NCBI GenBank assembly: GCA_023634235.1
Contig: JAMKCF010000016.1
Location: 5,503,140 to 5,567,139, forward strand
Length of the DNA stretch: 64,000 nucleotides
Reading direction: 5' to 3'
From: Pisaster brevispinus
Taxonomy: Eukaryota; Echinodermata; Asteroidea; Forcipulatida; Asteriidae
The notes beneath the pieces are model-generated. The model was given only the letters and a program-made list of their open reading frames with translations. It had not been told where the DNA came from and ran no database searches. The translations under genes were made by a program, and so were the position numbers. Below, piece after piece: positions 1-64,000 of this stretch; the stretch's first letter is position 1, and each line of letters opens with the position of its first letter.

Positions 1-2355
1 TGTAACAGTTTAAAGTTCATTTTAAGGAAATATGTTACATTTTTTGGTTATAATATGGTAAAACACAAATGTTAGAGAAATTTGTAGTTTGAAAAAAAAG
101 TGTTGGTCATGTTTTCTGATCTTTAAAACTGAGTGCAGTTTGATCACGTTTGTTGTCGGTGGTATGCCCCTGAATTTCAATGAAAGCTTGGAACTTAATT
201 TGTTATTTCCAAAAGAGTCTTCTTGCAATAATACATTAAAACAGGGATGGCTTTGGACTCAATTGCAGTAAAATTTCAGCTTGAGAAAATAGCAGTGTTG
301 CAGTTAAGACATGTACATGTATGTCCTAGACCGAGATTTTGCACTAACACATTATCATGTTTATCCCACTTACCCATTAATTATTTTCAATTGTATGATG
401 TGCGGAAATTTAGCTTAACAATTAAAAAAAAACCTCTGTTAGAATTTGGTTGCTACAATTACACAAAGTAGAAAAAAAAATTATAGCAAAAATGCTCCAG
501 CATTGACTTTCATCTAGTCAGTTTGAGGTTATTACAACTATGAAATTGCACCCCTGGGATTAGTTTCTTTGCTTAATGTAATGCTACCCAAAGGTATTAA
601 ATAAACAGGTTTATTATATGTAGAAGGTACACATGTACATCAACCATGTTAACATGCCTTTTTAGAGATATGTCAAGTTGTTGAATATGTGCTGTCAGAA
701 AATCTGTACTTTTTAGGGTATGTTAAATGCACGTATATAATTAACCCATTGTTTCTGAGGCATCTAGAGTTTTCTTACATTTTTCTCTTCAAATTTACTC
801 ATGATTGGGTCTTACCAATTGAACCTTAGTCAGCAAGGATGCCCCCAGCACAAGTTTCAAAACCCTTGGTTTGCCCCTGAAAATTTATGGAGTTTCATTC
901 AAAGCACTCTATAATTGTGCACACCCAGTAAACTATGCTGGTACCCTAGCTCTTGCACAGAAATATGTTTTGTGGATAAGGCACTACATCATTATATTGG
1001 ATGTAAGTTGACCTGATTGCTGAAAACCATTTTAAAATGCCTTTCAATTTATCAGATTGAACATCTGAGCATCTCACATCTAAGCATCTCACATAGTTCA
1101 CAGCACTGTTTGTATTAACTTATAGTATTGTCAAATATGTTTATCTCTTAATAGGGATAAGCTTGATGACTTAAATCTTTGACACTTAGAATATAGGAAA
1201 TCAATATTTCCCTTAGAGTTTAAATGCAAGATTGTATTTGAACATTGTGTGATTGATATGTTGATTGCTATTTCTAATTGTGATTTGATATTGAGGAGTT
1301 ATTTGGTTTTGTTTTGCTGTGGTTTGGTTGCTTTGCTTGGTTGTGTATCTTCATGGATTGCCAATCCTGACTTTCCGATGCTACTCTATTGCAGTTCCTA
1401 TACTTCCTGTAGGTATGTAATCAACACTATGTGCAGTTACTGATGACTTCTCTATTTGCCTTTTACCTTGCCAAATTTAGTTACCAATTGTTGGATTTAA
1501 AATAGGAATATTACTCTGAAAACCGACAGTCTAAATCATATGAATAACAATTGAGACCACTGTTTCTTTTTACCACATTATAAAAGCCCCCCCCCCCCCC
1601 CAAAGTAAATAAATTTATCAGCTACTTTGGAATTTTCATGGCACAGCTGTTTGGGCCATTGCCACCAGGGAAGAGTCGTTTCATTTCTGGAAGGTTATCA
1701 TTTATTTGTGGCTTTGATTTAATGTATCCATATCCATTAAATTAGTACCAACCAGCAAAGTGTCACCCCAAATAAATCTCTTAGAGTCAGTATTGCATGA
1801 AAGCATTTCATTATGATTGAGGGAAAACTGGTTGCTGCTTGTAAATTCAGGATGTAACGTCATTGTGTATTGGAGAAATACGTTCATTCTTATTCTGATA
1901 TTTTCAACAAACCAACCAGTGAAAATGACATCAAAGGGATTTTTAGCACATACATTTTGGGGCTTATTTTGATTGCAGCAATCAAAATGAGCCCCAAAAT
2001 TTGTTTTTAAAAGTTAGTAATGTTATACTTAGTGAGCTTTCAGATTGATGTTTGTTTTACTTACCAACCCTGTCCTTTTTCTTCTCAGTTAACTAATGAA
2101 AGAGAATGTATGCTATTTGGTAATTGCACAGTGATTTGAGTTCAAATTGACACTTCAATAAATAAATAAATAAATAAAATTACAGCACTCATCACCCTGA
2201 GAAATGTTTTTAACCAAAGTTGTAGAAAATGAAGATCAAATGTTGGTATTTTTTCTTTGTGCATTTCCCTGATTCTTATAAATTATGGATGCATTTAAAA
2301 CAACCATGAAATATGTTGGAGAAGTATTGTAAGGTTATCTTGTTTGTATTTACAG
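1..2355. other. Non-coding, probably SIDT intron; no recognised exon
   Basis: The stretch contains only short open frames without splice support. It has a poly-C run (about 1587-1601) and an (AAAT)n run near 2157-2180. I searched for the SIDT ectodomain exons expected upstream of 2356 and found none I could support. Confidence 0.5.
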
Positions 2356-3308
2356 ATGAAGATGGTTGCAATAATGTGCCATTCGCGGCTTCAACAGATG
2401 CATCAACAAATTATGGGACAGCTGCAGGTAAATAACCTTTTTGTCATTATTGTTGTTATTTTGTAGGGCATGGCAACGCATATTACATATTAAAAATGCT
2501 ACAAAGATAGCCTTCAATACAAACATGTGACTGGCATGAAGATATTTTGCTGTTAAAGGAATCCATTAAAACTCCCTTGAGTGATTTACTAAGGTTGTCC
2601 CTCACTCTACTACAAAATCTAACTCCATATGGTAACTCAAAACCCAAAGCTTACTGGTGCTGTCCTTAGTTCAAAAGAATCAAATAAAAAGTATAGTTGG
2701 GTTGTGATGGGGTTGGGGTGGTTGGGGTTAAAAAGTCTCCTTAATTTATATACATATATATATATGTTTTACTTATGTGGGGTTTCCAGAAGTTTTTAGG
2801 AGATCTTACCCCATACCATGGTTTCAAGTGTTTATGTATGCCTGATTCATAAGAAAACAAAAACGGAATTTAAATTGAGGCAGTTTTTAATTGGAAGCAC
2901 ATTGCATTAAAAAGAAGGAAAACAAGAAATGGATCTGAAAGTTTGGCACTTAATAAAATACTTATATTTATCTCCAGATGCAAGTTACAGATAAGTGATT
3001 CCAGCAATTAATCTATATAGCAATATCTTGATTCCAGGGACTTGTTAATACAGGGGAGATACATATCTTGCAATAGCCACCACTAATCTGTTACTGGTTG
3101 AACAAATTGTTTGTGGTAATTTTTTTTGGTTGGTTATTCTTTCAATTATTTAACTTATTTTTGAATTATAGGTAAAACAGATCATGCAGGGTCAAGTGAA
3201 GTGCACCGCAGAATGCAACAACTTCCTGAAAGTGAATCAGATGCTGATGAGGATGATATTGATATGCTAGATGACATACATGAAGAAAAAGAGATCTATA
3301 GGACCAAG
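2356..3308 (+). CDS. SIDT: SIDT exons 2356-2427 and 3172-3308: hydrophilic acidic loop before the first conserved TM
   Basis: The first exon starts with two bases completing a codon, then reads [12 protein letters not shown]...; it ends with one base of a Gly codon. The second exon reads through [14 protein letters not shown] and then a strongly acidic run ([13 protein letters not shown]) ending EIYRTK, phase 0. An acidic stretch followed by (V/I)(F/Y)RTK just before the first conserved TM block is typical of SIDT proteins. The Asp/Glu-rich run is the least conserved part of the family and is used here mainly because frame and splice phases agree with the next exon. Confidence 0.85.
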
Positions 3309-6300
3309 GTATTGAACAACAATCAGCAACCCTAAAATGCATGTGATTGCCATTATCCTTCACGTTTTAACTACTTTTCCCCAAAATTGATGATTTGAGA
3401 TAAGCTTCGCCTGTTTATCAATTTGAACGCAGTTTTGACACAATTTTGGTACTACATTCCAAGTCAATGAATGAGTGAATGGTTTTACTAAGTGTGTACC
3501 TATTAAATGCAATCACCAGAGTATTTTTACCAGCTATTCTTTGAAGTAAGGAAGGACTTTCATTTGTTGGGCCTTTAACCACTTAATGCTAGTATGTCAT
3601 GGTCGAGCGGTCTAGAGCAATGAGTTCGAGTTCTCATCGCAGAGTCGTCACAATGTGGGTTTGAGTCTAGGTCCTGCCACTTGTGTCTGTAAGCAAGACA
3701 CTTAACTATATTTGCTCTTTGGCGTTTATATCCTAACTTATGGACTCTGTTGAGTACTTATAGGTAGAAGTAGGGTGAAATTTGTACACAAAAATGTGAA
3801 TACAAAAACAGAGGTCTGATAAAACACACCTGTGGTATGAGGTCAACAATGAGTGACATGTCCGAGCGTGGTACCATCTGGACATTCCACTGTGCAGGTG
3901 ATCTCTTTGCAATGTCGCTTCCCAGGGTGTATCGAAACTTGGTGTAATCCCTGGCTATTTGGCAGTCTACGGTTGTATGACTTCTGACTGTGTGCCCCAT
4001 GAGCAACAAAATAAGGAGACTGCCAACCTAGGGCTGGTTAGCTCAGTTGGTAGAGCACCGGCACATAATCCCAGAGGTCACCAGGTCACAGGTTTAAATT
4101 CTACCATGCACAATTAGTAAATATTCATACTCTTGCATATACATGTAGACTGTGCAAGTCTCGGGCATAACAATAATGAGAAAACAACTTGAATGAAGAC
4201 TATATTTTTGTATGAAATAAAGTATTCTTTTAAAGTCTATTTATATTTATACAAAATTTTTGAAAATATAAATCCCCATAACAGTTTGTTATGTAAACAA
4301 TTTTTGTTTATATTTTACCAACATAATTATTTATAAATTAACATTGAAACAAAATCAAAACTTGGGACGGGGATGGTTATGTTTCAGAAATCCCATTTGC
4401 CAATCATGCCTGAGTTTGTACCACCTCTACATAGGTTTAATGATTTTTATCAATGCTAGTTGGGCACAATTCTTAAATACTTACAAGTTACTGGAAATGG
4501 AGGTCAAGACTTATTTCCAAGTTGTCTTTGTTGATTTGTTAAATTCATTTTACTTTAATGCACAGTATTTCATGGATAAATTTTACTTTCCCAACAATGT
4601 GATACAATTTTTATAGCCATAAACTACATTAAACTAAAATATTTAAAGAAACAGAATTGCACACACAGAAAAACTCAATATTGTCAAGACAAACCTTGTC
4701 CTAGAAGTTTGAATAAGCACAGTCTACATACATGTGTGTTAGTTTTAACACAAACACAATTGCTCTAAAATTTAAACTTGTTCTTCAATCATGCATGAGC
4801 CTCAACTGTGTGTGCCCAACAGGCTTCAACATTGTGGCATGTTGAATCAAGACTCAAGAGACCACACTGTAGTCAATATAGAGAGCTCTATGGTCAAGAT
4901 GCAACAAATCAAGTTCACTCTGCTCTTTGATCTCCTTTTTGGCTTTTGTGCATGCCACAGTGTGTACACACATGGCATGTCAACTGGCCCTCAATTGCCT
5001 TGTATTGTTATGATATGCTACAAATGATCGGGTTTAACAAATAATTAAGACAGTGGAGACTGGGTACTCACACAGCTATTCCCTAATTAACACATACAAA
5101 TGCCGTTTAAAAAGTACTCGCACAACAATTTCATATATTAATACCAGTATTGGATCTTTTGTCTTTTTTATATATCAGATGGGAATTTGTGTTGCTGATC
5201 TATCCCGCAAGAAGCCAAAGACCCTAGATCGTAAATACAAGCTTTATTACTGGAACCTTGTTACTATTGCCGTGTTCTATGCTCTGCCTGTTGTACAACT
5301 TGTCATAACCTATCAAGCAGTAAGTCCTTTATGTCATCAGACTGTAGACACCAAATTTAGGATTAATTATTCAGATGAGAACATTTATAGCAATTGTTTA
5401 GTTTTTCAGACTTATATTGTACCTGTTTTTAGTATTTTAAACATTTTAACAGTTTGGCCAACAAAAGTACAACAATTTTTTTCAGGTGCAGATGTAGTAA
5501 ATTCCTTCAGTTCCATTGTGTTCACATTTAAATGTACTAATTATGAATTATTTCAGGTGTTGAATAGGTCTGGTAATGAAGATCTGTGTTACTATAACTT
5601 CCTGTGTGCCATGCCTGGTGGATTATTGAGGTAAGGGCAGTACTGTCTGCAACACATTTTTACTAAGTAGTTGCACCACTACTTATTTACCAAATGCAAG
5701 AAGAAACATAACACCCGTTGCTGACAAAATTTGTTTTAGTTTCCCAGGGCCACACATAGTTAGTATCAAGTCATGAGCCTACAGTAAATGCACTTTTTCA
5801 ACAAGGGTAATAATGGCAAACTATGTGTCTGAAGGTGTTTAATTATATTAATACATTTGTGTGGACTGATTTCCAGGAAATTTGAAAGCAATGTCATCTA
5901 TCTGTATGATTTGTTTGTTTGCAGCGCCTTCAACAATGTGTTTAGTAACATTGGGTATGTAATGTTGGGATTCCTATATCTATTAATTGTGTGGAGGAAA
6001 CATCATCTACACAAGAGGGCAGTAGCAGCAGAGTGTCACCATGCCAAGGTACCAATATGTCATGTATTGCTTTATAAGGTGTTCAGACATTTAAACCCAA
6101 CACCTATTGCTATTGTTCAAGTTTTCTCAGGTGTTCTACCATCAGCCAAACTTCTACTATTCTTTGTTCTATTTTTAGTGTTTTCTGGTTCTTCCTTGAA
6201 ACTGAATTATCTGCATTTAACCAAATCCAGACATTTTTAAGACACGGTGATAACAGATTGACACACTTCTTATGTGGAATTTCAATTTTTTTGACCTAAC

Positions 6301-9300
6301 AAGATGAACAAAAAGCTTCATGGCAACTGGTAGCCATAGATAAGCTGTATATTTTCAACTGACTTCATCTTTGTTACTTCATAATGATACCATCAGGATT
6401 CCGTGTTCATTAATTCAAAGTTTAAAAACAAAACACCCCTGAACAACACAACAGATTTGTAAAAAAACTGTTCAAACAAAATTAATTAGTAAACACATTT
6501 CATTTGAATTGACTACCCCTGTAGTTTTAATGGTTCCATCATTGTGGTTATTGATTGTGGAAGGTTATTGAACAATCACTAATTAGCACACATGACATAC
6601 GTGTTCAGAGGCTAATTTTACAAATGCCATCATTACTCTGAAGATTTTTTAGAGGACAATAAGTACTAAAACAATTTGTACTTTCATGTCGTTTATTAAA
6701 TTTGGCTATTGTACAGAAAGGTTTCGAAAAGTTATCATTGTGTAGGATAAGGTAATGTAAAAACGGTTAGTCCTGGGGCTGTTATAATAGTGAGTGTTGT
6801 TTCTATTTTGGGAACTGTCTGAAATAAACCTTTGTAGGAATTTCCAAAATTGCACTTATCAAAATTTATTTGGCTTGTGCAGGAGGTTATGTACAAAGTC
6901 AATAAGGACAATGTAACAACACAATAACACAATCATGAAAATGTTTTTACTTAAAATTGTTGCATATTCTGATTATGATTCTATCAGGTTTTGAGACAAA
7001 GTTTCCATCTTAATTTCATTATGCATAAAACTAATCTAGTCATAAACATCCCCCATTTCCTACCATTTTTTGTATAATTTGTTAAGGATTCACTTAACTT
7101 TTGCCTTGGAGCCATTGGTCATGAGCTTGGACCTTTAAGGAAATAATTGCATCATCAGAGAACAACCTAGTGGAAGCTGCACATTCATATCTTCCCTCCT
7201 CCCTGTCGAAATGTAATTGGCTATTACTGGCAATAAGGTCAGAAAAGGTCAAGAACTTCACAAATAGAGTTGGCATTACTTAAAATGCTGTTATCCCAAA
7301 ACAACATGCTATATTTTCAACCGTTGTCTTGGCTTAGAAGAAATTGTGGGATTCTGTTATTTGAGGGATTATGCCTGAGCTGCAAGGCTAATATAGCATG
7401 AGTTAGTTTAAAACCACAATTTTTACTTGTGACCAGAATGCAAAAAATGCTTCTAAAATTTGAGCAGAATATCAGACTGCACACAGGGAATTCTGCATTT
7501 CACAAACCCCAAGAAGAAACTAGGATAAAAGTGAATCACTTTAACTTAATTTAGAGAACAGGTCATGTTTGTTTGTTGTGTTGCAAAATAAGAAGCATGT
7601 TCTATGTACAATGTATGTTTTCTAACAAATTATGATATGCAATGTTCAAAGGTATCTTCTTTGTCATGTTTACATTTGTTTGTTGTATTTCTTTCTTGTC
7701 TGTCCCTTTTGGAGCTCCTTAAACATCCAATACTTTTTGTATGCAAATGTCAACATCTTCTCTCTGATCACTTACTTGATAACCATGTATATATTTTTTG
7801 TAAGTATTAAGGTTTTATGTATATGTATACGAAATAAAACATTGTAATATTTAGGCTATAATTTATTGTTGTTTATGTATATGTGTACTTCACTGACTCT
7901 GTGTAGCTCCATGCTCTGGAGCTCTGAACCATTTGATTGGCACAAATTTGTTGGTCTTCAGTTAATAATGTGTGACCTGATTATGGCTGTAACAAGTTCA
8001 TCCTTTGCCCTTGATGATGTTTTTAATCATTGATTTTTATTTGTTGAATTTTTGTGTAATTTTCTTTTTATAGATGTGTGGCATACCCAAGCATTTTGGC
8101 TTGTTTTATGCCTTGGGTATTGCACTAGTTATGGAAGGTGTACTGAGTGGCAGTTATCATGTTTGCCCAAACTATTCCAACTTTCAGTTTGGTAGGTTCT
8201 GCTTTCATTTTAGTATAAGTTGCACCAAATAACTTTTAATATGTTTTAGGGGCCATTCAGAATAGTCAAGGTTTAAATAAATAAATATCAAACACTGTGA
8301 CATGTACCTATGCGTAGGTCAGTGACATTTGACACATTGTCTGAGATCTGGGTACTTGTGTGACATCACCATATTGAGCTTCCATTCTTAGCATTAGTGT
8401 GAAATGCTATTCCAAGATTTCCTCATATTCTGCCATTGATGCAGTACTTCTCCATGTACTGTGCAAAGCATTCATTTTGCACTGTTAAGGCTTCTTCTGT
8501 GACCTTAACAAAACATGATCATGCCACTCATTTAATGACAGAAAACTAGTTTCTATTTTGACAGATATTTAGTTACATGCACTTGTGAAATAGTTTCTTT
8601 AAACTCTTTGTCAGCTGATACTTTGTTTTATTGCTGAGATAATTCTCAGATAACTTTAACTGAGATAACTATAGCATTCATGGGAAGGCATGCTTTGATG
8701 TCACAATGTGTACAACTCAATGCAGTGAAGGAAGAATTTTGCTGGAATGTTCATGCCAAGTGGAATGATGATATGATCTTGTTAAGATATTTTGTAACTA
8801 TATGATTTTGTTGTTACAGATACGGCCTTCATGTACATCATAGCTGGTCTTGGGATGTTAGTGTTGTACCAGCAGAGACACCCTGATGTAAATGCCAATG
8901 CTTATGCAGCATTTGCAACCTTTGCTGTGGTCATCTTCATTGCTTTAATGGGTGTGGTAAGTCACAGAGTCGCTCTGAAGTATTTACAAGTTTGTTTAAC
9001 AGACACTGCTGTTTCTGCTTTTAAATCACAATTCCTGTTTGTCGTTCCATATGTTTTAGGTCTGTACATTAAAGTAACAAAGGAGCCGCTAGGCCGAGTT
9101 GAGAATCATTTGTTATTTCAAAACACACCTTATCCTAATCCAGTCTATTTCACTCTCCTTAGCTGTAGAGCCACTACAAATGCATTTTCCCCTAACCGAA
9201 GGTTGAATTCACTTAGACATGTAGGAGTAAACAATCCATTTTTGGATCTAAAAATGCTGTAAGTTCTTAACATACCAATGTACCGAATTGGCACATTCAC

Positions 9301-11425
9301 CAGTCTTGGTATGTAGTTGACTTGTTGACTTGAGTTGAATAGAACTCATGAACTAATGTTCCTGGGCTCCATTTCTCAATGCACTAAGATTCATCTTAAG
9401 ATGAGTTGATCACCATAGTAGTTATTATTATTATTATTAGCTGTTCCGACATAGCAGTCGGAACAGCTATTGTTTTCGTCAGGATTTTTATTTGTTTTTC
9501 TCCTAAAGTCATACTAGGCTTAGTATAAAATAGATAAAATAGTCAGATTATATATCATATTAAAGCTTAGGTCATGAAGTTATAGTAAAATGTAATTAAC
9601 TTAACTTAATTAATTAATTTACTCATTTATAATGACATGAATATTTAATTAGCCAATCTTTAGACCACCATATCTCAAAAAGTATACGTCCGATCATTAA
9701 ACTGTTTTCGATTTTATACTTTTTGGATACTGTATAACTGTTTGCTGGCCTAAAATGCCGGACGACATCACCATGACGTCATTTATTGCGCGTTTTCGTT
9801 CTGTGTACAAAACACATGGCGCTGAAAGTGTAAATGTTTCGACAGTCAAAAACATAATATTTTCAAAACAAGTTAATTGTTAGTTTCCTAAATTACATAA
9901 ACTGTTTTGAAAAGTTAATTGCTTTTAATAAGAGATGTTCTTGGTCATTAAAACTAATCCAAGTAAAATCTTTTCCACGATAATTAACGATTAAGTGACA
10001 AATCGGACACCATGGCTAGCCATGTTGATTGCGCAATCACGGCAAGGTGTTGGAGATTTCCTTGATATTGGATTCCTAACTGGTAGAGGACCCATTGCTT
10101 TGTGCACAGCCCATTCGATTTGTACATGAGCAACACATGTACATGTAATTCCTATGCAGGTTTAGGGTTTTCGTCAGAATGCAGAATTACTTGTGTCCGC
10201 CTAAAATCCCATAGCGTTTGTACACGTTTGTTTCGTTAAGCCTAATATTCTAAAGCGTAAAGATGAAAGAGTTATATCTTACATGTAAATCTAAATGTAA
10301 ATTTTTTTAAAATTCTTATTTAATTAACCACGTGATCTTCATTTGAATATTTAATTAGTTAATCTTTGCAGCACCATATCTCAAGAAGTACACAGCCGAT
10401 TTTTAATCTTTTTTCAGTTATAGACTCCTTGGGCATTGGAGATAAGCCTTGGGAAATCGTGACCCCATGTTGACCTTTACTTCGGGGTCAACTGGAAGTG
10501 GGACCAAATCTCAAGAACTACACAACCGGTTTTCAAACTGTTTTCAGTTATAGACTCCTTGGGCATTGGAGATTAGCTTTGGGAAACCGTGACCCCATGT
10601 TGACCTTTACTTCGGGGTCAACCGAAAGTGGGACCAAATCTGAAAGAACTACACAACCGGTTTTCAAACTGTTTTCAGTTATAAACTCCTTGGACATTGG
10701 AGATTAGCCTTGGGAAATCGTGACCCCATGTTGACCTTTACTTCAGGGTCAACCGGAAGTGGGACCATATCTCAAGAACTACACGACCGTTTTTCAAACT
10801 TTTTTCAGTTATAGACTCCTTGGGCATTGGAGATTAGCCTTGGGTAGGCGTGACCCGATGTTGACCTTTACTGCGGGGTCAACCGGAAGTGGGACTATAT
10901 CTCAAAAACTATACAACCGATTTTCAAACTGTTTTCAGTTATAGACTCCTTGGGCATTGGAGATTAGCCTTGGGTAACCGTGACCCCATGTTGACCTTTA
11001 CTTCTAGGTCAACCGGAAGTGGGACCATATCTCAAGAACTACACAACCGATTTTCAATTTTCTATTAAGTTATAGATCCTTTGAGCATTAAAGATTGAAC
11101 TTGGGTTACCCTGACCCCTTGTTGACCTGAATTTCCGGGACAACCGGAAGTGGGACCAAATCTCAAGTACTACGCACCTAATTTTCAAGTTTATTTCAGT
11201 TATAAACCTTTTGTGCATTGAAGATTAGCCTTGGGTTACCGTGACCCGTGTTGACCTTTACTTACTGATCAACCGGAAACTGGACCATATATGAAGAACT
11301 AAACACCCAATTTTAAATTTCTTTTCAAATATAGACCCCTTGTGCTTTGAAGATTGAACTTGGGTTTAATCAAAGCACAACAAAATGGAACAGCTTTGTG
11401 TTTGTTCACAAACACCTAATGTCTA

Positions 11426-11458
<33 letters not shown>

Positions 11459-14400
11459 TATTCAGCCGACACAACGATACAAGACAATACAAAAAAACTT
11501 CCAGATGGGCTAGGAAAAACAAAAGCAAAGAAATTACTGTGGTCCATAGACCTGCTGCCCCATCTTAGTTCTTTGTGAAGTGGAGTCCTGGATGTGTGAG
11601 TGTGAATCATCTCAGTAGCTATCCTTCATCTCTACTCATGCAAACCCCAGGAGGAGTTATTTGAATGTGTATGCAGAATGATCTATTATTTGTGTTCAAC
11701 CTGTCATTTCTTTACCTCTTCCTCACCTTCTACCAGCTTAGCCCAGCATTAAACAAAGCTAGACAATTTTCTAGAAACACAGATTTATCTGCCGGAGCCT
11801 TTTTGATCATCAGTGTCCCTCAATTGAACTGTCAGTAGTTTGCCATTCAGACTTTGTCAATCTAGTTTTTATGTTAGATGTCATAATATAGTTTTAATAT
11901 AGGTTTCCCCAGTCATTATTGGCAAATGAGTGGCCAATTTCACTTTCATGCAATTGTATTTAAGTGATTTTGCCTCTTTAATTAACAACAGTCATTTTAA
12001 TTTGACATGCAAATTTATCTATTATTCTATTCAATCTACCTTTAGTCGTTTGTTTTTTCCATGCGAAATTGGCATTCATTGGCAGAGGAGGTGCAACTAG
12101 AGATTTCTACAAGGTTGTTATTTTGGTTTTCGTTTTGCGACAAGTTATTTTGCGAAATGACGGACAAAATTAATGGAAACCATGAATCCTTTTTTTGTTG
12201 AGTTCTTTATTTCTTTGTTTCTTAGTTTCTTTATTAAGTGGCTTAACTTAGGGTCACAAAAGATGTTGGACAATTTCAAGAGCCTATGTGTCATTGTTTT
12301 TTGTAAGGGTCTTTTATTCTCCATCGTGTTTTCTTAACCATCTATCTGTTGGTGTGCCATGCATCTGGGCATGTATGGTTACATGTTGCTATGGTTATAC
12401 CACACAGATTCTGTAGTTGTACTTATGGCAATTATCAGAAAAGTGATTCTCATACAATAAATGAACTATTTTTATACCCTCTAAAACCTTATGGAGAGGC
12501 CACATTCATTGTAGATTAACAAAGAGTCCATTTAGCTGCACAATTCTCAAAATCTGAATGTTATCTTGTTTAATCACCTGAGGTAACAGAACATTTGCTT
12601 GGACATTAAGTGAAATGTGCTGTTTTGAGGAGCTTTGAATTCTATGCGAAATAGAATGATGCACTGTTTAAATTTGCCGCTTATTTGCTGAAAGTGATCA
12701 GGGATAATCTGTATGTACACATACTGTTTCTGAACCTTCTGGGGAAGGAACCTTACATCCTTTGGATATGTGAACAGTTTCATTGTAATTGCTGAGGGGT
12801 AGTAAAATGGAAAGGGGTTTACTTATATTTGATTCCTTGCCTTGGACATCTGATGGCATGTGGTTTTCAAGAAATGTTGGGTTAATTTTAAATTTGTGTA
12901 TTTTATAATAAATTTGTGTCTGTTTTGTGTGGATAAATTACTAATGACATCTTGTCAGTGCATTCATATCTTGTGAGCATTATGATACAATTTGTATGTT
13001 CTTTCGTAGTGTAATACTGTATCACAGTATTGCCCGTTTGTCACCGTGCCTTGTTTTGGCATGTGTATAATTGAGCTTTTCCTAGTGCATCTTTGCTCTA
13101 AAAATAAGTTGAACTTGAACATTGTACATGTATGTTATTGTCACATGGAGCGTTCTGACTAAAGAGCCTCTGACAGGATTGTGATGATGTCACCCACCTA
13201 TCATTACTCCTGGACAAATTGGCTGTTTCCTTTGTGTGTAGAGACACTGCAATGTGTGCAAATTTGAGCTCAAGTTGCGGCTATGTACATCCTCTAAGAA
13301 CTGACCATTGTTTTGAAAGAAAAGGCTCGCTATGCATTTTAATGAGATTGTTTGTTGACACATCACTGACTGGGGATGGACACCTCACAACGGAATGAGC
13401 TCACAATGGAAGGAACTGACTAATCATTGCTACCAAAAAGAATTTACCCAGCTCTTTAGTTTGTGTATAATCGCTTTTGGCCTAAATTTAGTTTTTTTTT
13501 AAACCATGTGTTAGCACATCCCTTGGTGTACACTACAGTATAACAAATTTTTAGGCAATATAATGCAGTAAAGTGCATGAATAATACAATCTGAATTCAT
13601 GAGTAAAAAACCTCCTCTTTAAAAAGATGAGTCTTTAGTCCAGACTTCAAACTACTAACAGAGTCTTAAGCCCGGTTCTTACTTCCTGCGAATGCGAATG
13701 CAATGCAAATGTTGACGTCACAAACTTGCAACGAAGAATTCGGAAGAGTTGAGCTGTGCTTAACTCTTGCGAAACATTTGCAGCGAAACAGAGCTGTGAC
13801 GTGAAATTCGCTTGACATGTAGTATTGGCAGGAAGTATGAACTAGGCTTCACTCTCTGAAGGCCTACATCAAGCTGGTGCCACAGATGAATAATAACGGG
13901 GAAGGCTCTGTCACCATAGGTACATAATCTGCCATCAACAGGTTGCATTCTAGTTTTGTCTTCTGATGAAGAGTGGATCCTAAGTGATGTTGAGCTTATA
14001 GTAGACAGAAGTTCACAGAGACAACTCGATGCTAGACCATTTATACATTAAACAAACTAACAGACGGACTTTATGATTAATTCAGTGCAAGAACATTAGT
14101 ACAAATACCAATACCAGTAAGTATTCTAGCTGCACAAATTTGTACATGTTGTACGGGTACACGTGGAACATGGGGCAGACCTGCAAGCAAAGTAGGACAA
14201 TAATAAACCCTTGACATAACTAGTCTTTTGCTAACCGTGATAAAATAAGATGTTGTTTTAAGTTACTGATATCATGTAGATGGTACAAGGCATTATAAGA
14301 TACATCAGGAATATGAGCTTGGTGTTCATTTTATAATCAAACAACTCTCAAAGGTTCTTGGTTTGTTGCAAAGCTTTTACTAAGTCATCCCCAATTGCTA

Positions 14401-17400
14401 GGTTGAAGGCAGGCGCTTTTTTAGCAGGTGTACCTAAAACAAGCAGGTCAGTCTCCAAGAGTTTCATCTATTGTATGTAAACACCACACACATTTTGTAT
14501 GAGAGACCCGATGAATAGGAACAGTGTTGTTAACTTGGGAATCAGCAGGACAAGTAGTATACTTTTTACGAAAAAGCTACAATTGTTAACATTAACTGAA
14601 AGCCTGTTTGCTTGAAGCCAGACAGCTTCATGCTCAATTTCAGTAGTGCAAGGAGTTACCCCACTTCCTGTTTGAAAGAGACACCTCTTATACCATAATA
14701 AGTTTGTGAAGAAGATTGTCAAGTCTGATGGTGTCAAAGGCGCTAGATTGGTCTAAGACTGTAGTCTCTTGAGCAAGATGTGATGGTCAGCCGCATCAAA
14801 AGCTGCACTTGGATCCAACAAAATTAGGATAGTGACTTTGGCTGGTCAAAACTCAGCAAGATGCCGTTCTGAATTTGGATATCATTTGCGATATGTAGAC
14901 TGGATTAGTTCATTCAGATACATAAATGTTTTCCCTGATATGAATGAATGTGACTTACTCATGTATTTCTTATTCTCATTATTTTCCCAATCTAAGATAC
15001 CCTGGCCATTATTTTACACATTTGTGGTGCTGTGAAAGGTTTGTACATTGTAGAAAGGTTGTATCTTGTCTATGCGTAAAATCATTGGGTTATTGAGAGA
15101 AGATGGGAAAACAGGAATTTTTTTTAGAAATGCTTTTTCACCTTTCTATTCATGCTGTCTGTATGTGTTAAAAAAAAACAATGTGTAGGTAAGTTGTTCT
15201 TAAATGTTTTTTTTACTTTCTAATACTCCCTTTTGGGTTATTAGGATCAATAACATTATTCAATAACATTATGATAATTTGGGAGACAAAAGGACTGATT
15301 TCAGCACTTTTACCAATGCCAAACTTGGGTCATTAATTGAAAAATTTCCTACAAATATGTTTCATACATGTATAACCTTCCTATTATTATACATTATATC
15401 AAATATTATTGAGTAACATCAGGATGACATACCACACACAAGCTTGTGCATTATGTAAGGGCTTTTTTCCCCCAAAATTGTTTAAAGCATTCAAGTCAAA
15501 AAGTTTAAATATAATTTATGAGTCAATAAAATTGTACTTGTGTTTATGGCCATTTGCATTAAAGAGTAGTGACAGGACGTATGAGTGTTAGTCATGCAGG
15601 CCCAGGTACCTCATTCTATTCACAGTGTCACTGAATCAACCTTAGAAATAACACAGACAACTCTGCAACGTTCTACACCTAAACAACACCACAAGGCATA
15701 CTGTTCATTCCATCCCACATTCACTCATTCAAACATCTACATGCAGTTTAGTACATACACTTCAGGGAGGTTTGTAAAGTCATTTATAAAACATCACAAA
15801 TGAAATAAACATGACAAAATATACAGTCAGATGAATTTTATACCTCATACTTCACTATTTTAGTTGCAGTATGACATACTTATTTAAAAGTTGCTTGTGT
15901 AACAGCAAATACTCTCTTGCATTTCATTTGCTTGTTTGGTGTTGGTTTTTTTAAAGACAGTACAGTGACCTGTCGGGGGAAAACATATATACCAATGTGG
16001 CAAATCTGAAATGGCTCAGACTAGTGTGCAAGTCTTAGCGATGAGCTTAAAATGGGGGTCACAATTGAAAAAGAAAACCAGTGACTAGAGAGAGATAATT
16101 TGTGATGCATTCTGTTAATAGAGTAAGATGAATTTATTTAATACACAACAAGTTACATTTATAAGTAACAAGTAAATAGTATGTTGTGTTTATATGAAAT
16201 GATGATCTGAAAGAATTATACATAGACTTATGTGTCTAGAGGGCTTGTAGACCCATTTCATTGTAGACACACTGAGGCTGGGGTCAAATTAACATAAATG
16301 TGCCAGGCTTCAAACTAAGGGTACCCTAAGCAAATTTCTGATTTTAGATGATATTAAACACCCAAGGTAAAATTGTCATGAATCTACTAGAAGTCGTACA
16401 TTCCAATATGTTCATGCATCAATTGTGTGTATGCTGTTACAGTTTGATATTAAAAATAGCTGTCTTAAATAAACCTGTTAAAACCACAGTAAGTGCTCTC
16501 GCATATATATACTTTTATATGGTCTTAGTGAAAGTTCAGGCAAACTACCTTTAAACCAAACTAACTGATGGTTCTAATTGGTAAATGGGTTTCCTGAGCA
16601 CATTTGATGTTCATAGTTATCTAACATCAGTCATGACCACAGCAAGATTCTCAAGCCTTAAATGCTGCTCATTCTCTGAGTACTACAAATTGTGTTTATG
16701 TAAAAGCTAATGTTGGGCAACTTTTCTGCCGATCCTTGTTTTGGAGGTTTCTTAGCTGTGCCATTGGAAATTGAAAAACTGCCACTTTTCTCTTTTTCTG
16801 ACAAACTACAGGTGCATACCTGTAAAGCCCAATGATAGTAGACTGTTCATATATCTTTTGCAAATTTTCAAAAAACAAACATCATTCACAGGCAACTTTG
16901 AACAGGATTTGCAAGAAAGTTCTGTTAATTTATCTGCCTCTCTGACTAATTTTGTTGCATTAGAGTTGAGTAATTATACAGTAAAGCTGTTATAAAGGTA
17001 TGAACCAGGGAAATTTATGAAAATAAGTTGTTTTAGTCTCATCAGCCAGTGACAAGAGCTGAAATTTTAAGCCTTTAAATCAGAATGATTGTAGAGTATG
17101 TAAATAACTAATCATCCAGTTAGTACATGATTCCTCATTTAGCCAATGCAGAGAGGTCACTACAAGATTTCTGCTGCTCACATGTTATCAAACAATGGCC
17201 TGACTAAGGAAAAAATGTATATTTTGCATGTACAGTTTGGTAAGGTCCACCTATGACATTGGGTCTACGCTGACTCGAAGCATCTCAGTGTTAATACATT
17301 GACATTGATCTTATCTGTAAACCATTTACTTGTGATACCGACTACTTTTGAAAGATAGTTTCATTGTGAGAATCTCTTGGTTAGACCCTTTTTTCTTTTC

Positions 17401-20400
17401 TTGTTTTCTTTTTTACAATTTATTTACAAAATTTAGATAATCAACAGAGTAAAAACACAGTTATCAAATTATCAAAAGGCACTATAATAAGCAAGTTCTT
17501 AACCTATTTTCTATGATGATTTCTTGGTATTAAGTGTCTTTAATTGTTTTGATGTGTATCACTACATACCTGTACAAAGCAAAGTGGCAGTAATTAGCCT
17601 TCTTTAAAAGCCCTCTTTGATATTGCAGGTATGCAGTGATGTGAAGATTACATAATGAACCATGCAAATTGCCACGGTATATGCAAATAATCACCTTGCA
17701 TTTGAAAGCTAGCCTTGACAGTCTTTCCTCTCATAAAGTTAGTATTGATGTTTGAATCTTGGTTATTGTATTTAACTCCTGCTTCTGCAGATACTATTAA
17801 AATTTTGGGAAGAAATATGTCCTGTGCAAGTCAAATTCACTGCTAGCATCCATATCACGTGCATTAGCTGTACGCATGACATGGTTACTGATGGTAACTG
17901 GTAATGCCCTGATGTTAGCTGGTGTCACACTGCTAACACGCTGTAGTCTTCTACTGTAGTGGAATACATCAGAAGATAACATTGGTTGTTTTGTTTCTGT
18001 CACATCAGGTGGAGCAGAAGAGCATGGTTGATGTGTCATCATAAAGACATGTGGGTCATGAAATATGTTAGCATAGTCAGACTCGTTAGCATTATTGGCA
18101 CATGAATGTATTGGTGGTGGGCTCAAGAATGGATTGGTACTATGTTTGAATGGTGTGATGAGTGGTTGACTGGTGTGTGGGATGTGTATTTTAGCCGTAT
18201 CATATTCATCACCGGTAGCAGCATTAGTATTCCTTGATGGATGAAGCATTCTTGCCTGCCTGCTAGATGAGGGTATATTCCTTGCTGATGCCACAGGTCC
18301 TAATGGACGAAGTGGGATGGCCTTTTTCTTCATACATCTCCGTTGACAAACCAGTGCAATGATCATGATGATGATGAGGAGTATGATGAGAGATCCAACA
18401 ATGGTGCCCATAGCTGGTACAGATATTCCTTTTTCACTCAGCAAAAGCGGTTTTGTTTGAACCTCTCTGCATTGGTCTCGTAGCACAGCCTTCTTGTTAG
18501 ACACATTTTGGAACACAATGCTTATACAGACGGTGTATTGTTTCCCAGGCTCAAGATCCTAAAATCAAGAGAACATTTATAAATATGATAAGGAAGATAA
18601 ATTATAATACCCTGGTCTATCGGACACAAGTCATCAGTAGTAAGTTCATTTGAGGTGTATATTCAGGCATACCAACCCTTTCCTACTACTGGTAGCATTC
18701 TCACTTCAGCCATGTACACTCCGTCCATTACTTGTCATCTGTCATTACTTCAGCCATTATAATTGTAACTGACCAGTCTTTATGTGCCTCTTAATTTGTT
18801 GAAAGGTTGCCATTTTAGAGCAGTGATTTGCTAGCAATGTGTCTAATGTGACTTGATTAGTACACAGTTAGTTACAGTCCATGTAAATCGGTATCATCAA
18901 TGACATTATGATATAGATCTGGCTAGCACATCCAGATACTTTGGTCATGTATATGTGAGTCATATACAAATATTGTACTGACAATAGCAAATAAATACAT
19001 ATTTTGTTTTTCCTTCAAGTTCAAATATCTTCAGTATGTTCAACTTCTTATTAAAACTATTCAGACAAGTGGACTTTCATTTCCATAATACAATTTAAGT
19101 ATGGCATGTATCCTTTAACAATGTCTTGCTTTGTGATAAGTGGGTCAAATCCTTTAGCCATGTAGGTAAAGTAGTTAAGTAAGCAAACATCTGCCCATTC
19201 TGTATGTCAAACCACATGACAAACATAAGCAGAATATTGGTGATTGTGCCTCTGCAGTTGGGAAATTATGTGTATATAGAAATATATATATATTAGTCAT
19301 TATTGAGTAACAAGAAAATTTCGACTTACAAATATATACTTAAACTTCAAATTATCAAAACTAGTGTTCCCAAATGTTAAAAATCTTCATCAGATTAAAA
19401 TGGTGATGATTTCACAACAAGGTTTAACATATCATTTGGAATGTGACATTGAATGATAAATCACATCTTGCAAATGTCACAAAATTAAGACATCACATAT
19501 TGCATCCTCATTGCCATTTCTTATGTCACACTTAACCACTTCAACTTGAATTACATAAATATATGCTAAACTTTTCTGGACTGTCTTATGGTGGATGGTT
19601 TACTACGACTGGAACAAGTTCTGAGCACCCTCTAATTATAAGAACCTGTTGTTTTTCATTTGTCAAGTCAGGGTTTCATTGTGGCAATGATATTTGTAAA
19701 GGAAAACATTTACTCTGAAAGCTCAAAAAACTTTAGGAAAATGTATTCCAGGTGGGCACAGAATTTTTTTGGGAATACCGAGCAGAAGTAGTTAAGTATG
19801 ATATGTCACATAATTATCTCAAAAAGATCAACATGAAACAAGTTGCACTAGGACTGGAAATTCACTACACATTTGAGGAGTTGCGTTGCACTCGGGGGAA
19901 AACAACTAGATAGTATTAGTTCACTATTCCGTCAGGTGTGTCACTGTCCTGTTTTTAAAATGTACATTAATTAATCAATTGAATAGTACTATTTTATTTT
20001 TTTCTGTATAAATGGGTGGGTTTTGGAAGGATTGTATTTTTTTTATTTTCATATCACTTGCCTTATACACGTATGAAATGTTTACAATTTTGTATTGTTA
20101 TTTTAATGTTTTTACCTGAGAATTTGATAGATGAAATGAGTTTCATATGTTGGATATCACAAAAACATCAAACCAATGTCAAAACTACATCAAAATCTCA
20201 TGAGCCTAATATGTCACATGTAACAATAACATGGATGTAATACAGGATGATTAGCTTATCAATTGAGATACAGTAGATGTACTGATCGACATAACAACAT
20301 AGATGTCATATCTGATATGAAACAATTTGGGTTTGAACAAAGAAAAATTGACTGGAGCAGGACTTGAACCAATGACCTCCGGATTAACGTACCGGCGCTC

Positions 20401-23400
20401 TACCAACTGAGCTATCCAGCCCTATGTTGGCGGTCTCCCTATTAGTTAATTGACTAATAGGGAGACCGTCAACATAGGGCTGGATAGCTCAGTTGGTAGA
20501 GCGCTGGTACGCTAATCCGGAGGTCATTGGTTCAAGTCCTGCTCCAATCAATTTTTCTTTGTTCAAACCCAAATTATAAAAAAGTTACCCAGTCAGTTTC
20601 CCTTCTGATATGAAACACTGAAATGCAATGAACTTGAGTGTGGTTGTCTTGTTACTTACCCTTAGAGTGTATTGTGTCACAGATGGGTGAATAATTTGAC
20701 TAAATGCAATATCTGCCTCTCCAAATTTATTGTATTGCACCACAAAGCCTGCTATTTCCACTGCTCGAGGGGGTGCCTTCCATTTAATTTGGACAGAGTC
20801 TGAGGTTAACTGTACAATAGATATATTCTTTGGTGGTGAAACAACCACTTCACAGAAGTTACCAAGATAGAGTTGCCTACATGTACAGTGTGGCTGGTTG
20901 AAACGATTGTGCAGACAAACTCCTTTGTTCTTGCATGGATTTGGGTAACAGCTCCTTGGATAGGTAGCAGTAGTAGTTTTAGGAATGCTGGATGCCTTGG
21001 GTGAAGTAGGTGGTTGAGGTGGTGATACATGATGCAAAGTAATAGTTGTAGGTGTGGTTGTTGCTTGCAGGGTTGTTTTAGTGGGAGGAGGTGGTTTTCT
21101 ACCAGGTTTATATGGTTGACTAGCACCAGCTGGTGATCCACCACCTAGAGGTACATCCACTGGTCCAGGCTGTATACTAGGATCCACAGGCACACCTGGT
21201 GGTATAGGTTTGATTGGTCGACGTGGTTTAGCTGGATTCAACACAACTCCTCCCGCTGCTTGCTCATTTTGATGTCCATATTGTTGTCCAAATGAACCAT
21301 GAAAAATCATAACACACAGCATACTAACAAGTGCATCTGATCCCATGGCTGCAGTCATTATACATAGATAAAATTACCAGAAAGGTGATTTTTAGTTATG
21401 TATTAACTTAGGATTTGAAAGTTCCGTGGTACATTGACTCAGTCTACAGGTGCTACAAGAAGAGGATAAATGGCTTGTGACACAGCTATCCTGGCCTGCA
21501 AGGAAATTACTTGATTAGGGATAGTCCATTTTCTAGGGGAAGTTTTAGTCGGCAACTTGTGATTGAGATTTAGTTTGTTCTAAGAATGTTCCAGAAGTGA
21601 AATGCAGAGATACCAGGTAGTTTGATTATCATGTAATGAAAAAGGTGATCTTATATGCAAAGATCTACGTAAATAAACTGAATCTATGAGAGAATCTGGA
21701 ATAAAAAGCAGTGCATGCTTGCAGGCAGGCAGGCAGGCAGCAAGACGTTTGTATCTAGGGACATGTATTCTGAAACAGGATGTGACTCATATCTCATGAG
21801 CTACACCAGCAACCAACCCTAGTATGTATTAGTACTGTACAACAACCAATAGCCTATAGTGGTATCGAGTCAATGCTTAGATTTGAACTAAGTCAACGCC
21901 GCCATACATCCTACTTGTACGTGTGGAGTGCTGAGCAATTTTGATGGCGGTTAAAATCTATGTCCACATCGTCAGATTTTACTCCCAACATGGTGGTTTA
22001 GGGTTGACACTATTGGTTGGCAAATGCCATAAAGCTGTACATAGACGCAAAAATGCCTGTGCGTCACACCTCCATCATCCCCATACAAAATGGCGTGATG
22101 ATCCCTCATATTGCCAACCAGTAGTGTTAGTGAACACATATGGGAAAGGGCTATTTCAACATGTATGTCATTTGATGATCAGTTAAACTATCCAGTTTTT
22201 CTTTTTGTTGAATGCTTGGTCTAATTTCAAGTCAGAGAATCTCGTTACCAAGTAAGTAACATGTATTTTAAGGCACCCAAGTAGGATTTCCTACAAACTT
22301 ACTTCAAACTATCAACATACAACTGACATTTTACAGTTTGTGTTAAAGACTTCATGTATGCAGTGTCTGATAAACGTTTAAACTTATAGATGATAATTAA
22401 GTTATTAAACATAAGGAAGAATAATACATTTGTTCACTTAGTCTTAATATGATCCCTCTTGATTTCTTGTCAGATATTTGTTTCGGTATACTTCTATGTA
22501 GTGTTCGCCATGGTTCACATCCTTACATGCTTGGCTCTTAGTGCTCAGATCTACTACATGGGAACATGGAAACTAGGTAAGAGTCATGCCATGATCAAGC
22601 TATCAATTGTGTTTGCTGATGTGATTTGATAGGTTTCATTTTCGGTCAAGACCTAGACCATGTTTTTTTTCCAACCCAGACTAGAAATAACTTGGTGCAT
22701 TGGTTATTGTATTGGCAATAAATTGCAAGTTTTTACAGCTCTCCAGTCCAAACTGTAACCGATTTGTTTGTTCAGTTGGGTTTGGTTTTAAGATGGCAGA
22801 TTTTACAAAATATAAATTGTCTTCAAAATTTGTTTCAAAATTACAAATCTGAAGCATACCATTACAATAATGTTTATAAAATTCTAAGTTCCATTACGTT
22901 AAAGTAAATTTTTACACATGTATTTTTTGACATTAATTTTCAAGAGATGTGCTTACATCTGGTTATCAACCCATAAGCTCTTCAAAATTGATTCAGGTTA
23001 GCCTCACAGGGCCACAGGGGCAGGTTATTTTAAAGTTTGATTATGTTTTAAGAAATGTACGCCTGGACATCTCATTATGTAGCATGCCCAGTGCATGCAC
23101 TCTCTGCGGTCTCCTTCATTTGCCCCATAACAAAGAGAGAATTTCATGCTCAAAATCTCCCTTTTTTCATGGTTTATTGTGTAATCCCCAATTCTAGACC
23201 TTCGTCCTTTTGTTAGACAATTAAGGTTTACGTGAGATCGTTAGGCTGCCACCATTATATTTGGCATTGGAAGCAAGTCTGAGATTCTAGCCTGCCACTG
23301 TGGCAGTTTGTTAGACATGGCTTACAGTCAAGTTTTTGGACGTTTCAGGATGAAAAAAACTAGGAAGAAATCTTGAAACATTTTATGAGAATGATTGTTG

Positions 23401-26400
23401 TCTTTACTTAAGTTAAGTCCTGGTTTCATAGTGCTGACGATATTCACAATAACAAAAATATTACACAAATTAATCCTGCAGCTGGTGAGCATGGCCAAAT
23501 TTAGGAATTCCTGACAGTAGGTGGTTACCTGGTACTCTGTCTACATCTCTTCATCGGTCGAGGCATGCTTTGGTCTATTGTGTAAATGATACACTGAAGG
23601 GTCTCTCTTTGTTCTGATTTTTACTCCATTTCAAGAAAACCATATAACTTTTTTCAGTGATCATCTTACTTTGGTACTCTTTGATTTACAAGAGCAATAA
23701 TTGAAAATCATGCACCAAACTGTATTATTCTTTGCATCCATCAACATTGTGTAGAGGGTGCTGGAAATGAAAGGTGTGCTAGTTCTTGCTGATCTTGCTT
23801 GACACTGAATGCAGTTACCATGGCAGATCTCGGTACAGCTTAATAAACTATGCTGTAATGTCTAGCATATTTATTACAACTTTTTGATCTTGATGTTTTT
23901 TACTTCAGATTTTGGAATCTTTAAACGAGTTCTTTTCATCCTGAGAACCGAATGCAGTCAAAGTGCTAAACCACTCTATCTTGTGAGTATAGTGAATATT
24001 TATTTGTGTTTCATTATGTGAGAATTTGACTTTTTACTGTACATAAGCATTTTCATAATAAAGGTAAAAGGACTGTAGGGCTTGCCATCTGCAATTAGTT
24101 TGCCTTTTGCCGATGTCTGTGCTTTCCAGTACTCAGAAAAAAAAATCCCTCCTCCACACATTTTGGATGTTCATTTACTCATTAACTTTGAGACTATTTC
24201 TTCTTGTTAGACTATAGACTACAAGGCTTGGCTGGCGACAGGAGGCCAGATTTATTTGTTGCTCCTATACTTCAAATTACCACTGCGTGTTTACCTCCTT
24301 GATGCAAGAGGTCTTCTAATTACCACTGCGTGTTTACCTCCTTGATGCAAGAGGTCTTCTAATTACCACTGCGTGTTTACCTCCTTGATGCAAGAGGTCT
24401 TCTAATTACCACTGCGTGTTTACCTCCTTGATGCAAGAGGTCTTCTAATTACCACTGCGTGTTTACCTCCTTGATGCAAGAGGTCTTCTAATTCTGTCTG
24501 CAATTATTTGGACACTTCCTAGTATGACACCAAAAGTCATTTATATTTGCAAAGTGTGCCACCTACATGTACATGTAAACCCATGCCACAGCATTGTTTT
24601 TAATGTAGGCATGCACCCATCCTTTGATGGTGTTATGTATTGAATGTTTTATGGTGTAGGTGCTTAACACCATCTTTGAGTCCTGAGATGAATGCCATTT
24701 CAAAATTGAAAACAGACATTACATAATTATGTCCCCTTACAAACATCACAAAAGAACTTGAAAAGGTATCGATTGTGTCCTGCCTGTCCAATGAGTGCTT
24801 ACTTTCAAATCCAAGTAAATTATCTACAAGATACTATCTTAAGCTGCCCTGTGTCAGTTTTTACTGTGTCATATCACTAATGGTCAAACTCCATTTACAT
24901 TTATCATGTGACCGGCTGACTTGGTGTAGCAAACCTCCTATGGCAGCTCCATTAGTTGTATGTGAAGATTGGTATCATTACATTATATAACATCACTGAA
25001 TACTTATGATTTGTTTATGGTATTTTAATTTGATTTAGGATCGAATGATTGTTCTCCTCATTGGGAATGCTGTAAACTGGTCTATGTAAGTATATTGCAG
25101 TCACTCTAAGATTGTCAGTATGTATTCAAACATATCACCAACTGACCTCTGGCTCCCAAATGTTTGTGCACATAACATAACTAACCTTACTACTAGATGT
25201 GGACGGCCTAGGGGGAGTAGAAGTAAATCTCAAACATCAAGAAAATAACATACAATGTTGAAGAGAAGGAAAATGGAACACATTTAAGTTATACGATTAA
25301 GTTTTACTAAATGTTAAAAGTTTTTTTTTTAAATAACCAAAACATTTTCATAGAAAAAAAACCCCAAAGCAGTTAAATAACTGGTGCAGGGTGCAATGGG
25401 GGCAGAGTGAAAGAGGGCGCATTTCACTGCTTGCTGCTCATGGACCCCATCTTGCTTTACAGAACAAATTTCATGGATTGTATGGTGTTTGTTATAGCTG
25501 TATTCTACTGTACTAAATGAGTGAGTAAAAGACTCTATAAAAAGACTGTTAACAAATGCAACGCTTTGAGGGGCTTTTTCTGCCCAAACTCAAAACTGTT
25601 GTGTGAAAATGATAAGCACATGAATCCAGTTACATCATTGAACAGGAGGGAAATCAAAGCACTGCCATTGATACACACAACACATGCACAGCTGCTTTGT
25701 CATTGGCTGGACATCTGTACCAACAGTTTATCAACAACTTTTGTCATTGTCTTCTTTTTTGGGGGCCACACATTCTACGTAGTCTAGTGCTTGATTAAGT
25801 CTTCAAAAAGTCCCGGTATATAAGCAGGTTCAGATTTCCATCGAAAGATGTTTGGCTGTAGTTGTCATGAATTTGAATTATCTGGAGTGTTTTTCTGAAG
25901 GAAATTACAACAAGACCGAGTTGAGACATTGCTAACAGCAGAATTGAAGGGCATACCTGTCCTTGATCTTTCCCTATATTGAAAGAGAAGGTTAAGTTTA
26001 TTGGCGTGAAGTGTAGTTTGTACTTCAGCAACAACCATGCAAAAAGCCCTCTAGAAATTCTTCCAGCGTTTTTTTCCAAGGCAGCCTAATTGTTGCGTAA
26101 GAAAATTTAGCTTGCCAAACTAGCTTGCCATAACATATTACAACTGGGTCAAAATAAGTGCATTACCAACAATTATAGTATTCTGTTTATTCTGTTGCAG
26201 AATGATCTATGGTCTTGCCAAGATGCCCAAAGATTTCAACTCATATTTGTTGGCCATTTTTCTTGTCAATCTCCTTTTGTACCTGGCATTCTACATCACA
26301 ATGAAGGTAACATCTTTTTGTTTTGTTAGATAAAATATATGATTCAACAAACTAGGCTAAGCTAGTTCATACATGGTGATAATGGACAGACATTTTTGTA

Positions 26401-29276
26401 TAGATAGATGTACACTGCTTAGATTATTCTGAATTGAAATGAGTGTGTGAATGTTCTGGATATTTATCAATCTTGTATATAAAAGTTCATGCTTGGAGAG
26501 TTTATTTGCAGAAAGGACATTGTCTGGAAGAAAAAGGTCTTTAACAAAAAGGTTTTTAACAAGAATTCATAAATACCCCAGACAGTTTCGCTATTCCTAT
26601 TGGTGGAGAGCATGTCACGTGGGGGTGTTTAAACAGATGATAAAGCATGGCCAAGAGTGTTTATAACCGGCTGGCTTCGCGTGTTGGGCGCGCAAGCTCA
26701 CGGTACGCCAATTTAATTACGCGGAACGCAATATATAGCTATTAGTACCAGCGCGTAATCTATTTTTACGCGTGTACACACAACCCAACGCGCACCAAAC
26801 ATAACTTGTAAAAAGTTTTTTAAAATGTACAAAATGTACAGATTGTCACAGATTGTCTATAAAAAAAATTCGCTTTTTAACAAAAGGGCATTTATGAATG
26901 ATTGTCACAGATTGTCTATAAAAAAAATTCGCTTTTTAACAAAAGGGCATTTATGAATGGGAATAAAAGAGTAGTGACTTGTTCTTAAACGGCCGTTTAA
27001 AACCTTGCAGGGTTGTGGTCGTGCGATAAAGGCCCGAGCCGTTTTATCGCACGGCCACGACCCTGCCGGTTTTAAACGTCCGTTTAAGAACTCGTAGCCA
27101 CTCTTTTATTCCTTTACTTAAGACGTTTGTTGCATTTCAAGATATAGTTAAATACTCTGCTAGTCAATCTGTTGACATAGATCAGCTGTCTTTAGCACCA
27201 CCTGGTACTCTTTCCTTTAGAATCAAAATAAACTGTTTTGTGTCTTGGTAGAGTATGGGTTCCAGGTCTGGACACTTGTGTCCTTAAGCAAGACACTTAC
27301 TGCTTTGTCCTTCAGATGGAATGTAAAGCTGTAGGTCCCTTGTGCACATGAGAGAACCCAGTTACTCTTATCGTTAAGAGAAGGGGTTTGCCCCAGTGTT
27401 TCTGGCATTGGCTGCTGAATGCGCTGCAGCATCTTGTAAACCCCTATAAGGTGCTACATTAATCAGTCTCATAATTCAAAAATCTCAAAAACTGTCTGAA
27501 ATGTTTCTCTTTGTTCAAGCGCCTTAAGTACCTTATTAAGGAAGAGTTGACCAAGGAAGGGGGGATTATTTCTCTCTTGTAAAGGAAGGGAACAGTTAGC
27601 TTCAGATTCTTAGCCTCAGATTCTTGTGTACTCAAACTAATCAATAATTTTGTGACACAAAATTTTCTGAAAATGTTTATTGCCTCTTGTTGTTAGGTGC
27701 GCAGTGGAGAGAAATTAACACTCGTGGTGATAGTGATAATTGTAGTAACCCTAGTGGTATGGGGATTTGCTCTGTACTTCTACTCGATGAGTCTGACAGG
27801 ATGGGAGGTAAGTGAACAGCAGTACATATAAAGCGAATTACTTCAAAACTTACTCTTTCAGCCCGCCAGTATGATGCACCTTGTCTTTTTAACATTTATT
27901 ATGCCTTTGTAACACAAAGGCTGAAATTTTCAACTCATTAGAAATTGATTTAGATTGTGCAAGTCTCCCGAATATCAAAAGACTATTGGGACATGTGATT
28001 TTGTTTTCCTCACATATTACAGAAAAGTACATAAAAACCCAAGGTTTCTCTAAAGGTTCTAATACTTTGGAGTACGTTCATTCATGCAGAAAACTGCTGC
28101 CGCATCTCGTGAGAGCAATGCTGCATGTCTGTTATTGGAGTTCTATGATGGTCATGATATTTGGCATTTCCTTTCTTCTGGAGCACTCTTCTTTTCATTC
28201 CTGGTAAGTACCATTTTTGGCAACATCTGAAGCAGGCTACCGAGCCTATGTAATGACAATTTCCATCGGTCCGGTTGTCCAATCCACTTTCATCTGTTTT
28301 AAACACGATACAATGTTTTGGGTGTTTGTATTAATCTTATATGTACCTATTTGTTTCTCTTCTCTGAGCCCTTTTGCAACATTTTAAACTTAGTAGGCAG
28401 TGGTCAAGTGCATACTTGTAAATGTCCCCACCCCTTTGAACATCAGTTGATCAAATGATTGGTCTTTCTATTAATCATTGTTCTCCTATTGCACGATTAG
28501 CGGCTCCCTATGTCAGCTTTGCTGGTCTTGTTTATTACATTCAATCACTTTTTGGAAGCCTGCAAGATTTACAGTGAGTTAAGTACATTCTCAGGAAGTT
28601 GTTGCAACCACCTTAGTTATAATAACTTTAATCAATCAGTATCCTGTAATAATTTTCAGGGTAAGGGTTAAAAGAAGGAACATACAACCAAAGTTAATTT
28701 TGCCACACATTGACTTGGTTGAAAGTTATTTTCTTGGTATTCTGTAAATTTTGTTTGGCGAAAGGAAAAGCGTAAAGTTGTTAATACCTCATCAGAAAAA
28801 ATGGTATAACCCCAGCAGAGGGATCACCTTAAACTGCATCCCCTTGAGGTGACCCTCTGCTGCTGCTTCCCAATATGTATCGAAAACTTGAGTTTGATTG
28901 CTGGCTATACAGCAGTTACTGGTTGAATGGCTTCTGACTGGCACCGAACAAAGATATTGACAAAATAAGGCAACCGCCAATATTATTAAGGCTAGATAGA
29001 TTAGTTGGTAGAGCGCTGGCACATTAGTCTGGAAGTTGGCATGTTCAAGTCCCACTTTAGTAAATTTTTCTGTGTTCAACCCCAGATTTTTTATTAAATA
29101 ACTTACCCAGTCAGTGTCCCTTGTGGTTTGTTACTTGATTGTTCAATGAACTCAGAAATGTATATAAAAGTGACAAGTTGATATGTGTTTGTGATATTTA
29201 TTATTTGTCATAGTTGTTGCTGATGATGGACAATGATCTAGATGGAAAAGATAGAACCAAGATTGCTGTATTTTAA
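2356..29276 (+). CDS. SIDT: SID1/SIDT-family transmembrane protein, C-terminal 14 exons (5' partial)
   Basis: Fourteen exons with AG acceptors and GT donors join in one open frame: 2356-2427, 3172-3308, 5179-5319, 5557-5630, 5925-6048, 8074-8191, 8820-8956, 22474-22576, 23909-23982, 25039-25085, 26201-26306, 27697-27807, 28090-28203, 29214-29276 (stop TAA). This gives 1421 nt and 472 residues. The product matches the conserved half of the SID1 family (SIDT1/SIDT2): an acidic pre-TM loop, [14 protein letters not shown] (TM), [63 protein letters not shown] and the short C-terminus DRTKIAVF. The family consists of multipass proteins of the plasma membrane or lysosome, linked to dsRNA uptake and lipid handling, with a Ser/Asp/His site resembling CREST hydrolases. 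The Ser (FSN), His (SYHV), Asp (FQFD) and HDIWH residues are all present. The N-terminal beta-rich ectodomain exons were not recognised and are probably upstream. Assignment to SIDT1 versus SIDT2 is not possible. Confidence 0.95.
3595..3745 (+). repeat. tRNA-derived SINE, family B (Leu/Ser-tRNA-like head)
   Basis: An A-box-like TGGTCGAGCGG (from ~3601) and a B-box-like GGGTTTGAGTCT (~3657) form a tRNA-like head. They are followed by the body motif CACTTGTGTC..TAAGCAAGACACTTAAC, which recurs at 27276-27300. It sits in a SIDT intron. It is a pol III SINE type, not a functional tRNA gene. Confidence 0.65.
3885..4110 (+). repeat. SINE family A, copy 1: body plus tRNA-like segment
   Basis: The tRNA-like part (4031-4110) begins GGGCTGGTTAGCTCAGTTGG and has a degenerate B box. 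The ~130 bp before it (GCTTCCCAGGGTGTATCGAA...CTTCTGACTG...ACAAAATAAGG) aligns by eye with the sequence before the tRNA-like part of the copy at 28801-29125. The cloverleaf does not pair well enough for a real tRNA. Confidence 0.6.
5179..8956 (+). CDS. SIDT: SIDT exons 5179-5319, 5557-5630, 5925-6048, 8074-8191, 8820-8956: first TM block and Ser/His/Asp motifs
   Basis: These five exons encode an ADLSRKK...[11 protein letters not shown] cytosolic lead-in, TM helix [18 protein letters not shown], a short loop with a Cys pair ([10 protein letters not shown]), TM helix with [16 protein letters not shown], a His/Lys-rich loop ([10 protein letters not shown]), then [17 protein letters not shown], the [13 protein letters not shown] motif and a further TM stretch with [10 protein letters not shown]. 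The exon ending at 6048 is followed by a second possible GT at once (GTACCA); the ORF reading on to 6240 is intronic. Splice phases are 0, 2, 0, 1, 0. The Ser, His and Asp thought to form the metal/hydrolase-like site of the CREST superfamily lie in SNIG, YHV and FQFD. Confidence 0.93.
9362..9423 (+). mobile_element. Left half of a split MITE (TTTCACAAAG family)
   Basis: The stretch CACTAAGATTCATCTTAAG and its flanks match the left arms of the complete MITE copies at 33932-34077 and 42711-42862. The sequence then breaks into TTA repeats; the right arm is found ~2.1 kb away at 11555-11590. Confidence 0.6.
9424..11554 (+). mobile_element. Interspersed repeat with internal 130-bp tandem array, inserted in a MITE
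   Basis: It starts with (TTA)n and a hairpin (AGCTGTTCCGAC ... GTCGGAACAGCT, about 9440-9470), then 'TATTGTTTTCGTCAGGATTT'. It contains the tandem array 10370-11360, then more (TTA)n and a ~110-bp segment (11446-11554) that recurs inverted at 32877-33015. No protein coding is visible. The (TTA)n + hairpin start resembles non-autonomous repeats common in marine invertebrates. The superfamily is not determined. Confidence 0.55.
10370..11360 (+). repeat. Satellite-like array, about eight ~130-bp units
   Basis: The anchor 'AGACTCCTTGGGCATTGGA' or close variants recur near 10422, 10552, 10683, 10813, 10943, 11074, 11204 and 11333, so the period is 129-131 bp. Each unit also carries GTGACCCCATGTTGACC, GGGTCAACCGGAAGTGGGAC and ATCTCAAGAACTACACAACC. 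Units near the 3' end are more diverged. Short frames within it are repeat artefacts. Confidence 0.9.
11555..11590 (+). mobile_element. Right half of the split MITE
   Basis: ATCTTAGTTCTTTGTGAAGT followed by GGAGTCCTGG corresponds to the right arm (AACTCTTTGTGAAATCGAGC...) of the intact copies at 33.9 and 42.7 kb. It restarts the family directly after the 9424-11554 insertion. Confidence 0.5.
11591..13620. other. Intronic DNA, nothing recognised
   Basis: SIDT intron sequence on the + strand. No exon, repeat or RNA signal can be supported on either strand. Confidence 0.4.
13671..13849. mobile_element. MITE with ~24-bp imperfect terminal inverted repeats
   Basis: The left end GCCCGGTTCTTACTTCCTGC and the right end (reverse complement GCCTAGTTCATACTTCCTGC) pair with three mismatches. 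The interior has no ORF. It interrupts an older repeat. Confidence 0.55.
14470..14850 (-). pseudogene. Degraded LINE reverse-transcriptase fragment
   Basis: On the minus strand, [20 protein letters not shown] (the LINE RT motif around the first catalytic Asp, D-x-SAAFDTxDH) is followed after a stop and a frame break by [13 protein letters not shown], the W(L/C)xxN(R/K)LxLN motif of CR1/L2/Jockey-type RTs. The region between them is much too short for a whole RT domain, so this is an internally deleted relic. Confidence 0.7.
17419..17796 (-). other. Probable 3' UTR of the nested EGF-FN3 gene
   Basis: Downstream of the stop on the minus strand, the first good AATAAA (TTTATT on +, 17419-17424) lies ~375 nt away in AT-rich DNA. 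It marks the probable end of the nested transcript, well inside the host intron. Confidence 0.4.
17797..21358 (-). CDS. Nested two-exon gene: signal peptide-EGF-FN3-TM type I membrane protein
   Basis: Exon 1 is 21358-20660 and exon 2 is 18558-17797 (minus strand); the intron is 2.1 kb with GTAAGT donor and TTTTAG acceptor, phase 0. The product is 486 residues. From the N-terminus: signal peptide (hydrophobic [19 protein letters not shown] at 21358, or the in-frame ATG at 21346); a Pro/Thr-rich stalk to about residue 125; an EGF-like domain with six cysteines (pattern SCYPNPC, GVC, HCTC, NFC); an FN3 domain split by the intron ([19 protein letters not shown] ... TQYTL | [12 protein letters not shown]); TM helix [19 protein letters not shown]; basic stop-transfer RRCMKKK; and a ~185-residue cytoplasmic tail with tyrosine motifs (EYDTAKI, SDYANIF). 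EGF+FN3 suggests cell-surface adhesion or signalling. I do not recognise an orthologue. It lies wholly inside an intron of the SIDT gene on the opposite strand. Confidence 0.88.
18559..20659 (-). other. Intron of the nested EGF-FN3 gene
   Basis: Donor GTAAGT (complement of 20654-20659) and acceptor TTTTAG (complement of 18559-18564) join FN3 codons in phase 0. Apart from the SINE inverted dimer near its 5' end I see only AT-rich DNA here. Confidence 0.8.
20325..20603. repeat. SINE family A inverted dimer (fold-back), with a single 14-bp TSD
   Basis: The left arm (about 20329-20447) is the reverse complement of the right arm (20453-20571), with four transitions over ~118 bp and a ~5-bp loop (TTAAT). 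Each arm holds the whole tRNA-like segment (GGGCTGGATAGCTCAGTTGG) and the tail 'TTTTTCTTTGTTCAAACCC'. Only the right side has the extra tail to 20603 (TTACCCAGTCAG), shared with the copy at 29125. The 14-mer TCTGATATGAAACA occurs directly before (20311-20324) and after (20604-20617) the whole unit, indicating one insertion. Confidence 0.85.
21719..21741. repeat. (GGCA)n microsatellite
   Basis: Five to six GCAG/GGCA units lie upstream of the nested gene's start, close to its presumed promoter side. Confidence 0.8.
22009..22126. mobile_element. MITE family N, copy 1 (TIR CACTATTGGTTGGCAA)
   Basis: The ends CACTATTGGTTGGCAA and TTGCCAACCAGTAGTG are inverted repeats with one mismatch. The interior aligns by eye with 30976-31100 (shared 'GGCAAATGC', 'CTTCACGCC/CGTCACACC', 'GATGTTCCCTCAT/GATGATCCCTCAT'). 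It has no ORF. Confidence 0.6.
22474..29276 (+). CDS. SIDT: SIDT exons 22474-22576 to 29214-29276: second TM block, HDxWH motif, C-terminus
   Basis: Seven exons follow the 13.5-kb intron. They encode [128 protein letters not shown] and [20 protein letters not shown], then TAA at 29274-29276. All have canonical splice sites (the 25039 acceptor is TTTAG). The order matches SIDT2-type proteins exactly. Between the previous exon (ending IALMGVV) and this block, vertebrate SIDT proteins have a few more residues in a loop, so either a micro-exon was missed in the long intron or the loop is shorter here. Confidence 0.93.
24275..24489. repeat. 43-bp minisatellite, five identical copies, in a SIDT intron
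   Basis: The unit AATTACCACTGCGTG...AGAGGTCTTCT is repeated five times without a visible mismatch. The 43-bp period is not a multiple of three, and the stretch lies between SIDT exons ending 23982 and starting 25039, so it is intronic. Perfect identity suggests recent expansion or an assembly artefact. Confidence 0.95.
26841..26958. repeat. Tandem duplication, 2 x 59 bp
   Basis: The unit GATTGTCACAGATTGTC...CATTTATGAAT is present twice, perfectly. Each unit contains an internal ACAGATTGTC echo. It abuts the inverted repeat that starts at 26960. Confidence 0.9.
26960..27112. mobile_element. Fold-back MITE, ~70-bp arms
   Basis: The left arm (GGAATAAAAGAGTAGTGAC...GGTCGTGCGATAAA, to ~27030) is the imperfect reverse complement of the right arm (27041-27112), with a GC-rich loop (GGCCCGAGCC). 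It can form a long hairpin, lies in a SIDT intron and has no ORF. Confidence 0.8.
27214..27450 (+). repeat. SINE body related to family B
   Basis: CACTTGTGTCCTTAAGCAAGACACTTAC..., then TTTGTCCTTCAGATGGAATG and AGAGAAGGGGTTTGCCCCAG form the conserved body of a SINE class widespread in marine deuterostomes (recognised from memory, not searched). The motif TAAGCAAGACACTTA is shared with 3690-3705. Confidence 0.55.
28801..29125 (+). repeat. SINE family A, longest copy: body, tRNA-like segment, tail
   Basis: The body (28801-28988) begins with a hairpin (CAGCAGAGGGATCACCT ... AGGTGACCCTCTGCTG), followed by TGTATCGAAAACTTG and CTTCTGACTGGCACCGA. The tRNA-like part (28989-29060, AGTTGGTAGAGCGCTGGC) follows. 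The tail has TGTTCAACCCCAGATT and ACTTACCCAGTCAGTGTCCC. The tail matches the dimer at 20.5 kb and the body matches 3885-4030. It lies in the last SIDT intron. Confidence 0.6.
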
Positions 29277-30499
29277 CCAAAAGGAAGAAGAGACTTTGTT
29301 GAAGACATGCTCGATCATCTTCAGTTTATTCTGACAACTGAAATGTAATCAGGCTCGGGACACAGAAAATGCCAAGATTGAATAAGCCCATCCCCATTGT
29401 GGGCTTCTAAGAATATGTCAATACATGAATCATGATACATAGGGTTGTAGGCTAGCAGAGCATGGAGTCATAGAGCAACTGATCTTTTCTACCATTCATG
29501 TATGTCCTTGTTAGCTTGGGAAAGACATTGGATGACCACATAAAAAGATTCCAAGAGAAAATTCCCTTGACTTTGGGAAAACAAATACAAATTAAAAATG
29601 TGTTGCCCTCCATCGACCAACGCAAATATTTTTTAAATCTCATGTCGATATTTATATTTTACAAAATTGCCCCCCCCCATTTAATTTTGTTTGTAATTTA
29701 TCCAAAGCGTTGCTGTGTAGGGCATACCTCAGAAATCCTAATATTTATCCAAATTATATTTATAAGTTATCAAAGTTATCAGTTCAGAGCATACAAGTAC
29801 AGGATGTCAATATTTTACAAGATTTGTTGTTTTGCCAAACTTTTCCTTGCATTGCCAAGTCTGTTTTGTGTGTGGCTTTGTGGTTAAAGATCTTAGGTGT
29901 GGTGGATATTGTTGCGACGCTGGGTGCCACAAAGGGTGAGCTGCATATTATCGTCAAATAGTCTCACGCAATTAAATAGGCGTTAATGTATCTACATTAT
30001 CATGGGCTTCATTGTATGGTAGACTATGAGACAAGGCTGTTGTATTATGTAGGTCATGGAACATGTACATGTATGTGACAGAAGCTCACTTGTAAATGTG
30101 TCCTGAAGTAATTATTCTGACATTTAAGTCAAAAGAAGCCAACATAGTCAGAAACAGTTGTTGGCCTTTTCTTTCTTCAATCTTACTCAGATTTACTCTC
30201 TACAGTTTTGACTGCCTAGCTGAATACAGTAAGAAAATAAGTTGTATGTTAAGGGGCTTTGTCATTGTCTTTGCATATTTGTTTAAGTTAAACCTTGTAG
30301 TTTATTATGCACATTGTAGCCTATCATTGTATTGGTGTTGGTAATTAATACTCTCAGTGAAATGATGCTACTATGTTGGTGATAAAATCATTTTATAAAT
30401 TTTTATGACAAAAGCAGTCATTATGGGAACATCAAAGGTCTAAGGTCCAATTTCATACTATGACTTTTAAATTTGGTTTCTATTTTTGATGTAAATAAA
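29277..30499 (+). other. SIDT: Probable SIDT 3' UTR ending at AATAAA
   Basis: No continuing coding signal follows the stop. The first AATAAA hexamers lie well downstream, the clearest at 30494-30499 in an A/T-rich context, so a ~1.2-kb 3' UTR is likely. Open frames in this stretch (for example 29498-29887) show no protein-like composition or splice support. The exact cleavage site cannot be seen from genomic sequence. Confidence 0.45.
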
Positions 30500-30975
30500 C
30501 AACATTGTTCAACATTTTATCAATGTTAATGGTTTAAGCAATGTATATGTAAAGTTTGACTATATATGATGCCTTGGTTAAAATATCACAAAATGGTGTA
30601 ATAATATCAATATTAAAAAAGGTGTTTACTTTGAGGGGTTTTTGCCATGTAATCTCTGCTATTGCTATGTCATCATGATTGTCTCTTGCACAGAATAATG
30701 CAACTAAACCAAAGCTGGAAGCTGGATTTACATTAGTACTTTGTTATTGTATTATTCATTGATAAGAGTAAGTATTGATAATTATTATTGCCTCTGAAAA
30801 ACATAAATTCTATGCACTCAATTATTCAGAAAAAAATGTGGAATGAACAACGAAAAAGTACAGCTTGTCACAATTCCAATTTGATAAATGTATATAATAC
30901 CAGTTTTTGAAAATGCCTTTGTAGTTATAGCGTTTCCCATGAAATATGCTAATTACATTCACGCATGCGCACAGA

Positions 30976-31100
30976 CACTATTTGTTGGCAAATGCTAGAG
31001 AGTTGTGCACAAGGCAGATTCAAAAACGTGTGTGCTTCACGCCACCGTCAGCCCCTTACAAAAAGGAGCGATGTTCCCTCATTTTGCCATGCAGTAAGGT
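30976..31100. mobile_element. MITE family N, copy 2 (diverged)
   Basis: It aligns by eye with 22009-22126: CACTATTTGTTGGCAAATGC at the left end and TTTTGCCATGCAGTAAGG at the right. The terminal inversion is more decayed than in copy 1. Confidence 0.5.
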
Positions 31101-31500
31101 TAGTGCGCATGCTTGGTGTGCGATTTACATATTTCATTGGAGAGGTCTGTTACCGTGTACATGTTGACTTTTAATTACTTTATTATGTAAATAATGTATT
31201 TGTTACTAATACTGTGCATTTTCAGATGTTCGGAAATGAAACTGTCAAGTTTATAAGAGTAAAAAAGCTCAGTACAGCAATGCAACTGTGACTCAATTGT
31301 TTAGTCTATCAGTACCACTACTACTAGCAAAGAACCAGGTTGGAAATGGAGTGGGACGAGGGGGAGCTGATTTTAAAATGTGTGTACTATTAGGGGAGAT
31401 CAATTTATTTTAAAGGTACGTGTTCCTATCAATTTATTTACCTATCAAGGGTAGTTCAAAGATTATCCTGGATAACAGTGCTGGCATGACTGTACGAGGA

Positions 31501-31920
31501 CTAGGGCCCTGCCAAAGTGTTACACATTTTTGTTACACTCATTCTGGCAGTGAAACCAAGGAGCCCTCGAAAGTACCTTGCAGTGTAACCTGTAAGCCTA
31601 AGATGGGGTTCACACCTTCTTTCTCTATGGGTCCACATAACGTATAAGCATGACCAAACGACGATTATTGATCCCCCAATAATGGTGCTTGCTGATGCAT
31701 TTCCAAACCTCTCTTGGTTATCTTGGCAAAAGCAGTCACAACAGTTCATGTTTTTTCTCCTCACTTCTGTTCTCTTGTCTAAAATAACTGCAAGATAGTT
31801 ACAGCTCGCTGGTGAAAATGTTAACCCATTTTGATTTAGTTGGGTCAGCTGGCATCCTGGGAGTTGCATTTTGAACTGAACCATCTGGTCAATGGCACCA
31901 ATACTCTGTTCCAGTTGACC
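31501..31920 (-). CDS. Candidate exon: Cys-rich segment plus TM-like helix, unidentified
   Basis: On the minus strand an open stretch of ~140 codons starts just after a possible acceptor (AATAG at 31921). It contains LEQSIGAIDQMVQFKMQLPG, a Cys cluster (NCCDCFC), a hydrophobic segment ASTIIGGSIIVVWSCLYVMW followed by basic residues (THRERR). A donor-like GTACTT follows near 31580. The composition looks protein-like (extracellular-TM-basic order) and it is long for this AT-rich DNA. No family is recognised and no partner exons were found. It may be an exon of an unrelated gene, a relic, or chance. Confidence 0.25.
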   Translation of the reverse strand, partial: GQLEQSIGAIDQMVQFKMQLPGCQLTQLNQNGLTFSPASCNYLAVILDKRTEVRRKNMNCCDCFCQDNQERFGNASASTIIGGSIIVVWSCLYVMWTHRERRCEPHLRLTGYTARYFRGLLGFTARMSVTKMCNTLAGP

Positions 31921-32517
31921 CTATTGAAGTTTGAATCAGCTGTTCATGACCTTCCATCAGGTTAATTTATGCAAATCAATGTCAATAGATTTATTGATTA
32001 TAAAATTAGAAAAGGCCCTGGTGTTATTGATAAAGTCCTTTTAATAATCTCATCATCCTGAGTCGACTTATTAAAAACTTCCTCAATGCATCCCTTAAAT
32101 GGGATATTCTCTGGGGGTTTTCCAGTCAAGAAAATAGAGGTCAGGGGGTCTGACCCAGCCTCGCTATCATGGGCAGCGCGCTGCATCAATACCTCTCGTC
32201 ACTAAGCCCTGGTAGGGATATACTGAGAAACGACGCTGATTGGCTCCCAAGGGTGACTACTTTGCGTGCACGCTGTTAAAAACTTTCAAGCAATGTATGG
32301 TGCTTGTAGGACGCTTAGTACACGCTTGTGAAAATGCAAGTATTTTTACGCGATTCCATTTCAAATGAATCAATGTTTTTACACGGTCACCCTAAACTGC
32401 GTACAGTTGGACATATCACAAAATCAAAGAAGAATGACAGAGGACCAGTTGCTTTTTGCCTTGATGCCTCTTTTGTGCATTACCATAATTGAGCGGGCGC
32501 GTAGAGTGGATCAACTA

Positions 32518-32550
32518 ATTAAAATGTGCTAGATTCTAGCACATTTTAAT
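32518..32550. repeat. Perfect 33-bp palindrome
   Basis: Two 16-base arms (ATTAAAATGTGCTAGA and its reverse complement) flank a single T. It is followed by a short (CAATTC)n run (about 32555-32578). It may be the hairpin end of a decayed element or a cruciform site. Confidence 0.85.
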
Positions 32551-32876
32551 GAACCAATTCCAATTCCAATTCCAATTCCGGGACTACTACTTTAGCTTTT
32601 AAAATAGTGGATCGGATCGAGGGGACTTCTCGTTATTAACTTCACTGCCGCGGAGTGAGTTCTTAATTGGTCTCAACGTTTTGACTATGTAGCTTGCTCT
32701 AGTCATCGTCAGAAAATTTAGAGTGCATTACTCAGTACAACCTTTCAACTCCATCTTGGATTATTCCTGGTTTATAACATTGAGATTTATAACCTACTCG
32801 AAATTATTTCAATATTTTGAATTTATAGTTTATTTTCTTCATAAATTTTTACATCAATTGTTATATTTTATCTACT

Positions 32877-33015
32877 CTACTTGTTTTACAACCAGATGTG
32901 GGGCGGCAGGTCTACGGGCAACAGGAAATATTTGCTTTTGTTTCTCCAAGCCTATCTGGAAGTAATTTTGTATTGTCTTGTATCGTTGTTTTGGCTGAAT
33001 AAATAATAACAATAA
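32877..33015 (-). repeat. Inverted copy of the segment at 11446-11554
   Basis: The reverse complement reads TTATTCAGCCAAAACAACGA TACAAGACAATAC ... AGACCTGCCGCCCCA, matching 11456-11556 with scattered differences and again starting from (TTA)n. This shows it is a dispersed repeat family in its own right. Confidence 0.7.
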
Positions 33016-33931
33016 TATTAATCCAAATTCTTCGCGATAACCATCATGCTGTAAAAAGCTCCGACCGCGTGTTTCGCTAACGCCGAAATCATATTTAGCA
33101 TTAGTTTGCACTTAATGCTGAGTTTATTTTGTGGGATGGGGTGCACCCTGTGGCAGTAGATGCGCTAGCGCGTGACCAACCTAGCTGTACGTACAGGAAT
33201 CCCTCCACACAAACCTAAACAGGAAATTCGCTCGGCCCCAGTGGCCTATCCAGGATTTTGAAGGCAAGGCGCTGGGGACGAGCGAAAACAGGAAAGAGAC
33301 GCGTAAAATAAAGAGAGAGAGAGAGACGCCAACCTCGTTCCCAGTGGTGCACGATCTCGACGCGCCATTTTGTTTTCTTTCCCAGAATGCCTTGCTCGAT
33401 TGTAACCCCTGGAAGTGTGACTTTCAAATATCCAAATATATTGGATGCACCACACTAAAAGGACAAATATTCATGCGCCAAGCTCATTATAACGTTTTGG
33501 GGGTCGTGCAATTAAAATAATGTGTAATTATAAGAATCTAGCACAACCTGGGGGTTCTGTGTTTCAACTTTTGGGAAGGCTTGATAAATTTAGGCGTTTA
33601 AGTTGGCCCTATTTTACTTGGCAAGTGGAGAAGTGCTTCACGAAAACTGGCAGCAAGTCGGTTTGGGAAAAAGTTAATTTTCGGGGGTGTTTTTTTTCCT
33701 GGGGTCGCTAGCAAAAAATCCAAACGGCTGACCTGCCAAAAATTGAAAAGAATTCTGAAGTTTGATTCTCCGAAAATATGTTTGATTGGTTTTCAAGAGG
33801 CTGAGAGACTTACACGATTTTTTTAGTATTTTTGAATTTTTATCATTTAGCATTGGTTCCTATAGGAGTTTATTTAGTGTGGTGCGCCCTACTCTGCAGC
33901 CTAGCCGCGTTTGTGTGTATGTACATGTCCA

Positions 33932-34077
33932 GGGGTCGATTTCACAAAGTACTAAGATTCATCTTAAGATGAGTTCTCAGTATTACCATAGTGATTTGTA
34001 TTGTGACATCACACTTTGCTTAGCAATTAGGAGTGATTTTGAGTTAAGATCAATTTTAACTCTTTGTGAAATCGGCC
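33932..34077. mobile_element. MITE, GGGGTCGATTTCACAAAG family, copy 1
   Basis: Terminal inverted repeats GTCGATTTCACAAAG and CTTTGTGAAATCGGCC; an internal short palindrome AGATTCATCTTAAGATGA. It is ~146 bp with no ORF, and very similar to 42711-42862. Confidence 0.75.
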
Positions 34078-34272
34078 ACTGGCCGGCGCTCCGATCCACC
34101 TAGCACGATGAGCTACAGTTTGCTGAACCCAGCACTGCCATGTCACCTTAATAATATCCTTTTTTATACTTAGTGTTCTGAGTGTAATATCCTTTTTATA
34201 CTTTTATACTTTTTATAAGTGTTCCTTATTTTAAATGAAAGATTTTGCTTACCATAAATGGGGCCCCACTTT

Positions 34273-34288
34273 ACGGCGAGGGCGACGG

Positions 34289-34334
<46 letters not shown>

Positions 34335-34370
34335 GACGACGGTGACGGCGAGGGCGAGGGCGACGGCGAG

Positions 34371-34403
<33 letters not shown>

Positions 34404-34472
34404 AACATTTTCGTCGCCGTCCCCGAACTGGGGTTTATACACAAGTTAATGGGCTAAATACGACGGCGACGT

Positions 34473-34507
<35 letters not shown>

Positions 34508-34508
34508 C
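34273..34508. repeat. (GGCGAC)n / (GAC-GGC) microsatellite, two blocks
   Basis: A nearly pure GGCGAC/GGCGAG array (34273-34403) and a second block (34461-34508) are separated by ~57 bp that includes CGTCGCCGTCCCCG. This is a very GC-rich island in AT-rich DNA. It sits exactly where the Gypsy element loses its 5' end. The alternating Ala/Val and Gly/Asp frames here are artefacts. Confidence 0.95.
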
Positions 34509-34545
34509 GACCTGTCGTCTATAGAACACCATACAGAAGTGCGTC

Positions 34546-34932
34546 GTGCAAACAAAAACCCTCAAAGACGCACTTCAAGTAGCGCAACGCGAAGAAGACA
34601 TTTTACAAGCTGAGGCAAATGCAAACTTAACTGCTCATGCGGCTGTGACTACGCAGCAACAACGCGTTGCTTCATTGCAAAGGCCAGCTGGGGAAAATAA
34701 GACGTCAGAGATGAGTATTGACGAAAAGATAGGCAGACTTGAGCAAAAGCTAAATCAAAACATTCAAATTGTTGAAAACCTTGTGCAGTCACTAAGACGT
34801 AGAGATAGAGAATGCTATCAGTGTGGCAAAGTAGGCCATATTAGTAGAAATTGTAGGTTAGGCCATAATAATGTAAAACCTAATGACACTGGTGGTACGA
34901 ACAAACGTAATCCTCAGTCTTCGGAAAACTAG
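34546..34932 (+). pseudogene. Gypsy gag remnant with CCHC zinc knuckle
   Basis: A charged helical stretch (DALQVAQREEDILQAEAN) leads to a CX2CX4HX4C knuckle (CYQCGKVGHISRNC, about 34813-34854), the nucleocapsid RNA-binding motif of retroelement Gag. The reading frame ends soon after it. The matrix/capsid part is absent upstream. Confidence 0.85.
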
Positions 34933-34955
34933 GTCAAGTTGTACATGGGGTCGAC

Positions 34956-35204
34956 GTGCAACTTCCTTCAAAGACCCAAGCAAATAGTATGTTTGCATTT
35001 AGTAATATGTATGGTGTCGCAGTTAAAACGTTAATCGACACAGGTTCATCACATACCGTTTTCCACCCACGGGTTGTCAAATTGTTCCCTAATCAAATGA
35101 AGAAAAAAAAAATTGAAAAGTGCGACATTGCAATAGTTACTGCTGATGGTGCCCCACTTAATGTTCATGGAAAATTTTCAGTGTCATTACAGCTGGAAAG
35201 TTAA
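34956..35204 (+). pseudogene. Gypsy aspartic protease remnant
   Basis: LIDTGSSHTVFHP is the D(S/T)G active-site motif of retropepsins, preceded by the hydrophobic strand typical of the family. The frame stops at 35202-35204. The continuation, with a plausible ILGMDFL motif near 35250, is in another frame, so the domain is broken. Confidence 0.75.
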
Positions 35205-35318
35205 AAACCAACCATGAGGTAATTGTTGCCGACATTAGTCAAGCAGGTATTCTTGGTATGGACTTTTTAAACAGTCACGATAGTGTCCTCCATTTAAGTA
35301 AGGGCAAATTGACAGTAG

Positions 35319-36422
35319 ATGGCGTTAATAGATATTGTGCGAGGAAAATATAACTCACAATGTTGTAGAATTTGTATAGATCAGAATGTAACTGTTCAAC
35401 CAGGGCAAGAGGTTGTTGTTCCTGGTAGAGTGAAGTTAAGAGAGGGTATATATACTTGTTGTAGTGGAATGATTGAACTCACCAGTGACATAATTAGAGA
35501 CAAAGGCATTCTTGTAGCACGTTCCTTTGTTCAACCGAACAATAAGTATGTCCCAGGTTGTACCACCAGATTCACACCAAAGATCAAATTTCGTCAACCA
35601 ATTAGACGTGTTCCATACTACCAGCGCTCTGTTTCTTTTACAGAATCAAATAGAGACTATGTTGAACAAAAATATAATAAGTCCCTCAGAAAGTGCTTGG
35701 TTGTCACCAGTTGTATTGGTTAAGAAAAAAGATAAAACAATTCGGTTCTGTATTGATTACAGAAAACTTAACAATGTTACAAAGAAAGATGCATATCCCC
35801 TCCCCAGAATAGATGACAGTCTAGATGCTCTGTACGGTTCAAATTGGTTTAGCACTTTAGATTTAGCTAGCGGATACTAGCAGGTAGAAGTACACCCAAA
35901 AGACCGCCCCAAAACGGCGTTTTCAGCAGGTACATGTCTTTACGAGTTCAATGTAATGCCTTTGGGCTTTGTAATGCGCCTGCTACTTTTGAGCGTTTAA
36001 TGGAACGCGTTCTTGCGGGCCTTCATTGGAAAACGTGTCTTGTTTACATTGATGATATTATTATCTTTGCAGAAACCTTTGAAGAACATCTCATAAGACT
36101 TAGTACTGTGCTGAACACGCTAGAGAAAGCTGGTTTGAAATTAAAAGCCAGCAAATGTAAATTGTGTCAAACTGAAGTGTCATACTTGGGTTACATTGTC
36201 TCAAAGCAAGGCATTTCGACAGACCCAGACAAAATTCAACGAGTGAGAGAATGGCCTATTCCAACAACTTTAAAAGAAGTTAGAAGCTTCTTAGGGCTAT
36301 GTTCGTATTATCGAAGATTTGTACATAATTTCGCCCACATTGCGGCACCCTTGCATCGTTTGACACAAAAGAATGTCGGATTTGTATGGGACAAAAGTTG
36401 TGAAGAAGCTTTTTATCAATAA
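35319..36422 (+). pseudogene. Gypsy reverse transcriptase, frame-broken
   Basis: Recognisable RT blocks are [38 protein letters not shown] and the catalytic VYIDDIIIF (about 36045). Breaks: a frame change near 35640, a TAG stop directly after LASGY (35878-35880), a frame change near 35965, and a TAA at 36420-36422. Upstream of the RT a linker with RVPYYQRS is still readable. Confidence 0.9.
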
Positions 36423-37096
36423 TTGCGGTCTAACTTGATTTCATCTCCCGTTCTTTGCTACCCAAATTTTGACCAACCATTCATCCTGGATACTGATGCC
36501 AGCAATGAAGGAATTGGGGCCGTTCTCTCACAAGAAATTGATGAAAAAGAACATGTTGTTAGTTACGCAAGTCGTAAGCTAAGTAAGGCAGAACGCAAGT
36601 ACAGTGTAACACGTAAAGAATTACTTGCGGTTGTAACTTGTGTTAAACATTTTCGACATTATTTGTATGGAAGAAAATTCATTGTACGCACCGACCATGC
36701 GTCACTGCGGTGGCTTTTAAACAGCAATCAGGCGGGAGGGCAGATGGCATGGTGGCTTGAGATACTGGGAACATTTGATTTTGAAATTCAGCACCGGCCA
36801 GGACGCAAGCACCAAAATGCTGACGCTCTATCTAGGCGCCCGTGTACTGAATCTGATAACATACCTAATGGAAAATGTTGTGGAGTTTTCTTAGTTACAG
36901 GTTTTGAACCCACTGCCATCCTCAAGGCCCAACGAGAAGACGCAATTTTGCTACCCGTTATTCAGTGGCTCCAGTGTGGTCGTAAAAGTCGACCCCCTGG
37001 TAAAGAAATAAGTGGACTGCCTCGAGAAACAAGGGCCTTGTGGTTCCAATGGGAACAGCTGGTACTAAGTGAGGGTATACTTTATCGTCGATGTAA
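36423..37096 (+). pseudogene. Gypsy RNase H domain, interrupted at 37094
   Basis: DTDASNEGIGAVLSQ, the VSYASRKLS strand, TRKELLAVV and RTDHASLRWLL give the RNase H catalytic acidic residues of Gypsy pol. ADALSRRP closes the tether. The frame runs open up to RRCK, where the Harbinger-like pair is inserted with its TAA target duplication. Confidence 0.9.
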
Positions 37097-37376
37097 AGCC
37101 CTTTTCACACGAGAAAAAAAGAACCAACATTCCTTGCGACGAATTTAACGAGCGCTGAAGTCATCCCACGCCTGACCGCTTTCGCAAGCTTTCACACGAC
37201 ACCAAGTAAAAATGTGACCACGTTCCATGAGACGAGAGTACAGACTTAGCTGGTTACCACTGAACTATAGAGTTTTTGTTCTTAAACAGCGCTATACCAG
37301 TTAAATGATGACGTATGTCGCATGTGCACAGTGTGTCGTCGTCGGTAAAAAATAAACCATGTAAACATTCTTCAAA

Positions 37377-37703
37377 ATGGCTGACACTCACGAAGACGTT
37401 GGGGAGTCCATTCATAATACTATGCCCGTAATATCCTCCAAAAAACGACCGGCAAAGACATCAACCAAAGATAAGAGTAAGAAGGCCAATAAATCTTGGT
37501 GCTACGAGGAAACGATTGCCTTGATAAACATTATGGAGAAGGAAACCACCCAATCTAAAATGGATGGTTTGACCCAAAACGGCCATGTTTGGCGGGAAAT
37601 CGCGGACGAGGTGGCAAATGGTCGCAACGGTGACCAGTGCCCGGTAACGGTGTGTAAACACACAAAGGTCGGCTCCCGAAGGTTCTTCACGCATGCGTGT
37701 TAA
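37377..37703 (+). CDS. Myb/SANT-like ORF of Harbinger-like element, copy 1
   Basis: 108 codons from ATG: an acidic start, a Lys-rich patch (TSTKDKSKKANKSW), then W..EETIALINIMEKE and NGHVWREIADEVA, the Trp-spaced first helices of a Myb/SANT-like (trihelix) DNA-binding domain. The expected final helix (usually a QCxxKWxxL motif) is replaced by GDQCPVTVCKHTKVGSRRFF and a stop. It is therefore a truncated domain, perhaps the first exon of the autonomous element's second gene. In PIF/Harbinger transposons such proteins help the transposase bind the termini. Confidence 0.6.
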   Translation: MADTHEDVGESIHNTMPVISSKKRPAKTSTKDKSKKANKSWCYEETIALINIMEKETTQSKMDGLTQNGHVWREIADEVANGRNGDQCPVTVCKHTKVGSRRFFTHAC

Positions 37704-38259
37704 TACTGCTTTCGCGAGGATTGTCGGTCAATAAACAACGGATCGTTTCACACGAAGGTTTGACTAGATTCCTTGCGAAAAATTACGCTAGCGTAAGATT
37801 TTGTCGGAGGTCGGGACCTACTACAAAATTTCGCAAGGTTTGCGAAAATTTCGCAAGGAATGTAGGCGATGTAAAATATTACTGTTCTTTCACACGAAGC
37901 CCAAATTGTAATTTTTTACAAACAATTGTAAAATTTCGCAAAGAATGTTCGTTTTTTCCGTCGTGTGAAAAGGGCTTTAAAGCCCTTTTCACACGACGGA
38001 AAAAACGAACATTCTTTGCGAAATTTTACAATTTTTTGTAAAAAATTACAATTTGGGCTTCGTGTGAAAGGACAGTCATATTTTACATCGCCTACATTCC
38101 TTGCGAAATTTTCGCAAACCTTGCGAAATTTTGTAGTAGGTCCCGACCTCCGACAAAATCTTACGCTAGCGTAATTTTTCGCAAGGAATCTAGTCAAACC
38201 TTCGTGTGAAACGATCCGTTGTTTATTGACCGACAATCCTCGCGAAAGCGGTATTAACA

Positions 38260-38556
38260 CGCATGCGTGAAGAACATTCGGGAGCCGACCTTTGTGTGTT
38301 AACACACCGTCACCGGGCACTGGTCACCGTTGCGACCATTTGCCACCTCGTCCGCGATTTCCCGCCAAACATGGCCGTTTTGGGTCAAACCATCCATTTT
38401 AAATTGGGTGGTTTCCTTCTCCATAATGTTTATCAAGGCAATCGTTTCCTCGTAGTACCAAGATTTCTTGACCTTCTTACTCTTATCTTTGGTTGATGTC
38501 GTCGCCGGTCGTTTTTTGGTGGACTCCCCAACGTCTTCGTGAGTGTCAGCAGCCAT
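38260..38556 (-). pseudogene. Myb/SANT-like ORF, copy 2 (inverted)
   Basis: Same protein as copy 1 on the opposite strand: SWYYEETIALINIMEKE and NGHVWREIADEVANGRNGD are readable. A small in-frame deletion removes part of the N-terminus, and a TAA (TGTTAACA) interrupts the end after CPVTVC. Confidence 0.65.
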
Positions 38557-38836
38557 TTTGAAGAATGTTTACATGGTTTATTTGTTACCGCAACACACTG
38601 TGCACACGCGACATACGTCATCATTTAACTGGTACTAGCGCTGTTTAAGAACAAAAACTCTATAGTTCAGTGGTAACCAGCTAAGTCTGTACTCTCGTCT
38701 CATGGAACGTGGTCACATTTTTACTTGGTGTCGTGTGAAAGCTTGCGAAAGCGGTCAGGCGTGGGATGACTTCAGCGCTCGTTAAATTCGTCGCAAGGAA
38801 TGTTGGGTTTTTTTTTCTCGTGTGAAAAGGGCTTAA

Positions 38837-40126
38837 GACAACAAACAGGTCAGTAGTTTGTCAGTTGGTAGTCCCTTCTAACATGCAAAAATAAATACTT
38901 AAACAGAGCCATGATGGACGAACAGGTGGCCATCTGGGCCAGAAACGAACCTTTAGCAAAATCCAAAGGAAATTTTACTGGGTCGGTTACCGACGTACCG
39001 TAGATGTGTGGGTTAATGGTTGTCAATCTTGTCACAAGCACGAAAAGCGCCAAAGAAGAAATTTAGAGCACCACTACAACTAGCTCCCACTGGCGCTCCT
39101 TTCGAACGCATTGCATTAGACATAATGGGCCCATTGCCCGAAAGTAAAAACGGTAATAAGTACATACTAGCACCTCCATGATACTAGTAATCATGGACTA
39201 TTTTACGAGATGGTCGGAAGCCTATGCACTACCCAATCAACAAGCAGAAACAGTAGCTTAAGTGTAGTAACTCAATTCATCTGAAGATATGGTGTACCTA
39301 GCAAAATTCATAGTGATCAAGGAACAAATTTCGAATCCAAATTATTCACTAAAGTTTGTGAGATGTTGGAAATTGATAAGACTCGCACAACAGCCTACCA
39401 TCCCCAATCAGACCAAAGTGACTGGGATGAGCATTTGCCTTTTGTCTTAATGGCTTATAGGGCATCCAATCAAGAAACTACAGGGGCAACACCAAATAGT
39501 TTATTTTTTGGACGTGAAATTAATTTGCCTCTAGATGTACTTGCAGGACCAATTCAAGATGCACAAGTACAGCAAATCCAACCCTACGCGATGGAGGTCA
39601 AGTCCAAGCTGGAGGATGCGTTTGAGACGGCAAGGAAATATGCAGGAGGAGAACAACGACGTCAGAAGAAACTTTATGATACACGGATGTATGGGAGTCT
39701 CTACAAAAGTGGTGACAACGTTTGGCTTTATTGCCCGGAGAGATTCGTTGGACTTTCTCCAAAACTAGGAAGTCACTGGAAGGGCCCCTGTACAATTATC
39801 AAGAAATATTCTGATGCGAATTACCTCATCAAAGTGCCAAATGTATCCCGTACCCGTCAAGTTGTGCACTTCGACAGGCTGAAACCATGTACTCTTCGTG
39901 AAGATGACAACATCTATGAGCCCATTGATCAACATACTGCGTCAAACTCTGCTAACATCGAACTACCAAGCTGGAATGACAACGAAGTCCCCACCGTTAC
40001 TGGCCATATCGACGGAGACTTCGAAACACAAACGAACAATGAGGAAGATGCATCTTTCTGTAATAAACCAACTCGAGTTGGAAGAATAACCCGTCCTCCG
40101 TTTTGGATGAAAGACTTTGTGGTGTA
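38837..40126 (+). pseudogene. Gypsy integrase remnant: H2C2 zinc finger, damaged core, GPY/F-like end
   Basis: After the insertion the frame resumes with a stop, then an HHCC zinc finger (HDGRTGGHLG ... CQSCHK, ~38909-39040), a stop at ~39073, the core motifs ERIALDIMGPL and IHSDQGTNFES (two catalytic Asp), and TAYHPQSD. The block that normally follows HPQSD and carries the third catalytic residue (Glu) is absent: the sequence runs directly into SDWDEHLPFVLMAYR. Downstream is KLGSHWKGPCTIIKKY (GPY/F-like module), then HFDRLKPC and a stop at 40126. Confidence 0.88.
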
Positions 40127-40460
40127 ACTGGTCCATGCCCAATTAGTTTTCTGGTGGTGTCCTGTATAGTAGTTGTTTTTTTGGTTTATCCACACACGAC
40201 AGATTACAAAAGGCAATAATCTAAAAAAAAAAATAAAAAAAAAACCACACTCAAATTCATAATAATTCTACATTGGTGATTGTTACCGTTAAACGTAACG
40301 GGGTAGTTTTGAAGTACATTTGATATTTATTAATTTGTGACCCAAATTATTACTTTTTGCTTCGAAAAGTACAGAGAACATGTATATTTTTTGTTGATGT
40401 TGTTATAAGCTGTTAGTAATTTAAATTAAGAATTATTTCGACACGGGACGTGTCTTTTTT

Positions 40461-40472
40461 AGGGCAGAGAGG
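40461..40472 (+). other. Polypurine tract of the Gypsy element
   Basis: AGGGCAGAGAGG directly precedes the LTR start and would prime plus-strand synthesis. Confidence 0.65.
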
Positions 40473-40475
40473 TGT

Positions 40476-41018
40476 TGTAACGTACACCGGCTTGTATAAG
40501 TTTAACTCAGTCACGGTTAATTTGCATATACCGTACGCATTTGACCTACTTTCCCCTATGGGCGGTTCTTTTGTTGCTTTGTATTATTATACCCACTGTA
40601 CCCATTTTTGGAATGTGTAAAGTGGTATAAAACCTCGGTGCAGAGAAGTGGGGCGTGGGTCACAATTTCATTTCGAGGCGAAGCCCTCTCTCTTTTCGTA
40701 TATTAGTTTACTTTTGGTTCGACACGCCAGCCCGAGCTCCCTGCACCGCTCTCAACTTTATTATCATGTAAGTGCGATTTCTATTAGCCCCTCTGCTCTT
40801 ATTTATTTATTGTATAAACTATTGCTATATTTATTGTTGTGTACAATTAAAACTTATCATGGGAGGCGCCCCCTGAAGCTATGTCTGTTGTGCCACACTT
40901 TCTTTTGGTGTTAACGTTGGTTTAATTTCATCAACACCCCTTCTTTTTTTGGTCCGACGTGGCGGGCTTTGCCCATCCGGGCCCGGTCGCACCACACCCA
41001 CGTCCTTGGCCCGTTACA
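40476..41018 (+). repeat. 3' LTR of the Gypsy element
   Basis: It is bounded by the inverted heptamers TGTAACG and CGTTACA (TG...CA ends) and follows a polypurine tract. It contains TATAAAA at 40626-40632 and ATTAAA at 40846-40851, consistent with U3/R/U5. No matching 5' LTR is in the window, so the exact ends cannot be confirmed by comparison. Confidence 0.7.
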
Positions 41019-41019
41019 G

Positions 41020-41310
41020 TGTTATGTCAGACATCTAAGATCATTAATGAAAATCATCTGGCAAGACAAGGTACCCAACAACGAGTTCTTAGAGCAAGCA
41101 GGTTTGCCCTCAATGGAAGATCTCCTGTGAGCAGGACACCGACTGAGAATGCCATCTGACGACAGAAACAGATCATTCTACTCCCAACTCTCTGAAGGGT
41201 TGGGAAGGATACAATCAAGAGAAATCTGACATGGAGGGAAATCGACACAGAGGTCATGGTCATCCCTAGCAACCCAAAGAGCCGACTGGAGAGCGGATAT
41301 CAAGTAAAGA
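41020..41310 (+). pseudogene. LINE C-terminal fragment
   Basis: Readable pieces in order are IWQDKVPNNEFLEQAG, AGHRLRMPSDDR, SQLSEG, and RNLTWREIDTEVM. They match the region after the RT domain of CR1/RTE-like LINEs (LRWxGHVxRMPDDRxPRQxLYGEL). Frame shifts and stops show decay. It abuts the 3' LTR. Confidence 0.65.
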
Positions 41311-41325
41311 ATGCAGTCTTCGTTA

Positions 41326-41604
41326 TTACGCGATTGTTAGCCTTGTCCAAGGCTCTTTACGCAAGCACCTCGCTTTGAATTCACCAGGTACCATAACACT
41401 GGCACGATACTGCAGTACTTGATATACAACATACCGTGGGGTCGAAGCATGGTTTTTCAACCTCGTACCACGTTTTTTGGTACGAGGTTGAAAAACTTTG
41501 CTTCGACCCCACGGTATACTGTATATCAAGTACTGCAGTACCGCGCCAGTATTGTTATGCTACCTGGTGAATTCAAAGCGAGGTGCTTACGGACAAGGCT
41601 ACGC
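41326..41604. mobile_element. Fold-back element, ~135-bp arms
   Basis: The left arm (to CCTCGTACCA at 41470) and the right arm (from GGTACGAGGTTG at ~41479) are imperfect inverted repeats; GGGGTCGAAGC/GCTTCGACCCC, TACTTGATATAC and CGCTTTGAATTCACCAGGTA also pair. The loop is CGTTTTTT. The outermost sequence ACGCGATTGTT recurs as a direct repeat at both ends. Confidence 0.75.
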
Positions 41605-42710
41605 GATTGTTGGCATGATGATAATGTGATAAGGGCACAGAAAAGGGTTGCAGAGGGTTTAGAAAGTGAGTTATAGAAATTTGATTTCTTTTACCTCCAT
41701 GGTTCTATGCAAGTACTTCACTCGAGCACTTACTTTAATAGCATCACAAGTTTGACTTAGTAGGCAGCCCATGCAAGTTTTGGTAAAGCCCAACACAAAC
41801 TCTGACGCGCTACCATTAAAAACACTGTTTATATCGCTGAGGTATCTATTCAGACGCTCGGGATGAGCGTCCGACCATTATTATTGCGTGACTGACTACA
41901 AACCGGCCTTTATCAGTTGCAGAACACAATAGTTGTGATGCCAGAATTCTATATTTTGTAGGCTTACTTTTTGCGAGTTGATTTTGTTTAAAGGTCTATA
42001 CGTTCCAGTCATTACAAATAGTGGAGTCTTATTCCACGTTAGCGTATTGCCCGTCGATCCCACCTGCACACGCAACTGTTGCGGACAAGCGCTATACGGG
42101 GGTCAAACTTTCCACCACAGTTGGTGGACATTTATTGGACATTTTCAAACAATGGCCACTTCAGATTCTGTTAAAGGCATTCTTAATCATACATTTCATG
42201 GGAGTTTGATGGTAATATTTTAAAAGAATTCACCCTCTGCAATAAAACAAAAAGGTTCACGTTGAGTGCACTGCTGCCGATGCGTTGTGTATAAACGGCC
42301 ATCATTCTCCATGGGCACCAGTCCACCGTCCACCTTTGCCACATGAGTATCTTGTACTTCAGGTCCCATGGAATATGGTAGACGGTTTTTTTTAAGGGTT
42401 TACCCCGCTAAATAAGGAGAAAACAGAGCGTTGGCCTCATTACAATTTTGTAGGCCCTCAAAGTATTCTCTGTTGGACAGATATGAGAGCCCAATGAAAG
42501 GGAAACAGTGTAAAACTTTTGCCAAGTTGTGACCTGGGGGTTGTTGACTTCCAACTTGAGGTATTTTGGATGACATAGGCCCTGAAATAACTGGTCCTAT
42601 ATACTGAGAGGTGTAGGGAAATGTTTAAAAGATTGATTCTCGGACATCACTGGGAATTTAAACCGGTGTAGGGGTGTTTTTATTTTGAGGGGGAATAACT
42701 TGACGGGCCC

Positions 42711-42862
42711 AGGGGTCGATTTCACAAAGCACTATAAAGATTCATCTTAAGATGAGTTGTCAGTATCACCATTGTGATTTGTATTGTGACATCACACTTT
42801 GCTTAGCGATTAGGAGTGATTTGGAGTTAAGATCAATCTTAACTCTTTGTGAAATCGAGCCC
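42711..42862. mobile_element. MITE, GGGGTCGATTTCACAAAG family, copy 2
   Basis: The ends CCCAGGGGTCGATTTCACAAAG-like and CTTTGTGAAATCGAGCCC are inverted; the interior matches copy 1 at 33.9 kb almost base for base (GTGATTTGTATTGTGACATC). Confidence 0.8.
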
Positions 42863-43220
42863 AGGGACTCCCCATATTAAATTGAGAAGATGATTCAAGT
42901 TCAAGAATCAATGGATAATTTCCCCTTTACAGTAAAAAGCTGTGAGACCTTTTTTGTTGTTGGTATTTTGAATATTGAGCATTTTGCACTGTGTATGCTA
43001 TGGGAGTTTATTTAGTGGGGTGCACCCTTCCACACGTACTATATTATGCGGTTCAGTTGCTAACTGCAAACTGTATGCTACATTGAAGGAAATACACGAC
43101 GCGCGGGTTGCTCACGATGTGGCTGCAAATCGTAAACTTGCACTGACGCGCGCTAAAACAATCATGCATTTAAAAAAAAAATTCCATGGCACGCGCGCTG
43201 CACTTGAGAAGTGACTTAGG

Positions 43221-43363
43221 TAAGGCCGTGTCCGAAACGGCGACTTCGGCTACAGGGAGAGCTACGGCTAGATCGCGCGCGTCTGCCTATTCTTCAACAC
43301 TGACAGAAACGCGCTGATCTAGCTCTAGCTGTAGCCGAAGTTGCCGTTTCGGACACGGCCTAA
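43221..43363. mobile_element. MITE with GGCCGTGTCCGAAACGGC ends and TAA target duplication
   Basis: The left end GGCCGTGTCCGAAACGGCGA (43224) and the right end GCCGTTTCGGACACGGCC (to 43360) are inverted repeats; pairing continues through CTTCGGCTACAG. TAA flanks both sides (43221-43223 and 43361-43363). The length and duplication fit a Harbinger-type MITE. Confidence 0.75.
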
Positions 43364-43647
43364 AGTTGAATCCAGTGACCAAGTTGAGAGACTCGGCGCG
43401 TTTTATATTTGTATTGCGCCGCGCCTGAAACCGGTGTAGCCCATAGATATAGAATATAATACCTAGATCGGCCGCGCGTACAATACGCTGGTTCAGCCTG
43501 GGCGCTGACATTAGTCACGTGCTTGAGGCAACGCGCAACTTTTGAAACGGTGTGACGAGACGAAGTAAACCTCTTTATTTCCAGCTCGTCTTTATTTCCA
43601 GCTATTTCCGAATAACGTTTGCCGAGCATTCTAATGGTGTAACTGAA

Positions 43648-46600
43648 ATGGTGAATAATATTGTGCAGCAGCTGTCTGTAATAGCCGAGGAAAAGAACCT
43701 GGAGGACAATCTCTCCCTAATAAACTGACATACCATGATGATGTGTAAGTACACTCATCATAGAATTATAATGACTGCACTATAGTTGGGGTCAATGCTA
43801 GGCCTAATTTGTTGAGGTTGGCTGATGGTATAGGTCTAACATCAGTGTTTATTTTCGTTGTTGAGGTTAAACCAACGGTTCTTTTCAGGAAAAAAAAAAT
43901 TAAATTAATGATTTAGAGAGCTTATTGACACTAACGGCAACGCAAACCGTACTGAATTGATAGTCCTATACCAATCATATAGATAGGCTTGCGTTCCAAC
44001 CAAACCCAAGACGCATTTTTTCGAGTGGATGATAGGCTATTGTCATAATTTGAATTCATACTCGTTACAGACATTCAGCGCTAATTTGCAGAGTTATTTT
44101 CAAGTGTTAAACACAAACAAGAAAATAATAAAACTCACATTAACCCATAGGTTTTTTTCAACTCAGATTTTCCCCATAAGGACACTAAGAGGATGAGCAT
44201 TTGGTTGCAAAGATTAAAGAGATTACCAAATGGCAGACCTTGGCACCCAACCAAAAATTACAGGTTATGCAGCGACCATTTCTCTGCCGAGTGTTTTGAG
44301 GTTCGGTGGGGCAAAACATACCTTCGCGATAACGCCTCGCCATCATTGTTTGAGAACTACCCAAGTCATTTAAAGCATGTAAGATACAAATGACTAAATA
44401 TGACATTTAATTTTATTTATTTCATTATAGTTAAACGAATGGTTAATTGCTTTTAAAATATGATTGTTGTTTAAAATAACCGAGATTGTATCATGAATTT
44501 AATTATTACAAGCGGTTGTGAAAAGAAATTACAAGATTCAAACGTGCCTCGTCACTAGAAATAGGTAGGCTAGTGTGTGTAAACAGAGCTTATCAAACAA
44601 TATTTTGTTATTCTCGCCGCTCGTTAACATAGATTTTTTCTCTCTTTCCTCCTGAAAAGTGTGCAATACAAACAAGAACATAATAAACCTCGCATTAATT
44701 TCCCTTTTAAAAATATGTAGAGTAGATGTGGTCTCTTCGAAGATGGCCTGAATCCCCCAAAGAAGACTAAAAGGCCAGCCATCAAGGACGAAACTTCACT
44801 TGCCCCCTCACCAAAAGCAGGTCATCCAAACGACCACGAGTACTCACGGCCACCAGAGATGGACCTACCACAAAGTGTGATAGAACAAATCACGAGTCTG
44901 AAAAAAGATTAAAAAGAGCTCAAACGTACAAGATAGCCGTTTATCCAAAAAGCTCTCATCAGTGAAACAAGTTGTGCTTTCTTTGAAGAAAGAATGCCTC
45001 GTCACAAGCGACAGGGCTGAGGCGATGGAGTCGAATTTCTCCAATTTGCAGTTGGAATTCCTTGATAAGAGGCACGACTCGTCAGGAGATAACCAGTGCT
45101 ACAGGGATGAGATGAAGAAGTTCTCCCTCTATCTTTACTACTGTCCCTCAAAGCGTATGAGTTTGTCAGGAAAGAGATCAAGTTGCCGTCCGTACGTACT
45201 GTGAGGAGATGGTTAGCTACAACACCCTGCTACCCTGGCTTTACTAAAGACGCCTTGGATGCCATTGAAGAAAAGCATGCATCTTCTGATCACGAAACCC
45301 TTGTTTGCCTCATGGTGGATGGAACGAGCATCCGAAAGCAGGTTGAATTTGATGGATCTTCTTACGTAGGGTACGTTAAATTAAGTCTTTACAAAATGCC
45401 ACTTTGTTAAAATGCAAATTTTGTTCACTAGTAAGATAGTTTGATTAGGCCTACTTGCCATCATATTCTCAGTGCTGCTCAAGGTTAAGTAACTGTAATT
45501 CCCCCCTCTTCTAAACAGATACGAAAATCTCGGCTTTGGAAACATCAACTGTTGTCCTGCTACTGAATGCATAGTTCTGATGGCAGTTGGAATGAATGAC
45601 AATTGGAAACTTCCAATTGGATACTTTGCTGTAGCGAAAATGTGCGCTGAAACACAAGTGCGACTGATCACAGAGGCCTTAGTTCTGTTGTGGGATATTG
45701 GAGTGACAGTAGTGTCATTAACTGGTAAGTTTACTACTATATAATAAATCAACCGAGGGATGGCATGGCAATGTTACAGTTTTTATACCAACATCTCGTT
45801 GTCCACAGGTGAAGGATTGAGTGCGAATCTTGCAACAGCAAAGCTCCTTGGAGTTGTCTTAGACCCCCCTCATAGTATGCGAACGTGGTTTCCACATCCA
45901 TGTCATCCGCTGAGAAAAGTGTGGTACATACTCGATGCCTGCCACATGCTCAAACTCATGCGCAACTTACTTGCTTCTTGGAAAGTCATCTTGGATGGAG
46001 AAGCCAACTCATATGGTGAGCTTGACTTTTTTTTCCATTTTGTGTAACCCACATTCCCTCCACCACATTCCCTCCACCATACAAACTAAATCGCACGTTA
46101 TTTTTTGAAATATCCCTTTTTTTTCAATATAGTGTGTTGGCAGTTCATTGAAAACCTTCATCCAACCCAAGATGCAGAAGGGCTCCGAGCAGCAAACAAG
46201 CTCCGTTCAGCACACATACAGTGGCAAAACCAAAAGATGAAAGTGTCATTGGCCGCACAGACAATCAGCAACTCAGTGGCAACAAGTCTAGAGTTTCTGA
46301 GAGATCTGGGTCAACCAACGTTTCGAGGCTGCGAGGCAACTACGAAGTTCCTTCGAATTATTGACAGGTAAAGTCCTGCTTTCGTCATTATGGAAAACTG
46401 AAACGGATTTCCTTAACTTATGTTTCGATCCACTCTGTGTAATTTATATTACATTTGTATGCTTTCAGATTGTTTGATTTCTGCAACACAAGAAATCCCT
46501 CTGCAAAAGGTTCCAAAGAACCCCTAAAGCTCACCAACTTGGCGTCATGGCGACCATTCATCGAGAGGGCTAGGCTGTACCTGATGAACTTGAGGGACAT

Positions 46601-47759
46601 CAACGGTATTCCCATAATAGATACACGAAAGAAGACGGCACTGGTCGGTTTTATTGCTGATATTCAGTCCATCAATGGTATCTTTCAAGACCTATGTGAG
46701 GGTCCGCAGCCCAAACTGAAGTACGTCATGTTAAGTATTTAAAAAAAAACAATATTGTAACAATTGTAATAAGATTTAAATATGTGTCTCGTTACATCCC
46801 ATTGATGTAAAGTATATCTGGCGGCAATGGAAAAGTATGGAAAATGCAGGTAACTGTATGCATGTAATTTGTCCAGGTATTTGTTGACTTACAAGATGAG
46901 CCAGGACCATTTAGAGCTTTTCTTCGGTGCTATCAGAGGTAGAGGAGGGCACAACAACAACCCACCTGTTGCCCAGTTCAGGTGAGTATGTAAAATAATG
47001 ACAAATATTTCGTGGAGGGGAGGGAAAGTGGCTGTGTTTTGTATGTATTGGCACTCTTGAGTTGTATACTGATTTGATTTTACTAAATTCTGTCCCACAG
47101 ACGAGCGTACCGACAGCTCCTCATGTGCCACATCAGTCCAGCATCAAACACAAACTCAACGGTACAAGATGACACGACCCTACTGTCTCTAACCCCAGCA
47201 TCCAATGTCATCACAACCATATCTGGAGTACCTCCTGTACTCAGTGAGTTCAGCTGCAACGTGGTTGCCTACATAGCAGGTTACGTAATAGGAAAAATCT
47301 TAAAATCAATCACCTGCACCGAAATGCATGGAGGCTCTCGTCAAACTTCCAACACATGAGCAATATGACAGGCATCTCTATCTGATTCAGCTACGGGATA
47401 ACGGGGGCTTGATATACCCATCAGGTGACGCCATGGCTGTCTGCAAAGCTTCGGAGAGGGTGTTCCGGATGTACAGTGGTACCACACCGTCACCTATGTC
47501 CAACCTTATGACTACCATGATATGCAGAGCAGCCCAAGATATGATTGGGAGTGGTGTGTTTTTGTCATCACAACACACCCTTGATCCATCTATTTCCTTC
47601 CTCCATGATCCATCACATGGAGAGAGCCTGATAAGCAGTATCGCTCGCCAGTACCTTCGGGTCAGATCGTATGACTTCGGCAAAAAGATAACAGAAGATC
47701 TTCAAAGCCAGCGAGTACGAAGCCTGTATTCGAAATTGGTTCTGTTTAAAGGGCAATAA
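43648..47759 (+). pseudogene. P-element/THAP9-like transposase gene, nine exons, frameshifted
   Basis: Exons: ~43648-43736, ~44165-44378, 44721-45370, 45519-45724, 45809-46015, 46133-46367, 46469-46720, 46877-46981, 47101-47759. The N-terminal THAP zinc finger is recognisable: YCAAAVCNS (first Cys pair), FPHKDTKR, W..RP...YRLCSDHF (Cys/His pair). A coiled-coil-like Lys-rich region follows, then LPSVRTVRRWL, LMVDGTSIRKQV (RNase H-like strand with Asp), DACHMLKLMRNLL and DHLELFFGAIRGRGGHNNNP, all P-type transposase landmarks. Exons 4-8 join in frame. Breaks: exon 1 (TAA just before YCAAAVC; phase mismatch to exon 2), ~44910, ~45145 and ~47320. Poly(A) signals follow at 47828-47845. It is probably dead, unless some breaks are sequencing errors. 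Confidence 0.88.
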
Positions 47760-48029
47760 ATGGAACCAGTGTGTGAGACCTGTGTTTATGTACACACACA
47801 TAAATTGTGTTCAAGTTTAAAATTTCGATAAAATAAAAATAAAGTATATACACTGACAAAGTGCCATGCCTTTTTAATTGTTTGGTTCATGTTTTAATTT
47901 TCATGAGCCCTGCTTTTTGTGATGTGTTTTTTAATGTCTGTAATTTTCGTCTAACCTTGTAAGTTTTTGATTTTGTTTTACACTCAGTTTTCTGTTTTGA
48001 TTCATGGCTTTTCTTATTGCTCTGTATTT

Positions 48030-48147
48030 TACTATTTTACTATTTTACTTTTTACTATTTGTACACAGGGCCCTTAGGGATAGCAGTTGTAAAACTGATA
48101 AGGCTACCCTGTCTAAATAAAAAAATAAAAATAAAATAAACAAATAA
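48030..48147 (+). repeat. 3' end of a LINE with A-rich tail
   Basis: GTACACAGGGCCCTTAGGGA, then AGGCTACCCTGTCTAAATAA and an AAATAAAAATAAAATAAA tail have the form of CR1-like LINE 3' ends common in marine invertebrates (from memory). It is inserted inside the P-like element on the same strand. Confidence 0.5.
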
Positions 48148-48174
48148 GTACAGGCTATTCTAAACGTCACTCTT

Positions 48175-48365
48175 TTGTTCTTTCTTTCTTTCTTTGTGTG
48201 TGTGTGTTTGTGTATTTGTGTGTTTTGTAGGTTTTGTTTGTTTGTGTGTTGTGTTTGTTTGTTTTCTTGTTTCTGGGGGTGTTTGTTTGTTTGTTTGTTG
48301 GTTGGTTGTTGGGGTGTTGGGGTGTTTGTTTGTTTGTTTGTGTTCTTTGTTTCTTTGGGGTTTTT
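48175..48365. repeat. TTTC / GT / GTTT low-complexity tract
   Basis: (TTTC)n, (GT)n and repeated TTTGTTTG/GGTGTTTG runs. Long Cys/Phe/Val or Lys/Thr/Asn frames over it are artefacts. Confidence 0.9.
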
Positions 48366-49444
48366 TCTTTGCCGAGAATTTCAAAGTAGGCCTACATGTT
48401 GTGTAGTAGAAATACGGACGTAGAATTTTAGAGCCTCGGACATTTTTGCTTGACTGAATTTGAGTTTTGGTGATTTCAGTGAGAGGGAGAGTGATACCCT
48501 TGCAGATTAATAAGAGTTAGATGTGTACAGAAAATCTGCAAGATTTGTTGTACATACATGGGTTGAAATTGAAGCAATTGAAGCTTCTTTCCTTTGCATG
48601 TCGTAACATTCTTCAATTAATTTAAAACCCGAGAGCATGTAAAAATGTTACTAGTTATTGCTTCATTTGTAGAAGTGTATTGTAGGGAAATTCTATTGTA
48701 GCTGCCCACGAAAATGTTCAGTTGATTGTAAAAGAAAATTGAAACAACTGCAACATAGGCCTACGGTGCAAATAGTGTAAATAGTTTTTGTTTTCTTAAA
48801 GCAGTTTTAAACAACGATATATGGTTTTCTATTTACTTGTGAATAGTGCAAGCAATTTCTGTTTACGTGTACATTTTAAGACCTATATGTAAGCTTAGTT
48901 TGGACGCATTGCCCTTGAATGGCAGGCTAGGTCGCAGCTGACCTGTAATTTTGAGACTGTCTTTATAATATTACAGTTAATAAAGTTTTTTTTGCCCAAT
49001 TAATTGCCCCAAAACATTTTTTTTTTATAGCGTCAAAATGGCTTATTAAAACTCTAAACATGAATGTTGGGCCAAGCAACTTAACGATGTTCTCTTTTTA
49101 TTTCATTATTTCATTGACAAAAGGATTGTTGGATTGGACATATTCACACAACATTATTTTCCACCGGTCTTCGTTTTTACAGAATAAAACCTCAGATCAG
49201 CTGTGTGGTGTGCTGTATCTATCAATCTGCTCAGTACCATCTTGCTCGCATAATTAATAATGTGTCAATCTATACCCTAAAATAATTGTCAATAACACGA
49301 AATTGTAAATATTTTTATTCTGCGCGTTGCCTCAAGCACGTGACATTTTACTGCGTCCATGTTTTTTTTTCTACACAGGCAGTGGAGCACGCGCACGCAC
49401 GTCCGATCTAGGTATTGTAATTATTCTATATCTATGGTGTAGGC

Positions 49445-50828
49445 CAAGGCCGCCGCGCGCGCGGCCGCGGGCATGCAAGAAAAGTTGCCTTACTCAAGAG
49501 CGCCCCCATTTGGCAAAACGAGTTGATTTCGCTGAGCCGTCCTAAAATTGAGCACGTTTCTTGGTCAGAATAAAATTCATTTACTGACTATGTATGAAGT
49601 GTCAGTTTATCATTGTTAAGTATTACTTTGACGTAAAAAAGAAACCCACCGGTGGTTTGATTTAATTCATCTACGATGTCTCCGAACGAATGTGCTTGTG
49701 AAACTATCTAAGGGGGAGTTTTTCAACGGCCTGCAAATGATTTCCCTCGACAAAAAACCGAAAGGAGAAGAACCCAAAGATAACACAGACAAGATTTAAC
49801 CGCCCAGCAAATTTTAATGTTAAAATAATTCCCAATAATGACGCGATAATCATACAAAATGTAAAAAATGTAACGCGCACGAGTCTAGAGTGGCGCTCGC
49901 AATCGCCACTCGCGTGGTCTCGCCTCCCAGTCGCTTGAGTGAGACCGCGACTCTACGAAGCTGTCCAAGCCACGAAGGCCTTGTTTTGCACATGTTGAGG
50001 GCGCACTTTATAAATTAATATTAAATGTCGGCGTTTTTTTTCTCTCTACTTTATGTAGTTAATTCTGCGCCCATGTAAGCCGCAATGTTTTCTGTCGGTA
50101 TGTGGACGCTGTACACTAACGTACAGTTTTGATGTGAAAATACCTTCTTTCGACATAATTTTCAGTTACAAGTGAAACAGGAGCAAAACATAAGTATTTC
50201 AAAGGATGGAATATTATTTTAAGGTAAAAACTTAAGTTAAATTTTCTTCTGACACTGACAGACATTTTTATTGAAAATTATTTGAATTGAAAAAATGTCA
50301 AGACTTTTCGGATTTGTTTTAAAAGGAGAACGAAAGACAATTGTTTGTTACCGATTAATTGTTTGAAAATTGCTAACAGGGGAGTTGAGATGCAGTACTA
50401 TAGCATAGGGACACCACACGATAATATGCGACTTGACTATGTATTATTGTGCCATTCAACAAAGCGGTGCAATACAAATACTCAATAGTAACACTGTAAC
50501 CTGTGTGTGTGTGTACGTAGGTGTGTACAGGCAGTCGCTTGTGTTGTGATATTCAGTCCCCCTACCCTTCGATAACATTTGTATGGGGGAAGAAAATGAC
50601 TGACTAACGTGTAACGCCATTAATCAACGTTGTCAGAATTATGCATTAAATAAATGTTGACAAACAACTGACTACACGAGTTTGAACTTCAAGTTGTTCC
50701 GAGATAGAGTCCCCCCTCCTTATTTCACATGACAATGCCTGGTGTAGTGGAACACTGTGGTGGAATGTTTTTTTATCTAATCTAAATTAGTTGCAGCAAT
50801 TGTAACCTCATGTATGATTGATTAATTA
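49445..50828. other. Intergenic DNA, nothing recognised
   Basis: A GC-rich start (GGCCGCCGCGCGCGCGGCCGC, 49446-49470) and otherwise AT-rich sequence with a short GT run near 50505. No supported gene. Confidence 0.4.
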
Positions 50829-50974
50829 GGGAATAACAGTGCGATGAGCGGTCTTCACTGCGTGGTAATGACCGGGCTGGTGGTTGGCCGCTGTTGAGGT
50901 CCATTAACAGCGGCCAACCACCAACCAAGGTCATTACCACGCAGTGAAGACCGGCTCATCGCACTGTTATTCCC
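50829..50974. mobile_element. Fold-back MITE, nearly perfect ~65-bp arms
   Basis: GGGAATAACAGTGCGATGAG...GGTTGGCCGCTGTT is the reverse complement of AACAGCGGCCAACC...CTCATCGCACTGTTATTCCC, with a ~13-bp loop. The flanks ATTAATTA and ATTAATAA are alike in 7 of 8 bases, a possible target duplication in simple sequence. Confidence 0.85.
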
Positions 50975-51482
50975 ATTAATAAATGCCTTATAACGAAAAA
51001 AACCTGTAAAAATCGTCAGAATTTTCTTTTGCCGTTATTTTTAGAAATGTTCTAGTGTTCAAGGGCCAATCGTTTGGTTGTTAAACTTTTGTGTGGTACC
51101 TAATCTCTTACACATAATTAACTGTTTAAAATACATATTTTCAAGAACCAGACTATGACTTTGCATTATGTTTGTTTCATGCGCGTACCAGCTACCCTAA
51201 ATTGATACACTGTCTGCGCGTTCACGCCTACGCGTGCAGTATGTTTCCGCACGTGGCACTATCTGTCCCTGCTGAAAAAAAAAGAAAAAAAAAGAAGATA
51301 CCTCAAAGAAATGAGTTGATTTGATACCGGTAGTTTGCCGCGCAACAAGCACATAGTGCACCCCCACGTGACCATCCTTCGACCAATCAGAGTGCGTAAA
51401 CTCTCCGAAGTATTTATTAATAGTATTTATATGAGGTTTTAATATGCTAGGATCTCCACAAATTTACATGTAGTACAGTTAG

Positions 51483-51598
51483 TAGTGTACTCATCGTGGT
51501 GTAAACAGACTCATCTAGTATTTTAGGAGTCCTAGATAATGTAGTGTACTCATCGTGGTGTAAACAGACTCATCTAGTATTTTAGGAGTCCTAGATAA
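51483..51598. repeat. Tandem duplication, 2 x 59 bp
   Basis: TAGTGTACTCATCGTGGTG...AGTCCTAGATAA is present twice with no mismatch seen, followed by a partial AACTCATCTC. Confidence 0.9.
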
Positions 51599-51674
51599 AC
51601 TCATCTCATATTGTAAAAGAAGGATGTAAAAGAAGGATGTTGGGCTTTTTAGGGCCTGGCCCAAATTACAATCG

Positions 51675-52020
51675 CATTGGCAGTCAGGTTGGCTCAGTGG
51701 TTTCTGTCCCTGTGGACCCCGGTTCGATAACCGGACCAGAGCCTTGCTTGTGGATTGGGTTTTCAGTCCCTACCTGGCTGACTGTGTGGGTTTTCAGTAG
51801 CTACCTGGCTGACTTTGTGGGTTTTCAGTCCCTACCTGGCTGACTGTGTGGGTTTTCAGTCCCTACCTGGCTGACTTTGTGGGTTTTCAGTCCCTACCTG
51901 GCTGACTGTGTGGGTTTTCAGTCCCTACCTGGCTGACTGTGTGGGTTTTCCCCAGGGGTTTTCCTTCCACTTCTAAAACTTAAATTCTTCATTGTCTTCT
52001 TTACAAAAAGTTGGTGTGAT
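51675..52020 (+). repeat. tRNA-derived SINE, family C, expanded by an internal minisatellite
   Basis: The head CAGGTTGGCTCAGTGGTTTC (A box) and GGTTCGATAAC (B box) are tRNA-like. Six 31-bp units (GGGTTTTCAGTCCCTACCTG...) run from 51757 to 51942. The normal body then resumes as GGGTTTTCCCCAGGGGTTTTCC. Units alternate CTGTGT and CTTTGT variants. Confidence 0.75.
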
Positions 52021-55000
52021 GTTTCCATAATTTAGGATGGTTTGCTGACTATAATTCAGATTCAGATTCAGCATTTCCAGAATGCTTAAAGAGCGGTTCT
52101 AGGATGCTCTCAAAATTGTAATTATTATCTCTTTATGGCCGAATAGACATCATAAATACCTGTTAATATCTATTTTTACACTTAAAATTTGCAGTAATAA
52201 AGAATTCAAGTCGAAAATGCACCTCTCCGCGCAGCTTTTTCAGCCGAGAGTCAAAAAGTGTTTAAATGCATTGACCCCTTGACGTCATTGGCGGCTAGAA
52301 ACACACGGTCAGCATTTGACACACACACATTATAACATTTCTTTTTCTGGGAAACAAAACAAAATCAAGAAGAAACAAACCTTACATTTAAAAATACACT
52401 TTCTGTCCATCCTGGGTATTCTAAATTGTGTCATTGTTGTAAAATGAAGCCTACATATTTGGTACTTTTCATATAAAACAAACTAAAATTTCCAAGGATC
52501 AATGTTCCGCAGACCGTGTGCGTACAGACCAGCGACAACAGTGCTGTATGGTTTTAACATGCTTGGATAGTAGGGACAGGCGACACAAAATGTGAAAAGG
52601 TGGCTATTTAAACAAAATTATTTCCCCCTCAAAATAATATTTTGTTCCCTTATAAAAAAAAAGAAGTTTCCCCCCAAAGTCCCTGAAAAACTATTTCCTT
52701 CCCCACAAAGTTTGATTTAGAGGTAACAAATTCAATAAAAATTTGAATTAAATCTTTTTTAAATTAATCTTTTTTGTTCAGGAGAACGAAATCGTATTTC
52801 GGGGGAACAACGGCGTATTTTTAGGGAACGAAAGTGTATTTCTGGGGAACAAAACGATAATTTTCTCGGGGGGAATGAAATAATATTTTGAGGGAATGAA
52901 AAACATGAGGAAACAAAATTACTTCAGGACAGGGGAATGATTAAATCGTCCTATCAACATGATCAAACTAATCTATATTTCCCTCGAAATCATAGGACTA
53001 TATTTTAAGCAAACAAACAAATATACAAATTTTAAAATAAATAGATACGACCCCTTGAACCATTTAGCCATTACCTCTTTTTCATCCCCTGTGGTATTGG
53101 TAAGTTTGGGGCAATTTCAGAGGACCTCATGTCAAAATCAAGAAAAGATACCCCAATAATAGACAATTATGGCCCAAATTATCAGAATCTGCTGTCAAAA
53201 TTGGTTACAAGACTGATGTTGTTGTTGTAATGGATCCACAAAAACTGACAAATTGACTGGCGTAAGGGACTTTTGGTGATTTTGAACACCCTTGTGCCCA
53301 CATGAAATGTCAGTGTGTGTTATAAGATGTTTGTGTGTAAGTGTCTAGGTTTGTATCCGAGTGGCCCAACCTAAGATCACAGCTTCATTGGATGTGTGGA
53401 AGGGGTAGAAATAGGCTTACATTGTTTGATATTAATATGGTGGACTTCTAGTAGCTAAAACTTACTCATTCCAAAGAATAGCTGTAGAAAATCCTAACAT
53501 TGAGTTTTTTTAGATAAATGAGGCTACAATAGAGTTTTTCAACAAAGACGCTAACCCCAAGGCCCTTGATTTTGATCAGGGGTAAAAATGCCCGCTCAAA
53601 AAACATTACTGAGAAAATAAGTAACAATGTACCATTTGTTTATTGTGAAATTAGCCCTTCTTAATAATCAACAACAAAATAAGGAAAAAAGAAATTTGTT
53701 ATCTTTTAGATGAAATCATCTGAAGTGATAAAGGCTAAACCTGCAATGGTCAAATTTGTAAACTTTTCATTTGCCATTTTTTTTCAACAGCACCTACATG
53801 TGTATTGTGTGTGAATCCTTAAAATATAACAATAATTTAATTTGTTTGTAATGTTAGTTTTTACCTACAATGTACTTAGTAGAAATATAGGCCTATCCCA
53901 TTAAATAAATCATCTTGTCATTTTTTACTAGCAGTGGGAACAAGTCAAGTGGGTGTTTTTGACCCTTGGACGTTTTTATTCCATGGGCGTTTTTACCCCA
54001 GTTTACCCCAAACTTGGCGTCTCGGAAACTTTTCACAACCTTCAAACACAACATTATGCATTTTACATGGATGTACCAAATTGTAAACAAACTCTGCACC
54101 CACTTCAAATGCAGTTGTATTGAAACTGATTTCCCAAAGCGTTTGCAATTTCGTAATTGTTTTGTATTTAGCCTAAGACTTTGGGAGTAATTGCATAAAT
54201 TTGTCCCAAAGACTGCATGGAATTTGTATAGTAAAGCGATTATAAATTGAAAGGTTTTGCTGCAATTCATTGGTCATGTTTCTTGTGCCCAAACCCAGAG
54301 CAAAGTTATCAGTTATGAACTACTATAAAAACTCATTGGCCTGGCAATTACTTACAGCCAATCAGTTTGATAACCCCTGTTGTTGCTTTGGATGGATCTA
54401 GTTCAACACCCTAATTCCTAAAACAATCACAAAACAGACAGGAAGTGAAAAGTCTAGTCATAATTTCAACTTTTCTTCGTTTTGCTTTCCAAGATTATAA
54501 AGCTTTAAAAATTCAGCCCAATCTAAATATATTTTGATGATTTTCTGAGACAAAAGCAATTATATTCAGACTACTGGATGTCTTTCATTGAAATGGTTTT
54601 CTTTGTGGGACAGTCAGTGTCCAGTCCTTTGTGTCAGATACATGTATGTAGTGCATTTTTGTGTGGGTGTGTCAGTTAATAGTACTTGTTTCTTTCCTAT
54701 TTTGATTTTTTCTTTCGGTCATCAAATATCTTTATGTGTAAAAGTTTTTTTTATTTTAACTGTATTATATATCTTGTCTAAAATTTTATATATAAAACTA
54801 TTTATTAAAAGACTGATTACCTAGCCAGCTCTGCTCAGGCCCAAACTATTGATTTGGAAAACTGTTGACCAGATAACACTTTCTCAGAACCAATTCCATA
54901 AATATTGATACATTTCTTTGTGTAATGATTCCATGTGCAAACACCTAAATACTTTACTAAATAATTTGATATATACTTTAATTTATAAATGTGCTTAATG

Positions 55001-56265
55001 TCATAAGTGATGCTTTGAACAATGCCATGCCGATGAATAATGTAATCTTGGAGTGTGTGAGCAATTTCACTACTGTATAAAGCTGTACTTTTCAATTTTA
55101 AAATATCATATCACTCAGACTGAAATTCTTAAAAATATACATGGAATGATATTGTTTTAAACGCGCCACGTCTCAGTCTAAACTTAGTGTCAGTAACTTT
55201 TACTTCTGTATCGGTATTTTTTTTTAAACGAAGGTGGATTGAAGGAAGAGGCTGCCAGATGCTTGCTCCCCCTTATTTTCACATGTAAATTAATAAACAA
55301 ATAAGTAAAGCAAAAACTAAATTTAAAACTGCTCAGAAATAATGTGTAAAACGCCTCTGAAATGCACCAGAGTGCAGAAGGTTTCTTTGCAACATCTCCT
55401 GAATGTTGCTTTATATAATGTATGTTGCCCTTCCCCGTATCTCCACCATCATCAAAAAGTCTCACATTTGGTGAGCTGCTCATGTTTTCCACCATATTGA
55501 GCTAGTCAAGCCCTTCTCTTGAAGCCCAATGCCCCTCATCATAGAGGTCATCTCAACATGACCTTGAAATCATCAATTGAGTTTGAAACTGGTCTCTGAC
55601 GCGGTTCATCTCTCTCAAATGCTTGACAAGGTCAGATGGGCACAACTCGTCAAGTCATCACCAAACTGAATGAACAAATGAATGAATGAAAAAAGATGAC
55701 ATCATAAATTTTGTTTTTTAAACATGTTCAGTAGTTGTGGAGTGATGAGTTAGTCTAAACTTTGTATATTAAAATTATTTTATCTGTCTGGTAATAAAAC
55801 CAAGGAACACTTACAAGTGCAAACATGTAGACCTGACAATGTAGAGGAGATGTTGAAGCATTCTTAGGGGCCATTCAAAATTTTCAATGTTTTAAAATTT
55901 CGATTTTTTTTTCCAAAGTACTTGACCCACCCACCCACCCCTAATTTCGATTATAAAACATTGATTTGTTATGCAGTATTAAAAATAAAACTACATGTGG
56001 TTTGCATTTTTCCCTTCAACCTACATTTTTCATCAGTTTGAAAGGTCTGGTTTGGTTCATGTAATAAACCATTTTGAGATATAGTGGACACAAAAAGTAC
56101 TATGACACTTAATTAGGTTGTGGTAAATTTGTCTGTACACACCCAAACCAAACGGTGCACTGCTATAGTGTCGACCATAATCTCAACACTGACTAATTTT
56201 CAGTGTGGGAATATATTGATGCAATCATACAATAAACAAATATTACTTGATGTATTGCAGTCTAG
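52021..56265. other. Intergenic DNA, nothing recognised
   Basis: AT-rich sequence. The longest frame (minus strand, 54270-53893) has no domain-like composition, splice context or homology I recognise. A short polyA/polyT-rich stretch lies at 52.6-52.9 kb. Confidence 0.4.
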
Positions 56266-57044
56266 AGCCCTTTTCACACGACGGAAAAAACGAACAATTT
56301 TTTGTAAAAAATTACAAATTGGGCTTCGTGTGAAAGGACACTAATATTTTACATCGCCTACATTCCTTGCGAAATTTTCGCAAACCTTGCGAAATTTTGT
56401 AGTAGGTCCCGACCTCCGACAAAATCTTACGCTAGCGTAATTTTTCGCAAGGAATCTAGTCAAACCTTCGTGTGAAACGATCCGTTGTTTATTGACCGAC
56501 AATCCTCGCGAAAGCGGTATTAACACGCATGCGTGAAGAACCTTCGGGAGCCGACCTTTGTGTGTTTACACACCGTTACCGGGCACTGGTCACCGTTGCG
56601 ACCATTTGCCACCTCGTCCGTGATTTCCCGCCAAACATGGCCGTTTTGGGTCAAACCATCCATTTTAGATTGGGCAGTTTCCTTCTCCATAATGTTTATC
56701 AAGGCAATCGTTTCCTTGTAGCACCAATATTTCTTGGCCTTCTTACTCTTATCTTTGGTTGATGTCTTCGCCGGTTGTTTTTTTGAGGATATTATGGGCA
56801 TAGTCTTATGAATGTGCACACGCGACATACGTCATCATTTAACTGGTACTAGCGCTGTTTAAGAACAAAAACTCTATAGTTCAGTGGTAACCAGCTAAGT
56901 CTGTACTCTCGTCTCATGGAACGTGGTCACATTTTTACTTGGTGTCGTGTGAAAGCTTGCGAAAGCGGGCAGGCGTGGGATGACTTCAGCGCTCGTTAAA
57001 TTCGTCGCAAGGAATGTTGTTTTTTTTCTCGTGTGAAAAGGGCT
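56266..57044 (-). mobile_element. Harbinger-like non-autonomous element, copy 3 (single), TSD TAG
   Basis: The ends AGCCCTTTTCACACGA and TCGTGTGAAAAGGGCT match the pair at 37.1-38.8 kb. TAG flanks both sides (56263-56265 and 57045-57047). It is shorter (779 bp) than copies 1 and 2 because of deletions near both ends of the interior. Confidence 0.88.
56520..56828 (-). CDS. Myb/SANT-like ORF, copy 3
   Basis: Same protein as copy 1 from about residue 15 onward (KTMPIISSKKQPAKTSTKDK, YWCYKETIALINIMEKE, NGHVWREITDEVANGRNGD, ending GSRRFFTHAC). The original start region is lost in a deletion, so the frame opens in unrelated codons. The end, KHTKVGSRRFF, is identical to copy 1, so the truncated C-terminus is a family feature, not a local accident. 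Confidence 0.5.
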   Translation of the reverse strand: MSRVHIHKTMPIISSKKQPAKTSTKDKSKKAKKYWCYKETIALINIMEKETAQSKMDGLTQNGHVWREITDEVANGRNGDQCPVTVCKHTKVGSRRFFTHAC

Positions 57045-57047
57045 TAG

Positions 57048-60000
57048 GAGATCTTTTGAAATTCTAACTTGCCACCTGTATGAAGATGCTAATTGCTATT
57101 GCTACTTTGCTGTCTGTTAAATGTATAGTTTGAATTTACATGCAGACAAAGTTAATTGGAAAGAAGACCACGCGCGAAACACAAATTAATAATTAGATAT
57201 ACAAAAAAATCAATTGTTCCAAACTACATTAAAATTGTATTTACTGTATGTGCCCTCTCTAATTGACTAAGTGTTTCCTTGTGACGTGCTTAGTTTGCTG
57301 TTTAACCTTAATGATAGTATTAATAATAGCATGGAGCTATCCTTTTTATAACGCCATGATAGTAGTGTTTGTCCTACATGTATGGCTGAACACAAAGTTG
57401 TTGATGTTGATACCTGGTAGTGTAAAAACTAATGATGACCAAAGTTGCTTCTCTGGAGCAGCTTAGTAGCCTTCTACATGTACATAGCGATACATCATAT
57501 GACACGATATGAACACGTTAATTACAGATTAATCAGTCGTAAGCAATGCTAAACAATTGTGGAATAAGCATGCCTTTGAACATGTTGAAAGTGTCCAGAG
57601 ATTCTGTAGCTTCAATTTGATCATGGCCTGTTTGTGAATTGTGACTGATCATGGAGGTACACTGTAATGGACTGATTCACATCAACATTTTTGCTTATGG
57701 TGAGTGTTGTGGTAGACCTTTTTTGGAAGTTAGTTCCGGTTTCTTTTGTAGGGTGAAGGACTGTGTGGTACTGCTGGGACAGTGTCAAGTAAAGCAGCTT
57801 TACATTGAAGACTTCTTAATACCATTAAGAGGACAAAAGCCAGTTGTGACTAACCACATCAATCAATTAATACTCTTTTTGTCATTAGTAAAAGCTGCTA
57901 TTGTAATGTAATCTATAATGCCAAGCAGTTAATTAGGCTATGGGCATGATGGGTGCACAATAACATTGTTGGTGGTCCAGCCAGTGTGCATGCCTCAACG
58001 AATGACCAAGAGTATGAGTAATCAGCATCTTTTATACATGTAGTGTCTCAAACCTCCTCCCCCTCACTGTTAATGGAATAACCTTTTTGACTGTCAGGAC
58101 TGTAATCAAATGCTGTATTGAACTACAGCCTTGGTTGGGAAAGAATGCTCTGTGGTACAAATGCTACAATGGGTATGAACCAGGAATATAAGACTCCATC
58201 TACACAGTGTAGGTGGTGGTAGTCATCTATTATTTACCTGTTTACTCAGCTATTTATCGAAAACAACATGTTTTTCCACTGATGAGAACTGCTGTGTTTA
58301 TTGCTTGGTGTTTAGTGTTTAGTCAAAGGATATTGCTACTGTGGAGAATATTTAGTACTGAGAATTATCGCAACATAATCCTGGATAATGTACTTTCTAC
58401 TTAAATGTTAAATGGCTTCCATCTTAAAGGTAAGACTGGTAAGATTAAGTTAACCGAATTAACACATGGTATACATTGTACAGTCATTGAGAAAGGATAG
58501 CCCAAAGTGTCCCCAGTTATTACTAACTGGATCCCCAGTTGTTACTAACTGGAAAGTTTGCAAGATACCCTCCTGTACTTGTTAGCAATGTGGGTTTAGC
58601 TGGCTTAGTCAGTTGATGTCTGCAGGTCTTTTAACACCTACTCAAGTAGGTCAGACTACTTTATTTACTGTTCAATTTATTGCTGACCTCCACTCACCTT
58701 CTCTGCTCTCTCTCTCTCTCTCTCACTCTCATACTGTGGATACAGGGTTTATGCTGAATTCAGTGTCTTGTTAGTTGATACACTCATCTTAGTTTTACTG
58801 TGCGAACAATCTTAAAACAAACATGGTTTATTATTGTTTGGATTGGTTTCGAAAAGCACATCAAGCACCAGATATAGTTGATGCATGGAGGTTACCTCCA
58901 TGGTTGATGTTTCTGAAAAAAGGGAAATGTGGAATTGTAATTTGTATTTATCCCAATGATGATCTATAGAATCTGTTGGTTCATTGGTTTTAATAAAATG
59001 TGCAAGTTTCTTAGAAAAAAGCAATTCACTTCACTGCACCATTGATTCCAAAAAGTCAAGATTCTATGTAAAGAGGGCATAATTTGTTCTTAGCAGAATT
59101 CTGGATTGGCATTTTTAAATTAATAGTTTAGCTGAAGTATTTTCTGTTTTTAGGTTCTTGAGACACTTCAATCCAAATCAATTTTTGATCCAAGGAGGTT
59201 TTTTATGTGATGGTACAATATTGTTTCGTTCATATCTTGAAATTGTCAACAAAGTGTTGAATAAGTAGTGTTTGGTTTGTATGTTCTAATAACTAGAGTG
59301 TTGTTCAGGCAATACAAAATGAGAGGAGACTTTGCCAAAGCTCTTGCAACTGACAGGATTGTGGGCAGAATTAAACAAGTTGCCCTGGGTAACTAGAACC
59401 AGCTTTAAACTTTGCTCCTACACGTACAAAAGCATTCAAATTAAGACCGGTTGATTAGTTTTTGAAGACTTGTTTTACATACAACTGCACATAACAATGA
59501 AAAATTACTGTATGTACATGCATTACAATACATGTACAGTGAACAAAATGAGGAGAATCGGGCAGTGTCTGCATTAAATTACTTCAGCTTTTGGCTATGG
59601 CTTCCCAGCCGTAGCCACTGCCAAGCCATCTGTTTAGATATGGCCTTACTTTCTCTTTCCCAATACTAAAGTAAGAGTATCAATCCCTTCTGTCTTACTT
59701 ATCACTTACAAACAGGAACATTTCAATTTGTTGAAATAGTAATATGAAAACATGTCCTTTTTAAGTCTGTGACTCATGTACTAACCATTTAGCAATACCT
59801 GTAGCTGTTTCTTGACATCTAGTTGACAGGATTTGATTGGTGTTATCTGAGGCCACTGATACACTGTGTTTGTGATGATGGGCTGAATGAACTTAGCAGC
59901 CTTTTGATATGATGTTTTGTTAAATGTTAGTCAAACACCCACTAATAGTTTTATAATCTTCTAGCAGATCATTGTAGTTTTATTCTGCAAGCCCCCCCCC

Positions 60001-60600
60001 CCCTGAAAAAAAGATGTGAATAAATAAAAACAGAATCAACACTTCAATACATTATTGGGTTTTTTATTTAAGAAATTTAAAAATGAATTTAAACATACAC
60101 CACTGTATCAAGAATTGTAATCAAATTGCCTTGAATTTATGGGGAGTTAAAGGCAGGAAGGCAACCGTAATATAGGTTATTGTTTTTGTAAACCACTTCT
60201 TGTCGGAAGACGTTCTTTTCAGCCAAACTTTTTCAAACTGAACTAGATCTAATGTGATTGTAAGTAACAACCACAGAGCTGTTCCTGAATGTTGACCTAA
60301 GAATTTCTGCAGCCCGAAATATGAGATGAGTCTGCGTTTTGTGTAATTTTCCTGTAATCCTGTTTGGCATTCATCACAGTCTAAATTTGTTTTAAAAAAT
60401 TCAGGTTTTTAAGCAAACATTTGTTAATACTTGTCATATCATTCGGGAGATAATCTTTCATTTCTAACTGGTCACCAGGGGGCGCTGTATGAACATGTCA
60501 TGTCACTATCATTATATATTTTTATTTAGAAAAACTGCACCACCTTGGTGTCTCATACAAAGACTAAGATAATCAAAGTGCTCAACTTTTTGGTGTAGAA
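57048..60600. other. Intergenic DNA; simple repeats only
   Basis: Contains a (CT)n run (about 58704-58724), a near-duplicate CCCCAGTT(A/G)TTACTAACTGG pair (58511-58553) and a poly-C run (about 59992-60003). No gene is supported. Hydrophobic frames at 57263-57466 and 58213-58404 lack splice or start support. Confidence 0.4.
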
Positions 60601-60639
60601 ACAACATTTCAAATATGTGTACCAACCTTTGTTATTCTT

Positions 60640-61330
60640 ATTCGAACCAGAGGAGAGGTCAAGTGGGTATGTGTATATCAATACATTTCACCAGGGGGGG
60701 ATATGAGCCAGAAGAAATCACACATATTAGAAGTTGATATCGTGCGGTTCAGGAGATATTATTACTTAAAATGTGGATCTGTAACATTTCAATAGAGGGT
60801 GCTGTAACAAGTGATGATATGGTCAGTCTGTTTTTCGAAAGTTTGAGTGTCACTGATAATTCCACAAAAAGACACCACATTTGGTTTATTTAAATTCGCA
60901 GCTGACCCATGGTATACAAATAGGATTAACTTGAGCTTCCTGTTTGGACCAGAAGAAAAGGTCAATGCGGGGTCATGTTTTAAAATAAAATATTACAGTG
61001 CTGTACGCTACAGGACTGTATGCTACAGGACAGTACAAAGATTATATCTAAAATATGTGGATCAGGAAATAAGATTGCTTTTTATTTTTGAGCTTCCTGT
61101 TTGGACCAGAAGTAAAGGTTAAAGTGGGGTCATCTTTATGAATAAAACGTTGCAAAAGTTAAAGGCTGTACAAGACGAAATCAAATGACGACTGTATGAC
61201 TTGTGGTTCAGGAGATAAGATTTGTTACATTTTGAGCTTCCTGTTTGGACTGGATGTGAAGGTGAAAGTAGGGTCATCTTTTTGAATAAAATGTTGCAGG
61301 TGTGTAAGCTACAAGAAATGAAGTCTTGGT
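60640..61330. repeat. Degenerate tandem array, units ~145-157 bp
   Basis: The motif TTGAGCTTCCTGTTTGGACC recurs at 60931, 61088 and 61232, each followed by AAGGT..A.GTGGGGTCAT and AATAAAA..TTGCA. A weaker first unit (CGAACCAGAGGAGAGGTCAA) precedes them. The layout resembles the 130-bp array at 10.4 kb. It is followed by AATAATAATATTATT and GAAACAATAGTTGTTTC, similar to the start of that element in reverse. Confidence 0.7.
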
Positions 61331-61379
61331 CAAAGAAAGAATGTTAATAATAATATTATTTTTAAAAAATTCTCGACAG

Positions 61380-62945
61380 AAACAATAGTTGTTTCAACTT
61401 AAATGATCATGTTGAAGTTGTTTCGTTTGAACTTGAAGTGGTGACGTTTATGAATGCCGGGAACAACTTTCAACAAGTTTTATTGTGTCAATGACAAAAA
61501 TTAATTCAGAAGGTCAAAAAAGTTCTGAAAAATAATACCACGCAAATCGAGTCACAGTAAACAATTTTTAAGACCAACGTGAAGTGGTTAATGTCACTCA
61601 TAAACTTGTGTTTTTCTGTGCTGAATTGTTTTGGTGTGTGTGTGTATAATATAACAATTTGATAATAATAATAAAAGAATAATAGTCAGCACTGGTTTTT
61701 AGGAACAGTCCAACGCTGCATCAAGGCTTGCTTCCTCCGGGTAGAACAAACCTGAACGAATTTACACATTTCGTTTTATAACCGTCACTAAAAATAGTGG
61801 CATTGATGTTTTAGTAATATACAGCTTTAAACACTATTTTGAGGAAACTCATTGCCCGTTATTGTCCCAAGTACAATGGATGTAATTCAAAGAGTCTATT
61901 TGTTGCCGTTAGTTTCTCTTGCAATTTTAATTGAATGGTTGAAGGTTGGGTGCTAGAGTAGTGCACTTAATTACAAAGTACTATTGATGGTTCAAGATGC
62001 TTACTGTAATCAAATGATTGATAATAATGGTAAGACTGGAAGTACTTATCATTACTGAACTAATTAATTAGCACAACAAAAAGGGATTCATTGAAGTAAA
62101 ATAAGATTGGATGTCAGGTAGATTTTAACCTCAAAGTCAAAGACCTTTTCAATATCAGCATTTTGATGATCAGCTCTTAAGGAAAACACACAGCCTTTAA
62201 GGACCATCTCTGCAACTGTTTCATAAGTGTTACCACTTGCATTACTTTCAAGAGAACTTATTCAATGTATATTTCTTTTAAGAAAGGAGAAGGGAGGAAT
62301 GAGAAATACACGTATCACATCACAGGCAAATCAGTCAGATTGAGGACATTCATTTATTTTACCTCCCCCCTTGCCCCTTCCACCTTCCCCATTTCTATTT
62401 TGAAAAATGTGATATTAAAATAAGGTTAATGTAAAATATCCTGGAGAAGCAATGAAACTGCATAATGATAAACCTATTGTCCCTAATTATGCATACCCTT
62501 TAAGGGCAAATGTATGTATTCCTTCATCCCAGTGCATGTAAATTATATCATAATGCATCAACCATCTGGGGCTTGTATGCAGTATTTATGTAAGATGTGC
62601 TGTATTTCTTTGTAGTTTCAGATAATATCAACATAATAAAACAAATCCGGTGAAGTGTTGATATTTTAAGATTTGAATGTCTATAATCATGGAGGAAGGA
62701 CATAAATATATGCTATAATTGTGTTTGTTCTTTAGCTTTGATTGTGTCTGGACATGTGGTCCTCTGCGACTGTAATTGTACATTTATTGTTTGTTTAGTT
62801 GATTGTGCCTTCATTGATCAGAATATAACACTGTTTGCTGCAATATAATTTGTAATTATTGTGATTGATTGATAGGTCTGTTTGATGATCTGACATTGTT
62901 GGTGTTATGGCAGGATAGAATGCAGCTAGCATCTTATCAATAATC
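61380..62945. other. Upstream region of the candidate gene at 62946
   Basis: AT-rich DNA with a (TG)n run near 61635. No promoter element can be singled out. It may contain the promoter and 5' UTR of the gene starting at 62946. Confidence 0.3.
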
Positions 62946-63009
62946 ATGGTGATACCTTACTTATGGTTGTGTCTGGTAACTGCTGGTGCTACTGCTGTAT
63001 ATGGACAAG
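62946..63009 (+). CDS. Candidate first exon of a new gene: signal peptide
   Basis: An ATG at 62946 opens 21 codons, MVIPYLWLCLVTAGATAVYG followed by Gln, then one base and a strong GTAAGT donor at 63010. The peptide has the n/h/c layout of a cleaved signal sequence with small residues (AVYG) before the likely cleavage site. No second exon was recognised in the last 1 kb. It could be the start of any secreted or membrane protein, including a neighbouring family member. Chance ORFs with this combination are possible, so confidence is moderate. Confidence 0.45.
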
Positions 63010-64000
63010 GTAAGTCAATTGCCATCCTCTGATTCATCTTCTGCATTATTGATAAGCAGTTGGCACTTTGCATTGCTCCAGGGAGACTCAATCTTACAAT
63101 GAAGATATGTGTCCTCATTACAACAAGCCGTATCTTTGCCCACTTTTTTGGGTCATGTTAGAAAGAAACAACCAACTATTTGAATGAGGATTTTTAAGGA
63201 AGGGCTGTAGTGCTCACTGATAATCAAGACAAGAAGTCCTCAACATTTATCCTCGACAAAAAACTCAACATTTATGGCCATAGACTGTCTCAAATGTATG
63301 GAAAACAAAAAACATGTCCAACAAAGACTATATAGTTTATGAAATATAAAATTGTTTAAGAAAATACTCACAGCAATTTCTTTTAAAAACAATTGATTTA
63401 AAAAAAATGATACAAGTTGTTTGTTAAAATAAACATTGAGGCATAATTAAGTTTTGGGATGAGGATACTTATTGCCAGATGAATTAGCGCTATAAACCAT
63501 GCCTTTGAAGGATGTCTCAAATTATTGTTTTGTTTGTAGAAACACTCTTTGTGAATCATGCTCAAATTTGTGCAACCATTACAAACCTGGTCGAATAATA
63601 ACGTGAATGTCAGTTGAGCAAAAATTCTGAATTGTTACAGGTGATGGGAAACTGGGAACAAGACTTATTTTCTGGTCTTCTTCTTTAATTTATTAAATTT
63701 ATTTTACTTTTGTATTGCTAAATTGCTAAATTTTATTTTCTTCACAATATGATATAATTCTTAAAGCCATAAACAAAAGTATTTGATGAACAGATCACAC
63801 ATTTGTTCAATTCAATGGTTGGGACCAACTTGGTAGGAGTTTGAATGCGTGTGAAACCTGCATGCAGTCTATAGCTGACTATTCCTTGAAAGGCTTACAT
63901 TGTAGTTGTATGAAAGTCAGCCATGGCTAAAACTTAGTCATTTGGACTCTTAAATAAATTCAAAATCCCTGAAATTTGGAGATGATACAAAATTGTGTGT

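Follow-up and report, generated by a model that had tools for sequence, protein, structure and literature searches.

A probable degenerate P-superfamily transposon, its miniature relatives and a sister family in the sea star Pisaster brevispinus

In the published accounts on which we draw, the ends of P elements are defined in insects and zebrafish. The Drosophila melanogaster P element is described with terminal inverted repeats (TIRs), subterminal inverted repeats with unequal end spacing, an 8-bp target duplication and a THAP + HTH + RNase H-type transposase (PMC7776569). For Pdre2 of Danio rerio, the accounts give 13-bp TIRs starting with CATA, 12-bp subterminal inverted repeats, ~400-bp spacers, an 8-bp target duplication, a THAP9-type transposase and internally deleted relatives (PMC10983969, PMC7776569). 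Anopheles gambiae is reported to carry long P elements and P-derived MITEs, with 27-31 bp TIRs and 8-bp target duplications (PMC1562414).

We analyzed a 64-kb stretch of the Pisaster brevispinus genome (hereafter, the window) that holds a P-superfamily element of 5,995 bp at 43442-49436. The element has the characters listed above for Drosophila; it shares with Pdre2 the CATA start, the subterminal inverted repeats, the duplication length, the type of transposase and the deleted relatives, and with A. gambiae the mixture of long elements and MITEs with 8-bp duplications. The likeness extends to human THAP9, in whose RNase H-like domain the D, D and E positions are conserved (PMC8230255). Unlike that host gene, the sea star sequence is a multicopy element with ends. 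It also differs from Drosophila P (2.9 kb, 31-bp TIRs) in its 6-kb length, nine exons and an altered D-D-E in the family to which it belongs (family A), from Pdre2 in its TIRs of ~38 bp (47 bp in a related family B) and a 24-bp repeat lying 72 and 92 bp from the element ends, and from the A. gambiae elements in TIR length and in not having an insect host. The features are as follows.

43434..43441, unstranded: left target-site octamer GTGTAGCC, 7/8 against the right octamer at length 8 only
43442..43479, +: left terminal inverted repeat; family B end 96% identical over 51 bp
43514..43537, +: left copy of the 24-bp subterminal inverted repeat; homology stops exactly here at 31/39 other places
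43648..43744, +: exon 1, THAP finger, first half (C-x4-C); reading frame interrupted between the ATG and the first Cys
44167..44378, +: exon 2, remaining half of the THAP finger; PF05485 E 1.4e-12 with exon 1 and 2 pieces joined
44721..45370, +: exon 3, HTH (Tnp_P_element) and first catalytic Asp, with a stretch that by eye resembles a coiled coil; frame changes twice
45519..45724, +: exon 4, RNase H N-terminal part; PF21787
45809..46015, +: exon 5, second catalytic position Glu, not Asp; DACH motif
46133..46367, +: exon 6, GTP-binding insertion domain; PF21788 E 2.6e-30
46469..46720, +: exon 7, closing part of the insertion domain; PF21788 tail weak (E 0.13), plus alignment to 6p5a
46877..46981, +: exon 8, catalytic Glu (SQDHLELFF); PF21789 E 6.4e-18
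47101..47759, +: exon 9, C-terminal part ending in stop TAA 47757-47759; frame changes once near 47.32 kb
49321..49344, -: right copy of the 24-bp subterminal inverted repeat
49395..49436, -: right terminal inverted repeat, exceeding the left by 4 bp; homology ends at 49436-49438 at 32/39 other places
49437..49444, unstranded: right target-site octamer GTGTAGGC, 7/8 against the left octamer

The outermost sequence, CATAGATATAGAATA, matches at 15/15 positions on the + strand at 43442-43456 and on the - strand at 49422-49436; allowing up to 3 mismatches, the window holds no further match beyond the two element ends, against a chance expectation of ~3.3. The 24-bp perfect inverted repeat, which contains CACGTG and TGAGGCA, forms part of a 39-nt repeat with 82% complementarity, and it is the longest exact match (24 nt) between the left and right 150-bp ends. 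By comparison, the longest such match was 11 nt in 500 simple shuffles of the ends and 16 nt across 448 random window pairs. The flanking octamers agree at 7 of 8 positions, and no other flank length between 2 and 11 gives more than 4 matching positions. The original prediction had described inverted ends, the internal repeat and the 7/8 octamers, and the end comparison with its controls recovered them all at the same positions.

Searching the same 550-Mb genome with the element ends, we found 65 loci at 64 places, the window included; these copy numbers are lower bounds. Both ends were present at 34 loci, and the remaining 31 showed no pair of ends. As anticipated for a mobile element, many copies have the same ends and differing 8-bp flanks, the two octamers agreeing at 8/8 in 18 of the 34 two-ended copies, at 7/8 in 5 and at 6/8 or fewer in 11 (8/8 in 15/25 and 7/8 in 4/25 of a first set; 3/9 and 1/9 of a second). 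No copy in either set (0/25 and 0/9) had an exact flank match at length 5, 6, 7, 9 or 10, and 600 between-copy octamer pairs gave one match at 8/8 and one at 7/8. The flanks match at length 8 only. The target prefers G at position 1 and C at position 8. At 39 other places that were scored, left-end matches start at query 2-10 (predicted first base 9), and right-end matches stop at query 137-139 in 32 (predicted last base 137), run on to 141-145 in 3 and stop earlier in 4. As many as 3 mismatches were tolerated in an end, and because chance alone supplies ~3 matches per 64 kb at that tolerance, a few of the weak ends may be fortuitous; scoring a locus with several possible end pairs by its best pair slightly favours matches. 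Four copies (L011, L017, L020 and L028) have ~40 bp in common beyond one end and may lie inside another repeat. Most two-ended copies (24/34) are MITEs of 318-360 bp, whose ends are of the family-A type and include the 24-bp repeat, as such or in closely similar form. Terminal and subterminal inverted repeats are found both in the window element and in its genome copies.

The transposase gene of the window copy can be read as nine exons with GT/AG borders. Exon pieces match the Pfam domains THAP, Tnp_P_element, TNP-like_RNaseH_N, TNP-like_GBD and TNP-like_RNaseH_C, and the protein aligns to Drosophila P transposase 6p5a at E 5.2e-26; exon 9, searched alone against Pfam, gave no match. The combination of THAP, P HTH and RNase H with a GTP-binding insertion domain is present exon by exon in the window and again in family B. 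The [C/D](2)H motif that follows the second Asp, as defined in PMC8230255, is present as DACH (D in 55/57 and H in 56/57 homologs). The second catalytic Asp itself (Drosophila D303), which is Asp in 56 of 57 homologs, is replaced by Glu, and the frame changes between ATG 43648 and the first zinc Cys and near 44.9 kb, 45.15 kb and 47.32 kb. As it reads, the window copy can no longer encode a working transposase. The nine-exon gene with a THAP finger and P-transposase blocks therefore stands as originally proposed, as does the P-element-like identity, on the five domains and the genome copies with the same ends. The further claim that all architectural parts are preserved holds for the ends, but not for the transposase, with its broken frame and substituted Asp.

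Apart from the diverged family B, a genome search with exons 5-9 (9/9 candidates scored) found just a 3' fragment and two long copies of family A. The second long copy, L053, is 96.7% identical to the window copy over 4,795 aligned bases and has an 8/8 octamer, GTACAAAC, unlike that of the window, with no flank common to both. Both long copies (2/2) have Glu at the second catalytic position and so depart from the D-D-E triad, which we read as inactivity of these two copies rather than as a sign of another superfamily; the third catalytic position of L053 is D. The frame change near 45.15 kb in exon 3 occurs in all three copies that cover the site (window, L053 and L042). The other window frame changes are only partly common to L053, which is open where window exons 1 and 9 break and has defects of its own, namely stops and a lost zinc Cys. 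In a further copy (L060), an internal deletion joins 45053 to 47472. Since Glu and one exon-3 frame change are common to both long copies, these defects seem to predate the dispersal of the copies, which would imply movement in trans.

Family B is represented by an element of 5,940 bp (C2:8784003-8789942) with 47-bp perfect TIRs and an 8/8 octamer, GTCTGTAT. Its predicted gene is complete (888 aa), with an intact D-D-E aligned to D230, D303 and E531; an in-frame GT/AG splice-site pair exists at each of 10 junctions, although the exon-joining script took no junctions but in-frame, stop-free ones, which partly builds in the open joined frame. The outer ~50 bp of inverted repeat is nearly identical between the two families, whereas their coding DNA differs by ~30%. 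Of the 24-bp repeat, family B keeps only a GTCACGTGCT core (10 and 5 mismatches of 24), so its transposase may fail to recognise family-A ends. Judged from the genome copies, the family has moved: many small elements carry its ends, and one relative has a gene that looks complete.

We conclude that the window element is very probably a cut-and-paste DNA transposon of the P superfamily, present as a long, degenerate copy; its family would have moved by the P mechanism, with long copies and MITEs mobilised in trans. The THAP finger and HTH would hold the element ends, and the RNase H D-D-E site with its GTP-binding insert would cut and rejoin them 8 bp apart. A transposase from family B, or else from an intact family-A source that was not recovered from the assembly, would have moved both long copies as well as the MITEs, a proposal of trans-mobilisation that rests on two or three long copies. 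The chances seem about even that such a family-A transposase, now lost or unassembled, moved family A and its MITEs with no part played by family B. The MITE ends carry the 24-bp repeat or a sequence close to it, whereas family B has no full version, which speaks for this account; against it, the exon 5-9 search yielded only the two long copies, the 3' fragment and family B, and both long copies carry Glu, so the source of these two had already changed. More tentatively, and somewhat doubtfully, one may picture a three-tier P system in which complete family-B transposase moves a sister family and its MITEs through the ~50-bp outer repeat, the sister transposase having already been dead (Asp to Glu) before dispersal.

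Two further readings would deny a dead transposon. That the frame changes are assembly errors in a gene really intact is very improbable: they do look one or two bases long, but the Glu is common to two independent loci, one exon-3 change is common to three, and in the same window no frame change interrupts the 14 SIDT exon matches, though one of these, at 25039-25095, meets a stop at its very edge, in a part that the following exon match also covers. Least credible of all is a domesticated host gene of THAP9 type with incidental inverted repeats. The domain order is that of THAP9, introns are present and P-domain THAP genes are reported in sea cucumber (PMC13228809), yet instead of a single-copy gene without TIRs or target duplications we find broken frames, TIRs and octamers flanking the gene, and the same ends in many copies with differing octamers.

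Several leads were not retained. TNNGGCA, which we take to be a THAP1-type site, occurs once per 150-bp end, within the 24-bp repeat; it is rarer than expected in the window (102 occurrences, 121 expected) and absent from the matching stretch of family B, so it stays only a lead as a THAP binding site. No relatives were confirmed among the viral contigs searched. A first tree was spoiled because SIDT proteins had entered. A second tree (47 rows, made before family B was found), which left out 11 of 57 relatives as short or long-branched, placed the window protein in no well-supported group.

The sea star element adds a member to the already known P superfamily. An echinoderm genome here supplies both P ends together with MITEs, the length of the duplication, a preference at the target and a natural transposase gene that is predicted to be uninterrupted. 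This makes it possible to test directly whether ends are cross-recognised and what the subterminal repeat does. The value of the finding lies in a complete series, from a host that is neither insect nor fish, of P elements that look intact, are dead or are miniature.

The P-superfamily element at window 43442-49436 (5,995 bp; hereafter, the window copy) carries CATAGATATAGAATA at both termini, inverted relative to each other. Its left and right ends align over ~34 bp with a 4-bp gap, then diverge, and then share a 24-bp perfect inverted repeat that begins 72 bp in on the left side and 92 bp in on the right. The octamers directly outside the ends (the target-site duplication) match at 7/8 positions, and at length 8 only. 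Inverted ends, 7/8 octamers and the 24-bp internal repeat had all been named in the original prediction, and all were recovered, the repeat being longer than any exact match between ends in the controls (maximum 11 nt in 500 shuffled end pairs and 16 nt in 448 random window pairs). A short palindromic repeat at 43223-43361 stops 80 bp outside the element, and a 54-bp part of it is found again, at 98%, close to another copy, L060. Within the 3′ part of the window copy, a stretch (48070-48150) resembles the A-rich 3′ tail of a LINE.

Elsewhere in the window, 14 SIDT1-like exon matches on the + strand (2352-29273) belong to a host gene most like that of Asterias rubens (74-97% per exon); five joined exon pieces gave 92% for Asterias, 87% for Patiria and 81% for Acanthaster. 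These values place the host among sea stars close to Asterias, and probably as a species other than A. rubens. A 1.74-kb near-perfect palindrome (37096-38834), foldback-like and 94% identical to its own reverse complement, lies within a region of Gypsy-like ORFs (34546-40127; named by eye), and parts of a second copy of it are found at 56263-57049. The window also contains three tandem arrays:

10373-11355, tandem array of 130-bp units
24270-24493, tandem array of 43-bp units
51756-51950, tandem array of 31-bp units

Searching the assembly (549.7 Mb, 512 contigs) with the element ends, a check that the original prediction had named, returned many copies with common boundaries and with octamers that differ between copies and, in many two-ended ones, match within the copy. 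For the left end, 40 of 253 candidate places were scored; in all 39 besides the window, homology begins between query positions 2 and 10 (base 9 was predicted), and in 31/39 it ends at the inner edge of the 24-bp repeat (query 104, base 43537). For the right end, with 40 of 129 candidates scored, homology ends at query 137-139 in 32 of the 39 other places (predicted last base 137), continues to 141-145 in three and ends earlier in four. As 24 right-end places are absent from the left-end list (counted by hand from both lists), at least 64 places, window included, match one or both ends, and allelic contigs may be among them.

Target-site duplications were scored in two sets. The first comprised 41 loci, namely the window and 40 loci covering all 39 other left-end places (L004 and L042 are one place; L001, the window copy, and L024, the place of L008, were removed); the second comprised all 24 further places from the right-end search. 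In the first set, 25/41 loci were two-ended, with octamers matching at 8/8 positions in 15, at 7/8 in 4 (window included) and at ≤4/8 in 6; none of the 25 had an exact flank match at lengths 5, 6, 7, 9 or 10. Pairs of different copies gave 8/8 in 1/600. The second set held 9/24 two-ended loci (8/8 in 3, 7/8 in 1, 6/8 in 1, ≤3/8 in 4). Over both sets, octamers match at 8/8 in 18/34, at 7/8 in 5/34 and less well in 11/34, and 31/65 loci lack a pair of ends. Octamers favour G in the first position and C in the eighth: the 16 different 8/8 octamers (fourteen from the first set, that of the long copy L053 and that of the sister family B) have an information content of 2.55 bits, versus a maximum of 1.68 in 1,000 random sets, and 19 octamers gave 2.53 versus a maximum of 1.35 in 2,000 random sets. 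The 8/8 octamer of L029, ATAATACC, sits within another copy's end and was omitted from the preference sets, yet is among the 18. Three copies (L017, L019, L029) have the terminal 22 bp CATAGATATAGAATATAATACC tandemly repeated at one end, as would be seen if P elements inserted into the ends of others; L019 has 8/8 octamers outside the outer copy, and in L029 the inner copy is flanked on both sides by ATAATACC.

Most two-ended copies (24/34) are 318-360 bp long. In ten that were compared, one end corresponds to the window left end, with 95.8-99.0% identity over 96-97 bp. The opposite end resembles the window right end, at 76-83% across most of that end in 8/10 and partially in L012 and L033. 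Both arms of the 24-bp repeat are present in 4/4 short copies checked, with 0-4 mismatches, and the stretch is also visible in others. These short copies are P-MITEs. Longer deletion derivatives include L006 (636 bp), L003 (1,144 bp) and L007 (1,542 bp); in L060, 45053 is joined to 47472, an internal deletion that takes out most of the catalytic region, and its outermost left end was looked for and not found. Four MITE copies (L011, L017, L020, L028) have ~40 bp in common beyond one end, and so may be embedded in another repeat or travel with it.

For P elements of Drosophila, Anopheles and zebrafish, 8-bp duplications and internally deleted forms or MITEs are known (PMC7776569, PMC1562414, PMC10983969), and a sea cucumber is reported to have THAP genes that include a P-transposase domain (PMC13228809). 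Among the matches listed, no open-access title or abstract start described P-element ends in a sea star; an earlier record may exist in Repbase or in subscription journals.

The predicted nine-exon gene with a THAP finger and P-transposase blocks is borne out: nine exons with GT/AG borders span 43648 to 47759, and the translated pieces match five Pfam domains, THAP (E 1.4e-12), Tnp_P_element, TNP-like_RNaseH_N, TNP-like_GBD (E 2.6e-30) and TNP-like_RNaseH_C. The suggested alignment to Drosophila P, using the transposase structure 6p5a, gave E 5.2e-26 for the spliced reading. A protein search, in which the 7,996 candidates with the most words in common were scored, found 57 relatives, the best at 39% identity over 81% of the query; those named by species belong to an octocoral, ticks, beetles and a fish. 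The claim that all parts are preserved holds for the ends and fails for the transposase, whose frame shifts after the ATG but ahead of the first zinc Cys, and again near 44.9, 45.15 and 47.32 kb. Of the catalytic D-D-E residues, D230 and E531 are retained and the D303 position is Glu, a position that is Asp in 56 of the relatives and Gly in one. The gene of the window copy is broken, and the D-to-E change would, we infer, alone abolish activity. With D303 mutated to Cys, Drosophila P keeps ~10% of excision activity (PMC8230255).

A diverged sister family, family B, was found by genome search with exons 5-9 (9/9 candidates scored), its exon DNA being 64-79% identical to that of family A (the window copy and its close relatives) by segment. 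One element, C2:8784003-8789942 (5,940 bp), has 47-bp perfect TIRs and GTCTGTAT at both sides. In-frame GT/AG borders are available at 10/10 junctions and allow eleven exons to be joined; only in-frame junctions were considered by the script and, given several options, the best continuation of the family alignment was chosen (at one junction not the top-scoring pair). Under this predicted splicing, the frame encodes 888 aa with a single, terminal stop; the protein contains THAP, Tnp_P_element and three TNP-like domains, with THAP9_C slightly below its cut-off, and its D, D and E align to D230, D303 and E531. Two loci on small contigs, L056 and L057, have the same octamer, GTCTGTAT, and probably represent the same insertion. 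Each of L055, L058 and L059 is either broken or incomplete. When compared with the ten MITEs, the family B left end matches their left-type end at 92-96% over 52-53 bp in nine and at 88% over 75 bp in one. Because only GTCACGTGCT of the 24-bp repeat is retained in family B, its transposase may or may not serve family A.

The second long copy of family A, L053 (C14:6656944-6662142; 5,199 bp), is flanked on either side by the octamer GTACAAAC, and no flank common to it and the window was found. It lacks 287 bp present around 47859-48145 of the window copy; across 4,795 aligned bases, the two copies have 96.7% identity. The exon-1 and exon-9 frame changes of the window copy are absent from L053, which has defects of its own (a lost zinc Cys, the third catalytic Glu changed to Asp, and stops). 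Both copies have Glu as the second catalytic residue, and both have the frame change near 45.15 kb, the latter also present in L042. Since two insertions at different targets have two defects in common, the sequences are most simply read as both long copies having moved after these defects arose; such movement would therefore have been in trans.
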